From the NCBI RefSeq assembly GCF_900112415.1, contig NZ_FOLV01000003.1, positions 166,860 through 230,859 on the forward strand: 64,000 nucleotides of DNA, in the 5' to 3' direction. A program made the translations under genes and the position numbers. Source of the stretch: Bacillus sp. 491mf (lineage in GTDB: Bacteria; Bacillota; Bacilli; Bacillales; Bacillaceae_G). Below the pieces are notes generated by a model that was not told where the DNA came from, did not search any database, and worked only from the letters and a program-made list of their open reading frames with translations. Positions 1 through 64,000 of the stretch are shown piece by piece; positions within the stretch are counted from its first letter, which is position 1; the number at the start of each line of letters is the position of its first letter.

Positions 1-819
1 ATTGAAGAAAGACGAATTGCTGATGATACAATAGATACTTCACATATGGCCGCGGAAGCTGCAAAAAAAGCACTTGAAGATGCAGGAATGAGCGGAGAAG
101 AAATTGATCTTATTTTAGTTGCAACAGTAACACCAGACCGTTCGTTTCCAGCGGTTGCTTGTGTAGTTCAAGAAGAAATCGGAGCAAAGCATGCAGCAGC
201 GATGGATTTAGGTGCAGCGTGTGCTGGTTTTATGTATGGAATGATTACAGCACAACAATTTATTCAAACTGGAACTTATAAAAATATATTAGTAGTTGGT
301 AGCGATAAATTATCTAAAATTGTAGATTGGAATGACCGAAATACAGCGGTTCTATTTGGAGATGGAGCAGGCGCTGTTGTTATGGGGGCTGTTTCAGAAG
401 GAAAAGGTATTCTTTCGTTTGAATTAGGAGCGGATGGAAGTGGTGGCAAGCACCTTTATCTAGATGAATATGTTATGATGAATGGCAGAGAAGTCTTTAA
501 GTTTGCTGTTCGTCAACTTGGTGATTCATGTCTTCGCGTTTTAGAAAAAGTGAATCTTACGAAAGAAGATGTGGACTTTTTAGTGCCTCATCAAGCGAAT
601 ATTCGTATTATGGAATCAGCGAGAGAACGGCTAAATTTACCGCAAGAAAAAATGAGCATGACAATTTCCAAGTTTGGGAATACGTCAGCTTCTTCAATTC
701 CGATTGCGATGGTAGAAGAATTGCAAAACGGACGCATTCAAGATGGTGATCTCATCATATTAGTTGGTTTTGGCGGCGGATTAACATGGGGAGCAGTTGC
801 TCTTCGTTGGGGTAAATAA
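1..819 (+). CDS. fabH: Beta-ketoacyl-ACP synthase III (FabH), 5' end outside window
   Basis: FabH condenses acetyl-CoA (or branched acyl-CoA primers in Bacillus) with malonyl-ACP to start fatty-acid synthesis in the cytosol. The frame is open from base 1; the first ATG at 46 is internal, because the preceding codons ([10 protein letters not shown]) continue the family sequence. The usual length is about 310 residues, so roughly 40 N-terminal residues lie upstream. The catalytic Cys is in GAACAGF, the His in PHQANIRI and the Asn in KFGNTSASS, so the triad is complete. fabF follows 28 bp downstream, the Bacillus fabHA-fabF pair. The FapR-controlled promoter expected for this pair would be outside the window. 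Confidence 0.96.
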
Positions 820-847
820 GGACTGAGAGAAAAGGAGTGTATTTTGT

Positions 848-2086
848 ATGGAAAAAAAGCGTGTTGTAGTTACAGGAGTAGGAGCAGTTACTCCAGTAGG
901 AACGGATGTAAAAACTGCTTGGGAAAATATTAAAAATGGTGTATCTGGAATCGGACGTCTTACACGCTTAGATGCAGATCAATTTCCTGTGAAAGTTGCA
1001 GCGGAAATTAATGACTTTGATGTTGAAAAATATATTGATAAAAAAGAAGCGCGTCGTATGGACCGTTTTACACATTATGCATTAGCAGCATCAAAAATGG
1101 CTGTGGAAGATGCAAAGCTAGAAATTACAGAAGAAAACGGACCGCGTATTGGTGTGTGGATTGGTTCTGGAATCGGCGGTATGGAAACATATGAAGAGCA
1201 GTTCAAAATCTTTAATGAAAAAGGCGCACGCCGCGTTAGTCCATTTTTCGTACCAATGATGATTCCTGACATGGCTGCAGGCCAAGTGTCCATCGCATTA
1301 GGTGCAAAAGGGATTAATACATGTACAGTAACAGCTTGTGCATCTGGTGCACATTCTATTGGTGATGCATTTAAAGTGATTCAGCGCGGAGATGCAGATG
1401 CGATGATTACAGGCGGAGCGGAAGCACCGTTAACAAATATGGCGGTTGCTGGATTTTGTTCAGCGAAAGCATTAACATTTAGTGAAGATCCAGCAACTGC
1501 TTGTCGTCCGTTTGATAAAAATCGAAGCGGCTTCGTAATGGGAGAAGGAGCAGGAATTCTTGTATTAGAAGAATTAGAGCATGCGTTAGCGCGCGGTGCT
1601 CATATTTATGCTGAAATCGTTGGATACGGAGCGACAGGTGATGCATTCCATATTACGAGTCCAGCTCCTGGCGGTGAAGGCGGCGTCCGTGCGATGCGTC
1701 AAGCATTAGAAGAAGCGGGTCTACAGCCAGAAGATATTGATTATATTAATGCGCACGGTACAAGTACAGAATTGAATGAAAGATATGAAACGATGGCAAT
1801 TAAAGAAGTATTTGGCGAGCAAGCATATAAAGTAGCGGTAAGCTCAACAAAATCAATGACAGGACACTTATTAGGTGCAGCTGGTGCGGTAGAAGCAATT
1901 ATATCTGTGAAAACAATTGAAGATGGCATTGTTCCACCAACAATTAACTATGAAACACCAGATCCAGAGTGTGATTTAGATTGTGTACCAAATCAAGCAA
2001 GACAACAAAAAGTACGTGCTGTATTAAGTAACTCATTAGGTTTCGGTGGCCATAACGCAGCATTAGTATTTAAAGAGTATAAATAA
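848..2086 (+). CDS. fabF: Beta-ketoacyl-ACP synthase II (FabF)
   Basis: FabF carries out the elongation condensations of fatty-acid synthesis (acyl-ACP plus malonyl-ACP), acting in the cytosol with FabH and FabI. The 412-residue protein has the normal length. The active-site Cys164 (TVTACASG), His303 (INAHGTST) and His340 ([11 protein letters not shown]) are all present, with the C-terminal [10 protein letters not shown] motif. The ATG at 848 follows AAAAGGAG. It is the last gene of the fabH-fabF unit: a ~190-bp intergenic repeat and a hairpin terminator follow before the next gene. Confidence 0.97.
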
Positions 2087-2270
2087 TAAATACAAATTGA
2101 AAAACCTTCTTTTTAGATGGTTGAGAGCACCTGGCCGTTCGTAGAAGCGGTCAGGGCCTTTTTCTACCACCCGCGAAGTTCAAACAAAGAGAGGGAAACG
2201 AGTGTAGACCACTTTTTGTTTTGCCTGGCGGCGATTTGTATGTTGAAAAACAAAATGGATTTATATAATA
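2087..2270 (+). repeat. ~190-bp intergenic repeat, copy 1
   Basis: Begins in the AAATACAAATTGAAAAACC context and ends at AAAATGGATTTATATAATA. The core contains CTGGCC...GGTCAG (a 6-bp stem) followed by GGGCCTTTTTC, resembling a terminator hairpin, then CGAAGTTCAAACAAAGAGAG. Related copies occur at eight other intergenic places in the window. Short ORFs read through it (starting MVES or MEEKGPDR) recur with the repeat and are not convincing genes. Confidence 0.8.
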
Positions 2271-2301
2271 GAAATTCCATTAAATATATAGAATTTGAAA
2301 G

Positions 2302-2343
2302 GAAGATAACCGTCCATATAGTAGATGGTTATCTTCTTTTTTT
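2302..2343 (+). terminator. Rho-independent terminator after fabF and the repeat
   Basis: AGATAACC and GGTTATCT arms enclose a short loop and are followed by CTTTTTTT. It lies after the copy-1 repeat and about 95 bp before the yjaZ-like gene, so it separates fabF transcripts from it. Confidence 0.75.
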
Positions 2344-2438
2344 ATGGGCTTTTTCAATGACTTTGATGAAAATCTGCATTTTTTTATGCTTTCTTTCGTT
2401 TTTTTGCATATGTATGGAACAAAAGGAGAGTGGGAGAG

Positions 2439-3233
2439 ATGGGAGTGGTCCAAACGGCAGAGTGGATGCGTACGCATTATCAAGAGCCGGAAAAAATTTG
2501 TGAGAAGTTTACAAAGTATATTCCGCTCCAAAAAGAAGAGGTGTATAGATTTCTTGTGTCAAAAGGAATGTTTCGCCCGGTAGCAGGTGGTGAGAAAGAA
2601 ATAGACATATTGCAAAAAGAACGAGTATGGGAGCGATTGGCAGTAGAATATAAAAAACTACAGGAATGGTTAAACGGGCCTAATATACCGGTATTTACGC
2701 TGTTATCAAATCCGTATAATCGAACGATTCAACAAGAGTATAACGGTAAAACGGGATTAGCGATGCGAAATGCTTTGTTTTTATTTGTAAGTTCACAAAA
2801 TTCAATTGCTGAGCTTAAGGCATTGCTTACTCATGAATATCACCATATATGCCGCATTCATGCAAGTGAGAAGAAAGAAGAAGCGTATACCATTTTAGAT
2901 ACAATGGTAATGGAAGGATTAGCGGAACATGCGGTGTATGAACGGCACGGAGAAAGTTACTATGCGCCGTGGGTGTCTTATTACAACAAAGAAGACGCGA
3001 TTATGTTTTGGCGCCGATATATACAAGACAGGTGGGACATACAACGAGGATCGAGTGAGCATGATATATTGCTAAATGGACGAGGGTTATTCTATCCGAA
3101 AATGCTTGGGTATGCTATAGGGTTTTATATTGTAAAAGATTGTGCGTGGCGTAAGAAATGGGATACAACTTCTTTATTAGGAATGGATGCGAAAGCTATT
3201 TTAGAAGAGGCGTTGTCTTTTTATAATGCATGA
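2439..3233 (+). CDS. yjaZ: YjaZ-like DUF2268 putative zinc metalloprotease
   Basis: A 264-residue protein matching the DUF2268 family seen after fabF in Bacillus. The zinc-protease-type motif HEYHH at residues 132-136 (context LLTHEYHHICRIH) and a downstream EGLAEH are what one expects of a gluzincin-like metal site. No signal peptide is obvious, so it is probably cytosolic. ATG 2439 is preferred because AAGGAG lies 10 bp upstream; a GTG at 2430 in the same frame is too close to that site. The substrate is unknown. Confidence 0.82.
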   Translation: MGVVQTAEWMRTHYQEPEKICEKFTKYIPLQKEEVYRFLVSKGMFRPVAGGEKEIDILQKERVWERLAVEYKKLQEWLNGPNIPVFTLLSNPYNRTIQQEYNGKTGLAMRNALFLFVSSQNSIAELKALLTHEYHHICRIHASEKKEEAYTILDTMVMEGLAEHAVYERHGESYYAPWVSYYNKEDAIMFWRRYIQDRWDIQRGSSEHDILLNGRGLFYPKMLGYAIGFYIVKDCAWRKKWDTTSLLGMDAKAILEEALSFYNA

Positions 3234-3419
3234 CCCAGCACTTCAAAATTCCAAGAGAACAATCAGTAGAGGATGAAGAAAAAATCCACTAAATAAGCAT
3301 GAAAGATAGAGGATAATGAAGAAATTAATTAAGGAGAATATATTTCCTCTCTTGGAATAAATTTTACGAAATATGACCATAATGAGATTTACAAACAGTT
3401 GTGAAGTGAGGGGTAAGCA

Positions 3420-4166
3420 ATGTTATATCTACATGATGTATGGGTAAATTGGTTTGAAGGTGAAGAAAATGGGTATAACGTCTGTCATTTTTATGAATGG
3501 CGCAAGGATGATACGATCGAATTGTTAGATCAAGTACCATTAGTAAAGGTAGATTCCACATTATATCATTACATCGAGAACGAATTACTAGAGCTTCCGC
3601 AAAGACTAATGGAAGACGTACATCATAAGGCGTATATTCGAAAAAATCATGAACGGCTGCAGCAGGAGTATTGTTTTGTTGTATCAGATGGCAAAGGAAT
3701 AATTGCAATTGATACAATTGGATACAACATTCCAATCCGAAAAAGTAGGTTGATTCCAAGACAAGAGCAAATGGTGTATGAAATGGTAGAAAACGTACAA
3801 GCAGAAACATATGATTTTGAAATGGAATCACCACAAAAGGAACATCATATTTTATCACCTTCCCCACATATGATGAATGGGTTAACACGGAAAGAACGAC
3901 AATTAAAACAACTGCTCTTTATGGCGCTAGATCAACTACATACAACGAAAAATCCAGCGGAGATTCGCTATTGGTTTACAGAATGGGATCCAGCAGCATA
4001 TCCAGCTGTGCAACATCTGCCATTCGAAGAAGTATGGAACCGCTTATATGAAGAAGCAAAGCACGGATGGTCAGATAAACATGAACAGCTCTGTGAACGA
4101 CTAGTAAGAGGACAACCATTCTTCGAAAAGTTGTGGGAAATGGAAAATGAACAAAAGGTAAATTAA
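3420..4166 (+). CDS. yjbA: YjbA family protein (UPF0736), function unknown
   Basis: A 248-residue soluble, acidic protein that I recognise as the conserved Bacillus YjbA family. It sits in its usual place upstream of trpS. It starts [16 protein letters not shown] and has no membrane segment and no catalytic motif I can name. A GAGGGG ribosome site lies 6 bp before the ATG. A strong terminator follows immediately, so it looks monocistronic. Its role is not known. Confidence 0.8.
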
Positions 4167-4168
4167 AA

Positions 4169-4217
4169 GGAATGATCCAAAAGGCACGGATGTGCCTTTT
4201 CGGATCATTCTTTTTTT
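4169..4217 (+). terminator. Terminator of yjbA
   Basis: GAATGATCC (4170-4178) pairs with GGATCATTC (4202-4210). An inner stem AAGGCAC/GTGCCTT extends it, and TTTTTTT follows. Confidence 0.9.
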
Positions 4218-4311
4218 GGTGACCACAGATATATCGGCGGAAATGATACATTTATCGGCGCTTCGACACGATATAAAGACACCTCGACAAATTTCGGCAT
4301 GAGAATGAACG

Positions 4312-4676
4312 ATCTAGCTCCGGCGGCTAGAATCTCCGGTCGTTTCGCTCCCTCGGTCGAGGTAAAGAACACCTCTCGTTCGGGAGCTCCAACGCCCTGC
4401 GATTCTGAACGAGCTGCCTCCGCTTTTCGAGATGTCCAGCTCCAGCGGCTAGAATGGTCGGTGGCTTCGCGCCTTCCTGCGAGGTAAAGAACACCTCTAC
4501 GTCAGGAGCTCCATCCCCCTCCCATTCTAAGCGAGCCGCTTCCGCTTTTTGATGATGTCTAGCTCCGCCTCCTAGCCCTTCCTGTCTAAGAACCTTCCGC
4601 ACGAGAAAGTAAAAATCACTTTCTGTGCGAAAGAACCTTAGCCAACAGGGCTAAACAGTCGGCTCCGCTATTCTTC
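4312..4676 (+). repeat. Array of three ~117-bp repeat modules (A-B-C) downstream of trpS
   Basis: Three modules in a row, each starting near GTCTAGCTCC or GTCCAGCTCC and most ending in CCGCTTTT: A about 4312-4428, B about 4434-4550, C about 4556-4672. A and B are related (GGCGGCTAGAAT, GAGGTAAAGAACACCTC). C carries a strong internal stem, CCGCACGAGAAAGT against ACTTTCTGTGCG. B and C recur on the other side of trpS and A recurs at 21.56 kb. GC content is clearly above the surroundings. The array ends right at the trpS stop codon. Confidence 0.8.
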
Positions 4677-5705
<1,029 letters not shown>

Positions 5706-5714
5706 TTATATTTC

Positions 5715-6006
5715 CGTCTAGAATCCGAACGTCTTGTGGTTTTGAACGAGCCGCTTCCGCTTTTCTTTGTCTAGCTCCGTCTCCTAGCCCTTCCTGTCTA
5801 AGAACCTTCCGCACGAGAAAGTAAAAATCCCTTTCTGTGCGAAAGAACCTTAGCCAACAGGGCTAGACAGTCGGCTCCGCTTTTCGAGATGTCCAGCTCC
5901 AGCGGCTAGAATGGTCGGTGGCTTCGCGCCTTCCTGCGAGGTAAAAAGCACCTCTACGTCAGGAGCTCCATCCTCCTCCCATTCTGAGCAAGCCGCTTGC
6001 GCTTTT
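5715..6006 (-). repeat. Repeat modules (A-truncated, C, B) inside the trpS 5' untranslated region
   Basis: A truncated A module (5715-5765), a C module (5768-5884) and a B module (5890-6006) in the order A'-C-B along the + strand. They match the modules at 4312-4672 closely, including the CGCACGAGAAAGT/ACTTTCTGTGCG stem in C. The strand given is that of the trpS transcript they lie in; the modules themselves read in the + orientation. Confidence 0.8.
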
Positions 6007-6011
6007 CGAAT

Positions 6012-6262
6012 ACAAAAAAGCCCATTCATCCCTGAAAATAGGGACGAATGGACCGCGGTACCACCCTAATTATTTTGCGAACGCAAAATCTCTTTATCCA
6101 TTGTAACGTTGGATGTGACGCCAAAGCCTACTCCTGAAACGTTTCGGTTTGGTGCTCAAAAGCCCATTCCATATTGGACAATTACTTGTTCGCACCAAAC
6201 ACAAGCTCTCTGAAATTGCTTCAATATGTACTCTTCTTTCTCATTGCATACGTATAAAATTT
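6012..6262 (-). promoter_or_regulatory. T-box leader of trpS (tRNA-Trp riboswitch)
   Basis: On the minus strand the conserved T-box AGGGTGGTACCGCG spans 6067-6054. The competing terminator hairpin follows: CCATTCGTCCC pairs with GGGATGAATGG, then GGCTTTTTTG (6053-6012). Upstream lies a stem I-type region with AGAGAGCTTGTG and TGG triplets near 6163-6171, suitable as the Trp specifier. Uncharged tRNA-Trp should stabilise the antiterminator and allow trpS transcription. Confidence 0.93.
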
Positions 6263-6269
6263 TTGTACT

Positions 6270-6297
6270 ATTATAACACATAATAAATAGTTTGCAA
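6270..6297 (-). promoter_or_regulatory. SigA-type promoter for the trpS T-box transcript
   Basis: On the minus strand TTGCAA (6297-6292), a 16-bp spacer, then TATAAT (6275-6270). It lies just upstream of the T-box leader and abuts the 3' end of the DUF3899 gene. Confidence 0.75.
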
Positions 6298-6298
6298 A

Positions 6299-6676
6299 TT
6301 ACTTAAGAACGGTGTAACTAATAATTGTTGATAATGTTCCTAATATGATACCAGTAATCACGATAGGGTATGTCCATACAAAGGAATAAGTTCGATATAA
6401 TAGTTCTTTCGGATCGCGTTTTTCTTCTTCTTCAATTAAAGATTCAAACTTTTTATTGGACCGACCTAATTTTTTAAAAGCATATATTGTTACATTGAAA
6501 AAGCCGCGTTGAAATAGAAATACAAATCCTCCGATAATAATGAAGAGTAAAGCGATATAAAACATCATATTGACAAAATTTAATAAAAAAGAATTAGAAA
6601 ATATAACAGCATATGCGCCAGAAATCGCAATTGTACTTCCTGTTAATATACTAATACGTGAAAAAAATGTATTCAA
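6299..6676 (-). CDS. DUF3899-like small membrane protein
   Basis: A 125-residue protein with three hydrophobic segments (about residues 10-28, 33-54 and 100-123) separated by a charged stretch, FESLIEEEEKRDPKE. It resembles the DUF3899 family of Bacillus membrane proteins. ATG 6676 is preceded on the minus strand by GAGGGG (about 6685-6690). It lies in the same direction as trpS and ends just before the trpS promoter. The role is unknown. Confidence 0.65.
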   Translation of the reverse strand: MNTFFSRISILTGSTIAISGAYAVIFSNSFLLNFVNMMFYIALLFIIIGGFVFLFQRGFFNVTIYAFKKLGRSNKKFESLIEEEEKRDPKELLYRTYSFVWTYPIVITGIILGTLSTIISYTVLK

Positions 6677-7151
6677 ATGCTTCCCCTCCGCAAAAATATT
6701 ACTAGAATTATTATACTATAAAAGTTATAATATGTACTATAAAGAATTTTTAGAAAAAAAATACGATTGCGCATTTTCCTTTAATTAGATAACTTCAATG
6801 TTAAGTCTTGTCTTTACAAAAAATATATAAAATACACTGTAAATTAAAAATTTTAACAAAAAAACAAAAAATTATATTCACAATCGTCTCATTCTATGTA
6901 TAATGAAAATTGTAGAAACTTGGAGATTATTCTTTTAATTCTAAATCTTTACAGGTGAAGCTACATAATGCGCAATTGGAGAATTTCAAGATTTAATCTC
7001 ATAAGTAAATAGTTTTTAGTAATAATGTGATTTATTCCATCGGTTTCAAGGGTATATGCCTATGATGGGCGTATGCTCTTATTTTTAAAGATAATAGTAA
7101 GAATATTTAAAACTATCTTATTGCTTTTGAAAAAATGGGGAGGTGCTATTT
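6677..7151 (+). promoter_or_regulatory. Intergenic region with candidate oppB promoter
   Basis: 475 AT-rich bases without a gene. The best promoter-like pair is TTCACA (6877-6882) and TATAAT (6899-6904) with a 16-bp spacer, leaving a ~245-base leader before oppB. I see no clear terminator or riboswitch signature in the leader. Confidence 0.45.
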
Positions 7152-8081
7152 ATGGGACGTTATACACTACAACGTTTCGTGTACATGGTCATTACATTAT
7201 TTTTAATCACAACTTTAACATTCTTTTTAATGAAGTTGTTGCCGGGTTCTCCGCTTAAAAATCAGGAGAAGTTATCACCAGCACAAAAAGAAATCATTTT
7301 AGACAAATATGGATTAAATGATCCGCTACCAGTGCAATATGCACGCTACATGGGGAATTTAGCTAAAGGGGACTTAGGGGTATCATTCCAATATGATAAC
7401 CGTCCGGTAACAGAGATGATTGTTGACCGCATTGGTCCATCTGCACAATTAGGCTTTCAAGCAATTGTTTTAGGAACTTTTATTGGATTATTACTAGGTA
7501 TTGTTGCAGCGTTACGTACGAATACATGGGCCGATTACGGGGCGACCTTTATATCGGTACTCGGGATGTCGGTACCGGGATTCGTTTTTGCGGCACTACT
7601 ACAATATTATGTAGCGGTAAAATTAGGTTGGTTACCAGTAGCATTCTGGAAAGGATTTGAATACACAATCCTACCAACGATTGCATTATCAGTAGGTGTA
7701 ACAGCAACAATTGCTCGTTTTGCACGTACAGAATTAATTGAGGTTATGCAAGCAGATTACATTTTAACAGCGAAAGCAAAAGGGATTAGTCAAAGTGTAA
7801 TTATTGTAAAACATGCATTGCGAAATGCTCTTATTCCAATCATTACGGTTTTAGGTCCGATGGTCGCTGGTATAATGACAGGAACCCTTGTTATTGAGCA
7901 AGTATTTGCTGTACCAGGTTTAGGGGAACAGTTCGTTAAGTCTATTCCATTAAACGACTATACAATTATCATGGGTACAACAATGTTCTATAGTGCAATT
8001 TTCATTCTTGTTATCTTTATAGTCGATGTACTATACGGTGTAGTTGATCCTCGTATTCGTTTAGCGGGAGGGAAAAAATGA
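7152..8081 (+). CDS. oppB: Oligopeptide ABC transporter permease OppB
   Basis: Inner-membrane subunit of the OppABCDF importer, which takes up oligopeptides as nutrients and signalling peptides in Bacillus. The 309-residue protein has six hydrophobic segments, an N-terminal MGRYTLQRFVYMVITLF anchor and the permease EAA-type loop around ELIEVMQADYILTAKAKG. ATG 7152 is preferred over the in-frame GTG 7143 because GGGGAGG ends 8 bp before it. It overlaps oppC by 4 bp (ATGA), implying coupled translation. Confidence 0.95.
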   Translation: MGRYTLQRFVYMVITLFLITTLTFFLMKLLPGSPLKNQEKLSPAQKEIILDKYGLNDPLPVQYARYMGNLAKGDLGVSFQYDNRPVTEMIVDRIGPSAQLGFQAIVLGTFIGLLLGIVAALRTNTWADYGATFISVLGMSVPGFVFAALLQYYVAVKLGWLPVAFWKGFEYTILPTIALSVGVTATIARFARTELIEVMQADYILTAKAKGISQSVIIVKHALRNALIPIITVLGPMVAGIMTGTLVIEQVFAVPGLGEQFVKSIPLNDYTIIMGTTMFYSAIFILVIFIVDVLYGVVDPRIRLAGGKK

Positions 8082-9094
8082 TGAAAGATGTACAAAAAAT
8101 ATCGCCAGATTTATTTCAACCAGCAAATCGCAGCCATACGGATAATGAAGTTATTGCCCGCCCAAGTGTAAAGTTTTGGGAAGATGTAAGAAGACGCTTG
8201 TTTCAACATAAAGGCGCAGTTTTTGGGATGGTTATACTCGCTCTCATTACACTGTTAGCGATTTTTGGTCCAATGATGAGTAAATATTCTTATAAAGATC
8301 AAGATTTAAACCGTGCGAAAATACCACCGAAAATACCAGTTTTAGAGAACATTCACTGGTTGCCTTTTGATGGTGTAGACCAATATGGTGTAGACCAGTA
8401 TGAGAAACGTGATATTAAAGATTATTTCTGGTTTGGTACAGATGATCTTGGTCGTGACATTTGGACAAGAACGTGGGATGGAACACGAGTATCTTTATAT
8501 ATCGCATTATTAGCAGCAGCAATCGATTTAATTATTGGGGTTGCATATGGTGGTATCTCAGCATTCTACGGAGGCCGTGTTGATAACTACATGCAACGTT
8601 TCGTTGAAGTATTAAATGGTATTCCGTACTTAATTATTGTAATATTAATGGTAATTGTAATGGATCCTGGTATTCTATCAATTACATTTGCGATGGCTCT
8701 TACAGGATGGATTGGAATGTCACGTGTTGTGCGTGGACAAGTATTGAAAATGAAAAATCATGAGTATGTATTGGCATCACGTACACTTGGAGCAACAAAT
8801 ACACAATTAATTGTAAGACATTTAGTACCAAACTTAATGGGTTCTATCATTGTTATGACGATGTTCACAATTCCAAGTGCAGTGTTTGGAGAAGCTTTCT
8901 TAAGTTTCATCGGTCTAGGAATTCAGCCACCGTTAGCATCATTAGGTTCTTTAGTAAGTGATGGATATAAATCAATTCAAACATATCCACATATGATGTT
9001 TATTCCAGCGTTTGTAATTAGTATGTTGATTTTAGCATTTAACTTATTAGCAGATGGTTTACGTGATGCATTAGATCCAAAAATGCGTAAATAA
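8078..9094 (+). CDS. oppC: Oligopeptide ABC transporter permease OppC
   Basis: The second membrane subunit of the oligopeptide importer, 338 residues. It has a cytosolic N-terminus of about 45 residues, a first membrane helix (VFGMVILALITLLAIFG) and an extracellular loop typical of OppC with DLGRDIWTR. The EAA-type loop is around RVVRGQVLKMKNHEYVLASR. The start overlaps the oppB stop and the next gene begins 19 bp after its end. It forms the channel with OppB. Confidence 0.95.
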   Translation: MMKDVQKISPDLFQPANRSHTDNEVIARPSVKFWEDVRRRLFQHKGAVFGMVILALITLLAIFGPMMSKYSYKDQDLNRAKIPPKIPVLENIHWLPFDGVDQYGVDQYEKRDIKDYFWFGTDDLGRDIWTRTWDGTRVSLYIALLAAAIDLIIGVAYGGISAFYGGRVDNYMQRFVEVLNGIPYLIIVILMVIVMDPGILSITFAMALTGWIGMSRVVRGQVLKMKNHEYVLASRTLGATNTQLIVRHLVPNLMGSIIVMTMFTIPSAVFGEAFLSFIGLGIQPPLASLGSLVSDGYKSIQTYPHMMFIPAFVISMLILAFNLLADGLRDALDPKMRK

Positions 9095-9112
9095 AGCGGG
9101 GAAGGAGATGGA

Positions 9113-10162
9113 ATGATGAAAACTTTGTTAGAAGTAAAAGATTTACAAGTTTCGTTCGACACACATGCTGGTGAAGTACAAGCAGTGCGCGGAGTTACTT
9201 TTGATCTGAAAAAAGGAGAAACGCTAGCAATTGTGGGGGAATCTGGTTCTGGTAAGTCCGTTACGTCTAAAGCGCTAATGGACTTAATTCCAAAGCCACC
9301 AGGACGCATTAAGAATGGGGAAATTATTTTTGACGGCCGTGATTTAACGAAGTTGTCTGAAAAAGAAATGCAACAAATTCGCGGAAAAGAGATTGCGATG
9401 ATTTTCCAAGATCCAATGACATCTTTAAATCCAACGATGACAATTGGTAATCAAATTATGGAAGGTCTTATTAAGCATCAAGGAATGAGTAAAGCTGATG
9501 CTCGTAAAGTTGCGTTAGAGCTGATCGACCTTGTAGGGATTCCGAATCCAGAAGCACGTCTTAAGCAATATCCGCACCAATTTTCAGGTGGTATGAGACA
9601 GCGTGTTGTTATTGCGATGGCGCTTGCTTGTAATCCGAAATTATTAATTGCCGATGAGCCAACAACTGCGCTTGACGTAACAATTCAAGCACAAATTTTA
9701 GAGTTGATGAAAGACATTCAGCAAAAAACAGAAGCGGCTATCATTTTTATTACGCATGATTTAGGTGTTGTTGCCAATGTAGCGGACCGCGTAGCTGTTA
9801 TGTATGCAGGGAAAGTTGTAGAGATTGGAACAGTGGATGAAATTTTCTATAATCCGAAACATCCGTATACATGGGGATTATTAGCTTCTATGCCAAGCCT
9901 AGAAGGTGGGGAAGATGAATTATATGCAATTCCGGGAACGCCGCCAGACTTATTAAAGCCGCCAAAAGGTGATGCATTTGCAGCGCGTAATCCACAAGCG
10001 TTAAAGATTGACTTTGAAATGGAACCACCTTTATTCAAAATAAGTGATACGCATTATGCAGCAACGTGGCTGCTTCATGAACAAGCTCCGAAAGTGGAGC
10101 CGCCTGAAATTGTCCAAAGACGTATTCGACAAATGAAAGCGGGTGAACAGCATGACAAATAA
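9113..10162 (+). CDS. oppD: Oligopeptide ABC transporter ATPase OppD
   Basis: A cytosolic ATPase subunit of 349 residues. Walker A GESGSGKS is at residues 43-50, followed by the signature FSGGMRQR and Walker B LLIADEPTT with the switch His in ITHDLGV. The C-terminal oligopeptide/dipeptide extension (PYTWGLLASMPSL onward) is typical of OppD. Two consecutive ATGs follow AAGGAGATGGA. The end overlaps oppF by 11 bp. Confidence 0.95.
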   Translation: MMKTLLEVKDLQVSFDTHAGEVQAVRGVTFDLKKGETLAIVGESGSGKSVTSKALMDLIPKPPGRIKNGEIIFDGRDLTKLSEKEMQQIRGKEIAMIFQDPMTSLNPTMTIGNQIMEGLIKHQGMSKADARKVALELIDLVGIPNPEARLKQYPHQFSGGMRQRVVIAMALACNPKLLIADEPTTALDVTIQAQILELMKDIQQKTEAAIIFITHDLGVVANVADRVAVMYAGKVVEIGTVDEIFYNPKHPYTWGLLASMPSLEGGEDELYAIPGTPPDLLKPPKGDAFAARNPQALKIDFEMEPPLFKISDTHYAATWLLHEQAPKVEPPEIVQRRIRQMKAGEQHDK

Positions 10163-11087
10163 TCGTGAAAAATTAATTGAAGTGAAAAATGTAAAGCAAT
10201 ATTTTAACGTGAACGGCGGAGTTGTTAAAGCAATTGATGATGTGACATTCGACATTTACCGCGGAGAAACATTCGGCCTTGTAGGTGAGTCTGGTTCTGG
10301 TAAATCAACAACGGGAAGAACAATCATTCGTTTATATGACGCAACGGCGGGCGAAGTGTTGTTTGATGGGAATAATGTACACGGTAAAAAATCACGTGCG
10401 GAATTAAAGAAATTTAACCGTAAAATGCAAATGATTTTCCAAGATCCATACGCATCGTTAAATCCGCGTATGAGCGTTGGTGATATTATTGCAGAAGGAA
10501 TTGATATTCACGGTCTTGCTAAAAACAAAGAAGATCGTATGAAGCGTGTGTATGAATTACTTGAAACAGTTGGTTTGAACCGTGAGCATGCAAGTCGTTT
10601 CCCGCATGAATTCTCTGGTGGACAACGTCAGCGTATTGGGATTGCAAGAGCGTTAGCAGTAGAACCGGACTTTATTATTGCCGATGAGCCGATTTCAGCA
10701 CTTGACGTGTCAATTCAGGCGCAAGTAGTTAACTTATTGAAAAATCTACAAAAAGAAAAAGGCTTAACATACTTATTTATTGCCCATGATTTATCGATGG
10801 TAAAATATATTAGTGATCGCATCGGTGTTATGCATCACGGGAAAATCGTGGAACTTGCAACAAGTGAAGAGTTATACGAGCATCCAATTCATCCGTATAC
10901 AAAATCACTACTATCAGCAATTCCGCTTCCAGATCCAGATTATGAGCGCAATCGTAAACGTATCGTGTACGATCCATCTCAGCATCAATATGGAAATGAA
11001 GAACCGCAAATGCGCGAAGTTCGTCCAGGACATTTCGTTCTTTGCTCAGAAGCTGAGTATAAGAAGTATAAAGAAATCTATCAATAA
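10152..11087 (+). CDS. oppF: Oligopeptide ABC transporter ATPase OppF
   Basis: The second ATPase of the Opp importer, 311 residues from ATG 10152. Walker A GESGSGKST, the signature FSGGQRQRI and Walker B FIIADEPIS are all present, with the C-terminal HPYTKSLLSAIP motif. The in-frame GTG 10143 is less likely than the ATG. It overlaps oppD and is followed by a terminator, closing the oppBCDF unit. oppA is encoded downstream with its own promoter-like region. Confidence 0.95.
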   Translation: MTNNREKLIEVKNVKQYFNVNGGVVKAIDDVTFDIYRGETFGLVGESGSGKSTTGRTIIRLYDATAGEVLFDGNNVHGKKSRAELKKFNRKMQMIFQDPYASLNPRMSVGDIIAEGIDIHGLAKNKEDRMKRVYELLETVGLNREHASRFPHEFSGGQRQRIGIARALAVEPDFIIADEPISALDVSIQAQVVNLLKNLQKEKGLTYLFIAHDLSMVKYISDRIGVMHHGKIVELATSEELYEHPIHPYTKSLLSAIPLPDPDYERNRKRIVYDPSQHQYGNEEPQMREVRPGHFVLCSEAEYKKYKEIYQ

Positions 11088-11091
11088 GAGA

Positions 11092-11123
11092 AACCGAGCA
11101 CGTGGAAAATGTGCTCGGTTTTT
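11092..11123 (+). terminator. Terminator of oppBCDF
   Basis: AACCGAGCAC pairs with GTGCTCGGTT around a 9-base loop, then TTTCG. It separates oppF from oppA. Confidence 0.88.
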
Positions 11124-11279
11124 CGTTGTTTAAAAAAATGAAAGTATTTTGTACAAAATATATATTATAAAAATCTTTAGATTATATTCAGATAATTTAA
11201 ATTAATTTAAAAATAACAAAAAATCGATGAAAATATTGATATTAAAGCAAAGTAGAATAATGGGATGTTAACAGAAAAT

Positions 11280-11404
11280 TTTTATAAAATAGAAAAATAA
11301 ATATACAAATAATCAATTTGTATGTATAATATGAATTATTAGAACTTAATTACTTTTTATTATTTTCAATGAAAGAGCTAACATTTTGGAGGAGGGTATA
11401 ATAC
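11280..11404 (+). promoter_or_regulatory. oppA promoter region (candidate)
   Basis: The 280 bp between the oppF terminator and oppA is very AT-rich. TATAAT at 11325-11330 is preceded by TG, with a weak -35 TATACA at about 11302-11307. GGAGGAGGG at about 11388-11396 is a very strong ribosome site for oppA. A separate promoter would let the binding protein be made in excess over the permease. Confidence 0.5.
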
Positions 11405-13045
11405 ATGAAGAAAAAGGTGCCGATGCTACTTGCATCAACATTGACAGTCAGCATGATTTTAGGGGGATGCGGATCTTCAAAAGATGATTCGAAGGCGAAA
11501 GCAAAAGGGGACACAAGTAATGCGAAGCAGGTAATCAATATGATTGAAACAGCTGAGCTTCCGACGATGGATACAACATTAACAACAGACTCAGCATCTT
11601 CAAGCGTAATGAACAATGCAATGGAAGGATTATATCGTCTTGGAAAAGATCAAAAGGTAGTTCCAGGTGTAGCTGAGTCGTATCAAAAATCAGAAGATGG
11701 AAAGAAATATACGTTTAAATTACGCAAAGATGCAAAATGGTCAAATGGCGACCCTGTAACAGCAAAAGATTTTGTGTACGCTTGGCAACGAGCAGTAAAT
11801 CCAGATACAGCTGCAAAGTCTGCTTACATTATGTTTGATGTGAAGAATGCAGAAAAAATTAATATGAAACAATTGCCAGTAGACCAATTAGGTGTAAAAG
11901 CAGTTGATGATTATACATTCGAAGTAGAACTAGATAATCCGGTTCCGTATTTTGTGAATTTAACAGTATATCCACTGTTCTTCCCACTTAATGAAAAATT
12001 CGTAAAAGAACAAGGGCAAAAACATGGATTAGAAGCGAATACAACATTATATAATGGTCCATTTGTATTAAGTGAATGGAAACATGAGCAAAGCTACCAA
12101 TTAAAGAAAAATCCATCTTATTGGGATAATAAAGCAGTTAAATTAGAAGAAGTAAACTTTAATATCGTAAAAGAAACAGGAACAGCAATAAATTTATATG
12201 AAACAAAAGCAGTTGACCGTGTTCTTTTATCGGCAGAATTTGTAGATAAATATAGAAAAGATAGCGGTTTTAAAACGACAAGTGATCCAACAGTATTCTT
12301 CTTACGTTTAAATGAAAAGAATCCTGCTTTAGCAAATAAAAATATTCGTAAAGCGATTTCTTTAGGGTTTGAGCGTAAAGGTATGATCAATACATTGTTA
12401 AATAACGGTTCAAAAGCAGCTGGCGGCTTAGTTCCGGAAGACTTTGTTAAGAGTTCTGACGGGAAGGACTTCCGTAAAGAAAATGGAAATCTTGCAAAAG
12501 TGGATCTAAAAGAAGCGAAAAAGTATTGGGAAGCTGGTAAAAAAGAACTTGGAAAAGACACAATTGAATTAACGCTATTAAACTCTGATACAGAATTAGC
12601 GAAGAAAATTAGTGAGTTTTTAAAGGGTGAATTAGAAAAGAATTTACCAGGCTTAAAACTAAATGTGAAAGTACAACCTTTTGCACAATTATTAAAATTA
12701 GAGAGCAGCGGTGATTACGATATTTCATATAGCGGCTGGGGACCAGACTACCCAGATGCAATGACATTCCTTGATTTATTTGTAACAAACGGTGCACAAA
12801 ATAAAATGGGTTATTCAAATGCTAAGTATGATGAGTTGATTACAAAGGCTAAGAAAGAAGGATCTGATGTAAAAGGACGTTGGAATGACCTGTCGAAAGC
12901 AGAAAAAATCCTATTCGATGAAGCGGCGATTGCACCAATCTATCAACGTGGAAGAGCATTCTTAGAGCGTGAAACAATAAAAGATCTTTATGTCAATAAA
13001 TATGGCCCAGAGTTAAGCTTTAAGTGGACTTCTGTAGGAAAATAG
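11405..13045 (+). CDS. oppA: Oligopeptide-binding lipoprotein OppA
   Basis: Extracytoplasmic solute-binding lipoprotein (SBP family 5) that delivers oligopeptides to OppBC. The 546-residue protein has a lipoprotein signal peptide: positive MKKK, a hydrophobic core and lipobox LGGC with Cys22. A Ser/Lys/Asp-rich linker and the long bilobed domain follow (motifs PTMDTTLTTDSASSSV and YRLGKDQKVVPGVAESY). The gene follows oppBCDF instead of leading the operon as in B. subtilis, with its own leader and terminator. Confidence 0.94.
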   Translation: MKKKVPMLLASTLTVSMILGGCGSSKDDSKAKAKGDTSNAKQVINMIETAELPTMDTTLTTDSASSSVMNNAMEGLYRLGKDQKVVPGVAESYQKSEDGKKYTFKLRKDAKWSNGDPVTAKDFVYAWQRAVNPDTAAKSAYIMFDVKNAEKINMKQLPVDQLGVKAVDDYTFEVELDNPVPYFVNLTVYPLFFPLNEKFVKEQGQKHGLEANTTLYNGPFVLSEWKHEQSYQLKKNPSYWDNKAVKLEEVNFNIVKETGTAINLYETKAVDRVLLSAEFVDKYRKDSGFKTTSDPTVFFLRLNEKNPALANKNIRKAISLGFERKGMINTLLNNGSKAAGGLVPEDFVKSSDGKDFRKENGNLAKVDLKEAKKYWEAGKKELGKDTIELTLLNSDTELAKKISEFLKGELEKNLPGLKLNVKVQPFAQLLKLESSGDYDISYSGWGPDYPDAMTFLDLFVTNGAQNKMGYSNAKYDELITKAKKEGSDVKGRWNDLSKAEKILFDEAAIAPIYQRGRAFLERETIKDLYVNKYGPELSFKWTSVGK

Positions 13046-13056
13046 TACGTATGAAA

Positions 13057-13087
13057 AAGAAGCAGGATTCGAATCCTGCTTCTTTTT
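13057..13087 (+). terminator. Terminator of oppA (probably bidirectional)
   Basis: AAGAAGCAGGATT and AATCCTGCTTCTT form a nearly perfect palindrome around CG, with A-tract before and T-tract after. It lies between oppA and the convergent small membrane gene and could serve both. Confidence 0.88.
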
Positions 13088-13290
13088 TAATACGTATGTT
13101 TTTTATAAATCCCTTTACCACCAACTTGATTCCAGCCCGTTTGCACTTCTGCAGATTTATTTACGAATTTCATTTTGTCTTTACGACCAAACAATTTTTC
13201 GCCAATCCCATTTGTAATAATTCCAATAGTTGCGGTGATCCCAATGACTAATGCTGCAACGATTACAAAATCAAGAAAAAAAGCTCCCAT
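13087..13290 (-). CDS. Small single-span membrane protein, unknown function
   Basis: A 67-residue ORF starting MGAFFLDFVIVAALVIGI with one hydrophobic helix (about residues 3-27), then a positively charged tail ending GKGIYKKHTY. ATG 13290 has AAGGGGG upstream at normal spacing on the minus strand; a longer in-frame reading to 13452 has no ribosome site and unlikely composition. It is convergent with oppA and shares its terminator. I do not recognise the family. Confidence 0.6.
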   Translation of the reverse strand: MGAFFLDFVIVAALVIGITATIGIITNGIGEKLFGRKDKMKFVNKSAEVQTGWNQVGGKGIYKKHTY

Positions 13291-13710
13291 ATGTAATCCC
13301 CCTTTGCACAAGTATATTTCTATTGTATGTCGAAAAAGACGAAAAATAAAGAATTGTTCAACAAAAAGAATGTGTTTGTAAAATTTGTATAGACAGCAGG
13401 AAAGTAGTTTGATAAAATAAATTGAGAACAGGTGTTCTTTTGTTTTGTACATATTTTTCTTACAAAATGCACATCTTTTGCATAACTTTTATGTATATTA
13501 TGAATAAAAATTGTTGTATATTTCTGTTCTGTTCTATTGTATAATGATTATAGAAGTTACTTATTTAAAATAATTATTTTTTTAGAGAAGTTCGTTTATA
13601 AGTTTTGAAGTTCTTTATTTTTAGATGAGTAATACAAAATTTGTTTGAGTATCATTATAAAAATGTGAAATAGTACAGAATTTGTACTTTTTAAGGAGAG
13701 TGAGTAATGT
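13291..13710 (+). promoter_or_regulatory. spx upstream region with candidate promoter
   Basis: 420 AT-rich bases without a gene. TATAAT at 13540-13545, preceded by TG, is the best -10; no good -35 lies at standard spacing. In B. subtilis spx is transcribed from several promoters under redox repressors, and the long leader here fits a complex promoter. I cannot identify operators by eye. Confidence 0.4.
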
Positions 13711-14106
13711 ATGGTAACACTATATAGTTCTCCAAGTTGTACGTCTTGTAGAAAAGCGAAATTATGGTTAGAGGAAAACCATATTCCTTATACAGAACGT
13801 AATATTTTCTCAGATCCATTATCGATCGAGGAAATTAAAGAGATTTTACGTATGACGGAAAGTGGAACAGATGAGATTATTTCGACTCGTTCTAAAGTTT
13901 TTCAGGAATTAAATATTAATTTAGAGTCTTTACCTCTTCAAGATTTATATAATCTTATTCGTGATTACCCAGGCATTCTTCGTCGTCCTATTATCATTGA
14001 TGAAAAACGCCTACAAGTTGGTTATAACGAAGATGAAATTCGTCGTTTCTTACCACGAACAGTGAGAACGTTCCAATTACGAGAAGCGCAGCGCCTTGTA
14101 AATTAA
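13711..14106 (+). CDS. spx: Transcriptional regulator Spx
   Basis: Spx binds the RNA polymerase alpha C-terminal domain and redirects transcription under thiol/oxidative stress. It is degraded by ClpXP with the adaptor SpxH (YjbH), which is encoded 9 kb away in this window. The protein is 131 residues, the standard length. The redox CXXC is Cys10-Thr-Ser-Cys13, and the ArsC-like fold RPI motif (LRRPIIID) is present. ATG 13711 follows AAGGAG. Confidence 0.96.
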
Positions 14107-14117
14107 TATAATATGAC

Positions 14118-14173
14118 AAAAGAACTGATTCCTAATCCTGATTGAGCAGAATGTGTGAATCAGTTCTTTTTTA
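14118..14173 (+). terminator. Terminator of spx
   Basis: AAAGAACTGATTC (14119-14131) pairs with GAATCAGTTCTTT around a 25-base loop, followed by a T-run. Confidence 0.85.
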
Positions 14174-14217
14174 TTTTGTGCAAAGCAGATACTGTATATT
14201 TCGTCAAACGACCGATA

Positions 14218-14410
14218 TTGTATGTAAATCCATTCCGATTTTTTCAGCACTACAAGTTGGTGCTATGAAAAAACAACATACCCACCCCTTGCATTCTCCC
14301 TATGTTTAAAAGCCAGCCCGTGGCAGAAAAAAGCTCTGACCGTTACTGCGCAAGGCCAGCAGCTCACGCCCCCCTTAAAAAAGAGTTTTTTAGGTTTTTT
14401 CTTTATATTT
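14218..14410 (-). repeat. ~190-bp intergenic repeat, copy 2 (minus orientation)
   Basis: Read on the minus strand it gives GGCGTGAGCTGCTGGCC, then GGTCAGAGCTTTTTTCTGCCAC and ends near AATGGATTTACATACAA. It has the same plan as copy 1. It sits between the convergent spx and terC genes. Confidence 0.72.
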
Positions 14411-14436
14411 ACTAACCCTGTTCAGTGATAAATCGC

Positions 14437-15105
14437 TCAAGTATTCCGCAGCTTTACCTGGTTTACAACAACTCCAACTAGTAACACTGTAATCATAAAA
14501 AGAAAAGGAATGCTTGCTGTGAAAAGTGGTTTTGCCTCGAAAAATGTTCTAAGATTCTCTTCATGCATTACCATGCGACCGGCTGTGTAAGCTAAGATTG
14601 AAGCGCCGATATAAACGAGAAGAGGGAATCTTTCCATGCATAATAAAATAAGTTTACTTCCCCAAATAATAATAGGAATAGAAATGAGTAATCCGATAAT
14701 AACTAATGTAATATCTCCATGAGAAGCTCCTGCGATTGCTAGTACATTATCAAATCCCATAACAAGATCTGCAAAAACGATTGTTCGTACAGCTTGGAAT
14801 AATGTTGTCTTTGCCTTAATATTAGACATATTATGGCTATTATCTGTAAGAAGATTGATTGCAATGAAAGAAAGTAAAATGCCACCTGCTAATTGCAAAA
14901 AGGGAATATTAAGTAAATAAACGGCCATTATTGTGAGTAGGATCCGTAATACGATGGCTAAACCAGTTCCTAAAATAATTGCTTTATTCCGTTCTGCTTC
15001 TGGCAAGTTTCGGCTAGCGAGTGCAATGACAATGGCGTTATCGCCGCCTAATACAACATCGATACCAACGATGATAAAGATGGATGTGAGAAAGTCTAAA
15101 TCCAT
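14437..15105 (-). CDS. yjbE: TerC family membrane protein (YjbE-like)
   Basis: A 222-residue integral membrane protein of the TerC family. It begins MDLDFLTSIFIIVGIDVVLG, followed by the family's GGDNAIVIA motif, and has FADLVMGFDNVLAIAG in the second half; the paired acidic motifs are characteristic. About seven hydrophobic segments. Bacillus TerC proteins have been linked to manganese export and metalation of exported proteins; that role here is by family only. ATG 15105 follows GGAGG. No yybP-ykoY riboswitch is visible upstream, only an 8-bp inverted repeat (15130-15158). Confidence 0.88.
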   Translation of the reverse strand: MDLDFLTSIFIIVGIDVVLGGDNAIVIALASRNLPEAERNKAIILGTGLAIVLRILLTIMAVYLLNIPFLQLAGGILLSFIAINLLTDNSHNMSNIKAKTTLFQAVRTIVFADLVMGFDNVLAIAGASHGDITLVIIGLLISIPIIIWGSKLILLCMERFPLLVYIGASILAYTAGRMVMHEENLRTFFEAKPLFTASIPFLFMITVLLVGVVVNQVKLRNT

Positions 15106-15129
15106 TCAAATTGCCTCCATTTACTCAGT

Positions 15130-15158
15130 CCTAATAGGAAGAAATATCGTCTATTAGG
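15130..15158 (-). promoter_or_regulatory. Inverted repeat in the terC leader
   Basis: CCTAATAG and CTATTAGG are separated by 13 bases, 20-30 bp before the terC ribosome site. It could be an operator or an RNA hairpin; the sequence alone does not decide. Confidence 0.35.
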
Positions 15159-15320
15159 AGCGGATTTGTTTTCATTCACGTCATATGTAACAGAAGGATT
15201 TTATTTAAGCATCGTAAGCTTGTTTCGTTTACATCATATGCAGGAAAAAAGAATATAGGACAATCAATTCCAGCGAAAGCATGTCCAATGTTTTTGGAAG
15301 GGAGAAGAGAGCGTAATAAT

Positions 15321-15510
15321 TGGAATCCATTTTAATTTTTCAATATTAATAGTTGTTGCTATGAAGAAACAGCAAGCTCACTACTTGCATTCTCCTTATG
15401 TTTAAAATCCCGCCCAGGCAGAAATAGGTCCTGACCGCTACTATGCATGGTCAGATGTACTGGCCCACCTAAAAAAAGTGGGCTTTTCATTCAGTTTTCA
15501 ATTCATACTT
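15321..15510 (-). repeat. ~190-bp intergenic repeat, copy 3 (minus orientation)
   Basis: On the minus strand: GTGGGCCAGTACATCTGACC, ATGCATAGTAGCGGTCAGGACC, TTCTGCCTGGGCGG, then AAAATTAAAATGGATT at the end. It is more diverged than the other copies. It lies between the divergent terC and mecA genes. Confidence 0.68.
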
Positions 15511-15686
15511 GCTGCTATGTTAACTCAAAAATTAGGTAAATAACTGTTTTTTTAGCAAATAAGGTGATTTTATTTCCATTCTGGCGCATCTTATCATAAA
15601 ATGAGAGTACAAGATTCTAACTTTTTTTGTAATATGATTGGGGAGTCCCTTCATAACCATTCCAAATAGGAAGGGAGAGGTGCATT

Positions 15687-16355
15687 ATGGATATTGAAAG
15701 AGTTAATGATCATACGATGAAATTTTATATCTCGTACATTGATATAGAAGACCGCGGATTTGACCGCGAAGACATTTGGTATAATCGCGATAAAAGTGAA
15801 CAATTGTTTTGGGAAATGATGGATGAAGTGCGTGACCATGATGACTTTTTTATAGATGGGCCACTTTGGATTCAAGTGCAGGCGCTTGAAAAGGGAATTG
15901 AAGTACTTGTAACGAAAGCGCAGCTTTCAAAAGACGGGCAAAAACTAGAGTTACCAATTGGTCTTGATAAGATTATTGATATTCCTTTAGATGAGCAAAT
16001 TGAATCGTTATTTGAACAGGAATTAGAAGAGGTAGGAGCCATTTTTAATGAAGATGGCACATTCGGTTTTTTAATTAAATTTGACGATTTTGAGCACGTT
16101 ATTTCATTAAGTCATCGACTTATATTTGAAGAGGTAAAAGATGAGTTATATTCATTTGAAGACCGCTATTATGTATATGTCGAGTTTGATGAGGTAGTGC
16201 ACGATGAAGAGGAGATTGACCGTATCTTAAGTGTGATCTTAGAATATGGAGAGGAATCTGCTTTAACAATTTATCGTGTTCGTGAATATGGAAAGCAAAT
16301 TGTTGCTGAACGTGCACTTGAAACAATTCGTCAGCATTTTTCTCTTGGAATGTAG
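15687..16355 (+). CDS. mecA: Adapter protein MecA
   Basis: MecA targets substrates (ComK in B. subtilis) to ClpC-ClpP and helps assemble ClpC. The 222-residue protein shows the family layout: an N-terminal substrate domain (MDIERVNDHTMKFYISYIDI, EDIWYNRDKSEQLFWEMMDE), an acidic linker around residues 105-130 and a C-terminal ClpC-binding domain (LYSFEDRYYVYVEF). ATG follows GGAAGGGAGAGG. It stands next to coiA and pepF as in B. subtilis. A terminator follows. Confidence 0.94.
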   Translation: MDIERVNDHTMKFYISYIDIEDRGFDREDIWYNRDKSEQLFWEMMDEVRDHDDFFIDGPLWIQVQALEKGIEVLVTKAQLSKDGQKLELPIGLDKIIDIPLDEQIESLFEQELEEVGAIFNEDGTFGFLIKFDDFEHVISLSHRLIFEEVKDELYSFEDRYYVYVEFDEVVHDEEEIDRILSVILEYGEESALTIYRVREYGKQIVAERALETIRQHFSLGM

Positions 16356-16387
16356 GCCGATTTCCTTATAATGAAATCGGCTTTTTA
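16355..16387 (+). terminator. Terminator of mecA
   Basis: GCCGATTTC pairs with GAAATCGGC around an 8-base loop, followed by TTTTT. Confidence 0.88.
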
Positions 16388-16430
16388 AATGCGTATATAC
16401 GAACAGTGATTGTAAGTAAGGGGGGCGGAT

Positions 16431-17975
16431 ATGAAAAATACGTTGAAGCTATTGTTCTTTTTAATTGGTTTATTTATGGTATTTATTTCGTTGCGTTTAT
16501 TTATTGATGTAACATTTTATTCAGATGTAATTGGCATTAAAGATATTTCGTTTTTAGGAATTATAAGTATTTTATTTACAATATCAGGGTTTTTAATTGG
16601 CTTTGTCATTTTTTTAGAAAATCGCCAGCCCTCGAAAACATTAACTTGGTTAATTGTACTTGGAATTTTTCCGGTAATTGGATTTTTTGCATATCTTCTG
16701 TTTGGACAAAATTTTCGAAGGAAACGAATGTTTCAAAAGAAAGCACTTCTAGACGAACAAGCATTTTTACAATATAAAGGGCATGAGTACGATCAAAATC
16801 GTATATTGAAAAAGCATGGACATCAAGAATTGTTATTTCGGTTAGCTGATCGGCTAGGGGCATTAAATATTTCGTTTCATACGGAAACGAAAGTATTAAC
16901 AAATGGAAAAGAGACATTTCAAGCAATTTTAGATGGATTGAAAAAGGCAAAGCATCATATTCATATGGAATATTATATTGTGCGTGATGATAAAATTGGC
17001 ACAAAAATTAAGGATATCCTTATCGAAAAAGCAAAAGAAGGTGTGGTCGTTCGATTTTTATATGATGCGGTAGGAAGTTTTAAACTTTCAAACACATATA
17101 TTGAGGAATTGAACAATGCCGGCGTGGAAATGGTTCCGTTTTTTCCAGTACGGTTTCCGATTTTAAATGACAAAATTAACTATCGAAATCACCGGAAAAT
17201 TATTGTTGTTGACGGAAATGAAGGATTTGTTGGTGGTTTAAATATCGGTGACGAGTATTTAGGAGAAAATAAATATTTTGGTTTTTGGCGAGACACGCAT
17301 TTATATTTACGAGGCGAAGCAGTGCGAAGTTTACAACTTATCTTTTTACAAGACTGGTTTTATATGACGGGAGAAGCGGTATTAACTCCTGATTATTTAC
17401 AGGTGGATGTTGTAAAAGGAGAAGGACAGGGAGGCGTGCAGCTCGTTGCAGGCGGACCTGATAATAAGTGGGAAACGATTAAACATTTATACTTTGCGAT
17501 GATTGCTTCAGCGCGAAAATCGATTTGGATCGCAACGCCATATTTTATTCCCGATGATGATATTTTGTCAGCGTTAAAAGTAGCAGCTTTAGCAGGGATT
17601 GATGTTCGCTTGTTAATGCCGAGTAAACCAGATAAGAGGACTGTATTTTATGCGTCTCGCTCCTATTTTCCCGAATTGTTAGAGGCAGGCGTTAAAGTAT
17701 ATGAATATGAAAAAGGATTTTTACACAGTAAAGTTGTAATTGTTGATTCTGATATCGCATCAATTGGAACGGCAAATATGGATATGAGAAGTTTTCATTT
17801 GAATTTTGAAGTGAATGCCTTTTTATATGATACAAACAGTATTCGCAAACTTGTGACCGATTTTGAAGAGGACTTACAGGTGTCGAATGAAATTCATGTT
17901 GATCGTTTTAATAACCGTCGCCTTGTGATGCGAATTGTGGAATCGACATATCGTTTATTATCTCCGTTACTTTAA
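16431..17975 (+). CDS. cls: Cardiolipin synthase
   Basis: Makes cardiolipin from two phosphatidylglycerols at the membrane. The 514-residue protein has the standard Cls layout: two N-terminal membrane helices (about residues 5-30 and 40-62, then 72-92), followed by two phospholipase-D HKD domains. HKD1 is NYRNHRKIIVVDG with His254 and Lys256; HKD2 is FLHSKVVIVDSDIASIGTAN. Both have the downstream Gly-Asn motif. A weak terminator follows. Bacillus cereus-group genomes usually carry several paralogues. Confidence 0.93.
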   Translation: MKNTLKLLFFLIGLFMVFISLRLFIDVTFYSDVIGIKDISFLGIISILFTISGFLIGFVIFLENRQPSKTLTWLIVLGIFPVIGFFAYLLFGQNFRRKRMFQKKALLDEQAFLQYKGHEYDQNRILKKHGHQELLFRLADRLGALNISFHTETKVLTNGKETFQAILDGLKKAKHHIHMEYYIVRDDKIGTKIKDILIEKAKEGVVVRFLYDAVGSFKLSNTYIEELNNAGVEMVPFFPVRFPILNDKINYRNHRKIIVVDGNEGFVGGLNIGDEYLGENKYFGFWRDTHLYLRGEAVRSLQLIFLQDWFYMTGEAVLTPDYLQVDVVKGEGQGGVQLVAGGPDNKWETIKHLYFAMIASARKSIWIATPYFIPDDDILSALKVAALAGIDVRLLMPSKPDKRTVFYASRSYFPELLEAGVKVYEYEKGFLHSKVVIVDSDIASIGTANMDMRSFHLNFEVNAFLYDTNSIRKLVTDFEEDLQVSNEIHVDRFNNRRLVMRIVESTYRLLSPLL

Positions 17976-18001
17976 AGGCTCATGAAAATGAGTCTTTTTT
18001 T
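17976..18001 (+). terminator. Terminator of cls
   Basis: AGGCTCAT pairs with ATGAGTCT (one G-U) around GAAA, followed by TTTTTT. A degenerate bcr1 element begins within the T-run. Confidence 0.75.
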
Positions 18002-18100
18002 GTCCCGCTAATTTAGGGTAGTATATTTAAGCACTTCACGGCCCGATTGGTGGGAGCTTTCCTTCAGAAAAAAACCTAACTGAAGGAAGCTTCACTTTAT
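17999..18100 (+). repeat. Degenerate/shortened bcr1-like element
   Basis: Starts TTTGTCCCGCTA, retains GCCCGATTGGTGGGAGCTTTCC, has the terminal hairpin CTTCAG...CTGAAGGAAG and ends TTCACTTTAT. The central 50 bases of full copies are missing. Confidence 0.7.
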
Positions 18101-18160
18101 TTCAGCAGGAACTTTTTCGTTGGTGTCGAATAGTCTAGTGCGGAAGAAAGGAATGATGTT

Positions 18161-19402
18161 ATGTTTGTTGCAAAGAGAGAAAATGGAGAAGAAATTCATC
18201 TTCTTCATGGCTGGAAGGAAAAGCAACTAATGATGTTGCGGAAGAATGAGCGCTTTTTCTGTCCCATTTGTCACTTCGAAGTCCAGCTGAAATTAGGAAA
18301 ACAAAAACAATGGCATTTTGCTCATAAGAAATCACATAACTGTAAAATTGAGTTTGAAAATGAATCGGCGTATCATATGCGGGGGAAAGAGCAGTTATAT
18401 AGGTGGTTTCAGTCACAAGTTTGTTCGGTAAAATTAGAGCACTATTTACCAGCAATTCAGCAACGACCTGATTTGTTTGTCACAATTGATAATCGGCAAA
18501 TTGCGATTGAATATCAATGTGCTACTTTATCAGAGCAGCAGTTGTTAAAACGAACAGAAGGGTATTGGAAAGAAGGGATTCAAATATTATGGATTTTAGG
18601 AGGGAATCAACTCAAACGTCACGGAGCATATTGGCTGTCACTTTCCTCTTTTCATTCCTGCTGTGTGCAATATCATCCCAATCCATATCTCCTCTATTTT
18701 TGCCCCGATGCAAAAGCTTTTTTCAAATGTAATCTTCTTTTACCTTTTTCCTCGTCTATCGTTTTTTCACATGCAATTTATTTTCCTCTTTCTATCACTA
18801 CATTCAAAAACCTTCTTACAACATCACCTATTTCCATTGAACGTTTAGAAAAAGAGTGGATGAATAAAAAACAGCGCTTTAGGGCGAATAGCATTCATAT
18901 GTGGAAACGGGGCGAGCGTTCTTTTTTAGAGCTTCTTTATGAGCATCGCATATCCCTTTCTTGTTTTCCTGCTGAGGTCGGTGTTCCAGTACCGTCGCTT
19001 TTGGCATTTCGTACCCATCCTTTCATATGGCAAGCTTATATTTTAATTGAGCTATTAGGAAAATTTGCGGTAGGAGACTATTTTTCGTTGCATACTGTTT
19101 TTCAGTATGTTGACCGGCACATAGGGATTCGGAGGCGCTTTTTGCCATATTTCCCGCAAATATTTTGGCAGCAGGCAGTGAGAGAGTATATGCAATTTTT
19201 ATGTGTAATTGGGGAAATTGAGCAAGTAGATGTTTACAAATATCGAAAACTGCGTTGTTTTATTGTTCCTAAAACAGAAGAGGAAGTGAGGAGATTTGAT
19301 CGTTTATTTTTAACAGAATCTCTTATGCTTCTGAAAGCAAAATACAACATGAGTGAAGGGAAAACGGATATAATAGAAAAGTACCCAGAAGGAATTACAT
19401 AA
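18161..19402 (+). CDS. coiA: Competence protein CoiA family (predicted nuclease)
   Basis: A 413-residue CoiA-like protein, involved in DNA handling during transformation in Gram-positives. The N-terminal region has a zinc-finger-like arrangement CPIC...HFAH...C (residues about 33-65). A nuclease-like core follows, with RPDLFV and IAIEYQC resembling a PD-(D/E)XK fold. ATG 18161 follows AAAGGA. It lies between mecA/cls and pepF, as yjbF does in B. subtilis. Confidence 0.87.
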   Translation: MFVAKRENGEEIHLLHGWKEKQLMMLRKNERFFCPICHFEVQLKLGKQKQWHFAHKKSHNCKIEFENESAYHMRGKEQLYRWFQSQVCSVKLEHYLPAIQQRPDLFVTIDNRQIAIEYQCATLSEQQLLKRTEGYWKEGIQILWILGGNQLKRHGAYWLSLSSFHSCCVQYHPNPYLLYFCPDAKAFFKCNLLLPFSSSIVFSHAIYFPLSITTFKNLLTTSPISIERLEKEWMNKKQRFRANSIHMWKRGERSFLELLYEHRISLSCFPAEVGVPVPSLLAFRTHPFIWQAYILIELLGKFAVGDYFSLHTVFQYVDRHIGIRRRFLPYFPQIFWQQAVREYMQFLCVIGEIEQVDVYKYRKLRCFIVPKTEEEVRRFDRLFLTESLMLLKAKYNMSEGKTDIIEKYPEGIT

Positions 19403-19418
19403 GAAGAATCGAATTGTA

Positions 19419-19622
19419 CTATATAAATACGAATTGAAAAAATAACATAAAACCCTTTCCTTTTTTAGGTAGGCGGGAGCCTCTGGCCATGCATAGCAGC
19501 GGTCAAGACCTTTTTCTGCCACAGGCGTGATTGTAAACAAAAGGAGAATGCAAGTAGCGGGTATGTTGTTTCTGCATAGCAGCGACTTATATGTTGAAGA
19601 ATCAAAACGGATTTATGTAGGA
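19419..19622 (+). repeat. ~190-bp intergenic repeat, copy 4
   Basis: TATATAAATACGAATTGAAAA at the start, then GGAGCCTCTGGCCATGCATA, GCAGCGGTCAAGACC, TTTTTCTGCCACAGGCGTG and near the end GAATCAAAACGGATTTATG. It fills the coiA-pepF gap, so pepF is probably not read from the coiA promoter. Confidence 0.8.
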
Positions 19623-19644
19623 TCTGATTAAGGAGGGTTTATAA

Positions 19645-21471
19645 ATGAATGAACAAAAAACAGCAAAGGCATTGCCGGCGCGTAGTGAAATTGAAGTAGA
19701 AAATACGTGGCGCTTAGAAGATATTTTTCAAACAGATGCAGAGTGGGAAACAGAATTTCAAGCGGTGAAAGAGCTATTACCAAAGCTGACGGAATTTAAA
19801 GGAAAACTTGGCGAATCAGCAGATGCATTGTTAGAGACGCTGCAGTATGAAGATGAAATATCAATGCGTCTTGGTAAGCTGTATACATACGCACATATGC
19901 GCTATGACCAAGATACAACAAATTCAGCTTATCAAGCGTTGAATGACCGCGCGACAAGTTTGTATTCACAAGTATCAAGTAGCATGGCGTACATTCTGCC
20001 AGAAATTTTAACAATCGCAGAAGAGACACTGCAATCATTTTTACAAGAAAATAAAGAACTAAAGGTATACGAGCATGCATTAGAAGAAATTACGCGTCAA
20101 CGTCCTCACGTATTATCAGAGGCGGAAGAAGCGTTATTAGCTCAAGCTTCTGAGGTGATGAGTGCATCTAGTAAGACATTTGGTATACTTAATAACGCAG
20201 ACTTGAAATTCCCATCTATTCAAGATGAAAATGGGGAAGATGTAGAAGTGACGCACGGACGTTATATTCAGTTTTTAGAAAGTGATGATCCGCGTGTTCG
20301 TCATGATGCGTTTCATGCAGTATATGAAACGTATGGAAAATATAAGAATACATTTGCGAGCACATTAAACGGTGCAATTAAACGAAATAATTTTTATTCT
20401 AAAGTCCGTAAATATGATTCTGCTCGCCAATCGGCGCTCAGCAATAATAATATTCCAGAGTCTGTGTATGATCAGCTTGTGGAAACAGTAAATGAAAACT
20501 TACATTTATTACATCGTTACATTGATATTCGAAAACGAGCACTTGGATCAGAAGAATTGCACATGTATGATCTATACACACCGCTTGTACCAGAAGTGAA
20601 AATGAACGTCACATATAAAGAAGCGCAAGATATTCTTTTACAATCATTACATGTACTTGGGGAAGAGTATGTAGAGATTTTAAAAGAAGCGTATGAAAAT
20701 CGCTGGGTAGATGTATATGAAAATAAAGGGAAGCGAAGCGGTGCTTATTCATCTGGTGCATATGGAACAAATCCATATGTGTTAATGAACTGGCATGACA
20801 ATGTAAATAATTTATTTACGCTGGCGCATGAGTTTGGCCATTCTGTGCATAGTTACTATACAAGAAAAACACAGCCTTACGTGTATGGCGATTATTCGAT
20901 TTTCGTCGCGGAGGTAGCGTCTACATGTAATGAAGCACTTCTTAATGATTATTTATTAAAAACGACAGATGATAAGAAGAAACGTCTATATTTATTAAAT
21001 CATTATTTAGAAGGTTTCCGTGGTACGGTATTCCGTCAAACTATGTTTGCTGAGTTTGAACATGTGATTCATCAAAAAGTGCAAGAAGGTCATGCTGTAA
21101 CGCCAGATATGTTAACGGATATTTACTATGAGCTAAATAAAAAGTATTTCGGCGATAGCTTAGTGATCGATAAAGAAATTGGTTTAGAGTGGTCCCGTAT
21201 TCCACATTTCTATTACAATTATTATGTATATCAATATGCAACGGGCTTCAGTGCAGCAACTGCTTTATCAAAACAAATTTTAGAAGAAGGTAAGCCGGCT
21301 GTAGAACGTTACATTAATGAGTTCTTAAAAGCAGGAAGCTCTGACTATCCAATTGAAGTATTGAAAAAAGCTGGTGTTGATATGACGTCATCAGAGCCTG
21401 TGAAGGAAGCAATGCAAGTATTTGAAGAGAAATTAAATGAATTAGAAGCACTTCTATTTGAAGAGAAGTAG
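19645..21471 (+). CDS. pepF: Oligoendopeptidase F (M3B)
   Basis: A cytosolic zinc endopeptidase that cleaves oligopeptides. The 608-residue protein has the M3 zinc motif HEFGH at residues 395-399 (LAHEFGHSVHSYY) and the downstream glutamate in VAEVASTCNEALL. Length and the C-terminal motif YQYATGFSAA are typical of PepF. ATG follows AAGGAGG. B. subtilis PepF (YjbG) affects sporulation when overproduced; any such role here is by analogy. It is followed by a terminator whose T-run is joined to a bcr1 element. Confidence 0.95.
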   Translation: MNEQKTAKALPARSEIEVENTWRLEDIFQTDAEWETEFQAVKELLPKLTEFKGKLGESADALLETLQYEDEISMRLGKLYTYAHMRYDQDTTNSAYQALNDRATSLYSQVSSSMAYILPEILTIAEETLQSFLQENKELKVYEHALEEITRQRPHVLSEAEEALLAQASEVMSASSKTFGILNNADLKFPSIQDENGEDVEVTHGRYIQFLESDDPRVRHDAFHAVYETYGKYKNTFASTLNGAIKRNNFYSKVRKYDSARQSALSNNNIPESVYDQLVETVNENLHLLHRYIDIRKRALGSEELHMYDLYTPLVPEVKMNVTYKEAQDILLQSLHVLGEEYVEILKEAYENRWVDVYENKGKRSGAYSSGAYGTNPYVLMNWHDNVNNLFTLAHEFGHSVHSYYTRKTQPYVYGDYSIFVAEVASTCNEALLNDYLLKTTDDKKKRLYLLNHYLEGFRGTVFRQTMFAEFEHVIHQKVQEGHAVTPDMLTDIYYELNKKYFGDSLVIDKEIGLEWSRIPHFYYNYYVYQYATGFSAATALSKQILEEGKPAVERYINEFLKAGSSDYPIEVLKKAGVDMTSSEPVKEAMQVFEEKLNELEALLFEEK

Positions 21472-21478
21472 ACAGAAA

Positions 21479-21507
21479 ACGAGAGTCGCATGACTCTCGT
21501 TTTTTTA
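21479..21507 (+). terminator. Terminator of pepF
   Basis: AACGAGAGTC pairs with GACTCTCGTT around GCAT, followed by TTTTTT. Confidence 0.9.
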
Positions 21508-21783
21508 TCCCGCTATTCGTGGGCAGTAATACTCCCACCTCAAAATTCAGCGAAAGCATTGTCCAGCTCCAGCGGCTAGAATCTCCGGTCGTTTCGCCCC
21601 CTCGGACGAGGCAAAAAGCGCCTCTCTATCAGGGGCTCCAACGTCCTGCGATTCTGAGCGAGCCGCTTCCGCTTTTCTTAAGAAGTTAGGTGGGAGATAA
21701 ACTGCCCGTAAAAGCCCGATTGGTTCAACTAATAATCAGTGGGGGATGAAGAAAACCCCCCACTGATTAAAGTTTCACTTTAT
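21504..21783 (+). repeat. bcr1-like element interrupted by a 117-bp A-module
   Basis: TTTAT at 21504-21508 and TTTAT at 21779-21783 bound the element. The left arm runs CCCGCTATTCGTGGGCAGTA to about 21558; the right arm resumes at TTAAGAAGTTAGGTGGGAG and ends in GGGGG...CCCCCCACTGATTAAAG, TTTCACTTTAT. Between them (about 21559-21678) lies a complete A-type module (GTCCAGCTCCAGCGGCTAGA ... GCTTCCGCTTTT). Uninterrupted copies (24897-25048, 54307-54462) show the arms normally adjacent, so this is a nested insertion. Confidence 0.85.
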
Positions 21784-21957
21784 TTAGAATCCTTTAAAAC
21801 GTTTGTGGTTATTAAAATAAGATACAGTGAATATAATTGCTCCAAATAAAAGTGGAATTGCTAAAATAAGCGGAAACACTTGTAATAATGAGAGAACGTA
21901 TAAACAAAAAAACAAAAAAATAATACAAAGGAGTAAGACAAGATAGGATTTTTTCAA
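21784..21957 (-). CDS. Small membrane protein, TTG start
   Basis: A 57-residue ORF on the minus strand. The TTG start at 21957 lies 7 bp after a perfect AGGAGG. The product begins MKKSYLVLLLCIIFLFFCLY and has two hydrophobic helices (about residues 4-24 and 26-47), ending HKRFKGF. The stop codon directly abuts the TTTAT end of the nested bcr1 element. I do not recognise the family; the ribosome site and composition favour a real gene. Confidence 0.6.
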   Translation of the reverse strand: MKKSYLVLLLCIIFLFFCLYVLSLLQVFPLILAIPLLFGAIIFTVSYFNNHKRFKGF

Positions 21958-22170
21958 TGAAAACCCTCCTAAAAAGACTCTTTATATATTGTATTCTAAA
22001 ATGAAAACGTTTAGAATGTGACAGAAATGTGAAATTAGACAAAAGAGGTTGTCAATTAACGTCGAATCTTGTAATATAATAAACGTGAACGAATTCACAT
22101 ACAAACATATACCCCTTTGTTTGAACGTGAAATTTCTCCCATCCCCTTTAATATTTTTATAAGCCGTAAA

Positions 22171-22205
22171 GAAAACGACCTAGTGTTTTACACTAGGTCG
22201 TTTTC
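22171..22205 (-). terminator. Terminator of spxH, overlapping its stop codon
   Basis: GAAAACGACCTAGTGT and ACACTAGGTCGTTTTC form a 16-bp perfect stem. On the minus strand its 5' arm contains the last codons of spxH up to the TAA at 22188, and a T-rich stretch follows. Confidence 0.85.
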
Positions 22206-23081
22206 CTTTGTAATCCATTTCCAATACCGTTCACGTTTTCTATCAATCATGCGCACTTTCCTCTTCAATAACAATTTTTTCATTTCTCGTTCAGCTTCGT
22301 TTTCAGAGTAATTATAAATAAAGGCAATTTCTTTTGTTGACATAAACTGAACGTGCTCTAGGAATAGTTCTAGAGGAGGAAGAGGTTGCGGTTCGATGTT
22401 TTCTTTTACAATTTCTTTTAATACTTGTACGTATACATCGTAATGATAAATACCGCCAACTTTAATTCCTTCTTCGTTTGAATTTGCATGAAAGAACACG
22501 AGAGAAGGAATTTCGGTAATGTGCATTTCATTCGTAAATTTTAGATCACATTGAAATGCTTTTGTCGCACTTACAGAATGTAAATCTTGTTTAAATTCTT
22601 CCGCATCAATTCCACTTTGCTTTGCACAAGTAAGCAGCGTATCTATAGTTGGTTTCGCCATATTTTCAAGTAAAATAGACTCTTGTAGTTTTCGTAAAAA
22701 TTTCGAACCTGCTTTTCGACCTTGTAGTTCTGCTGCTTTAATTGCAATTGAAGTGATATATGGAGTTGATGCACCGCCGTGTGTATATACTTTTCCATCG
22801 CAAGAAAACCCTTGTAAACTTGTTGTTCTCTCCCACACAAATCGAATATTAGCAGGTTTATTCCATTTGTGTGATGGGGAAATAGCCCCTTCTACTTTAC
22901 CAGTAACGATGTGACGGAGTGAAAAGTATTTTCCATATTCGAGCCATAATTTAATTATGATTGGCTCAATTTCCCAACAATCTTTACAGAGTGGATCAAT
23001 AAATAAATATGCTTCTACAGACTTTGGTTCACATCTTGAAAGAGAGATTGGTACAGTATGTCTTGTTTCCTGTTTATCCAT
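22188..23081 (-). CDS. spxH: Spx adaptor SpxH / YjbH (DsbA-like fold)
   Basis: YjbH binds Spx and presents it to ClpXP for degradation. The 297-residue protein has a thioredoxin/DsbA-like N-terminal with Cys32-Lys-Asp-Cys35 ([14 protein letters not shown]) followed by a His-rich stretch (SPSHKW). The C-terminal ~40 residues are strongly basic. The start overlaps the yjbI stop by one base, as in the B. subtilis yjbIH operon, so it is co-transcribed with the globin gene. Its target spx is in this window. Confidence 0.93.
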
Positions 23082-23476
23082 TAAGCTTCACCTGTTTCAG
23101 GAGTATTAACCATGTGCTGTGCAGTTAATGTCAAACGCTCAAATACAAACTCACGAATCGGTCCATGTACATCAGTATCATCCATCGCTTGCTCCATACA
23201 TGAGAGCCAGGCTTTTGCCCGCTTTGGGGTAATTTCAAATGGCAAATGACGAGCTCGTAGCATTGGATGACCATGCTCTTCTGTATAGAGGCTTGGTCCT
23301 CCTAAATATTGCGTTAAAAATTGTTTTTGCTTCCTAGCAGTTTCCGTTAAATCGTCTGGGAAGATGGGAGATAAGTCAGGGTGTTTACTGACATAGGAAT
23401 AAAATGTATCAACTAATTTTGCAATGCCTTGTTCACCGCCAATTGCTTCAAATGGTGTCGTTGGTTGCTTGTTCAT
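23081..23476 (-). CDS. yjbI: Group II truncated hemoglobin (YjbI)
   Basis: A 131-residue heme protein of the truncated globin family. The start [20 protein letters not shown] at 23476 has AAGGAG upstream; the longer in-frame reading to 23623 runs into a repeat and is rejected. The group II-type features are the distal region TFYSYV, the proximal His in MLRARHLPF and the conserved Trp in AKAWLSCM. YjbI and YjbH are co-encoded in many Firmicutes, suggesting a link between oxygen/NO sensing or protection and Spx control; that link is inference. Confidence 0.92.
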
Positions 23477-23568
23477 CCTTGTGACTCCTTTTTCCATCAA
23501 ATATATATCTATCTCCGCTATTATTTGTAGTAAGACAAAGAGATAGGCAAGAGATAATGTAAGGTTTA

Positions 23569-23745
23569 ATTGGTGAGAGATTTCCTTTTGTGAGGAAAAG
23601 CACCTCACAAAAGGAAGTTTCACTTTACCCCGCTCAAACGGACAGTATCTTCAAGTGTTTCAAGATGAAAACTGTCCGTAAGAGCCCGATTGGTTCAACT
23701 AACCTTTTGTGAGGAAAAGCGTCTCACAAAAGGAAGTTTCACTTT
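23569..23745 (+). repeat. Two tandem truncated bcr1-like elements
   Basis: First: 3' part only, TGGTGAGAGATTTCC then CTTTTGTGAGG...CCTCACAAAAGG and AAGTTTCACTTTA (about 23569-23626). Second: from CCCCGCTCAAACGGACAGTA through AAAACTGTCCGTAAGAGCCC, with a second CTTTTGTGAGG/CCTCACAAAAGG-type hairpin and AAGTTTCACTTTAT (about 23623-23745). The terminal hairpin sequence differs from the usual GGGGG/CCCCC one. Confidence 0.72.
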
Positions 23746-23806
23746 ATTGTAGCAACGGATTGTTATGAAGGGCAAATAAATAGCTCTCAATCAATCCTTT
23801 GCTAGT

Positions 23807-24385
23807 TTATTGCTCTTTTTGTTCTTTGGCAAGAAAAAAGCGTTGCACTTTATTTTTTGTATGTCGAACTGGAATATTATGCTTCTCTAAGAAAGAAGAA
23901 AATGCTGCTTGTCCAGCCTGCTCATCGCTTACTTCATATTCGATTTCGTAATCATCATGCTCGTAATAAAAACTATGATCGAATACGAGTGTACCGCATT
24001 CGAATGTTGTTTCTGCTCGTTCAGTTGTTAAGCTTCCCATATATTGTAGTGAAGAAACAGGGATTTGGAGGTTTTCTAATTGCTTAGAAACGGCACCCTT
24101 GATTAATGTATTTGTTTCAATCATATTGTTTGCTTCTTCTTTTGTTAAAGTTTGATGTGTCTCTAACAAGCCAATTTCTGCTGGCTGTTTTAGTGTTAGC
24201 GTAAAGGTGTTGTTTTTATAGCGAATACGAAGGGCAGCACCTGCGTTTTTTAATGAAAATGCTGGCGTTTCGAAATAATGATTCACTTGTTTTGCAAATG
24301 TTGTAATGGAAAATGTGTGACATAAAGAATGGAATTCCTCTTTTGTAACCATATTTTTAAATTCAATCTCAATTTCTTGTTTCAT
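23807..24385 (-). CDS. yjbK: CYTH-domain protein YjbK
   Basis: A 192-residue CYTH/triphosphate-tunnel protein. The N-terminal EIEIEFK (residues 4-10) supplies the ExExK signature. Further alternating charged strands (ALRIRYKNNTFTLTLKQP, TTERAETTFECGTLVFDHS, DYEIEYEVSD) fit the tunnel barrel. These enzymes hydrolyse triphosphate or adenylate substrates with a divalent metal; the physiological substrate of YjbK is not known to me. It is divergent from yjbL, with relQ and nadK just beyond. Confidence 0.87.
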   Translation of the reverse strand: MKQEIEIEFKNMVTKEEFHSLCHTFSITTFAKQVNHYFETPAFSLKNAGAALRIRYKNNTFTLTLKQPAEIGLLETHQTLTKEEANNMIETNTLIKGAVSKQLENLQIPVSSLQYMGSLTTERAETTFECGTLVFDHSFYYEHDDYEIEYEVSDEQAGQAAFSSFLEKHNIPVRHTKNKVQRFFLAKEQKEQ

Positions 24386-24528
24386 ATGTACGCTCCTTTT
24401 ATGAAATATCTGTTAATCATTATCGCTTTTTCCTAAATTTCAATCAATGTTTTATTTGTTTCAGTGTATGTTATGTTACAATGAAAATGTTGATAATGAC
24501 AGGAAGTATAATATGGAGGAGTTAAAGT

Positions 24529-24900
24529 ATGCAAAATAAAATTCAAGTTAAGAGCGTAGAAAAAAGAGAGAATGCTCTTATTTTTTGTGCAGAAAATACA
24601 GAGTTATGTGTAGAAAAATTGAAGGCGCGTAGCCACGTACTTGTGGATTCAGATAATTTATCATTTTTATATATTTTAGAGAATGAAACAACCTTTATTT
24701 ACATAAGCATCCCACATACGTGTTGGGAAGAATTAAAAGACGCAATGAAGAACGATGATAAGATGTTTGTTCGTATTCAAGACGTTGAAATTGAGTTAGA
24801 ACAAATGAAAGAAGAATTAGAGTATTTAATTGGAAATATTGAAGGAAATGCAAATTACGGTGAGGAACTCGTAAATGAAGTAGAAAAAGTGTTTCTATAA
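24529..24900 (+). CDS. yjbL: YjbL family protein (UPF0738), unknown function
   Basis: A 123-residue acidic soluble protein at the yjbL position. It starts MQNKIQVKSVEKRENALIF and has a Glu-rich helical C-terminus (VEIELEQMKEELEYL). ATG 24529 follows GGAGG. Its TAA stop is shared with the ATAAA end of a bcr1-like element, which therefore begins inside the gene's last codon. Confidence 0.78.
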   Translation: MQNKIQVKSVEKRENALIFCAENTELCVEKLKARSHVLVDSDNLSFLYILENETTFIYISIPHTCWEELKDAMKNDDKMFVRIQDVEIELEQMKEELEYLIGNIEGNANYGEELVNEVEKVFL

Positions 24901-25048
24901 AGTGAAACTTTAATCAGTGGGGGGGTCATCCCCCAGTGATTATTAGTTGAACTAATCGGGCTTTTACGGGCAGTTTACCTCCGCCTAACCTCTTTGCTTT
25001 TGCTGAATTTTGAGGCGGGAGTATTACTGCCCGTTAATGCGGGATAAA
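24897..25048 (-). repeat. Full-length bcr1-like element (minus orientation)
   Basis: 152 bp bounded by ATAAA at 24897-24901 and ATAAA at 25044-25048 (TTTAT on the minus strand). It contains the AAAGTGAAACTTTAATCAGT end, the CACTGGGGGATG/CCCCC hairpin, CGGGCTTTTACGGGCAGT and the GCGGGATAAA end. It lies between yjbL and relQ. Confidence 0.88.
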
Positions 25049-25100
25049 AGAAAGCTTTCAGTGAGATAAAAGAAACTGATTTGTTTTGGTGGTGGTTACA

Positions 25101-25736
25101 TTGGATCGAAATTGGGAAGAATTTTTAGCTCCTTATCATCAAGCTGTAGGAGAATTAAAAGTAAAATTAAAAGGAATGCGTTCTCAGTTTGAAATGTTGG
25201 CCGAACATTCGCCGATTGAGTTTGTAACAGGCAGAGTCAAATCTGTTGCAAGTATTATAGATAAAGCAGAAAAACGAGACATTTCGCTCAGTCGTTTGCA
25301 AGAAGAGATGCAAGACATTGCCGGGCTTCGGATGATGTGTCAATTTGTTGATGATATTAAGCCGGTTGTAGAGTTTTTACGACAACGTAACGATTTTGAA
25401 ATTGTGGAAGAACGCGATTACGTGACGCAAAAGAAAGAAAGTGGATATCGCTCCTATCACGTTGTTATTAGTTACCCTGTGCAAACGATTCGCGGAGAGA
25501 AAAAAGTGTTAGTTGAAATTCAAATCCGCACGTTAGCAATGAATTTTTGGGCAACAATCGAGCATTCTTTAAATTATAAATATCGTGGACGCTTTCCAGA
25601 AGATATTAAAGTGCGTTTGCAGCGCGCAGCTGAAGCAGCTTACTTATTAGACGAAGAAATGTCTTCGATTCGTCTTGAAATTAAAGAGGCACAAAAGATT
25701 TTTTCACGCAAAAAAGAATCGAAGGAAACAGAATAA
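25101..25736 (+). CDS. relQ: Small alarmone synthetase RelQ (YjbM/SasB)
   Basis: Synthesises (p)ppGpp from ATP and GTP/GDP. It is a RelA/SpoT-type synthetase domain without a hydrolase domain. Motifs include FVTGRVKSVASIIDKAEKR, DIAGLRMMCQFVDD, SGYRSYHVVI and VEIQIRTLAMNFWATIEHS, all expected for the nucleotide and pyrophosphate-donor sites. TTG 25101 (LDRNWEEFL) gives 211 residues, matching B. subtilis YjbM; an in-frame TTG at 25086 would add five residues. nadK follows 21 bp downstream, as in B. subtilis. Confidence 0.94.
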   Translation: MDRNWEEFLAPYHQAVGELKVKLKGMRSQFEMLAEHSPIEFVTGRVKSVASIIDKAEKRDISLSRLQEEMQDIAGLRMMCQFVDDIKPVVEFLRQRNDFEIVEERDYVTQKKESGYRSYHVVISYPVQTIRGEKKVLVEIQIRTLAMNFWATIEHSLNYKYRGRFPEDIKVRLQRAAEAAYLLDEEMSSIRLEIKEAQKIFSRKKESKETE

Positions 25737-25757
25737 TAAACTAAAGGGTGTTGAGCG

Positions 25758-26555
25758 ATGAAGTTTGCAATTATGTCAAAGGGAGATCAATCATCAAATG
25801 CGCTTACGAGTACGATGACAGAGTACTTACGTGATTTTGAACTTACAATGGATGAAAATGAGCCGGATATTGTAATTTCCGTTGGGGGAGATGGAACGCT
25901 GCTGCATGCGTTTCATCGCTACCAGGATCGGTTAGATAAAACAGCATTTGTCGGGGTGCATACCGGGCATTTAGGATTTTATGCAGATTGGTTACCGACA
26001 GAAGTTGAGAAGCTTGTCATTGCGATTGCGAAAACGCCTTTTCAAGTTGTTGAATATCCATTATTAGAGGTCATCATTCGTTATATGAATGGGACTAAAG
26101 AATCACAATATTTAGCGCTAAATGAAGCAACCGTAAAAAGTAGTGAAGGAACGCTTGTTATGGATGTAGAAATTCGCGGTGAATATTTTGAAACATTCCG
26201 CGGCGATGGTCTCTGTATTTCAACACCTTCTGGTAGTACTGCGTATAATAAAGCGCTGGGCGGTGCAATTATTCACCCGTCTTTGGAAGCGATTCAAGTT
26301 ACGGAAATGGCGTCTATTAATAATCGCGTTTTCCGTACGGTTGGATCTCCGCTCGTATTACCGAAGCATCATACATGTGTGTTAAAACCAGTTACTGGAA
26401 TGAACTTGCAAATTACAATTGATCATTTAGCGATGGTTCATCAAGATGTCAAATCGATTCAATATCGAGTGGCAGATCAAAGAGTTCGGTTTGTTAGGTT
26501 TCGCCCATTTCCATTTTGGAAGCGAGTGCGTGATTCATTTGTCGCGGATCAGTAA
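25758..26555 (+). CDS. nadK: NAD kinase (NadK/PpnK)
   Basis: Phosphorylates NAD to NADP in the cytosol. The 265-residue protein has the GGDGT motif at residues 43-47 ([14 protein letters not shown]), the NEATVKS motif and the glycine-rich [16 protein letters not shown] stretch. It is in operon with relQ (21 bp apart); a repeat separates it from the pseudouridine synthase gene. Confidence 0.95.
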
Positions 26556-26591
26556 GAGGGAACTTATAGCAGCGGGAAAAGCACTCGCTGC

Positions 26592-26772
26592 TATATAAAT
26601 ACGATTTGAAACAAGCCCTTTCTTTTTAGGGGGGCGAGAGCGTCTAGCCGTGCATAGTGACGGTCAGGGCCTTTTTCTGCCACGTGTAAGGGTTAAAACA
26701 AAGGAAGTAGAGGTTCGTTTGTTTCTGCGTGGCAGCGGCTTAGGTGTTGGAAAATCAAAATGGCTAATTATG
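26592..26772 (+). repeat. ~190-bp intergenic repeat, copy 5
   Basis: TATATAAATACGATTTGAAAC, GCGAGAGCGTCTAGCCGTGC, GACGGTCAGGGCCTTTTTCT, GCCACGTG, ending near GGAAAATCAAAATGGC. It separates nadK from yjbO. Confidence 0.78.
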
Positions 26773-26818
26773 TTCATACGGGCGATTTTCCATTGTGAAC
26801 ACATCATTAGAGAGGGTT

Positions 26819-27712
26819 ATGCAATTGAAAAGGTTTACGTTAACTTGGTGTATAACAAAGGCTGATGAAGGAATGCTTATTCGAGAGTTTTTGAAAACGA
26901 AAGGTATTTCAAAGGCAGCGTTAACGGATATAAAGTTTCGTGGCGGTGCGATTGAAGTGAATGAACATCATGTAAATGTGCGTCATGTTTTGCAAGAAGG
27001 TGAAAAATTAGCAGTTTGTTTTCCACCTGAGCAAAGAAGTGAAGGGATGTTAAGTGAGAATATCCCTCTTTCTGTTGTGTATGAAGATGATTCGGTCCTT
27101 GTTATTAATAAAGAGCCTTATATGTCTACAATTCCGTCAAGAGAGCATCCGAGCGGGAGTGTAGCAAACGCTCTTTTGCATTATTATGATCAGCAAAGTC
27201 TTGCAAGTACAGTACATATCGTTACTAGGCTTGACCGGGATACATCTGGTTTAATGTTAATTGCCAAAAATCGTTTTATTCACCATTTGTTATCGAAGCA
27301 ACATCAGCAAAAACAAGTGAAAAGAACATACGAAGCGATTGTTCATGGAATCGTCGCAGAGGATAGCGGAACAATTGATGCCCCAATTGCCCGAAAAGAT
27401 GATAGTATTATTGAACGCATCGTGCGCGGGGATGGACAGCGAGCCGTGACTCATTTTCATGTGCAAAAAAGATGGAAAGATAAAACGCATGTAGCACTTC
27501 AATTAGAAACAGGGCGTACGCATCAAATTAGAGTGCATATGGCGCATCTTGGTCATGCGTTACTTGGTGATGATTTGTACGGCGGGAAAACAGATGAAAT
27601 AAACAGGCAAGCACTGCATAGCACAAATTTAACATTTTATCACCCAATATTAGAAAAGCAACTGACATTTCATGCGGAGTTGCCTGAAGATATGAAAAAG
27701 CTGATGGAATAA
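26819..27712 (+). CDS. yjbO: RluA/RluD-family RNA pseudouridine synthase (YjbO)
   Basis: Converts uridine to pseudouridine in rRNA or tRNA; the exact site is not predictable. It has an N-terminal S4-like region (LIREFLKTKGISKAALTDIK, GGAIEVNEHHV) and a catalytic domain with the conserved Asp in VTRLDRDTSGLM. The C-terminal GRTHQIRVHMAHLGHALLGD motif is present. ATG 26819 has GAGAGGG upstream; the in-frame GTG 26795 has no ribosome site. The stop codon sits in the loop of the terminator shared with prpE. Confidence 0.92.
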   Translation: MQLKRFTLTWCITKADEGMLIREFLKTKGISKAALTDIKFRGGAIEVNEHHVNVRHVLQEGEKLAVCFPPEQRSEGMLSENIPLSVVYEDDSVLVINKEPYMSTIPSREHPSGSVANALLHYYDQQSLASTVHIVTRLDRDTSGLMLIAKNRFIHHLLSKQHQQKQVKRTYEAIVHGIVAEDSGTIDAPIARKDDSIIERIVRGDGQRAVTHFHVQKRWKDKTHVALQLETGRTHQIRVHMAHLGHALLGDDLYGGKTDEINRQALHSTNLTFYHPILEKQLTFHAELPEDMKKLME

Positions 27713-27732
27713 GGGTTCCATCAGCTTTTTTT
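27695..27732. terminator. Bidirectional terminator between yjbO and prpE
   Basis: AAAAAGCTGATGGAA and TTCCATCAGCTTTTTT form a long stem with an A-tract on the left and T-tract on the right. It can stop transcription of both convergent genes. Confidence 0.88.
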
Positions 27733-28471
27733 AGTCAATAGAGCGAAATTTCTCCGGTACAAACGGCATGGAAGAAGGAACTGAAACAGTCTCTATTTCT
27801 GGATAACGAAGCCCGGTTAATTTCCCGCCAAATACAGATCCCGTATCGATATTCACCGTATGATTGACGAATCGGGGTTCTTGTACAGGTGTATGCCCAT
27901 ATACAACCCAAGCCTCCCCAGTATAATGCTTCGCCCAGTCACGGCGGACAGGAGAACCGTCAGGGTGCTTTTCGCCTGTAATATCGCCGTATAAAACAAA
28001 AGTTTGTACTTTTTTATCGCTTCTGCCGATATAGTCTTGGCGAATACCGGCGTGACAAACAATGAGTTTGCCGTTATCTAGTACGTGATAGAGCGGGGAT
28101 TGTTCGTACAGGTCAATAAACTTTTTCTGAATCATTTTTTGATCTCGTGTGTTTAATGCTTCGTATTCTGCAACGGTTGTTTCTAAGCCGTGTGTTACTT
28201 GTACCTTGCGCCCAAGAAAGTAACGATATAATTTATTGCAATGATTCCCCGGGGCATAATATGCTTCTTTTTTATGTATGACAAGTTCCCACACAATTTC
28301 AATCATTCGAAGAGAATGGGGACCGCGATCTGTAATATCGCCTACGAAAGCAAGCTGCCGTTTTTGTGGATGAACAGGTAACCCGCTATCCCATGTATAA
28401 CCAAGCTGTTTTGTTAATGATGTAAATTCCTCTAAACAGCCGTGAATATCGCCAATCACATCATATTTCAT
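27731..28471 (-). CDS. prpE: Bis(5'-nucleosyl)-tetraphosphatase PrpE
   Basis: A metallophosphatase that splits Ap4A-type dinucleotides; the B. subtilis homologue also has protein phosphatase activity. The 246-residue protein has the metal-binding motifs GDIHGC (residues 7-12), [15 protein letters not shown] and a late VYGHTPV. It starts with ATG 28471 after an AGGAGGTAA site on the minus strand. It is convergent with yjbO. Confidence 0.92.
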
Positions 28472-28520
28472 ATGAGATTACCTCCTCTTTTTTGATTAGT
28501 ATACCGCTAAGAGGGTAAGA

Positions 28521-28548
28521 AAAAAACCATATCACTTGGATATGGTTT
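28521..28548 (-). terminator. Terminator of the rodA-like gene
   Basis: AAACCATATC pairs with GATATGGTTT; on the minus strand a T-run follows. The stop codon of the gene lies within the first arm. Confidence 0.85.
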
Positions 28549-29710
28549 AATCAAACATAAATTTCTTCGTTCGTGACTGTACGTTTAGAATGAAGCCGAT
28601 TGCAATTAGATAGGTGACTAAGGAACTACCACCGTAGCTTAAAAGCGGTAATGTAATACCGGTAATAGGAAGTAGTCCAATTGTCATACCGATATTTTGG
28701 AATACTTGGAATGTAAACATCCCGATTGTTCCGGCACATATATAACTGCCGTATGGATCGTTACTTTCTAATGCAATGTGAATCATACGATAAATCAGTA
28801 GGAAGAATAGTGAAATAACGACGCTTCCTCCTAAAAATCCAAACTTCTCAGCGATATTTGTAAAGATAAAGTCTGTATGAGGTTCAGGGAAATATACTTG
28901 TCCATTTTCCCAGCCTTTGCCGTACAATTCACCTGATCCAGTCGCTAAAACAGCTTGGGTTAACTGATAACCTTGTGTTGGGTATTCATAAGGTGCTAAC
29001 CAGCCATAGAAACGATTTAATTGATATTCCTCTAAAATATGTGCTTTAAAGAATGCGGTGTGTGCAAAGTAAATATACACAAGTATCGCACCAACTCCAA
29101 CAACAATACCAGCTAAACCGAAAATAAAGCGCCAGCGAACCCCAGATACTAAAATCATGGCAGCTAGCATTGCTGAAATTACCATCGTATTTCCTAAATC
29201 CGGTTCTTTTGCAATTAATAATAGCGGTGGTAAACTTGCGGCAAATATTTTTCCGAGTAAGAGTAAATCTTCTCGTGGTGTTCGAATTACATATTTTTCA
29301 TTATGGTCTACAATAATACGGCCAACGACAAGAATTAAAAAGAGTTTCATGATTTCAGAAGGTTGGAAATTACCAAGTCCTGCCGGTAATTTATACCAAG
29401 CAGTTGCTCCTTTAATCGTTTGAGAACCAGGAATATGAAACTCAAGTCCAATAAGAAGAATCATTGCGAATCCGTATAAATACCAACAAATTTGCTTGTA
29501 ACGGTCAAAGTCGATGACCATAACAGCAGCAATTGCGATCGCGCCAATTACATACCATTGGATTTGTTTAGCCACGAAGTTAACCTTTTGTAAACTTGGC
29601 GGTAAGGACGGCTGTGCACTTGCAATAGCAAAACAACTTACTGTAGCGATTGCTAGTACAATTAGAATTAAAACGTAATCTATTTGATATCGAGAATTTT
29701 TATCTTTCAC
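28547..29710 (-). CDS. RodA/FtsW/SpoVE family SEDS protein
   Basis: An integral membrane SEDS peptidoglycan glycosyltransferase of the RodA/FtsW group, which polymerises lipid II with a partner class B PBP. About ten hydrophobic segments. The essential Asp is in AKEPDLGNTM, and PEPHTDFIFTNIAEKFG and the C-terminal LPLLSYGGSSLVTYL are family hallmarks. GTG 29710 is preferred because AAAGGA lies 10 bp upstream; ATG 29737 in frame lacks a ribosome site. RodA is the likelier subfamily, but sequence reading alone does not settle it. Confidence 0.87.
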   Translation of the reverse strand: MKDKNSRYQIDYVLILIVLAIATVSCFAIASAQPSLPPSLQKVNFVAKQIQWYVIGAIAIAAVMVIDFDRYKQICWYLYGFAMILLIGLEFHIPGSQTIKGATAWYKLPAGLGNFQPSEIMKLFLILVVGRIIVDHNEKYVIRTPREDLLLLGKIFAASLPPLLLIAKEPDLGNTMVISAMLAAMILVSGVRWRFIFGLAGIVVGVGAILVYIYFAHTAFFKAHILEEYQLNRFYGWLAPYEYPTQGYQLTQAVLATGSGELYGKGWENGQVYFPEPHTDFIFTNIAEKFGFLGGSVVISLFFLLIYRMIHIALESNDPYGSYICAGTIGMFTFQVFQNIGMTIGLLPITGITLPLLSYGGSSLVTYLIAIGFILNVQSRTKKFMFD

Positions 29711-29764
29711 CGTACTATATTCCTTTCTATTACTCATTGTTATTAAAAAAGACACTATTACCAT

Positions 29765-30142
29765 CTTAGCTGATTTTTTGTTGTTTGCAAATATGTTGTT
29801 TAGATTTAGGGAGGCGAATGTCAGATGAGGGAAGGTTTAATTTGGTGTTGTTATATTGGGATGCATATATGAGTAGAGATAATGCGTTAATTCATAATCA
29901 TAAAATAAAAATGAAAAACATAAATTTTCTTTAGGGTTTCTTTTGCAAAAATTGTATTATTGCTGCCGCTTTCATAAGTAGTAGAACTCTATAGGAACAT
30001 CAAAAATAGACAAAATAAATTATTAATACATTGTTAGTGAATCATGGTTTGGAAAAAAAAGAATCTCCACTACTAGAAGTTGGAAGATAATTAGGGGAAG
30101 TTTCCAAATGGAAATTTTTCTATTATCCTTCTTTCATGCCCA
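29765..30142. other. Gene-free stretch before decayed sugar genes
   Basis: AT-rich bases with no open frame of note. The last ~100 bases translate with interruptions into short peptide fragments that could be upstream remains of the methyltransferase-like pseudogene, but the match is too weak to claim. Confidence 0.4.
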
Positions 30143-30478
30143 GTGTACCGTGAACATATGGTAGCTGTCATAAGAGGTGTTTCTCGTTTATTACATCGAG
30201 ATGGTGTTCTTATTATGTCGTTTCCTAATTCAAATTACTACACACGAATTGAACAACGATTTCAACTTCAAGGAGAGAATGAGGAAGGTGAACAGAGTTA
30301 TAATTTGGCAGAAATCATGATTTTATTAGAAAAAGAACAATTAAAAGTGATTAAAATTCAAGAATTGGGAGGCGATTTAGGAAGATGGCATGAGCAATAT
30401 GCCTCCTCTTGCAACTCACTTATTGGTAGAATAGATGCACATTTAGCAGGGTATAGTTTAATCGTTTCGCATGTATAA
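30143..30478 (+). pseudogene. 3' fragment of a SAM-dependent methyltransferase-like gene
   Basis: About 110 codons reading YREHMVAVIRGVSRLLHRDG, VLIMSFPNSNYYTRI, which resembles the end of a class I methyltransferase (the L-K-P-G-G-x-L-I-x-S-x-P-N region). The SAM-binding N-terminal half is missing and no ribosome site precedes the first Met. In related genomes methyltransferases often sit upstream of rmlACBD; that comparison is from memory. The fragment is probably non-functional. Confidence 0.55.
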
Positions 30479-30512
30479 CATAACGACAGCGTATGTATAG
30501 GAGGGGAATAAA

Positions 30513-30635
30513 GTGGAAACAGAAGACTCCTCTTTATATCGAGAAAAGCATGATGATTATTATGAAGGTGCAAATTCTTATTTATTAAAGCATATTAAAG
30601 ATGAGCAGAGAAAACGTTATTTATTACATGTGTAA
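30513..30635 (+). pseudogene. 5' fragment of a second methyltransferase-like gene
   Basis: GTG 30513 follows AGGAGGGG and opens VETEDSSLYREKHDDYYEGA, NSYLLKHIKDEQRKRYLLHV before a stop after 40 codons. This is the typical N-terminal lead-in of a sugar/SAM methyltransferase, ending just where the glycine-rich SAM motif should begin. The rest is absent. Confidence 0.5.
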
Positions 30636-30671
30636 ACAACCGCATTCACACACAGAAAAGAAAGGATTACC

Positions 30672-31267
30672 ATGATGAAAGAAAAAACGATTTTGGTAGC
30701 CGGTTGTGTCAATAATGAAGAGCTCTTTACACAATGTGAAAGGCAAATTTAAAATATGTTTGTCCCGCCTGAATACCAAGTTTAAATATTGCCAATCTAT
30801 CATGCTAAAAGTATGACAAGTGCATATAATCAAGTAGCTTCATATCCAGCAAAGTATAAGGTGTATTTGCATTAAATGAGAAACTGGGGATAATTGGGGG
30901 AGCAGGCTGCCAACGTATGCCTGAAAATGGTATATGGTGGGAAGGGGAAAAGTTAGCTGGGCAAGTTATTGAGGATCGAAAATGGAATTATTAATTATTA
31001 AGTTTTGAAACAGGTTTGTATGAACCGCAGCTTTTTACTCCTGTTCAAGCAATAGATGGCTTATTTATGGCGACACAATATGATTTGTCATGGAGAGTAG
31101 ATTTATTTGACGGATTTCATTTTTATGATGTTTCACAGTCATTTGAATTTCGCAAAGCAGGTTACTTAGTAGGTGTTTTTAACCAAATGCAGCCGTGGTG
31201 TCTTCATTATAATGGGGATGATTTTGATGCATTGGCCTATGAAAAATATCGGCAAATCTTTTTGTAA
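30672..31267 (+). pseudogene. Decayed glycosyltransferase (Glyco_tranf_2_5-like)
   Basis: Begins ATGATG after AAAGGATT. It reads MMKEKTILVAGCVNNEELFT, then hits a stop near 30750, resumes as YHAKSMTSAYNQVASYPAKYK in another segment, hits further stops, then gives GIIGGAGCQRMPENGIWWEG and finally an open stretch from 31016 (LFTPVQAIDGLFMATQYDLS ... ALAYEKYRQIFL). The pieces are collinear with one small glycosyltransferase, interrupted by several stops and a deletion in the VYLH region. It lies just upstream of rmlA. Confidence 0.75.
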
Positions 31268-31310
31268 AATTATATGAATAGTTCATTTCCAGCATAAGGG
31301 AGTGATTGTG

Positions 31311-32048
31311 ATGAAGGGGGTTATTTTAGCAGGAGGAACGGGATCAAGACTATATCCGATTACGAAAGTAACCAATAAACATCTCCTTCCAGTCGGTCGA
31401 TATCCGATGATTTATCATTCAGTTTACAAATTAAAACAATGTAAAATTACAGATATTATGGTCATTACGGGAAGAGAGCATATGGGGGCTGTTGTCGATT
31501 TTTTAGGAAGCGGGGATGAATTTGGTGTATCGTTTACTTATCGCGTGCAAGACCGTGCGGGAGGAATTGCAGAGGCTTTAGGATTATGCGAACATTTCGT
31601 TGATATGGATCGAATGCTAGTTATACTTGGAGATAATATTTTTTCAGACGATCTTCGTCCATATGTAGAAGAATATATGAAACAAGAACAAGGGGCAAAA
31701 GTATTACTAAAAGAGGTAGAAAACCCTACAAGATTTGGCGTACCGTCTATTAAAAATGGAAAAATTATTAGAATTGAAGAAAAACCGAAAGAACCGAAAA
31801 GTTCATATGCAGTTACAGGCATTTATATGTATGATACACAAGTCTTTTCATATGTAAAGCAGCTCAAGCCATCAGCAAGAGGTGAGCTTGAGGTTACAGA
31901 TTTGAACAATTGGTATTTACAAAAGGGGCTGCTTACTTATAATACGTTAAGCGGCTGGTGGACTGATGCAGGAACTCACACTTCTCTTCAAAGAGCGAAT
32001 ACATTGGCAAGAAATATAGACTTTGGAAAACAGTTCAATGGAGAATAG
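31311..32048 (+). CDS. rmlA: Glucose-1-phosphate thymidylyltransferase RmlA
   Basis: Makes dTDP-glucose from glucose-1-phosphate and dTTP, the first step of dTDP-rhamnose synthesis. The 245-residue short form has the nucleotidyltransferase signature GGTGSRLYPITK (residues 8-19), LPVGRYPMIYHS and the later EKPKEPKSSYAVTGIYMYD. ATG 31311 follows AAGGGAG with 8 bp spacing; the GTG 31302 overlaps that site. First gene of rmlACBD; its product also feeds any dTDP-4-amino sugar made by the aminotransferase at 59.7 kb. Confidence 0.95.
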   Translation: MKGVILAGGTGSRLYPITKVTNKHLLPVGRYPMIYHSVYKLKQCKITDIMVITGREHMGAVVDFLGSGDEFGVSFTYRVQDRAGGIAEALGLCEHFVDMDRMLVILGDNIFSDDLRPYVEEYMKQEQGAKVLLKEVENPTRFGVPSIKNGKIIRIEEKPKEPKSSYAVTGIYMYDTQVFSYVKQLKPSARGELEVTDLNNWYLQKGLLTYNTLSGWWTDAGTHTSLQRANTLARNIDFGKQFNGE

Positions 32049-32056
32049 GTGAATAT

Positions 32057-32602
32057 ATGAAAGTAATTGACACGTCTTTTCATGATGTGAAATTGTTAGA
32101 ACTACATTTGATTAAAGACGACCGAGGTTTTTTTATGGAAAGTTACAACAAAAAAATGCTAGAGAAGATTGGTATTACCTATTCATTTGTACAAGATAAT
32201 ATCTCTTCTTCTGCGAAGGCAGGTACGATTCGTGGGTTGCATTTTCAAAAGGAACCGAAAGCGCAAACGAAACTAGTTCAAGTTATACAAGGTGCTATTT
32301 ACGATGTCATTGTTGATTTACGTAAAGAATCCCCTACTTACAAACGATGGGAAGGTTATATTTTAAGTAAAGCAAATCGCCGGCAATTGCTCGTTCCAAA
32401 AGGTTTTGCTCATGGATTTTGTACGCTTGTTTCGCATACAGTTGTTATGTACAAAGTTGATGAGTATTATAGTGCTCTGCACGATAGCGGTGTATTTTGG
32501 AAAGATAAAGATTTGAACATTCCATGGCCGGTCAAAGAACCTACCTTATCAAAGAAAGATCAACTACTACCACCGCTTATTGAGTGCCAAGGTTGTTTTT
32601 AA
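32057..32602 (+). CDS. rmlC: dTDP-4-dehydrorhamnose 3,5-epimerase RmlC
   Basis: Epimerises dTDP-4-keto-6-deoxyglucose at C3 and C5. The 181-residue cupin has the catalytic His in IRGLHFQKEPKAQTKLV and the Tyr in MYKVDEYYS, with the DNISSSAKAGTIRG stretch typical of RmlC. It starts 8 bp after rmlA and ends 15 bp before rmlB, in an evident operon. Confidence 0.95.
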   Translation: MKVIDTSFHDVKLLELHLIKDDRGFFMESYNKKMLEKIGITYSFVQDNISSSAKAGTIRGLHFQKEPKAQTKLVQVIQGAIYDVIVDLRKESPTYKRWEGYILSKANRRQLLVPKGFAHGFCTLVSHTVVMYKVDEYYSALHDSGVFWKDKDLNIPWPVKEPTLSKKDQLLPPLIECQGCF

Positions 32603-32617
32603 ATAGGAGAGTTGTCT

Positions 32618-33589
32618 ATGAATATATTAGTAACAGGCGGGGCTGGATTTATTGGTAGTAATTTTGTTCATTATATATTGAAACAATACGATAATTATCA
32701 TGTTATTAATTATGATGCATTAACATATAGTGGTAATCTTGAAAATTTACGTTCTATTGAGCGAAATCCTCGCTATATTTTCCAAAAAGGAATCATTCAA
32801 AATCGTGAGCTTTTAGAATATGTTGTTCAGAGGTACAAGGTAGATGCCATTGTTAACTTTGCAGCAGAGTCCCATGTTGATCGCAGTATTGAAAATCCTA
32901 TGCCTTTCTACGATACAAATATAATTGGGACGGTAACGCTATTAGAGTTAGTCAAAAAATATTCTTATATTAAAATAGTGCAAGTCTCGACAGATGAGGT
33001 GTATGGTTCATTAGGGGAAGTAGGGAAATTTACAGAACAAACACCGTTAGATCCGAGCAGTCCATATTCTTCTAGTAAGGCGAGTGCAGATATGATTGCT
33101 TTATCATACTATAAAACGTATCAATTACCTATTATTGTCACGCGTTGCTCTAATAACTATGGACCATATCAATATCCGGAGAAATTAATTCCACTTATGA
33201 TTACAAATGCACTAGAAGGGAAGAAATTGCCGTTATATGGAGATGGATTGAATATAAGAGATTGGCTTCATGTGAATGACCATTGTAGTGCAATTGATGT
33301 TGTACTGCATAAAGGGAAATTTGGAGAAGTATATAATATTGGCGGAAATAATGAGAAAACAAATATAGAAGTTGTGGAGCAGATTATGGCGATACTAAAA
33401 AGAGGAAGAGATGATATTCTTCATGTTAAGGATCGCTTAGGGCACGACCGCCGCTATGCAATTGATGCCAAAAAAATAAAACAAGAATTAGGATGGCAAC
33501 CGACGTATACGTTTAAGAAAGGGATAGAAGAAACAGTCCATTGGTATGAACAAAACGAGCAGTGGTGGCGACCATTAAAAGAAAAGTAA
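32618..33589 (+). CDS. rmlB: dTDP-glucose 4,6-dehydratase RmlB
   Basis: Forms dTDP-4-keto-6-deoxyglucose. The 323-residue short-chain dehydrogenase has the NAD motif GGAGFIGSNFVH (residues 7-18), FAAESHVDRSI, STDEVYGSLG and the YxxxK pair in PYSSSKASADM. ATG 32618 follows AGGAGAG; the TTG 32612 is too close to it. The product is the branch point between rhamnose (RmlC/RmlD) and the aminotransferase of the right-hand cassette. Confidence 0.96.
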   Translation: MNILVTGGAGFIGSNFVHYILKQYDNYHVINYDALTYSGNLENLRSIERNPRYIFQKGIIQNRELLEYVVQRYKVDAIVNFAAESHVDRSIENPMPFYDTNIIGTVTLLELVKKYSYIKIVQVSTDEVYGSLGEVGKFTEQTPLDPSSPYSSSKASADMIALSYYKTYQLPIIVTRCSNNYGPYQYPEKLIPLMITNALEGKKLPLYGDGLNIRDWLHVNDHCSAIDVVLHKGKFGEVYNIGGNNEKTNIEVVEQIMAILKRGRDDILHVKDRLGHDRRYAIDAKKIKQELGWQPTYTFKKGIEETVHWYEQNEQWWRPLKEK

Positions 33590-33600
33590 GGGACTCGTAG

Positions 33601-34455
33601 ATGAAAGAACGGATTATGATAACGGGAGCAAATGGGCAATTAGGGAAACAAATAGTAGAGGATTTTTGTTCAGAATTGTATGAAATATATCCATTTGACA
33701 AAAAATCGTTAAATATTACCGACATGTCACAAGTAGAGCATGTGATGAAAACGATAAAGCCTCATATCATTATACATTGTGCCGCTTATACAAAAGTAGA
33801 TCAGGCAGAAGAGGAACAAGATTTAGCTTATGTAACAAACGCAATTGGAACAAGAAATGTCACGGTTATGGCGCAAAATTTAGGGGCAAAGCTTATTTAT
33901 ATTAGTACAGATTATGTATTTTCCGGTAGTAGAATAGAAGGGTATCATGAATTGCATATACCAGAACCAGTAAATGTATACGGTCTTTCTAAATATGCAG
34001 GAGAGGAATTTGTAAAAAGTTTTCATGATCAATACTTTATTATACGTACGTCATGGCTTTACGGAAAGAACGGAAATAACTTTGTGAAAACGATGTTACG
34101 GATTAGTGAAGAAAAAGAGCATATAGCTATTGTTTCTGATCAAATCGGATCTCCTACCTATGTAAAAGACTTAGTTCACGTGATAAAAAAACTCATGAAT
34201 ACATCATTATATGGAATATATCATGTATCAAATAGCGGATCATGTTCTTGGTATGAATTTGCTAAGCAAATTTTTTCTTATGCAAATAAAAAAGTAAACG
34301 TCGTACCTATTTCAACCGAAGAGTTTGGGGCAAAAGCACCGAGGCCGAAATATTCAATTTTACAGCACAAAATGTTAAAATTAAATGGTTTTTCGCAAAT
34401 GCCAACTTGGGAAGAAGGATTAGAGGGCTTTTTTAGCGAAACAAAGAATCACTAG
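33601..34455 (+). CDS. rmlD: dTDP-4-dehydrorhamnose reductase RmlD
   Basis: The last step to dTDP-L-rhamnose. The 284-residue SDR protein has the N-terminal GANGQLGKQIVE motif, CAAYTKVDQAEEE, ISTDYVFSG and catalytic YGLSKYAGEEF. It ends the rml operon; a terminator follows. Rhamnose is a known component of B. cereus-group exosporium (BclA) glycans, consistent with the neighbouring exosporium genes. Confidence 0.95.
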   Translation: MKERIMITGANGQLGKQIVEDFCSELYEIYPFDKKSLNITDMSQVEHVMKTIKPHIIIHCAAYTKVDQAEEEQDLAYVTNAIGTRNVTVMAQNLGAKLIYISTDYVFSGSRIEGYHELHIPEPVNVYGLSKYAGEEFVKSFHDQYFIIRTSWLYGKNGNNFVKTMLRISEEKEHIAIVSDQIGSPTYVKDLVHVIKKLMNTSLYGIYHVSNSGSCSWYEFAKQIFSYANKKVNVVPISTEEFGAKAPRPKYSILQHKMLKLNGFSQMPTWEEGLEGFFSETKNH

Positions 34456-34478
34456 TGAAGGTAAGCTAGTGATTTTTG
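34447..34478 (+). terminator. Terminator of rmlACBD
   Basis: AATCACTAG pairs with CTAGTGATT around a 10-base loop, followed by TTTTGTTTG. The arm overlaps the rmlD stop codon. Confidence 0.8.
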
Positions 34479-34510
34479 TTTGCCTTTACAGTATTTTATG
34501 TTAATATAAA

Positions 34511-34541
34511 AATAGTACCAGGTTCTAATAACAACTATAAT
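34511..34541 (+). promoter_or_regulatory. FapR-type operator and promoter of fabI
   Basis: AATAGTACCAGGTTCTAATA (34511-34530) is an imperfect palindrome of the FapR type known at Bacillus lipid genes (core TAGTACC with an inverted TTCTAAT). TATAAT follows at 34536-34541, so a bound repressor would cover the -35 region. FapR is released by malonyl-CoA; control of fabI by it is established in B. subtilis. Confidence 0.72.
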
Positions 34542-34565
34542 GTATAAATATAGGAGGATAAATAT

Positions 34566-35342
34566 ATGGATCTTCTCAATGTAAAAGGAAAAAATATTGT
34601 TGTAATGGGTGTTGCGAACCAACGAAGCATCGCTTGGGGTATTGCTCGTTCATTACATAACGCTGGAGCAAACTTAATTTTCACATATGCTGGTGAACGC
34701 TTAGAAAAGAATGTACGTGATTTAGCAGAATCATTAGAAGGACAAAAATCACTTGTATTGCCATGTGATGTAACAAATGATGAAGATATCGCAAGCTGCT
34801 TTCAAACGATTAAGGAAGAGGTTGGAGTTATTCATGGACTGGCTCATTGTATTGCATTCGCAGAACGTGATGATTTAAAAGGTGAGTTCGTTGATACATC
34901 TCGTAATGGCTTCTTATTAGCTCAAAATATTAGCTCATTCTCTTTAACAGCTGTGTCAAGAGCAGCGAAAGAAGTGATGACAGAAGGCGGAAGCATTGTT
35001 ACATTAACATACCTTGGCGGAGAACGCGTTGTATCAAACTACAACGTAATGGGTATTGCAAAAGCATCATTAGAAGCGAGCGTAAAATATTTAGCAAATG
35101 ACTTAGGAAAGCATAACATCCGCGTAAACGCAGTATCTGCAGGACCAATTCGCACATTATCTGCAAAAGGTGTTGGCGACTTCAACAGTATCTTAAAACA
35201 AATTGAAGAACGTGCGCCAATGCGTCGCAATGTAACACAGGAAGAAGTAGGAAACACAGCGTTATTCTTATTTAGTGACCTAGCAAGCGGTGTGACTGGT
35301 GAGAATATTCATGTGGATTCTGGCTATCATATTTTAGGATAA
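34566..35342 (+). CDS. fabI: Enoyl-ACP reductase FabI (NADH)
   Basis: Reduces enoyl-ACP in the last step of each fatty-acid elongation cycle; the target of triclosan-type inhibitors. The 258-residue protein has the FabI nucleotide motif GVANQRSIAWGIA and catalytic Tyr-x6-Lys in YNVMGIAKA, preceded by LTYLGGERVV. ATG follows TAGGAGG. The gene carries its own FapR-like operator and terminator and works with fabH and fabF at the left end of the window. Confidence 0.96.
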   Translation: MDLLNVKGKNIVVMGVANQRSIAWGIARSLHNAGANLIFTYAGERLEKNVRDLAESLEGQKSLVLPCDVTNDEDIASCFQTIKEEVGVIHGLAHCIAFAERDDLKGEFVDTSRNGFLLAQNISSFSLTAVSRAAKEVMTEGGSIVTLTYLGGERVVSNYNVMGIAKASLEASVKYLANDLGKHNIRVNAVSAGPIRTLSAKGVGDFNSILKQIEERAPMRRNVTQEEVGNTALFLFSDLASGVTGENIHVDSGYHILG

Positions 35343-35403
35343 GGTGTATGTTTTTCTGTAAGAAGAAAATAGAATTGATTTTTCGGAAGACAGGACATAA
35401 GTA

Positions 35404-35449
35404 AAAAACGGTAAGAGTTCTATTCTTAGAACTTTTACCGTTTTTTTAT
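35404..35449 (+). terminator. Terminator of fabI
   Basis: AAAACGGTAAGAGTTCT pairs with AGAACTTTTACCGTTTT with a short loop, followed by TTT. Confidence 0.9.
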
Positions 35450-35520
35450 TGAAACTGATTAGTGTGAGTTTGTGCAGTATCTAAATGCTTACAATCTTTC
35501 TAATCCTATCAATGTTAGAG

Positions 35521-35589
35521 TTAGTTAATTGTTATACCTACGCTTGCAAACCCTGCGATAGTAGTAGCAAGACTAACTAAGGAATATAC
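35521..35589 (-). pseudogene. Remnant of a BclB-type exosporium protein C-terminus
   Basis: On the minus strand 22 codons read VYSLVSLATTIAGFASVG, then ITIN and stop, with a stop codon just upstream. This aligns with the end of the BclB-like protein at 63.4 kb ([20 protein letters not shown]). Everything else of the gene is gone. It lies between fabI and manC, at the left border of the island. Confidence 0.6.
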
Positions 35590-35614
35590 CTAATAATAGG
35601 CGTGTATGGAACCT

Positions 35615-36991
35615 TTATCTGAAATCGCGTTCGATTTCTTCCCATGTCATATGAGTACGTAAAATATCATCTTCTATTAGCGTAATTCCCATTTGGACTT
35701 CAATGAATTCTAAGTCAGTAATAGCACGTGCTCCATGCATTGTTCCAACTGGAATGTAAATAACATCGCCAGGTTTGATCATTTTGAACTTTCCGTCTAT
35801 AATAAGTTCGCCTTCTCCTGCAATAATTGTCCAAACTTCTTCGCGCTTAAAATGCATTTGATAACTGAGATTTTTTCCAGCTAAAATTTTAAGCTTTTTG
35901 GTTAAAACTTCATTCCCATCTTTAAGTTTCTCGTAATCTAAAACACGGTAATTTCCCCAACGCTTTTCTTCATACATAGGTCTTGAATTCTCGTGATTAA
36001 TAAGTTCTTTAATTTTTCCACTTTCCTGTTTATCAGCTATCAAAATACCTTCAGGACTTGCTATTATAATTCCATTGCAGATATTTGCTACAACAAGAGG
36101 AAGATTTAGTTCATTGATGATATGAGTATTAAGGGTATTTTCACTTAAAATCCCATTTCCAATAATTTGTGTATCCATAATCTCTGTAAGAGTACTCCAA
36201 GTTCCTAAGTCACGCCATGCTCCCTCATAGGGCATTACCACAATATCATCGCATTTTTCTACAACTTCATAGTCAAAGCTTCTTTGGGGAAGGGCGGAAT
36301 ATTGTTGCATAAGTTCTTCATACTGAACGGGTATTTTCATAGAAGTTAGGTATTGAATTAAAAAACCTAATTTAAAGGCGAATACGCCGCAATTCCAAAG
36401 AGCTTCTTGTTGAATAAGTTCCTTTGCCTTGCTTTGTAGTGGTTTTTCAATAAACTGGTTAACTTTCATATATGGAGGTATTTGTGCTGATGAAGAATGG
36501 CTAGGGGGAGTCGTAATATAACCATACTGTTCAGAAGGATGTGAAGGTCGAACGCCCATAAGTGCAAGTGATGCGTTTGAGTCTGTCAAAATTTGCTCAA
36601 GTTTCAGTAAGGATTCAAAGAAAGAATTTTCTACATACGCATCAACAGGCATGATACAAATAGTCTCATTACCATCAACATTTAGGACAGAGTGGAGATA
36701 GGCTGATGCTAGAGCAATAGCGGGGAAGGTATCTCGTCGATCTGGTTCGACGATAAGAGGAAGTTGATTGTCAATCTGATTTTGAATAATATCAGTTTGT
36801 GATTTGCAAGTCGCGATATAAGTAGAGTTTGTTAAACCGATAGATTGAACTTGTCCTACAATTCTTTGAACCATGGACTCCTGAACACCATGCTCGTTAC
36901 GAAGTATTTTTAAAAATTGTTTGGATCTAGAGTCATTTGATAGTGGCCATAAACGTTTTCCTGATCCTCCAGATAGTAAAATAAGTTTCAT
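35615..36991 (-). CDS. manC: Mannose-1-phosphate guanylyltransferase / mannose-6-phosphate isomerase (ManC type)
   Basis: Supplies GDP-mannose from mannose-1-phosphate and GTP; the fused C-terminal cupin is usually a phosphomannose isomerase. The 458-residue bifunctional form shows the nucleotidyltransferase signature LSGGSGKRLWPLSNDSRSKQ at residues 5-24, the FIEKP motif in the middle and a cupin from about residue 350 (KRWGNYRVLDYEKLKDG, SYQMHFKREEVWTI, GDVIYIPVGTMHGA). It is the first committed step for the Gmd and perosamine-synthase-like enzymes 10 kb away on the same strand. No phosphomannomutase is in the window. Confidence 0.92.
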   Translation of the reverse strand: MKLILLSGGSGKRLWPLSNDSRSKQFLKILRNEHGVQESMVQRIVGQVQSIGLTNSTYIATCKSQTDIIQNQIDNQLPLIVEPDRRDTFPAIALASAYLHSVLNVDGNETICIMPVDAYVENSFFESLLKLEQILTDSNASLALMGVRPSHPSEQYGYITTPPSHSSSAQIPPYMKVNQFIEKPLQSKAKELIQQEALWNCGVFAFKLGFLIQYLTSMKIPVQYEELMQQYSALPQRSFDYEVVEKCDDIVVMPYEGAWRDLGTWSTLTEIMDTQIIGNGILSENTLNTHIINELNLPLVVANICNGIIIASPEGILIADKQESGKIKELINHENSRPMYEEKRWGNYRVLDYEKLKDGNEVLTKKLKILAGKNLSYQMHFKREEVWTIIAGEGELIIDGKFKMIKPGDVIYIPVGTMHGARAITDLEFIEVQMGITLIEDDILRTHMTWEEIERDFR

Positions 36992-37381
36992 ATTCTCCCA
37001 ACTTTCTAGTGATATTAAATCTCGACGTTATGGGGTGTAGCAAGTAAAGTAAGTAGGGATTTTTATGCCTATCTGATTTTTTTAGTACTCGCTCATCTTA
37101 AAAGATGAATTTTTCTTTGTAATAGTATAATCTTACTTCCAATCATATCTTTCTATTTATAAAACTCATTTTCGAAAATTTGTATTGTTCATATTTCTTT
37201 TTCTGTGTTAATTCATGGTCAAAGCAGTTCTTCATACTTAAGGATTAAACGTTGTTTTAAAAAATTGAGCTTTACATTCCCTGTACTTACTATTTAAGTT
37301 TACAAAATATAAAAATTTAACTTAATAAAATTATATGTTGCTTGTAGTTAATAGGTGATAATTTGTCCATAAAATAGTCAT
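36992..37381. other. Gene-free AT-rich stretch upstream of manC
   Basis: I see no gene, repeat or strong hairpin here. It must contain the manC promoter on the minus strand, but no unambiguous -10/-35 pair stands out. Confidence 0.4.
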
Positions 37382-37521
37382 ATTATCCCGGTACTTTTGA
37401 GCGATTGTCCTCCATCTTAAGAAGGGAAAAAGATAGGATGGGAATAACTGCTGGCATGTGCACGGTTAGTTTAACTAATCATCAATGGGGGATCCCCCCA
37501 TTGATGGAAGTTGTACTTTAT
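37382..37521 (+). repeat. Degenerate bcr1-like element
   Basis: Starts TATTATCCCGG, has the GGATGGGAATAACTGCTGGC and GGTTAGTTTAACTAATC segments, the terminal hairpin ATCAATGGGGGATC/CCCCCATTGAT and ends GTACTTTAT. It is diverged in the left arm but keeps the paired hairpin. Confidence 0.7.
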
Positions 37522-37658
37522 CTATGTTTATTTGACAAAGTGCATGTATAACGTTTTCGTTCTATTGTTAGTTTTATTCAACTTTCATTATATTGCTATT
37601 TATTCTTACAGAGAATGTATTTGAATTATTCAAGCTGAAATTTTAAGTTGTGGTTAAA

Positions 37659-39293
37659 TTAGGTTAATTTTTCAACAATAAGGTTTGGTATTTCACACGT
37701 ATGAGTTCCATTCCATAATAAACGTATTTCTTTTAGGAGATCTGCATTTTCTGGAGATATTTGTAAGCTTAAGTTTATGAAATTTTTTCCGGCTTTTACT
37801 TTAGAAATATCCTGTGAAGTTAATATAATAAACTGTGGACTCCATACTCCTATTGCAAAAGTGCCAATGGCTGAATCGTAATTTGTAGAGGAATTTAGTT
37901 CAAAAGAGAATAAATATTCACCTGGATGCATTTTCCCAATATATTGCCCAATAAACATTCCAGGAGAGTCGATTCCTTGTTCCACTCTACGAGTTATAAA
38001 TTGTCTTGTGTGGTCGTATACTAATTTTCCTGTAAACGAATTGATTTTTTCTGTGCTGAAGATAATTCGCTGTCCTGAAGCTATAGGTAAGTCTGTTTGA
38101 ATGGAGTTGTCGCGAAAACAATCCTCCTGAGTAAGGTTTAAAGAGATTTCATGATTGTACTGTTGTTTTCTGTGAGCTATAATGTATGGTTGAATGTTTT
38201 TTAAGAAGTTTTTGGTTCTTACTAAAGCTGCTTCTCTTTTGAATATATTTCCTAATATATTTGATTGATTATGAGCAAGTTTTTCTAATTCGGTAAAGTT
38301 ATTCATTGTTTTAAGAACAAATTCTTTCATCTCTTCTGTGTCAGAACACATACCTATTGTTTTAAGGGCGGAATTGCTTACGCCATTGTCCCTTGCTTCT
38401 TGAGCAAGACCTGATTTTTCTAAAAATACTGTGGGAACTCCCATACTTAAAGCTTCGATAGGAGTGTAGTGCACATGATAGTTAGAACCGAGACCAAAGT
38501 AAACAAACATTCTACTTTCAGCAATCTTTGAATAAAAAAGATTGTCTTCTGTATGTCCGACTACTTTCTCCGAAATATCTTTGACTATATTCCTTGAGTT
38601 TTTTCCTAACACAATAAAAGGGATATCTGAAAATTTTTCGTTAAAATCTTTGAATATCTTATTAGCTGCTGGATTACCGTCCAAATATGAGATTGTAGTA
38701 CTAATAAAGTGTTTAGAGTTTCTTCCTTTCCATTTGAATCCTAACCTTTCATTGGAAACAAATGCATTTAGATAAAACTTATTTTTAGTAATTCTAGGAT
38801 CTTCAGGAACGTCCAAGCTCTTTAGTATTGGGCACCATACATATTTATCTGTTTCTACTATCTTATCTATATTAATGTTTAATCTAGCCATTTCGTTTGT
38901 ATAGGTAGTATAATCACCGTGACCAAATACTCTAAATATGATATATCCTTGATACCATTTTGTGATGTTTTCTAAAATATCTGGGTAGTTGGAAATAAAT
39001 ATTATATCGAGCCATTGATTAATAAGTTTAGCCTCATCTGGATTTAATTTCCCCTTTTTTTCAAGTATGTTAATTCTTCTAATTTTTTCAACGATATTGG
39101 TAGGTAAGGTACAAGATTTTCGCCAATGAGGATACAATCTGTCACTTTCATTGTCATAATTACTATCATACTTCAACCAAAAGGGGTCTCCTAAGCATGG
39201 GATTACCTCTGCTCCTGCTTCTATTAACAATGGAACTTCTTCGTATCTCAAAGTTTGATGAGTACACAACCAATACACTCTTGGGGAAAGCAT
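37659..39293 (-). CDS. Putative GT-B glycosyltransferase with extra C-terminal beta domain
   Basis: A 544-residue protein, start ATG 39293 after AAGGTGGTG. The central region (about residues 190-370) looks like the donor-binding half of a GT-B glycosyltransferase: a strand/turn pattern around FIVLGKNSRNIV, then YFGLGSNYHVHYTPIEALSM, GVPTVFLEKSG. The last ~150 residues (from about 400) are beta-rich with no GT motif (TGKLVYDHTRQFITRRVEQG, PGEYLFSFELNSS) and may bind carbohydrate. The exact family and sugar are unknown. It lies between manC and the DUF4214-type glycosyltransferase, same strand. Confidence 0.6.
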   Translation of the reverse strand: MLSPRVYWLCTHQTLRYEEVPLLIEAGAEVIPCLGDPFWLKYDSNYDNESDRLYPHWRKSCTLPTNIVEKIRRINILEKKGKLNPDEAKLINQWLDIIFISNYPDILENITKWYQGYIIFRVFGHGDYTTYTNEMARLNINIDKIVETDKYVWCPILKSLDVPEDPRITKNKFYLNAFVSNERLGFKWKGRNSKHFISTTISYLDGNPAANKIFKDFNEKFSDIPFIVLGKNSRNIVKDISEKVVGHTEDNLFYSKIAESRMFVYFGLGSNYHVHYTPIEALSMGVPTVFLEKSGLAQEARDNGVSNSALKTIGMCSDTEEMKEFVLKTMNNFTELEKLAHNQSNILGNIFKREAALVRTKNFLKNIQPYIIAHRKQQYNHEISLNLTQEDCFRDNSIQTDLPIASGQRIIFSTEKINSFTGKLVYDHTRQFITRRVEQGIDSPGMFIGQYIGKMHPGEYLFSFELNSSTNYDSAIGTFAIGVWSPQFIILTSQDISKVKAGKNFINLSLQISPENADLLKEIRLLWNGTHTCEIPNLIVEKLT

Positions 39294-39455
39294 ATAAATA
39301 AGCACCACCTTAAAGATGTTTTTATTATAAGATTTTTTATATTTTGTACTATTTCATTTAAAACTTAATTTACTGCTGAAAAGGAAATTTAATTTTACAG
39401 GAATATTTTTATATTTCGATATAAATTAAATGTTTTGGTTTTCTTATTTTTGCTT

Positions 39456-41156
39456 TTAATTGATAATTAATTTGGTCATTAGCGTATAATATTCTTGTGC
39501 AATATCGATCCAATTTCTCCTAAGTATGTGTTGAATTGCACTTTTTTGTTGTTCTAATAAATTGTTATCGTGTCGCCAAAGTTTTTGGATTGCGAGCATA
39601 ATTTCATCTGTAGAGTAGGGGTTAAATGTTATAAATTTTTCGATATCTGTTATAACCTCTTCAACAACTTCAATCCTGCTCACTGCTACAGGAGTATCCA
39701 TAATTAAAGACTCTAATAGCTGAAAAGGACAACTCCCTTCAAAAAGTGTTGGAACAATGGTTCCTATCGCATATTTATATAGAAGTGGAATATCATTTGG
39801 TTCAATCCTACCTAAAAAAATGACACTATCTTGTATATTTACATTATTACAATTGTTAAGTAGCGATATAATTTCTTTCTCTTTAGGACCATAGCGGAAG
39901 TGATCAGTCAGAACTAGACTAAGGTTGGATGAAGAACCTTCAGTGATTTGTCGGAAGTTCAAAAAGGCTTCAATAAGTCGATCATGATTTTTATGTAGAC
40001 GAATAACGGAAGGGTAAACAATATAGTTGTTATATAAATTATATTTATCCCTAAATAAAACTTCATTATCTGAATCTATGACATTGTATTCCTCAACTGG
40101 AGGTGCCAATCTAATGACATGAGTTTTTTCCTTGGGTAATTTCAAGAACTTCAATCCTTCATGATTTCTCGTAAAGATAGAATTAAAAACCACTTTTTTA
40201 GCTTTTTTAGCCACTTTTTTAGCGTTATCTGTAAATTTATCGTAGAAGTCTGGCTGCCTTGTATATATATCTTTAAAATGCATATAAACTAAATCATGTA
40301 AACAAGCGATAAAGGGTTTGTTTAAATTTAGCGCCAAATCCATACCTATATAAGGAACGATCCAAATATCCACATCAATATTTTCATTTACCCAGTCTAC
40401 AGTTTCGAACTTTTGGACAGATAATCTGTTAGGAAAAGATAAAAAGGTCTTTTTAAACCCATTGTTAATATCTATATAGTTTTGTTTAGTAGTTACAACA
40501 GTTATAGTTACATTTTCGTCATGACAAAGTAAACCTTCTGTTAACCGGATAATAAATCGTCCGATACCTTCTCCATCAAAATGTTTACCTACTTTCACTG
40601 AATATCCAAGAAAAAACCCAATTTTTACAGAAGGGACTTGGGAAGGTTGTTTAGTGTTTGGGGATATTAAAGTGTTGAACGTTACAATATCAGATTCTAA
40701 AAGCAGACGGCATTCTTTAGATAATAGAAAGTTTACCATTAAATTTTTTCTTTGAACGCCAGAAACTAAGTTATTCACATGAATTTGAATTTCCTTTAAA
40801 TCTGGGGTTCGATTTAGGAATTGTTGGTATAATGAATAGGTAAATTCCATATCATCCAAATTGTAAAACCTATAAATTAAATCGGAAATTAACCCTGGTT
40901 TCGTTGTCTCTGTTTTTTCTGATTGGGTGTGTTGTGTATACAGATTAAGTGCTTCTTTTGTTAGCATGATTTCTTTAATGATTTCTATTCTTTGTGTGTG
41001 GGTTAGTTTTTTTCTATAGTAATTTAGCTCCTCATGCTGGGGCTTCCTGTATAAAATTTGCCTAAAAAGTTCATGAATAAAAGCTTCTTCTGATAATCTA
41101 ACTGCTTTTCGTAAAATATTAATGAGTGTATCTGAAGGTGAAGTAGGATTATTCAT
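39456..41156 (-). CDS. GT4-type glycosyltransferase with N-terminal DUF4214-like repeats (paralogue 1)
   Basis: A 566-residue protein. Two N-terminal helical repeats (IHELFRQILYRKPQHEELNY and SLYQQFLNRTPDLKEIQIHV) resemble DUF4214. A GT-B glycosyltransferase follows: acceptor half beginning KIGFFLGYSVKVGKHFDGEG, donor half with YPSVIRLHKNHDRLIEAF and the nucleotide-sugar motif PTLFEGSCPFQLLESLIMDT. ATG 41156 lies 8 bp after AAAGGAG. The gene at 43.2-44.9 kb is a close paralogue in the same orientation; the sulfotransferase gene sits between them on the other strand. GDP-mannose-derived donors are plausible from context. Confidence 0.8.
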   Translation of the reverse strand: MNNPTSPSDTLINILRKAVRLSEEAFIHELFRQILYRKPQHEELNYYRKKLTHTQRIEIIKEIMLTKEALNLYTQHTQSEKTETTKPGLISDLIYRFYNLDDMEFTYSLYQQFLNRTPDLKEIQIHVNNLVSGVQRKNLMVNFLLSKECRLLLESDIVTFNTLISPNTKQPSQVPSVKIGFFLGYSVKVGKHFDGEGIGRFIIRLTEGLLCHDENVTITVVTTKQNYIDINNGFKKTFLSFPNRLSVQKFETVDWVNENIDVDIWIVPYIGMDLALNLNKPFIACLHDLVYMHFKDIYTRQPDFYDKFTDNAKKVAKKAKKVVFNSIFTRNHEGLKFLKLPKEKTHVIRLAPPVEEYNVIDSDNEVLFRDKYNLYNNYIVYPSVIRLHKNHDRLIEAFLNFRQITEGSSSNLSLVLTDHFRYGPKEKEIISLLNNCNNVNIQDSVIFLGRIEPNDIPLLYKYAIGTIVPTLFEGSCPFQLLESLIMDTPVAVSRIEVVEEVITDIEKFITFNPYSTDEIMLAIQKLWRHDNNLLEQQKSAIQHILRRNWIDIAQEYYTLMTKLIIN

Positions 41157-41165
41157 CGTAGTCAC

Positions 41166-41289
41166 TCCTTTATGACTTGAAAATTGAGTGATATATAAAG
41201 AATAATTTTTTATTCTTTAAAAGAGTTATCATTTTTAGTAGAAATCTATAATTCATATTTCTTGTAGGTAGAAAAGATATATGAATTAT
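41166..41289. other. Short AT-rich spacer
   Basis: Nothing recognisable; it should hold the minus-strand promoter of the glycosyltransferase gene to its left. Confidence 0.3.
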
Positions 41290-41490
41290 ATATAAATACA
41301 ACTTGAAAAACCAACATAAAAGCCACTTTTTTTCGATGGGCGAGAGTGTCTGGTCATGCTTGGAGCGGTCAGGGCCCTTTTCTGCCACAGGTAATGTGAA
41401 AACAAAGGGAGCAAACAAGTAGCATATCACTTTTTGTTTTACATAACAGCAATTTAGATGTTAAAAAATCAAAGTGGATATATATTATCA
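41290..41490 (+). repeat. ~190-bp intergenic repeat, copy 6 (left of sulfotransferase gene)
   Basis: TATATATAAATACAACTTGAA, CGAGAGTGTCTGGTCATGCT, GGAGCGGTCAGGGCCCTTTT, TTTAGATGTTAAAAAATCAAA, ending GTGGATATATA. Same orientation as copy 7, which flanks the sulfotransferase gene on its other side. Confidence 0.8.
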
Positions 41491-41931
41491 ATAAATAGGA
41501 ATAGAATATTAGTAAACTACAAGTATTATTTTAAATGTATTTAGTCAGTATTGATCACCGGGATAAATACAGTCTAATAGTTAGGTAATAATTATTTGAT
41601 TTGTAGGTACAGTGTATTTGCAATTGTGAAGATCTGGTGACTGGAATTATCAAGATCTTTGTAAGATATAGCAGTTTATAATAATTAAGCTAAGGAACAT
41701 AAAAGACATACTGTCTAATTATATGTTTTTTATTACCATCAACATTTACTTAATTACTAAAATGCATCGGGGGATTTTTTATTTGATAGTACACTTGACG
41801 TTTTATTATATTCTTCTACAGCATTATTATGCGTTTTTTTTGAATGTACAAATTTCACTTTTTAGATAGTACTTATAGAAAGTTATGAGGCATATACTAA
41901 AAAAAATTAAACGTAAGGAGATGATTTTTAG
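41491..41931. other. AT-rich leader before the sulfotransferase gene
   Basis: 440 bases without an ORF. It should contain the promoter for the + strand gene at 41932; several TATAAT-like strings occur but none pairs with a good -35. A sporulation-sigma promoter is possible and cannot be judged by eye. Confidence 0.35.
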
Positions 41932-42678
41932 ATGAATGAAGGACAGTCTAGCAAGAAAAGAAGTCCTTTATTATTATTTCTTCATATCCCTAAAGCTGGG
42001 GGAACTACATTGACAGATTTGATTTGTAGACAATATTCAAATAATATACATTATGATGTGAATATACACGGAATACTTCCTCAAGGGGTACTTTCTTATA
42101 AAGAGCAATTAACAACTGCTGACACTTTATGTGGCCACTTTTTGTTTGGCATTCATCGTTACCTTTCTAGGCCCTTTACCTATATTACAATGTTGAGACA
42201 TCCGGTTGAACAAGTAATCTCATGGTTTTATTTTGCTCATAAGAATTCAAACCAGTATAAAGAATTGTTTTTTGAAGAGACGATTGATGAGTATGTAAGC
42301 AATCCAAAATTTAATTATTCTACAGTCAATCTTCAAACTCGCTGTGTTACAGGTAATGATGTTGCTGATTTGCAGGTGGCGAAAGAGCATATTGAAAAAT
42401 ATTTTTCTGTGGTAGGGATTACTGAGTTATTTTCTGAATCTTTATATATTATGAAAAAGGAATTTGGATGGAGGAATATTAATTATAAAAAGTTAAATGT
42501 TAATACAGAAAGACCTTTAAGAGAAGAAATTCCGCAGAAAGTGATTGATAAGATACTGGAAAAAAACGAGGTAGATGTGCAATTATATGATTATGCTAGA
42601 AAAAAATTAGAAAATAAGATTGCTTCCCTAGATACAAACTCAATTAGAGAATTAAGTTTGTTTAAAAGGGAACATTAA
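41932..42678 (+). CDS. Carbohydrate sulfotransferase (Sulfotransfer_2-like)
   Basis: Predicted to move a sulfonate group from PAPS to a sugar hydroxyl. The 248-residue soluble protein has the 5'-phosphosulfate-binding loop HIPKAGGTTL at residues 18-27 and the 3'-phosphate-binding motif LRHPVEQVISWF with Arg89 and Ser97. Both are in the order and spacing of the Golgi-type/heparan sulfotransferase family. No transmembrane segment or signal peptide, so it acts in the cytosol. ATG follows AAGGAGATG. PAPS-making genes lie 6-9 kb away. The gene is the only + strand gene among minus-strand neighbours and is bracketed by repeat copies 6 and 7. Confidence 0.85.
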   Translation: MNEGQSSKKRSPLLLFLHIPKAGGTTLTDLICRQYSNNIHYDVNIHGILPQGVLSYKEQLTTADTLCGHFLFGIHRYLSRPFTYITMLRHPVEQVISWFYFAHKNSNQYKELFFEETIDEYVSNPKFNYSTVNLQTRCVTGNDVADLQVAKEHIEKYFSVVGITELFSESLYIMKKEFGWRNINYKKLNVNTERPLREEIPQKVIDKILEKNEVDVQLYDYARKKLENKIASLDTNSIRELSLFKREH

Positions 42679-42705
42679 CTTGTCCTTTTTTTAGGCTATA
42701 AAAAT

Positions 42706-42900
42706 ATAGAAATTCAAGTTGAAAAACGACATAAAACCATTCTTTTTCGATGGGCGAGAGCATCTGGCCATGCATAGAAGCGGTCAGGGCCCTTTTTTGC
42801 TACATGCAAAATGAAACAAAGAGAGAAAGCAAGCGTAGCCGCCTTTTATTTCTATAGCCGCAATTTATGTATTGGAAAATTAAAATGGATTTATATAGAT
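42706..42900 (+). repeat. ~190-bp intergenic repeat, copy 7 (right of sulfotransferase gene)
   Basis: ATAGAAATTCAAGTTGAAAA, GAGAGCATCTGGCCATGCAT, AGAAGCGGTCAGGGCCC, TTTTTTGCTACATG, ending TTAAAATGGATTTATATAG. Direct orientation relative to copy 6. Confidence 0.8.
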
Positions 42901-43198
42901 ATGCTTCTTTTTGTATAAGAACTTGGTGAAAGACTAGATTATTAATACACAGAAGGAGGCATTTTTTATAATAAAAAAGAACATAAAGTAAAAGTTCAAT
43001 TCGTGGGAGATTTACTCTAAAAGTTTATAAAATCAGTGGTGAAAATATGAATGGTATACCTATAAAAAAGCTAATTTCGGATAAAAAGATAAGAGTATGT
43101 CATATTATTTGAGAGTTTAAAGCAGCATAGGATGATATGTAAGAATACTTGACTCAGTAAAGTATCCTTACATACATTTCAAATATAAAAACAAAAGG
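42901..43198. other. Intergenic stretch with possible gene debris and a hairpin
   Basis: An AAGGAGG string at about 42954 is followed by short frames (KVKVQFVGDLL, KISGENMNGIPIKKLISDKK) broken by stops, perhaps a remnant. ATGTAAGAATACTT/AAGTATCCTTACAT (about 43137-43174) forms a long imperfect stem just past the stop of the minus-strand glycosyltransferase gene and may end its transcript. Confidence 0.4.
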
Positions 43199-44941
43199 TT
43201 ACGTACAAATAGTTTTATTAAGAATGTCATAGTATTCCTTTGCGACATCGACCCATCTTCGATTTAAAGCAGTGCTGATAGCAGACTTTTGCTGGATTAA
43301 CATTTGTTTTCCGTTTTTGTTTAACTCATATATTGCTTTTGATATTTCTTCAACTGAGTACGGATTAAATGAGAAAAAAGCAGACATGTTTGTAACTACT
43401 TCACTTGTAACTTCTATTCGGCTAGCGGCAATCGGGGTATCAAGTATAAGTGATTCGAGAATAGGGAAAGGGCAGCTTCCTTCAAAAAGTGTGGGAACGA
43501 TTGTCCCTAAAGCATATTTGTATAAGGAAGGCATGGTGTCTGACGGAACCCTATTAAGAAAGACAATACTGTTTTTTATTTGTTCATTAGTACAATGCAG
43601 ATAAACATCTGAAAGATGAATTGGTCTATTACGATAGTGGTCTGTAAACACTAATTTTAAATTAGAAGGTGGCTTCTCAAGGGATTGCTTGAATTTTATA
43701 AATGCCTCAATAAGAAGAGAATGATTTTTATGCGGACGAATAACCGATGGATAGACAATGTAATCGCCATATAATTTGTATTTATTTCTAAATGAGCTTT
43801 CATCATATATATGATACGCAGTGTATTCTTCTACAGGAGCTGCCAATCTAACAACATGAGTTTTTTCGATAGGTAGCTTTAAAAATTGTAACCCTTCATG
43901 GTTTCGTGTAAAGTTAGAAGAGAATACGATGGCAGAAGCTTTATCGACTAATCTGTGGATAAAACGATCCAGACGGTAACAAAACTCATCCGTATTTCCT
44001 TGATAATATAATTCTTGAAAGTGTAAGTGGACTAAGTCGTGTAAACAAAGAATAATAGGTTTATCTAAATACATAGCTAATTCTAAGCCGACATATGGCA
44101 CAATCCATACATCTACAGGTAATTCGGTATTAATGAATTCCATACTGTCAGATGCATAAAAGATAAGTCGCTCAGGGTATAAAAGCACGAGTTGTGAAAA
44201 TAGATTACGAAGATTACGAAGATTTATTTTATTTGTTACAACATAAATTTTTATGGTTGGATCATACTTAAATAGTCCCTCTGCTAATCTTGTACTAAAT
44301 CGACCAATTCCTTCCCCTTCTAAATTGGCGGGATAAGCCAATCCTAGGAAAATTCCAATGTTTTTTATACTTTTGTTTTGATCTCGTTCTCTACTTTTTA
44401 TATGCAAGTTATTGATAGAATTAGCGTCGGTTAGTATTTTTTGAAATTCATTTGTTGTTAGTATTTTCTTTATTATCTCTATTCTTGATTGTTTTGTTTT
44501 TAAGCAAACTGATAACTGTTGGACTTCTGTTTTTATTGGGTTACGAGCTAAAAATTCATTGTATAAAGCATGGATAAAGTGTAATGCATTTGATAGGAAG
44601 AATGAATGAATGAAGCTACTTATCGTTTTGGAAGCATTAGGAGGAGGAGAGGGAGGGGTTTTTTGGCTGTATAAACCTATCGCCTCTCTGCTTGTCAGGA
44701 TTGCGATTAAAATTTGTTTTTTGGCTACACCTTTCGCAAGTGTAGTAAAAAAATGAAAGAAACCTTTTTCGTCTGGTTCACGATGCAGTATTTGTCTATA
44801 TAATTCCCATACAAAATCTTCATGATTAAGGGTCCATATTTGATGCAATAATTCAATAATATTTTTACTATTCGTTTGATTAAGTATGTTGCTGAAATCA
44901 TTGTTTCTATTTCTTAATCTTACTATGTCCATCGTTCCCAT
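43199..44941 (-). CDS. GT4-type glycosyltransferase with N-terminal DUF4214-like repeats (paralogue 2)
   Basis: 580 residues, same architecture as the gene at 39.5 kb: helical repeats VWELYRQILHREPDEKGFFH and LYNEFLARNPIKTEVQQLSV, then a GT-B core starting NIGIFLGLAYPANLEGEGIG. The shared strings VAPVEEYxx-type loop (RLAAPVEEY), YPSVIRPHKNHSLLIEAF and PTLFEGSCPFPILESLI show a duplication followed by divergence, especially in the linker. A Pro-rich hinge (PPSPPPN) separates the N-terminal repeats. ATG 44941 is used; an ATG nine bases further in is possible because the ribosome site is weak. Confidence 0.8.
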   Translation of the reverse strand: MGTMDIVRLRNRNNDFSNILNQTNSKNIIELLHQIWTLNHEDFVWELYRQILHREPDEKGFFHFFTTLAKGVAKKQILIAILTSREAIGLYSQKTPPSPPPNASKTISSFIHSFFLSNALHFIHALYNEFLARNPIKTEVQQLSVCLKTKQSRIEIIKKILTTNEFQKILTDANSINNLHIKSRERDQNKSIKNIGIFLGLAYPANLEGEGIGRFSTRLAEGLFKYDPTIKIYVVTNKINLRNLRNLFSQLVLLYPERLIFYASDSMEFINTELPVDVWIVPYVGLELAMYLDKPIILCLHDLVHLHFQELYYQGNTDEFCYRLDRFIHRLVDKASAIVFSSNFTRNHEGLQFLKLPIEKTHVVRLAAPVEEYTAYHIYDESSFRNKYKLYGDYIVYPSVIRPHKNHSLLIEAFIKFKQSLEKPPSNLKLVFTDHYRNRPIHLSDVYLHCTNEQIKNSIVFLNRVPSDTMPSLYKYALGTIVPTLFEGSCPFPILESLILDTPIAASRIEVTSEVVTNMSAFFSFNPYSVEEISKAIYELNKNGKQMLIQQKSAISTALNRRWVDVAKEYYDILNKTICT

Positions 44942-45064
44942 CTCTTTTCATCGTGGTGTATTTATATGAAAGATAGCTGTAGCAAGGAGGTATTTCTATA
45001 GCTATTAATGGGATATGTTGTTTTTAAACAAAGGCTCATTATAAGTTTAAGAGAGGGGCATATA

Positions 45065-46192
45065 TCATTTTTTCATGCTTACCTCGCTTAATGCTTCTTT
45101 TATTTTTAAGCTAATATATCGAATGTCATCATCTGTTAGGCTTCCGTAACTTGGAACATTAATACCCTGAGTAGAAATACGATTTATTATAGGGAATTCT
45201 GATGTTTCCTGTAAATTTTGGTAAGGAGGCAATGCATGCATAGGATAGAAAAAAGGTCTAGTTTCGATTCCTTTATCTTGTAAGCGATCCATTAACAAAT
45301 TCCGTTCGTTTTCAGTAAAATCTTTACATATTATGCTGAACATCCAGTATACATTTTTAGCCCATTCTTTTTCGATAGGTAATATGAGACGTTGATCATC
45401 TTTTAGATTTTGTATATATTGATTAGCGATTCTAATTCGTTGTTGAATATGCCAGTCAATGTTCTCGAGTTGTGCGCAGCCGATTGCTGCCTGAATGTTG
45501 GTCATACGATAGTTATATCCTATAACTGGAAACCAATATTTACGTTTTAAGTCTATTCCTTGTGACTTTAAAATTCGAATCTTTTCAGCTATGTGGTCAT
45601 CATTAGTAGTAATCATTCCACCTTCACCGGTTGTAATAATTTTATTGCCAAACAAACTAAAAGTAGCGCAATTACCAATTGCTCCTGTCATTTTTCCTTT
45701 GTATTGCGCTCCTACAGCCTGAGCAGCATCTTCTATAACAAATAAATTATATTTCCTTGCCAATTCTTTAAGAGGGTCCATATCAGCTGGATGACCATAG
45801 ATGTGAACGGGAATAATTCCTTTTGTATGCGGTGTGATTTTTTCTTCTATCTTCGCAGGATCAATATTCCATGTTGTTGAATCAGAATCAATAAATATAG
45901 GAGTTCCTCCACAATAGACGACTGCATTTGCTGTTGCAACGAATGTAAAAGTCGGAATAATCACTTCATCACCTTCTTTAATGCCATATGCTAAAAGAGC
46001 AAGATGTAAAGCGGTTGTTCCGTTACTACAAGAAATAGCATGTTTCACGCCGCAATACTGTGCAAATTGTTCTTCAAACTTTTGAATATATGACCCGTTT
46101 GAAGATATCCAATTAGAATCGAGGCAGTCTATGACATATTGTTTTTCATTTCCATTTAATATAGGACTAGCGATAGGATAAAATTTTGTCAT
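45065..46192 (-). CDS. per: GDP-perosamine synthase-like aminotransferase (RfbE/Per)
   Basis: A PLP-dependent DegT-family sugar aminotransferase predicted to convert GDP-4-keto-6-deoxymannose plus glutamate to GDP-perosamine. The 375-residue protein has the likely PLP lysine Lys184 in SLFGNKIITTGEGGM, the PLP ring contact IEDAAQAVG, and strings close to V. cholerae RfbE (NWISSNGSYIQKFEEQF, GYNYRMTNIQAAIG, RPFFYPMH). ATG 46192 has GGAGG upstream; an in-frame extension to 46279 looks like leader sequence. It lies 83 bp after gmd, which supplies its substrate. The specific product is inferred from motif similarity and the gmd neighbour. Confidence 0.83.
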   Translation of the reverse strand: MTKFYPIASPILNGNEKQYVIDCLDSNWISSNGSYIQKFEEQFAQYCGVKHAISCSNGTTALHLALLAYGIKEGDEVIIPTFTFVATANAVVYCGGTPIFIDSDSTTWNIDPAKIEEKITPHTKGIIPVHIYGHPADMDPLKELARKYNLFVIEDAAQAVGAQYKGKMTGAIGNCATFSLFGNKIITTGEGGMITTNDDHIAEKIRILKSQGIDLKRKYWFPVIGYNYRMTNIQAAIGCAQLENIDWHIQQRIRIANQYIQNLKDDQRLILPIEKEWAKNVYWMFSIICKDFTENERNLLMDRLQDKGIETRPFFYPMHALPPYQNLQETSEFPIINRISTQGINVPSYGSLTDDDIRYISLKIKEALSEVSMKK

Positions 46193-46275
46193 CAAAATGT
46201 CCTCCTTACATAAAAATAAAGTTAAAGTACAAGTCAAGAGGGATAGGTAATATAAAAAGGTTATAAAATCAAATC

Positions 46276-47274
<999 letters not shown>

Positions 47275-47390
47275 TCAAAACTTTTATCTCCTTTAATCAT
47301 ATGTTTCATATACCTTGACTGCTACTGAAACACCGTTTATTTTCATCATTACATGAATAGGATAGGGAGTACGGAAGAACTCAGTAAAAT

Positions 47391-47431
47391 AGAGAGGCGA
47401 AACAATTTTACAATTATTGTTTCGTCTCTCT
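47391..47431 (-). terminator. Hairpin terminator between the GT4 gene and gmd
   Basis: AGAGAGGCGAAACAAT and ATTGTTTCGTCTCTCT form a 16-base stem with one mismatch; on the minus strand ATTTTACTG follows. It ends the transcript of the sulfate/PAPS/GT unit, so gmd-per probably has its own promoter. Confidence 0.75.
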
Positions 47432-47457
47432 AGAATAATGAATAGATGATTTATACA

Positions 47458-48585
47458 TTAAATAAATTTTAATTCTGTCAATCGTTTTTCAATCATGTTT
47501 CCAATCAGATTTGGTGAAAAATAGGTCATTATGGTCTCTTGTCCTTTCCTTGCGATAAGATTACATTGTGTTTGATTGAAGATAAGTTGACGCATCAAAT
47601 AAACAGCATGCTCAATATCTGGCTCAGCCCATATTTGATAATGTTTGTAAGGACCGTAATTTCGTTTTATTGGAACGAGGGTATAATTGACAGGATAAGA
47701 ATTATCTGCGTTCATAAAATCAGTATTACCAGACCAATTTGTACCAATGACTGGTTTTCCTAAATACATTGCTTCTGCTAGTACAAGTCCAAATCCTTCA
47801 GAACGGTGTAAAGAGACAACACAGTCAACCGATTGAATTAAGGCATTTACTTCTCCGCGATTTAATGATTGATTAATGAGATAAATATTACGATTATCTC
47901 GAATTAGATGCTGAATCTGATTCACTTCTGCAAGATTATAATTTGAATTATTGATTTTTAAAACAAGCCCAACGGAAGAATCATCCTTAGAAAACGCTTT
48001 TTGAAATGCTTGAATAGACGCAACTGGATTTTTACGTTGTTGTATACTTCTAGGATCATACATGGAAAGAAATAAAAAGCGATCTGTCGGTAAATTAAAG
48101 TATTCACGACTTATACCTTCAGGGCATTCTACTTGGATGCAATGCGGGATACGAGTTACAGGAAGATTTGTTTTTTTGGATACAGATTCTAGTACAAAAG
48201 ATGAGGGAACCCATACTTCATCGACAAGTTTGAAGCTAGTATACCATTCCCTAGGAAGCTCCGGAAGCTCCCAATGCCAATAACCAATATTGTAGCGACC
48301 GTTAAAAAATTGATGTCCGAGCTGCTTATGAGCGGTTGGAAATACATCTGGATTTATATGAAAGATATTCACATCGTGGATAGGAGCGGTTATTTCTTTA
48401 TGTTTCCAAGAGAAATCTAATGATTTTACATGTGGAAGCGAATAATTAATAATGCCAAATGGAATATTTGTACTTTGAATGGACTTTGCTGCTAGGCGAC
48501 AAGATTCTCCTAGTCCAAATTCGGCACGTGCATATCCTACTAAATTAATGCCTTTTTTTAATGGCGTTGCTTCAGTTTTTTGCAT
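47458..48585 (-). CDS. GT4-family glycosyltransferase
   Basis: A 375-residue cytosolic GT-B glycosyltransferase. It opens [20 protein letters not shown], an acceptor-side signature, and has the donor-binding [20 protein letters not shown] followed by NWSGNTDFM. The start overlaps the end of sat by 14 bp, so the glycosyltransferase is translationally coupled to ATP sulfurylase. That coupling links sulfate activation to glycan assembly. Donor and acceptor are unknown. Confidence 0.85.
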
Positions 48586-49753
48586 TGCTTCGCTTCATTC
48601 CTTTCATCAACACCTCCGCCACTTCAGGACGAGTAAACTCAGATGGCAAAATTTGTCCGCTACGAAGTATTTCTCTAACTTGGGTACCACTTAAAATAAC
48701 ACGATCAGTATTAGAGTGTGGACATGTTTTGACAGAAGCCATGTTCATACACTTTTTGCAATAAAAACTATGTTCGAAAAATAGTGGTTGAATTCCAATT
48801 GCAATGGGATCAAAATTACGAAAGATTTTTTGGGCATCGTATGTTCCGTAATAATTTCCTACTCCTGCATGATCACGGCCGACAATGAAGTGTGTACAAC
48901 CGTAATTTTTTCTTACAAGCGCATGCATAATAGCTTCACGAGGACCTGCGTAACGCATAGCGGCAGGATAGATAACGAGGCGGGTGCGATTAGCTGGATA
49001 ATAGTTCTTCAGTAATACTTTATAGCTTTCCATTCGAATATCTGCAGGGATGTCATCTTTTTTTGTTTCTCCGACAAGTGGATTCAATAATAACCCGTCA
49101 ACGATTTCAAGTGCTGTTTTTTGTAGGTATTCATGTGCACGATGCACAGGATTTCGTGTTTGAAACCCTACGATAGTTTTCCAACCTAAATCGTAAAACA
49201 TATTTCTTGTTTCTTTTGGATCCATATAAAAATCTTGAAAATTTTTGTGTGAAGGTTTATTTAACAAAGAAATAGGTCCGGCTATATATATATCACCTTG
49301 TTCATATAATTTTTTTACACCTGGATGAGCAACTTCTGTTGTACCAAATACGAGTTGTGCTTCTTTTTGTTTATCATAATGAAACATATCTGTTATTTGT
49401 ATAAATGCATAAGGAATCTTATCTTCTCCGTAAAGAATCACTTCGGTTCCAATACGTAAATCTTTTGCTTCATCTTGTGTGATAGGTAAAGTGATAGGAA
49501 TTGTCCATGGTGGTCCATTTTTTAAATGCATAGTCATTAAGACGCTTTCATAATCATTTCTATCCATAAAACCGATGAGCGGACTAAAGCCGCCGTTTGC
49601 GATTAGTTCAATGTCAGAAATACTCCAAGCAGAGATAGTTAAAGAGGGAAGTTCGTTTACTTTATTTAAATATTCTTCACGCTCCGCTCCTTGTAACTCA
49701 CGGTTAATTAGTATACCCCCATGAGGCAAAATTGTATCTGTTGGACAGTCCAT
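48572..49753 (-). CDS. sat: ATP sulfurylase (sulfate adenylyltransferase)
   Basis: Activates sulfate with ATP to adenosine 5'-phosphosulfate (APS). The 393-residue single-chain enzyme has the ATP/sulfate motif [12 protein letters not shown] and [13 protein letters not shown], plus a C-terminal Cys pair pattern CKKCMNMAS ... CPHS suggesting a bound metal. ATG 49753 is chosen: GGAGG lies 6 bp upstream, and the longer in-frame reading to 49819 has no site. cysC ends 11 bp upstream. No APS/PAPS reductase, sulfite reductase or uroporphyrin methyltransferase gene is nearby, unlike Bacillus assimilation operons. Confidence 0.93.
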
Positions 49754-49764
49754 CATAATCCTCC

Positions 49765-50370
49765 TTAAATTGATAAGTAGTGATGTTTTTTGAGAAAATC
49801 TACGACTTGTATGGCGCATGCTTCAGCTGAGCAATGATTAGAATCAAGAGTAATTTCTGGATTAAGTGGTTTTTCATAAGGGGAGGAAATTCCGGTAAAT
49901 TCGATAATCTCTCCATTTCTAGCTTTTTTATATAATCCTTTTGGATCTCTGTTTTCGCAATTTTCTAGAGAGCAGTCGATATAAACTTCAATAAACTCGT
50001 CAGGATGTACATTATTTCTAACCGCTTCACGCTCGTTGCGGTACGGTGAAATGAATGTTGCCAACACGATAATGCCACAGTCTACAAACAATTTTGATAC
50101 CTCACCTACGCGGCGGATATTTTCTTTACGATCTGTTACTGAAAAACTAAGATCTTGGTTTAATCCTTTTCGGAGATTATCTCCATCAAGAATATAAGTG
50201 GAAATTCCTAATTGATGTAGCTTGCTTTCAACAATATTGGCAATTGTGGATTTTCCAGATCCTGATAAACCTGTAAACCAAACAATGCAGCTTTTATGTT
50301 TATGCAAATTTTGTCGATCCTTTTTTGTAATTGAAAAGTGATGATAATATAAATTTGTTTGTTTTTCCAA
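49765..50370 (-). CDS. cysC: APS kinase
   Basis: Phosphorylates APS to PAPS, the donor for sulfotransferases. The 201-residue protein has the P-loop GLSGSGKS at residues 34-41 ([16 protein letters not shown]), [23 protein letters not shown] and [18 protein letters not shown], all typical of CysC. TTG 50370 is preferred because AAAGGAG lies 8 bp upstream; an ATG at 50388 would place that site inside the gene. In one operon with sat, and downstream of the SLC13 permease gene. Confidence 0.93.
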
Positions 50371-50458
50371 AAAAATTTCTCCTTTCATATAAAGTAAAAA
50401 ATGACTTAGTAATCAAGAACGTTTTTATCAATACAAAGTTAGTTTGTGTTTGTTTTAT

Positions 50459-52252
50459 TTACATATAAAACGGCCAAAAGTATGGGATGAGTAGGACAGA
50501 AATAATCATGAAAAGGAAACCCAGTGGGAGACCTATTTTAAGAAAATCTACGAATTTATAGCCACCTGCTTGATAAACGATTAAATTTGCTTGATATCCT
50601 GTAGGTGTAGCGAAACTAGCAGAGGCAGCGATTGTAATAGCTATAATAAAAGGTTCGGGACTTAAAGACAGTTGTGTAGCAACGGAATAAGCAATAGGGA
50701 AAATGAAGGCAGCCGCCGCCGTGTTTGATAAAAATTCGGTACTAATCCATGTAAGTAAATAAATGATAGCAAGTATTGCTGTTGGACTAAATGTTGTGGT
50801 TTCGCCTACGAGTATGTTAGCGAGGTAATTAGCGATTCCTGTTTTCTCCAAAGCGCTTGCCATTCCAAGAGATGATCCAATCATGATAAGTAAGCGTAAA
50901 TCTACATATTTTCTTGCTTCTTGTACTGAAATGGACTTTGTAATGAATAATAAGATAACACTTAAAAAAGAAGCAGTTAAAATCGGTAGAACTCCTATTC
51001 CTGCACATAGTATCATAAGAAGGAAGATAAGAAGCGGCATAAAGGAGATCATCTTTTGTTTTCTAGAAGGATTTTTAGGGGAACCAGTTTCGTGGGAAAG
51101 AAAGTAAAAATCATTAGAGTATTGGTTCTCTATGAAAAATTTGTTTTCTGATAAAACATATAAAATATCTCCTGTTTTTAACCGAATAGATCCTATTTTA
51201 GAGAGGATTCTTTTACCGTTCCGAAAAACAGCAATTACAACAGCGTTGTATTTTGAGCGAAACTGAATTTCTTTAACGGTTCGATTGGATAAATAAGATT
51301 GTTTGGATATTACTATTTCTGAAAGAGTGATGACATTATTGGAGGAGTTTTCGAGACTTATTCTAGAACTGAGGTGTAATGTAAAACCCTCAACTTTTTC
51401 TAAGTCGGAAATAGTAGAAATGTCTCCTGTAAATAACAAGTAGTCATTTTTATTTAGTATATAATCGCTAGAAATTGGGAGTATTATGTCGTCGCCTCTC
51501 ATAACTCCAATTAAATATAAGCTTGCAAGGTTACGTAAGTTCGCTTGCTTTATTGTTTTTCCTATAAGTGGGCAACCTAATTCAACTTGAACTTCTGCTA
51601 AAAATGCACTTTTATTCTCTTCATCTATTTTGCCGCCTTTTTTGTACTCCGGAAGGAGTTTGCTTCCTATAAATACCATGAATAGAATTCCGATCACAGT
51701 ACATGGGATACCGATGATTCCTAATTCGAACATAGAAAGTCCATGATTACCTTGTTTTTTTAGTAATGAGTTTACAACAATATTTGTAGATGTACCGAGC
51801 AATGTACACATCCCGCCCATACTAGCTGCATATGCTAAGGGAATTAACAGTTTAGAAGGAGCTAGGCCGATTTTTTGCGCCCAATTTTTTATTATTGGTG
51901 TAAGAATTACTATAATCGGTGTATTGTTAATAAATGCGGAGAGACTAGCTACAGGTATCATCAACTTAAGAATTGCTTTTTTATGACTTCTCTCATGACC
52001 GATTATTAACCGTGGAATTTGTTTGATAAACTCGTTCTTATTAACGGAAGAAGCTATAATTAATAAGGCTCCAATTGTTAATGTTCCTTCATTTGAGAAC
52101 CCATCTAAAGCCTCAGAGGGAGCTAGAACTCCAAACATCATTAAAGAAACTAGTCCGCTGAACATAACGATATCAGCTGGAAACTTCTCGCACATCAAAA
52201 CTATAAATGTAATAAAAATAATGAGGAGTGTAATTATACCGTGAATGGTCAT
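50459..52252 (-). CDS. SLC13-type anion permease with TrkA-C (RCK) domains, probable sulfate importer
   Basis: A 597-residue membrane protein. About five N-terminal helices with the SLC13/ArsB-like SAFINNTPIIVILTPIIKNW, a cytosolic middle with two TrkA-C-like units (ELGCPLIGKTIKQANLRNLA and SYLSNRTVKEIQFRSKYNAV), then C-terminal helices with EFLSNTAAAAFIFPIAYS. This permease architecture is used for sulfate and other anions in several bacteria. It precedes cysC and sat on the same strand, 88 bp apart, which argues for sulfate. ATG 52252 follows AGGTG. Confidence 0.82.
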   Translation of the reverse strand: MTIHGIITLLIIFITFIVLMCEKFPADIVMFSGLVSLMMFGVLAPSEALDGFSNEGTLTIGALLIIASSVNKNEFIKQIPRLIIGHERSHKKAILKLMIPVASLSAFINNTPIIVILTPIIKNWAQKIGLAPSKLLIPLAYAASMGGMCTLLGTSTNIVVNSLLKKQGNHGLSMFELGIIGIPCTVIGILFMVFIGSKLLPEYKKGGKIDEENKSAFLAEVQVELGCPLIGKTIKQANLRNLASLYLIGVMRGDDIILPISSDYILNKNDYLLFTGDISTISDLEKVEGFTLHLSSRISLENSSNNVITLSEIVISKQSYLSNRTVKEIQFRSKYNAVVIAVFRNGKRILSKIGSIRLKTGDILYVLSENKFFIENQYSNDFYFLSHETGSPKNPSRKQKMISFMPLLIFLLMILCAGIGVLPILTASFLSVILLFITKSISVQEARKYVDLRLLIMIGSSLGMASALEKTGIANYLANILVGETTTFSPTAILAIIYLLTWISTEFLSNTAAAAFIFPIAYSVATQLSLSPEPFIIAITIAASASFATPTGYQANLIVYQAGGYKFVDFLKIGLPLGFLFMIISVLLIPYFWPFYM

Positions 52253-52928
52253 ATGATTCACCTATTCATAAGTTGTTTTAACTGAGGAATATTGAACATG
52301 TAAAAGATATAACAATGACATCTTGGTTAAATCACTTAAAGGAGAGTAGCTTAGAGTAGTGCCTTAATACTTTATCGTACCTTTACTTTCGTTATAGAAT
52401 ACGTAGATGAAAAAAACGTAACTATATCCCAATGTTTTATCAATTCCATTATATAAAACAGTCATTATCTTTATATGTTATTTTTAGTGAATTGACACTG
52501 TTTTTGTGAACTTATACATTTGCAAGCTAGATTTGTAGAAAAGAAGTTAGTATTTCTTATTAAGTATGAAGGAGTTGAATTTAATTGAGGAATTTTTGAA
52601 AACTTATTTCAATGATAATTTTGTATAAATTATATCAATACTTGAAAATGGTGAGTATGCATCCTTAAACTTTATTTTTTAGTTCTTCTTTCTTGAAATT
52701 CCACATAGCTATTGCTGAAAAGGTTTTATTCTTACGTCGAAACATTAGAAAAGCTGTGGAATTTATATAAGTATGTAGTCTACTGGAAAGTAACAAATAG
52801 TATGGTGATTAAAAGGTGACAAGTGTATAAAGTATCTGCTAGTTCTATTTAATTAAGAATATTTTTGATTGAGTGAACACATGAATAAATTATGAGTAAA
52901 ACGATTGACTGTAGAGGAGGGATAATTT
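52253..52928. other. 676-bp gene-free divergent region
   Basis: Lies between the leftward sulfate/PAPS operon and the rightward GT2 gene and should carry both promoters. It is uniformly AT-rich. I see no repeat, riboswitch or convincing SigA promoter. AGGAGGG at about 52916-52922 is the ribosome site of the next gene. Confidence 0.4.
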
Positions 52929-54203
52929 TTGAATCCAAAAGTGTCAATCATTCTTACTAGTTATAATAAACCTGCATTAGTAGGAAAAGCGATTGAAAGC
53001 GTGTTAAGACAAACTTTAGATGAATGGGAACTTTTTATAATGGATGATCATTCGAATGAAGAAACAGTAAATGTTATTAAACAATATTTAAATGACCCAA
53101 GAATCACTTATATAAATAGCTGCATAGAGGACGAGGAACGCTATAAAAAGACGAGGTATGCTGTACTTATCAATAAAGCTATTCCGTTAACAAAAGGAAT
53201 GTATATTTCTTATTTAACAGACGATACGGTCTATGTTCCGACGAGGTTAGAAGAAATGGTATCTTTTTTCAACATGCACTCTAAGGTAGATATTATTTAT
53301 TCATCTCAACAAGTGAAAGTTGTAAACAACCAAGTGAAGCTGCTTTCTGAAAGAGTAAGAAGAGCTGAACGTATATTATATCAAGCAGCCAACGTTGTTG
53401 ATCACTGTTCTGTTATGCATACGCGTGCAATTTTAGAAAAAGTTCAGGAGAAGTATGGGGAGTATTGGGATGAAAGCCCTGTTCATTGGTATAATGGAGA
53501 TGCGGCTTTTTGGGAGAGATTAAACACCTTTCAGCCATTTCACCCTGTCGATAAAGTACTTGATATAACATATAAAACGCCTTACTCTTTTCAAAATCTA
53601 TATAGTAATTTACCTATAAAAATTCCGAATGGGACTTTAATAATGGGAGGGAAAGAAGAGATTTTTTTGATTGATCAGCAGCAAAGAAGGGTCATTACAA
53701 ATGAGATGTTTACGTATTTTAAGTACAAATTAAAGAAGGTTGTTATGATACCTGATCCTTTTTTATATAGCTATGTAGAAGGGACTCCTATTGATGATCC
53801 AACTATTATTCCCAATTTGCGTATCGTTCAAAATGAACAAAATAAATTTTTTTATCTCGAAAATAATAAAAAAAGACCAATAGTTAATACTTTTGCTTTT
53901 CGTAAATTTAAATTTTCTTTCTATGAAGTTATTAAAATAAACTCAACTTTACTAGACCATATACCTCAAGGATTACCAATCTATCCTATTTTATCGCAGA
54001 ATACTTGCTTGCCGGAAAATAAGGTATTTATATATAATAATCAATGTTCCATTACAATGAATTGTAAGCTTCATCTTATCGATAAAAAAATATTGAAAAA
54101 GCTTAATCTTTTAAATGATTGCATATATGTTTCAAGAACTGAGATGGAGGGGTTTGAAAAGGGCGAATCCATTAGTTTGTATTTTAAAAGATTTCTTAAA
54201 TAG
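52929..54203 (+). CDS. GT2 glycosyltransferase with three C-terminal ~55-residue repeats
   Basis: A 424-residue cytosolic protein. The first ~215 residues are a GT-A glycosyltransferase: VSIILTSYNKPALVGKAIES, FIMDDHSNE and the YLTDDTVYVP metal motif (D-D). The remainder consists of three similar units beginning near GTLIMGGKEEIFLI, NLRIVQNEQNKFFYL and NTCLPENKVFIYN, each ending in a Gly-x-(P/S)-I turn (VEGTPI, PQGLPI, EKGESI). TTG 52929 follows GGAGGG. A bcr1-like element follows. The repeats may bind an acceptor glycan or protein. Confidence 0.8.
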   Translation: MNPKVSIILTSYNKPALVGKAIESVLRQTLDEWELFIMDDHSNEETVNVIKQYLNDPRITYINSCIEDEERYKKTRYAVLINKAIPLTKGMYISYLTDDTVYVPTRLEEMVSFFNMHSKVDIIYSSQQVKVVNNQVKLLSERVRRAERILYQAANVVDHCSVMHTRAILEKVQEKYGEYWDESPVHWYNGDAAFWERLNTFQPFHPVDKVLDITYKTPYSFQNLYSNLPIKIPNGTLIMGGKEEIFLIDQQQRRVITNEMFTYFKYKLKKVVMIPDPFLYSYVEGTPIDDPTIIPNLRIVQNEQNKFFYLENNKKRPIVNTFAFRKFKFSFYEVIKINSTLLDHIPQGLPIYPILSQNTCLPENKVFIYNNQCSITMNCKLHLIDKKILKKLNLLNDCIYVSRTEMEGFEKGESISLYFKRFLK

Positions 54204-54306
54204 CACCAGCAGTTTTTCTTTTTATAAAATTGTTAATTCCTTCTCTTACTCTCAATTTTGATTTCGCAGTTGTACAATATCTTTAGCTTCTTACAAACAC
54301 CGGATT

Positions 54307-54462
54307 TTTATCCCGCTATTCGTGGGCAGTAAGACCACCACCTCAAGATTCGGAGAAAAGCGAAGAAGATAGGTGGGGGCTAAATGCTGGCATGTGCCCG
54401 ATTGGTGAAACTTCTATCAGTGGGGGATGAAGAAACCCCCACTGATAGAAGTTTCACTTTAT
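54307..54462 (+). repeat. Full-length bcr1-like element
   Basis: 156 bp with TTTAT at both ends (54307-54311 and 54458-54462). It contains CCCGCTATTCGTGGGCAGTA, TGCCCGATTGGTGAAACTTC and the TATCAGTGGGGGATG/ACCCCCACTGATA hairpin, ending AGTTTCACTTTAT. Size and TTTAT ends match what is known of B. cereus-group bcr1. Confidence 0.9.
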
Positions 54463-54469
54463 AGAAAAT

Positions 54470-54500
54470 GAAAAATCATCGGTAATACAACCGATGATTT
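54470..54500 (-). terminator. Terminator of the CgeB-like gene
   Basis: AAATCATCGG and CCGATGATTT with an 8-base loop; on the minus strand TTTTCATTTTC follows. Confidence 0.8.
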
Positions 54501-54567
54501 GAAGCTAAATAAATTAGTTATGCTATGGGCATGAATAACTATATGCACATAGAAGGAAGGAAAGTTA

Positions 54568-55542
54568 TCAAACCGTTTTTGAAGCAATCTTAATCATGTT
54601 CCTAACTCGATGACCAAATGTATGTTGTTCTATCACTATTTTTCGACCTTTTTGGGCGATAGTCTTCCTTTGCTCTTCGTCATCCATATAGATACCTAAT
54701 TTGTGTAAGCAATCCTCGTAATCTAGATAAGATATCATTTCTTCTTCGGTAAAGAAGAAACGGAGATCGGACTTTTCTTCTATTAGTTGAAAAGCCTCAC
54801 AGGATGCAATATCAAATGTTCGGTTATTTATACTTTCGCTAATAACTCCATGCGTATTTTGGTTAAGCCAAAAATTATGAGTTCGATGAGGATTTAACAC
54901 AATTTTAGCTCCATTATAATAGTAAGAGATCTTTTGTGGTTCAATCCATGTATCTTTAATGATAACTCTCGGGTTGTCTCTCCATTTTTTTTGTAGTCTG
55001 TTATACCAACCTTTTCCAACGAGTGTAATTTGATATTTAGTATTTTCTAAAAGAAAATGAATAAAATTTACCCTTGTAGGATATGGATATCCTACAAGAA
55101 GTAAATCACTTTTGTATATATTTTCAACAGGAAGAGGCTTAAAGATTGTTGCATTTGTTCCTAATGGCAAATGGAAGACATTTGGATGAATAGATTGATA
55201 GTGCTTGAGAGCACCATTATCAATGGTAAAAATATAATCAAACCTATGAATCATTTGAATAGTTTTATCAATATAAAAAGGATCCTCGGTCAGCCAGCAT
55301 GCCAGTTTGATATCATTTTCTTTTAAATATTGAATAGCTGATAAGGAGAGATGATCTCCTAATATTGTTAAAACCAGCTGTGGCTGAAAATTAGCAACAA
55401 TCATCTTTAACTTCTCTATACTCTCTAATGGATGAAAGTGAAGCCATTCATAATCACTATTACTTAGCCCAGCTTTTATACTTTGATCAAAATATTCGTA
55501 AATTCTTGGGTAGCCGGAAGAGATATATAATAATTTCACCAT
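54568..55542 (-). CDS. CgeB-like glycosyltransferase
   Basis: A 324-residue protein of the CgeB family, which in B. subtilis is a sporulation-associated, mother-cell protein affecting the outermost spore layer. Visible signatures: LLYISSGYPRIYEYFDQSIK, CWLTEDPFYID, FDYIFTIDNGALKHYQSIHP, PLGTNATIFKP, and the donor-side NRTFDIASCEAFQLIEE with the C-terminal glycosyltransferase helix. ATG 55542 follows GGTGGTGC. It lies directly before two predicted spore-surface proteins on the same strand. Confidence 0.82.
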   Translation of the reverse strand: MVKLLYISSGYPRIYEYFDQSIKAGLSNSDYEWLHFHPLESIEKLKMIVANFQPQLVLTILGDHLSLSAIQYLKENDIKLACWLTEDPFYIDKTIQMIHRFDYIFTIDNGALKHYQSIHPNVFHLPLGTNATIFKPLPVENIYKSDLLLVGYPYPTRVNFIHFLLENTKYQITLVGKGWYNRLQKKWRDNPRVIIKDTWIEPQKISYYYNGAKIVLNPHRTHNFWLNQNTHGVISESINNRTFDIASCEAFQLIEEKSDLRFFFTEEEMISYLDYEDCLHKLGIYMDDEEQRKTIAQKGRKIVIEQHTFGHRVRNMIKIASKTV

Positions 55543-55605
55543 GCACCACCAATTAGAGTTTTATTGCATAAAAATCTCTTGAGCAGTTGTTACTGAAAAA
55601 TTAGA

Positions 55606-55911
55606 TTAAAAGCGATCTTCTTGTTCTCCAAAAACTAATGTTGAGGCTGTTGGACGATCTCCACCGCCTCCTGGAATTTCTGGACTGTACGAGACACTTT
55701 CAATATCGTTGCATCCGAGTTGCAGAATAATAGTAGAAATAGGAGTCGTCATGTCTTCCTCTAGTAATGTAACTACACAACTTTGTGGGTCAAAGAATGC
55801 AAAAGTAGCAGGTCCATACATATGACCTGATTTACCTACAATGGTTACAACAGTTCCTGGGAGTAATGTAGACAATATAAAGCATGCGCTTCCATCACAT
55901 TTTTGTGCCAT
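55606..55911 (-). CDS. Small Cys-containing protein, probable spore-surface component
   Basis: A 101-residue protein I cannot assign to a named family. It begins MAQKCDGSACFILSTLLPGT and has alternating beta-type strands (VVTIVGKSGHMYGPATFAFF, SCVVTLLEED, STIILQLGCNDIESVSYSP) that suggest a small beta-barrel, perhaps Sm-like. A Gly-rich tail (PGGGGDRP) follows. Four cysteines are present, and no signal peptide or membrane segment. GGAGG lies 12 bp before the ATG. Its place between a CgeB-like and a BxpB-like gene suggests an exosporium or coat protein; that is inference. Confidence 0.55.
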   Translation of the reverse strand: MAQKCDGSACFILSTLLPGTVVTIVGKSGHMYGPATFAFFDPQSCVVTLLEEDMTTPISTIILQLGCNDIESVSYSPEIPGGGGDRPTASTLVFGEQEDRF

Positions 55912-56070
55912 AGATAAATATTTCCTCCTTTTAATTCATATAATGTTTTAGGGTCCATGATGAAAGTTGTACAATTTTATTAGCTGATAGAACAATTGTC
56001 TCTCCAAATAAGAAAACTCGTGGAAAGAGGATATTTTCTATAAACCCTTTGAAACGATTGATAGAGAAAT

Positions 56071-56089
56071 CTAGGCTTCAGAAGCCTAG
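56071..56089. other. Perfect 19-base palindromic hairpin
   Basis: CTAGGCTTC-A-GAAGCCTAG lies between the 101-residue gene and the BxpB-like gene, about 110 bp past the latter's stop codon on the minus strand. It is followed by an AT-rich stretch without a clear T-run, so termination or RNA stabilisation are both possible. Confidence 0.5.
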
Positions 56090-56200
56090 ACCGATGATAT
56101 ATTGAATTGTAACAGACATAGCTGAACCCACTATATTCAGAATAATAAATGTAGTGAAATAATGAGAAATGGGAAGTTAGTATTTTCTCTGTATAAGTAG

Positions 56201-56725
56201 TTAAACAACTTGTATTGCTCGTAGAGAAGCGAATTGAACCTGTGCAGAATCTAAATCTAGTTTGTCCCAGATAACATCAACGCCAATGATAGTACCAGTA
56301 GTTGCTTGGAAAAGAACGGAGCCAGTTAATATATCAGCAAATCGACCTGTAAATCCACTGCCGCCGGTACCTGGAATCGCTTCAACAGTTGAATCTGCCA
56401 CCCTAGAGAATGAACCAGGAATTTGAGCAGAATCGGTAGTAGAGGTTAATACACCAGTGAAGTCGACTAAGTCAGGGGGAATAATTGAAAAAGGAATATT
56501 GAAAGTTACAGTATAGTCAATTTGATATACACCAGGTACGTTAATCAATAATCCATTCGTTGTATTTACTGTATTATTAAGTGGACCGCTTGAAGGAAAA
56601 GTTATAGTATTTGTGCCATTAGCCAATGTTTGTGCTGCTTCAGTAAATATAAATCCATATGCTGGGGGAGGCGGTGTGGGGAAGTCAACGGGAAATGCCG
56701 GAGGGCAATTGAAATGGTTACTCAT
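56201..56725 (-). CDS. BxpB/ExsF-like exosporium jelly-roll protein
   Basis: A 174-residue protein. A Cys/Pro-rich N-terminus (MSNHFNCPPAFPVDFPTPPP) leads to AYGFIFTEAAQTL and a C1q/TNF-like beta domain with GLLINVPGVYQIDYTVTFNI, matching the layout of BxpB/ExsFA (FGFAFNAS... GIRILRAGIYQISYTLTIS) and the BclA C-terminal domain. No collagen-like repeats. GAGGTG precedes the ATG. In B. anthracis bxpB lies near the rml genes; here a related protein sits within the glycosylation island and may anchor or carry glycosylated filaments. Confidence 0.7.
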   Translation of the reverse strand: MSNHFNCPPAFPVDFPTPPPPAYGFIFTEAAQTLANGTNTITFPSSGPLNNTVNTTNGLLINVPGVYQIDYTVTFNIPFSIIPPDLVDFTGVLTSTTDSAQIPGSFSRVADSTVEAIPGTGGSGFTGRFADILTGSVLFQATTGTIIGVDVIWDKLDLDSAQVQFASLRAIQVV

Positions 56726-56960
56726 TTTTTCACCTCTTTTAAGTTTCTTAATACATTTAATGAAATAACAAGCTAAATTGTTATGGATAAGTCCCTATTT
56801 TTTTGAAAATAGAGACTTATTTGTTGCTGTAGACGTAGCAAGGATTGTATGAATTTAGAGGGGAATAGTATAAGGGTGCTGGAGAATTTATAAAAATATC
56901 CATGTTGCACTAATGTACGATCAATTTTAAGAAGCGCTTAATTGCCTAATTTTTCATATA

Positions 56961-58232
56961 TTATTCATAAAACTTTGCATTTTGTTCTACATATGAAGCT
57001 ATATTCGGAGGTAATTGTTTTATTTTGGCTTCAAGACATTTCTGAGCAGTGCGGCCTAATTTGCGTTTACTTTCGTTATAATAGGCACATATAGAAATTT
57101 CATAATCAAAAAGATAATCATAGACGTGATAATCTACAAATAGAATATCGTCTTTCGGAAAAGGGATTTCTTTCCCTTGTAATGAATACATCAAACTGAC
57201 GTTATTTTTAGATTTATATCGATATAGTTTTGCAAGATGGTATAAAGGCTCAGCCCTGCTAGGTCTGTATTCCCAGGAATCTTGAAGATAAATAGTCGCA
57301 AGGGCAAAAAACTGTTCTTCCTGGTCAACGAGGTTAGTTATTATGGATTGATTAAGAACTGAATTCTCTTTTATGGATTCTTGGATTAATTGTTCGCGTT
57401 TAAAAGAACATTGATCAGCTAAGCGTTCGTAACAGAGACCTATTTTAAATAAGGAGTAAAATACTTCTTCTCCCCAACCACCGGCATCCACTCTTTTTTT
57501 ATACCATATGATAGCTTCCTCTAATTCATTGAGAATAGATAATGTTTGTGCTAAGTAGAACATGTATCTAATTTTTAAATGGATTGGTGTTGTTTGATTA
57601 TTAATCCCTTCTAAAAGTAAACGTTTATCCCGTTCAAATTTATCACTTCTACTGCCGCCGTCTGCTTGATCATAGATAATTAAGCTATCAAGCTTTCCGG
57701 TTGTATAAGAGGAAGCCCCTCGATTAGCCCCTAATTTAGAATAATCTATATCCCAATATTCATGTGTAACCCCAACAGATGTCCAAGGTAAAGATGTCTT
57801 GAGTAGGCGACTCAGCCAATATTTAATGTTGCTATCATATTGCATAGTAAGGTAATGATCCTTATTTAAGGTACACTTATCAAAGTGAGACTGAACCTCT
57901 AAGATCATATCAGCATCAAGCAGCAATAAATAATCAGCCTCTGGATACGTTGCTTGAGCTAACTGTACAGCTAAAGTTCGATTATATCCAAAGTTTTTAA
58001 AAGGTTCATGATGCACAGTACCAAGTATTTTATTTTTGTTGCACCAATTTTTAATGATTTCTGGTGTGTTATCAGTCGAACCTGTATCACAAATCGAAAC
58101 AAAATCAATAATTGATTTCGCAGAATCTAAACATCTTTCTATAATTTTTGATTCATTTTTTACAATCATACAAAGGCATAATTTCTTTTCTGATTTTTTA
58201 TGTTGAAGTGTTTTTGATATGTCTTTTACCAT
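56961..58232 (-). CDS. GT2 glycosyltransferase with TPR-like C-terminus
   Basis: A 423-residue protein of the SunS-like/TPR glycosyltransferase type. The N-terminal GT-A domain has LCLCMIVKNESKIIERCLDS, FVSICDTGSTDNTPEII and the metal-binding DYLLLLDADMIL. The C-terminal half (from about residue 200) is helical with TPR-like units (IRYMFYLAQTLSILNELEEA, YSLFKIGLCYERLADQ). The relatives include SunS, which glycosylates peptides, so protein O- or S-glycosylation of a surface protein is possible. GAGAGGAG lies before the ATG. Confidence 0.82.
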   Translation of the reverse strand: MVKDISKTLQHKKSEKKLCLCMIVKNESKIIERCLDSAKSIIDFVSICDTGSTDNTPEIIKNWCNKNKILGTVHHEPFKNFGYNRTLAVQLAQATYPEADYLLLLDADMILEVQSHFDKCTLNKDHYLTMQYDSNIKYWLSRLLKTSLPWTSVGVTHEYWDIDYSKLGANRGASSYTTGKLDSLIIYDQADGGSRSDKFERDKRLLLEGINNQTTPIHLKIRYMFYLAQTLSILNELEEAIIWYKKRVDAGGWGEEVFYSLFKIGLCYERLADQCSFKREQLIQESIKENSVLNQSIITNLVDQEEQFFALATIYLQDSWEYRPSRAEPLYHLAKLYRYKSKNNVSLMYSLQGKEIPFPKDDILFVDYHVYDYLFDYEISICAYYNESKRKLGRTAQKCLEAKIKQLPPNIASYVEQNAKFYE

Positions 58233-58436
58233 TATCTTTTCTCCTCTCTATCGTGCTGATAAAGATTGTATTAGCACATGTAGATATGAGTGTAGATTAT
58301 TCGAGCGAATAATAGAGGTACGTTAGATTTATCATATGCTGTAAACATAATCTATGTGAAGGGAGGGGGCAGTTCATTTCCATTGTTAAGTATTCATAAT
58401 AAAGAAACGAAAAGCATAAATAATTATTATAAGTAT
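58233..58436. other. Spacer between divergent glycosylation genes
   Basis: AT-rich, without ORF or repeat. It should contain the leftward promoter of the GT2 gene. Confidence 0.3.
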
Positions 58437-58628
58437 GTATATAAACCCAAATTAAAAACCTGACATAAACTCTTTTTCTTTTTAGATGGTCGAGAGCGTC
58501 TGGCCATGCATAGAAGCGGTCAGGGCCTTTTTCTTCCACGTGCGAAGTTCAAACAAAGAAAGTAGCCAGTTATTTTTTGTTCAGCATGGCGGCAACTGGT
58601 GTGTTGGAAAGTCAATTTATATATATAA
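58437..58628 (+). repeat. ~190-bp intergenic repeat, copy 8 (left border of amino-sugar cassette)
   Basis: TATATAAACCCAAATTAAAAA, CTTTTTAGATGGTCGAGAGC, GTCTGGCCATGCATAGAAGC, GGTCAGGGCCTTTTT, CCACGTGCGAAGTTCAAACA, ending GGAAAGTCAATTTATATA. Very similar to copy 9, in the same orientation, on the far side of a four-gene cluster. Confidence 0.85.
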
Positions 58629-58683
58629 ATTAAATTGTGAAATATGTTAATTATCTTTAGTGACATATGAGGAAGTGAAGAAC

Positions 58684-59340
58684 GTGAAGAAAATTGTTGT
58701 TTTTGGTTCAGGAGGTCATGCTAAGGTTGTTATTGATGTTATTCGACGAGCTGGAGATTATGAGATTTATGGAATAGTTGACGGTTTTCGTTCACAAAAT
58801 GAAATGATTTACGGTTGTGAAGTAATAGGTGATGAATCCAGTCTATTCCCTATTAAAGATCATATCCATGGGGGAATTGTAGCTGTAGGAGATAATTGGA
58901 TAAGAAGAAAGATAGTGGAGCAAGTAAAGGCTATTATTCCAGATTTTTTGTTTATTTGTGCTATTCATCCATCCGCTATTATTAGTGAAGATGTAATTAT
59001 TAGTGAAGGAACGGTAGTAGCAGGCGGATCTGTAATTAATAGTAACGTGCGTATAGGAGAACACTGCATTGTTAATACAAACTCTAGTATAGATCATGAC
59101 TGTGTAATTGATAATTATGCGACTATCGCACCAGGTGCTACTTTGGGAGGGAACGTTAAGATTGGGGATTATTCTGTTGTTTCTTTAGGAGCAAATGTAA
59201 TTCATTCCATTACAATAGGAGAGCATACTGTAATTGGTGCCGGCGCTACGGTTGTAAAAGATATCGGCTCTTATGTACTTGCGGTTGGCGTACCAGCAAC
59301 AAAAATAAAATCTAGAGAAAAGGGAGATAAGTATCTATAA
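58684..59340 (+). CDS. NeuD/PglD/VioB-like sugar O- or N-acyltransferase
   Basis: A 218-residue protein. An N-terminal nucleotide-sugar-binding half (KKIVVFGSGGHAKVVIDVIR, VAVGDNWIRRKIVEQ) is followed by a left-handed beta-helix of hexapeptide repeats (SEDVIISEGTVVAGGSVINS, DNYATIAPGATLGGNVKIGD, GAGATVVKDIG). This fold acylates UDP/dTDP/GDP-linked 4-amino sugars, as in PglD, VioB and PerB. GTG 58684 has GAGGAAG 8 bp upstream; an in-frame GTG 58660 has none. The next gene is a sugar aminotransferase, which points to a 4-acylamido-4,6-dideoxyhexose. Confidence 0.87.
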   Translation: MKKIVVFGSGGHAKVVIDVIRRAGDYEIYGIVDGFRSQNEMIYGCEVIGDESSLFPIKDHIHGGIVAVGDNWIRRKIVEQVKAIIPDFLFICAIHPSAIISEDVIISEGTVVAGGSVINSNVRIGEHCIVNTNSSIDHDCVIDNYATIAPGATLGGNVKIGDYSVVSLGANVIHSITIGEHTVIGAGATVVKDIGSYVLAVGVPATKIKSREKGDKYL

Positions 59341-59721
59341 ATTCATAGAGAAGTCAGGTTGTTTTCTAGTTTTCACTTTTTAAAGCTTCCGTCATAATTG
59401 TTTGTTCGCACTGTGAGAAAGTATTTTTAATTAAATGGAAACATAATTGTTAAGGGACATGGTAAGTGACTATATATGAATTATGACTTTGTTGTGGCAA
59501 AACATGTATAGTGCAAATAAATTGTAACAACATTATTTTTAGTGAAAACTGTATTTAGGAGGTAGTGGTTGTGTGATAAGAGGGTGTCATAATTACAATA
59601 TGATTTATGATCGTACATGAAATGATTCCAAAAACCTAAATATTTTACTTAAAGTAGAATTAGAGCGAAATTACATATGTATAAAAGGGAGAATTGATAA
59701 TAGTGGTAGTATAGAGCTATT
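59341..59721. other. 380-bp gene-free stretch inside the cassette
   Basis: AT-rich between the acyltransferase and the aminotransferase. No clear terminator; GGAGG at about 59560 precedes GTGGTTGTGTGA, a dead-end frame. A weak internal promoter is possible. Confidence 0.35.
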
Positions 59722-60912
59722 ATGAATGAACGTTCAAATTATGAAAGGAGGCTGAATATTATCGAAATTAAAAAGTTCTCTAAACCAATTTATGTTACTT
59801 CCCCTTTTCTTCCTCCATTTCAAGAGTTTTCTCGTTTAATAGAACAAATTTGGGAAAATCGATATTTAACAAACAATGGACTGCTGCATCAACAATTTGA
59901 AATGGAAGCAGGGAAATATTTGGGTGTTGAAAAGAATACACTATTTGTAAATGGGCATATGGCACTTGATATTGCAATTAAATCTTTGCGGTTAACAGGA
60001 GAGGTGATTACAACACCTTTTACATTTGCCTCAACAACCCACGCCATTTCCATGAATGGATTAACTCCAGTATTTTGTGATGTAAATAAACATGATTATA
60101 ATTTAGATGTTTCAAAAGTTGAATCGTTAATTACTGAACATACTTCGGCAATTATACCCGTACATGTTTTTGGCACTCCTTGCGATGTTTATGAAATTGA
60201 AAGAATAGCAAAAAAATATAATTTAAAGATTATATATGATGCAGCCCATGCTTTTGGTGTAAAAGTAGACGGAAAAGGAATTGGCGTATTTGGCGATATA
60301 TCTATGTTTAGTATGCATGCAACAAAGGTTTTTCATTCTATTGAAGGTGGAATACTTACTTATCATGATGAAATATTATCAGAAGCATTAAATCAGCATA
60401 AAAATTTTGGGTATAAAAGTTCGGGAGAGGTTAGCTTAGTCGGTTTAAATGCTAAAATGAACGAATTTCAAGCGGCGATGGGTATTTTGAATCTCCGACA
60501 TATAAGCGAAGAAATGAATAGAAGAAAAAAAATAACAAGTATGTATCGTAATCAATTAAAAAGTATTCCTGGTATTCGCTTTATAGAAGAAATGGAGAAT
60601 GTCCAATATAATTATTCGTATTTTTCCATAGAGGTTGATGAAGCGAGCTATGGATTAGATCGTAATCAATTATATGAACGTTTAATGTCGTATAACGTAT
60701 TTACAAGGAAATATTTTTCACCATTAACGAGTGATTTTATCTGTTATAAAGATCAATATGACTCAGGGAAAACACCAGTTGCGAAAGAGATAACAAATAA
60801 AGTTTTAGTATTACCACTATACGGAGAATTAAAAATTGGAGATGTAGAAAAAATTTGTATGATAATTAAAACAATCCCGGAACTAGTTGAGTTGGAACGG
60901 GAGAAGAATTAG
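59722..60912 (+). CDS. DegT/DnrJ/EryC1 sugar aminotransferase (dTDP-4-amino-4,6-dideoxyhexose type)
   Basis: A PLP-dependent aminotransferase of the VioA/FdtB/AntC-like branch, predicted to aminate a dTDP-4-keto-6-deoxyhexose from RmlA/RmlB. 396 residues from ATG 59722. Motifs: WENRYLTNNGLLHQQFE, TTPFTFASTTHAISMNGLTP, IIYDAAHAFGV and the PLP lysine in SMHATKVFHSIEGG. The start is doubtful: AAAGGAGG (59744-59751) lies inside the frame, and 6 bp later comes ATT-ATC-GAA, giving IIEIKKFSKPIY. A non-ATG start at 59758 or 59761, or loss of an original ATG, is possible. The sequence is clearly different from the perosamine-type gene at 45 kb. Confidence 0.87.
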   Translation: MNERSNYERRLNIIEIKKFSKPIYVTSPFLPPFQEFSRLIEQIWENRYLTNNGLLHQQFEMEAGKYLGVEKNTLFVNGHMALDIAIKSLRLTGEVITTPFTFASTTHAISMNGLTPVFCDVNKHDYNLDVSKVESLITEHTSAIIPVHVFGTPCDVYEIERIAKKYNLKIIYDAAHAFGVKVDGKGIGVFGDISMFSMHATKVFHSIEGGILTYHDEILSEALNQHKNFGYKSSGEVSLVGLNAKMNEFQAAMGILNLRHISEEMNRRKKITSMYRNQLKSIPGIRFIEEMENVQYNYSYFSIEVDEASYGLDRNQLYERLMSYNVFTRKYFSPLTSDFICYKDQYDSGKTPVAKEITNKVLVLPLYGELKIGDVEKICMIIKTIPELVELEREKN

Positions 60913-60951
60913 GAGGAAGTAAGAAAAAATGTTTAGGAAGGAATCGTGATT

Positions 60952-61917
60952 ATGAGCAATTTAGATAGTAATAAACAAATAGATAAGGTAATAAATTATG
61001 CCAATTCTCTTCCAAAAGTAAATGTTATTATTGCAGCTTACAATATGAAAGAGTATTTAAAAGAAACTGTCGATAGTGTGTTACGTCAAGATTATCCCAA
61101 TTTAGAAATTATTGTTGCTGATGATTGTTCAATTGATGGTACACAAGATATGATGAAACGGTATGACGAGAATCCGAAAGTTAGATATATTCGAAATGAA
61201 GTGAATTTAGGTTCGAGGATGAACGGCCGAAAATTACTTCATGAACATGCAGATGGTAAATATATATTGTGTATTAATCACGATGATTATCTTACGCAAA
61301 ATAATTATATTAGTAAGGCTGTAGCTTTGCTTGAAGAAAACCCTAATGTCTCGCTTGTTTTTGCTAATTTGCATTTTTTGGATGTTGATTCAGGAGATCT
61401 CAGACCAATTACACAAGATATACCTACGATTACAAAAGGTAGTGATTACTTTTTAAACTATGAAACTGGTAGTTATCCTCATATAACAAGTATATTAACA
61501 TCGGTATTTAGAAGAGAAGATGCTATTCGCATGCGCTGCTTCATGGAAAAATCAGAATGCCAAGATCTATTTTTGTATTTGAAATTAATGCTAATTGGTG
61601 ATGTTGGATTTATTACAGATCATGTTGGTGTGTATCGTTTCCATAAAAATAGTTTAAGTTTTAACATGCCAACTGAGGGGGATTATGGAACGATTGAAGA
61701 TTTTGAAGAATTATATGTTTATGCATTAGAGCTAGGTTTAGAGAAAAGTCAATTAGCTGAGTGGTTAACTATACGAGTATATAAATATGTGAATTGGCGC
61801 TTTGAAATAATGTGGTTCAATAATCAAAAAAGTAATGCATTACAACTGCTAACGAGCATTTCAGAAAAGCAGCCCCTTGTATTTTATTGGATTACAAATC
61901 GTCTACATTGGGAATAG
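60952..61917 (+). CDS. GT2 family glycosyltransferase
   Basis: A 321-residue cytosolic GT-A glycosyltransferase with VNVIIAAYNMKEYLKETVDS, EIIVADDCSIDGTQDMM and the metal site CINHDDYL. The C-terminal part contains CQDLFLYLKLMLIGDVGFI, typical of the acceptor side, and VYRFHKNSLSFN. ATG 60952 follows AGGAAGG at 10 bp; the GTG 60946 is closer to that site. It is in a likely operon with the aminotransferase (33 bp) and the next glycosyltransferase, so it probably transfers the 4-amino sugar. Confidence 0.87.
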   Translation: MSNLDSNKQIDKVINYANSLPKVNVIIAAYNMKEYLKETVDSVLRQDYPNLEIIVADDCSIDGTQDMMKRYDENPKVRYIRNEVNLGSRMNGRKLLHEHADGKYILCINHDDYLTQNNYISKAVALLEENPNVSLVFANLHFLDVDSGDLRPITQDIPTITKGSDYFLNYETGSYPHITSILTSVFRREDAIRMRCFMEKSECQDLFLYLKLMLIGDVGFITDHVGVYRFHKNSLSFNMPTEGDYGTIEDFEELYVYALELGLEKSQLAEWLTIRVYKYVNWRFEIMWFNNQKSNALQLLTSISEKQPLVFYWITNRLHWE

Positions 61918-61990
61918 AAGTATAACGCTTAATTTTTAATGGAAGAAAGTACAATCTACATGAAAAATAGATATAAGGTGGAGATAATAA

Positions 61991-62926
61991 GTGGAAAAAT
62001 TTAACTTATTATTAATTATTAGAAACTATAGTAGGTGGATTCACACGGCGCCTTTTTATCTTCAAGAAGAACTTTCAAAAATTACAAATTTATTTGTGTG
62101 GAATGAAGATGGCGACATTTCTAATATTCTTAATACTATTCATTTTAATCCTGATTTTATATTCATCTACTTATTTGATACAGAAGCAAATGCTCCAAAA
62201 ATTACGGGACTCCGTAATTTAAAAATTCCATATGGAATATATATAGAAGATTTACATCACAATCCTGCTAAAACATATGCCGCAATAAAACATGAAAACG
62301 TTGAGCATATATTTACATGTTATAGAGATGCTTTTCATAAATTTTATCCCGATTTTTCTGATAAAATCAAATGGTTTCCTCATCATGTCAATATTGAAAT
62401 CTTTAAGGACTATGGTCAAAAAAAGGATATTGATATGCTATTAATGGGAGCAGTCATTCCGTATTATTATCCGCTAAGATGTAAAATCCTCGAAACTTAT
62501 CAAAATGAAGCAAATTTTCTATATCATGGACATCCAGGCTATAGAAATATTGATAATGAAGAATTTCAAAACGTATTTGTTCGCGAAAGTTATGCAAAGG
62601 AAATAAATAGGGCAAAATTATTTTTTACTTGTAATTCAATATATGGATATACAATTCTAAAATACTTTGAAGTACTAGCATGTAACACTTTATTACTTGC
62701 CCCAAGTTCAGATGAGATTTTAGATTTAGGTTTAAAGCCAGGGGTGCATTTTGTTGAAATAGATGAAAATAATTTTATAGAAAAGGCGAATTATTATTTA
62801 GCACATGACGAAGAACGGGAAGAAATTAGTAAGAATGGATTTGAACTTGTACGAGAAAAGCACTCAACTACTCAACGGGCTCAACAACTAAAAGAGATGA
62901 TTCATGAAATATTAAAAGGAGGATAA
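61991..62926 (+). CDS. CgeB-like glycosyltransferase
   Basis: A 311-residue protein related to the CgeB group. Signatures: FNLLLIIRNYSRWIHTAPFY, YGIYIEDLHHNPAKTYAAIK, KWFPHHVNIEIFKDYG, and the C-terminal donor region FTCNSIYGYTILKYFEVLAC with ISKNGFELVREKHS. GTG 61991 follows AAGGTGGAG. Last gene of the cassette before repeat copy 9. CgeB proteins in B. subtilis act on the spore surface layer under late sporulation control. Confidence 0.78.
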   Translation: MEKFNLLLIIRNYSRWIHTAPFYLQEELSKITNLFVWNEDGDISNILNTIHFNPDFIFIYLFDTEANAPKITGLRNLKIPYGIYIEDLHHNPAKTYAAIKHENVEHIFTCYRDAFHKFYPDFSDKIKWFPHHVNIEIFKDYGQKKDIDMLLMGAVIPYYYPLRCKILETYQNEANFLYHGHPGYRNIDNEEFQNVFVRESYAKEINRAKLFFTCNSIYGYTILKYFEVLACNTLLLAPSSDEILDLGLKPGVHFVEIDENNFIEKANYYLAHDEEREEISKNGFELVREKHSTTQRAQQLKEMIHEILKGG

Positions 62927-62997
62927 CCATTTGAGGCCTTAGTTACAGGCGGAGCGGGAGTAATTTCTACTTATGTTTCGGAAAATTAAAATGAATA

Positions 62998-63204
62998 TAT
63001 ATATAAATCCAAATTAAAACCCTGACATAAACCCCTTTTCTTTTTAGATGGTCGAGAGCGTCTGGCCATGCGTAGAAGCGGTTAGGCCCTTTTTCTGCCA
63101 CGTGCGAAGTTCAAACAAAGAGAGACAGAAAGTTGCAGGTTATTTTTTGCTTGACATGGCGACGACTTGTATGTTGGAAAGTCAAGGTGGATTTATATAT
63201 AATT
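62998..63204 (+). repeat. ~190-bp intergenic repeat, copy 9 (right border of amino-sugar cassette)
   Basis: TATATAAATCCAAATTAAAAC, CTTTTTAGATGGTCGAGAGC, GTCTGGCCATGCGTAGAAGC, CCACGTGCGAAGTTCAAACA, GTATGTTGGAAAGTCAAGG, ending GATTTATATATAA. Nearly the same sequence as copy 8, direct orientation, 4.56 kb away. Confidence 0.85.
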
Positions 63205-63314
63205 TATTTCATGATTCCTTAATATTGCGAAATGAGCTCTCATTCTCATAAGAAATGTTACATCCTCATCATAATGTTCAAGATTAGTATTGAAAGATAG
63301 AAAAGGCTTAGAAA

Positions 63315-63351
63315 TAAAAACAGGCTGTGGAGAAGGATTATCCACAGCCTA
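63315..63351 (-). terminator. Terminator of the BclB-like gene
   Basis: AGGCTGTGGA and TCCACAGCCT enclose a 9-base loop; on the minus strand GTTTTTATTTC follows. It lies 23 bp past the stop codon. Confidence 0.85.
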
Positions 63352-63373
63352 CTTTTGTTGAGGCATTATAGCT

Positions 63374-64000
63374 TTAGTAGTCAATTGTAATGCCGGCACT
63401 TGCATAACCTGTCACAGTCGTAACAAGACCCAACGTACTGACTGAAGTTACAGTGAAGACCATTAATAAACGATCTCCAGCATTTACAGATGCAGTCAAT
63501 CCAGTAAGAGAATTAAAGAGATTTTGGAAAGTTCCAATTGGTCCTGTAATGTTTGGATTTAAAGTGACAAGAGTAGAAGGAATTGCATCGAAATCATTGT
63601 CGTTAGGATTTGTATTTCTATATACCTGCGCTCGAACTGTTGCACTAGTGCCAAGGTTGACAATTGCTATAGCAGAAAGGTGTGCATAGACTGATGTGAT
63701 TGTGCCATTACGTGGAACCACAAATGATTCATTTGCTATCCCAGCAAGTGGTAGCGTTAAAGTAGTATTCGGATCCGCTCCTAAAATACTTACACCAGGT
63801 ACAAAAGATCCAAAGCCAATTAGACTTCCAGTACCTAGCAATCCACCAGCAAGAGTAGTCAGCACAGCGGGGCCACCTGATGCGAATGGAATGATAGAAG
63901 AAGGTCCGGTCGGTCCAGTCGGTCCAGTCGGTCCAGTTGGTCCAGTCGGCCCAGTTGGTCCAGTCGGTCCGGTTTCGCCAGTCGGTCCAGTCGGTCCAGT
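63374..64000 (-). CDS. BclB-type collagen-like exosporium glycoprotein, 5' end outside window
   Basis: The open minus-strand frame runs to the window edge; the Met codon at 63865 is internal. The outer part is collagen-like: repeated Gly-Pro-Thr triplets ([18 protein letters not shown] and onward) from 64000 to about 63903, then [16 protein letters not shown] BclB-type C-terminal domain of about 170 residues follows, with [35 protein letters not shown] and [14 protein letters not shown]. Collagen-like Thr-rich repeats carry O-linked rhamnose-containing glycans in BclA of B. anthracis, so this is a likely substrate of the island's glycosyltransferases. The repeat length and N-terminal exosporium-targeting motif cannot be seen. 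Confidence 0.88.

Follow-up and report, generated by a model that had tools for sequence, protein, structure and literature searches.

From its predicted genes, a glycan island in the 64-kb stretch of DNA analysed here (the window) likely sulfates a spore surface glycan containing rhamnose and (N-acetyl)perosamine. Genome comparison gives good support to a sulfation module dedicated to supplying a glycan. A spore location for the glycan is supported by context, namely the fabI-cotZ slot, the CgeA-like and weakly ExsF/BxpB-like neighbours, and plasmids of Priestia. The gene set, the intact residues expected for PAPS binding and catalysis, the clustering and, on the fabI side, the conserved position are seen in the sequence. 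The original prediction, a sulfated exosporium glycan in the B. cereus group, kept its sulfation module through genome comparison and its spore site through context. Its words 'B. cereus group' are probably inexact, and two of its gene labels were changed.

The island spans at least 28 kb of the window and comprises a leftward operon, a sulfotransferase, and rhamnose, perosamine and glycosyltransferase genes. The ORF list and Pfam place sat, cysC, the sulfotransferase, glycosyltransferases and nucleotide-sugar genes together in one cluster. The Pfam scan covered 30 window proteins out of the 75 ORFs listed, and all ORFs and coordinates given earlier were reproduced on recheck. Genes for dTDP-rhamnose of the rmlA-rmlC-rmlB-rmlD type (31302..34455, plus strand) were recognised by the Pfam families NTP_transferase, dTDP_sugar_isom, GDP_Man_Dehyd/Epimerase and RmlD_sub_bind. 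The RmlB product matches PDB 6bi4, a dTDP-glucose 4,6-dehydratase, over its full length and is visibly divergent from it in the alignment. fabI (34566..35342, plus strand) marks where the variable fabI-cotZ slot starts on the left, an assignment made in part by synteny.

To the right of fabI, a minus-strand gene of the mannose-1-phosphate guanylyltransferase/mannose-6-phosphate isomerase type (35615..36991; NTP_transferase 4.4e-25, MannoseP_isomer 4.8e-17) is the predicted source of GDP-mannose. The 549-residue product of 37659..39308 (minus strand) had zero Pfam or NCBIfam matches and is glycosyltransferase-like by context alone; it has a close relative in a glycan cluster of genome G180 (L197:10382-12016, phmmer 3.5e-244). 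Two Pfam-identified DUF4214 plus GT4 glycosyltransferases (39456..41165 and 43199..44941, both minus strand) flank the sulfotransferase. A minus-strand run follows in the order permease, cysC, sat, GT4 glycosyltransferase, GDP-mannose 4,6-dehydratase, perosamine synthase. The dehydratase (46276..47250) matched PF16363 at 1.2e-135. The perosamine synthase, a DegT aminotransferase (45065..46279), scored 446-449 bits against the perosamine synthetases PDB 3bn1, 3dr7 and 3dr4, with 323 for the next-best match. Further genes are GT2 glycosyltransferases at 52929..54203 (plus strand) and 56961..58232 (minus strand), both from Pfam, a NeuD/PglB/VioB-type sugar acetyltransferase (58660..59340, plus strand; TIGR03570, 202 bits with a cut-off of 160.8), and a second DegT sugar aminotransferase recognised by profile matches (59722..60912, plus strand).

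ORF coordinates and Pfam agree with the claim that permease, sat and cysC form a leftward operon, all three lying on the minus strand. An SLC13/DASS-type anion permease with TrkA_C domains (50459..52261; CitMHS 1.9e-73, TrkA_C 5.4e-24, Na_sulph_symp 1.5e-23) is followed by the APS kinase gene cysC (49765..50388; PF01583 1.4e-68, and NF003013 above its cut-off) and the ATP sulfurylase gene sat (48572..49756; ATP-sulfurylase Pfam 2.7e-97). The predicted overlap of 14 bp between sat and the GT4 glycosyltransferase gene (47458..48585) was found at 48572-48585. The location of sat was likewise correct, while its start at 49819, that of the longest ORF, is less likely than one at 49756. There an ATGATG closely follows GGAGG, itself 3' of the cysC stop, and with this likelier start sat follows cysC without overlap. 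The permease is a probable sulfate importer, a substrate that we infer; relatives of it occur within sat-permease-cysC operons of other genomes.

The candidate PAPS-dependent sulfotransferase (41932..42678, plus strand) belongs to Sulfotransfer_2 (PF03567, 2.4e-12), scoring 48 bits against a curated cut-off of 22. It contains HIPKAGGTTL and LRHPVEQVIS, the two PAPS-binding motifs originally claimed for it, and ends 5.9 kb from sat, close to the 6 kb first given. K21, H69 and S97 were kept in 40/40 aligned sequences and R89 in 39/40. By analogy with heparan sulfotransferases, to which the alignment is weak, we take K21 to be the 5'-PSB lysine, H69 the catalytic histidine, and R89 and S97 the 3'-PB. 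A single-sequence structure model reached a pLDDT of 38.5, which made it unusable for a fold search. The closest relative found was the sulfotransferase of L197 in genome G180 (50% identity), which sits in a near-orthologous glycan cluster. A pattern scan of genome contigs for sulfotransferases gave 27 matches with no relative among them, and megablast of the island against plasmids gave zero matches.

Sat and CysC are identical in kind to the enzymes of the assimilatory pathway, and the pair could serve ordinary sulfur assimilation, or be a sulfate-scavenging duplicate, and merely adjoin the glycan locus. We regard this as highly improbable. The absence of PAPS/APS reductase noted originally was upheld by one cysH query of the whole 64-kb window, which found nothing better than E 0.36; a PAPS/APS reductase beside sat and cysC, the mark of an assimilatory operon, is missing at this locus. 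Sulfite-reductase and siroheme families were not seen among the 30 Pfam-scanned proteins. A relocated assimilatory operon was rejected as an explanation because the window lacks a cysH match. In 96 sat contexts, from loci picked partly by sulfotransferase and with overlapping loci unmerged, cysH lay within 8 kb of 0/15 sat genes near a sulfotransferase versus 64/81 other sat genes. Some sat-permease operons in these 96 contexts do lie near cysH (4 HP and 1 HPQ), which favours assimilation.

Comparison with the nearest family among the genomes covered (19 genomes) also argues for a dedicated module. cysC lies within 3 kb of cysH in 18/19 genomes, and an extra full-length cysC was found in G401 and G402 only. 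Each of these two carries one extra cysC inside the fabI-cotZ spore-coat slot, where the island of the window begins. Both retain a separate cysC-cysH set, with sat in between in G402, and PAPS genes additional to the assimilatory set are seen in these relatives. The G402 slot holds sat-cysC, a TauE permease and two proteins that Pfam recognises as sulfotransferases. The two sulfotransferases gave zero blastp matches to that of the window, so the slot is common to both genomes and the enzyme is not an orthologue. The G401 slot has cysC without sat or PF03567, which counts against the module.

Phylogenetic trees gave evidence in both directions. The window sat groups with those of loci L168 and L005 (support 0.997), apart from the cysH-linked sat of G401, which speaks against assimilation, and the window cysC forms a group with that of the G401 island (0.981). 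Two results count against the favoured reading: a 15-member clade (0.747) unites the window, G401-island and G401 assimilatory cysC, and sulfotransferase-linked sat genes fall into more than one clade.

The original prediction had asked whether sulfotransferase and sat/cysC co-occur across B. cereus-group genomes. In a survey of 397 related genomes, 47 with and 350 without a PF03567 sulfotransferase, the enzyme was associated with extra cysC: two or more copies were found in 27/47 genomes with PF03567 versus 49/350 without. A single detected cysC in the other 20/47 sulfotransferase genomes counts against the association. Of 46 regions around PF03567 genes, 16 had cysC, 19 had cysC or sat, and 0/46 had a cysH match. 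At L168 the sulfotransferase is ~3.3 and 3.9 kb from cysC/sat with a TauE permease in between. This co-occurrence and clustering argue against the view that sulfotransferase and PAPS genes are unconnected, the enzyme drawing on the general PAPS pool or acting on a small molecule or protein, which we consider quite unlikely. It gains from L005 and L063, where a PAPS module lies amid sugar genes without a recognised sulfotransferase, and from L197, where neither sat nor cysC lies less than 10 kb from the sulfotransferase or in the more distant flanking sequence that was read. A sulfotransferase occurring without sat/cysC was one half of what the original prediction said would refute it, and L197, from another genome, is such a case.

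A dedicated module could still sulfate a capsule, an EPS or an S-layer glycan made during growth, with the spore genes close by incidentally, a rather unlikely alternative. A CotZ query (one sequence) matched 0/46 sulfotransferase regions, including the 19 with sat or cysC, so order-wide the glycans that the module serves show no visible link to spores. In Aquibacillus, L024 has sat-permease-cysC-cysQ in a locus judged EPS-like by eye, next to a gene assigned to NKWYS, whose family annotation reads putative capsular polysaccharide synthesis. The promoter scan gave no sporulation signal, with 16 sigmaE/K-like sites versus 16.9 expected from shuffles; sigma-70 sites numbered 75 (89.5 expected) and terminators 11 (9.4 expected). 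Among the first 101 loci, a motif search yielded one candidate sulfotransferase, an ORF at L024, which was rejected after Pfam placed it in NKWYS (PF10364) and in no sulfotransferase family.

Four observations speak against a growing-cell glycan. The permease gene is 3.3 kb from a CgeA-like spore crust protein gene (55606..55911, minus strand; PDB 9l9d, E 2.9e-5) and 3.9 kb from a gene with a weak match to the exosporium proteins ExsF/BxpB (56201..56725, minus strand; PDB 9h3d ExsF and 8d02 BxpB, E 0.0013 each). These were the two mislabelled genes: the first had been called BxpB-like and the second BclB-like, and both labels were rejected on these matches. The island also occupies a slot whose far end in relatives is cotZ; the fabI side is present in the window, cotZ is beyond its reach, and the cotZ side was observed in G401 and G402. 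No flippase or polymerase family was found among 16 Pfam-scanned proteins between 35615 and 58232. Finally, the pairing with coat proteins recurs on Priestia megaterium plasmids. The label CgeB-like was retained for a glycosyltransferase at 54568..55542 (minus strand; Glyco_trans_1_2 2.7e-24, DUF3880), which shares 69% identity with a G401 island gene.

On some of these Priestia plasmids, cysC and a TauE permease gene occur together with CotX-domain spore-coat genes, and one of the plasmids adds a Sulfotransfer_1 gene. Strain Y18-01 has such a cysC-TauE-coat cassette. On these plasmids sat is missing or in pieces, which counts against a full module. Plasmid pBM600 of P. megaterium QM B1551, like the window, encodes a Sulfotransfer_2 enzyme (36% identical to that of the window), but on a plasmid, and sat and cysC found no match in the 40.7-kb stretch searched; no TauE is annotated in its incomplete gene table. 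This plasmid encodes a BxpB orthologue, strains lacking it have no exosporium, and 'sulf' is absent from the main text of the paper that describes this (PMC4674009). As controls, three other large Bacillales plasmids with sat-cysC were examined (Priestia CACC119, Cytobacillus spongiae CY-G and B. velezensis DMB05). In each, a gene for PAPS reductase lies near the pair, so the presence of sat/cysC does not by itself point to sulfation.

Placement in the B. cereus group is doubtful and probably inexact. Of the housekeeping proteins compared, FabI is 84.6% identical to that of PDB 5ycr, from B. anthracis, and RmlB diverges from PDB 6bi4; by its FabI the strain is probably a neighbour of the group.

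In the pathway that we favour, the island would build a spore-surface glycan with rhamnose and (N-acetyl)perosamine. The SLC13-type permease would import sulfate into the mother cell, with substrate and timing both presumed. Sat would convert it to APS and CysC would convert APS to PAPS. The Sulfotransfer_2 enzyme may then move the sulfo group onto a hydroxyl of one of the sugars in the growing glycan, the putative acceptor. The sulfated glycan would then be borne by ExsF-type or CgeA-type proteins of the exosporium or crust, its putative spore destination.

In rhizobia, dedicated PAPS genes likewise serve a carbohydrate sulfotransferase (NodPQ-NodH), where NodQ is bifunctional and the target, unlike here, is a lipo-chitooligosaccharide signal. 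PAPS genes plus a sulfotransferase in a glycan cluster are a known principle, and the spore-coat location is new. In the capsule cluster of the marine Vibrio sp. KMM 8419, PAPS genes occur with sulfotransferases and a rhamnose operon, as in the window, and the PAPS genes there are second copies; the structure was determined by NMR, sulfation is chemically proven, and its authors regard the combination of PAPS genes with a sulfotransferase as a hallmark of making sulfated polysaccharides (PMC11641403). That cluster differs in its CysN/CysD type ATP sulfurylase, Gram-negative capsule, ABC exporter and non-spore setting. Cluster wps-1 of Actinoplanes missouriensis has two sulfotransferases, and deletion of AMIS_7390 (sat/APS kinase family) harms sporangium formation (PMC13390465). 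It shares with our proposal a developmental structure, sulfotransferases and a sat/APS kinase gene, and sulfation is predicted from genes in both; it differs as the Wzx/Wzy polymer of an actinomycete sporangium matrix. Synechan of Synechocystis is also a bacterial sulfated polysaccharide, but a cyanobacterial EPS (PMC8205485). The exosporium tetrasaccharide of B. anthracis BclA, like the proposed glycan, contains rhamnose (three, plus anthrose) and sits on an exosporium protein, whereas sulfate goes unmentioned in the abstract that names these sugars (PMC6222408).

Few bacterial sulfated polysaccharides have been reported; according to a 2026 paper, reports had come exclusively from cyanobacteria (PMC13390465). 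Among the matches listed from the open-licence literature, we found no published report of a sulfated endospore glycan. On present evidence we lean slightly toward sulfated glycans on endospores of several Bacillaceae lineages, an exchangeable layer whose cassettes insert in spore-coat loci or ride exosporium plasmids. If this is true, spores would owe to their sulfate esters a fixed negative charge that depends little on pH, which matters for how they adhere, aggregate, bind metals and proteins, and persist. Sulfation would then extend to the dormant stage of Firmicutes, as an unrecognised and exchangeable layer of spore-surface chemistry.

Every gene named in the original prediction of a dedicated sulfation module was found in its place, and each module member scored above the cut-off in a Pfam profile search. 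The permease (50459-52261), cysC (49765-50388), sat (49756 to 48572) and a GT4 glycosyltransferase (47458-48585) lie on the minus strand and are transcribed in that order. The longest sat ORF runs into cysC. Since an ATGATG at 49756 is preceded by GGAGG immediately past the cysC stop, sat and cysC are better taken as consecutive, and 49756 was taken as the sat start. About 200 bp past the GT4 gene, on the same strand, are genes for a GDP-mannose 4,6-dehydratase (46276-47250), a DegT aminotransferase (45065-46279) and a DUF4214-GT4 protein (43199-44941), all identified with Pfam. The DegT protein is nearest to perosamine synthetase (449 bits versus 323 for the next type). This match, the dehydratase and an enzyme of GDP-mannose-forming type (35615-36991) together point to GDP-perosamine as the nucleotide sugar, and a NeuD/PglB/VioB-type acetyltransferase (58660-59340) points to perosamine in its N-acetyl form. 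dTDP-rhamnose genes occupy 31302-34455.

The sulfotransferase (41932-42678, plus strand; Pfam) was aligned with 39 relatives. K21, G24, H69, P91 and S97 are invariant (40/40) and R89 is present in 39/40; these correspond to the PAPS-binding and catalytic residues that one would expect. The reading frame is uninterrupted across the length of the family, and the alignment with heparan sulfotransferases is weak. Two DUF4214-GT4 fusion proteins (39456-41165 and 43199-44941) flank the gene. The module likely feeds glycan sulfation, as had been proposed.

Nineteen genomes, the family of genome G380, were compared around fabI. The order prpE-ftsW-fabI-cotZ-yjcA, with a variable region between fabI and the spore-coat gene cotZ, is recurrent, and CotZ of G380, G401 and G402 was confirmed by Pfam (PF10612). 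The fabI-cotZ gap is compact (~2-3 kb) in 14/19 genomes. It is ~8 kb in G279, where it holds sugar genes and sulfation genes were not found; no cotZ match was found in the 20 kb read from G071 and G133. In G401 (~18 kb) and G402 (~30 kb) the gap is full of glycan genes, and both islands contain cysC. The G401 copy is 74% identical to the window cysC, and sat was not found beside it. The G402 island has sat-cysC, a TauE permease (PF01925, 9.6e-41), and one PF03567 and one PF13469 sulfotransferase, neither of which matches the window enzyme by blastp. The window island starts on the same side of fabI as in these relatives and extends at least 28.6 kb to the window end, a stretch with no significant cotZ match. 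A degenerate cysC/sat pair on contig C32 of G402 (L118:7967-9912) has sat pieces 79-88% identical to the window sat; beside it are genes resembling rmlABCD and an ORF that carries an HRSGSS motif and has no Pfam assignment.

PF01583 (cysC) and PF01507 were detected in the same 18/19 family genomes, each with cysC and a strong cysH match on one contig at most 3 kb apart. Extra full-length cysC genes occur only in G401 (three in total) and G402 (two, plus two fragments); additional matches in G133, G320 and G341 reach just 21-22 bits. PF03567 is found in 1/19, namely G402, within its island. Because G401 and G402 have cysC-cysH sets elsewhere, the PAPS genes between fabI and cotZ in these two relatives are additional to assimilation.

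The sat tree, built from 96 sequences, places the window copy with those of loci L168 (genome G282) and L005 (Cytobacillus oceanisediminis) with support of 0.997, and the cysH-linked sat of G401 elsewhere. The cysC tree, built from 65, joins the window copy to that of the G401 island (0.981); the cysH-linked cysC of G401 is not the sister of the window copy, and these two fall inside a 15-member clade (0.747). A 6-kb stretch of L168 contains a sulfotransferase, TauE permease, cysC and sat; nearby are sugar genes and a Peptidase_G2 protein. L005 has TauE-cysC-sat adjoining sugar genes, and no sulfotransferase was recognised there. Sulfotransferase-linked sat genes are scattered over several places of the sat tree, so sulfation modules of this kind have been assembled or moved more than once.

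Other arrangements were seen. A sat-SLC13/TrkA-C permease-cysC operon recurs in Bacillaceae, and a CysQ-type phosphatase often goes with it (L063, L024, L001, L017, L021, L029 and others; hosts include Geobacillus jurassicus, Lentibacillus halodurans and Aquibacillus rhizosphaerae). The operon adjoins sugar genes in several cases and lies near cysH instead in some genomes. The cysC modules of several genera, and those of Priestia plasmids, come with a similar cassette of WecB-type epimerase, polysaccharide dehydratase, SDR reductase and one more epimerase (L112:7171-10962, L202:12768-14200, L005:2982-6782, L225:846-4640, L223:956-4747); by eye and annotation we presume it to be a UDP-N-acetylfucosamine-type route, unlike the perosamine route of the window. 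Small proteins at L168:4877-5347 (...SIPVSSTPALFATLGLN...) and L112:17602-18048 (...SIPLSSTPALF...), each within a sulfation island and with no Pfam match, have N-termini alike by eye and are possibly spore-surface proteins.

Co-occurrence of sulfotransferase and sat/cysC was examined in a draw of 397 genomes that belong to the same order as G002 (inferred to be Bacillales). PF03567 was found in 47/397 genomes, 45 above cut-off. cysC was present in 47/47 of these versus 276/350 others, and at least two copies in 27/47 versus 49/350 (Fisher 3e-10, kinship ignored). A single cysC was detected in 20/47, counts being lower bounds because nine candidates were scored per genome. From 44/47 genomes, 46 regions surrounding PF03567 matches (at most 20 kb each, some shorter at contig ends; the weak matches of G095, G150 and G201 were left out) were searched by tblastn with one query per gene. 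cysC was found in 16/46 and sat alone in 3 more (19/46); about 0.2/46 is expected by chance for cysC, at roughly one per 4-Mb genome. The same search found cysH in 0/46 and cotZ in 0/46, i.e. none outside the G380 family. Among the 96 sat loci, chosen partly by sulfotransferase and with overlapping loci counted unmerged, cysH lay within 8 kb in 0/15 near a sulfotransferase versus 64/81 others. Linkage of the sulfotransferase to sat/cysC is not universal. The closest sulfotransferase relative (phmmer 2.5e-78; L197, genome G180) lies in a cluster where six glycan genes of the window have relatives, and no sat or cysC was found nearby, so linkage is not required. The sole cysC detected in that genome adjoins cysQ, where neither cysH nor sat was seen. 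A relative of the DUF4214-GT4 fusion proteins directly adjoins the L197 sulfotransferase.

A 101-aa protein (55606-55911) gave a match to CgeA of the spore crust (PDB 9l9d, E 2.9e-5), and its gene adjoins a glycosyltransferase (54568-55542) that we take to be CgeB-like. A 174-aa protein (56201-56725) weakly matches ExsF and BxpB (E 0.0013 each). With these matches, the predicted labels 'BxpB-like' and 'BclB-like' shift by one gene. Promoter scans of the window gave nothing informative; one sigmaE-like match (56844, minus) lies ~120 bp 5' of the ExsF/BxpB-like gene, such sites totalling chance level. Overall, a spore-surface glycan is probably the product of the module and the better of the alternatives.

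The FabI of the window is 84.6% identical to that of PDB 5ycr, which we take to be from B. anthracis, 82.9% to G402 and 82.6% to G380. Among the FabI loci compared, the nearest to 5ycr reaches only 83.3%, so a core B. cereus-group genome is absent from them. By these identities the strain is probably a neighbor of the group and not a core member; it may be a distant member.

Sulfotransferase relatives were found by tblastn on 32 plasmids, 28/32 from Priestia, with the best 15 matches listed. Plasmid pBM600 of P. megaterium QM B1551 encodes one with 36% identity to the window enzyme (PF03567, 5.9e-20). According to PMC4674009, pBM600 is missing from the P. megaterium strains that have no exosporium, and it encodes a BxpB orthologue; bxpB null spores appear normal. 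On the Y18-01 plasmid, a Sulfotransfer_1 gene, cysC and TauE lie no more than ~13 kb from two CotX-domain proteins (PF07552) and from two more genes that bear a spore coat protein annotation; a gene annotated as exosporium protein D follows further along, and no sat match was found. The 2020WEIHUA_L plasmid carries cysC, TauE, two CotX-domain proteins and a fragmented sat. On Mes11 pBMG2, where both sat and cysC are fragmented, a sulfotransferase and TauE occur together with annotated spore coat genes, and on KF18, cysC and TauE share the plasmid with a sulfotransferase. The Priestia plasmids also show sat loss. As those described share one replicon type (rep_cluster_237), they represent one sulfation/spore-coat pairing besides that of the window.

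The principle of PAPS genes and a sulfotransferase in a polysaccharide cluster is already known; in Vibrio the sulfated capsule is chemically established (PMC11641403). Actinoplanes wps-1 is a developmental parallel in which sulfation is without chemical proof (PMC13390465). Searches of open-licence papers turned up neither a sulfated endospore glycan nor the module in Bacillaceae. The proposal that the spore glycan is sulfated is directly testable in P. megaterium.
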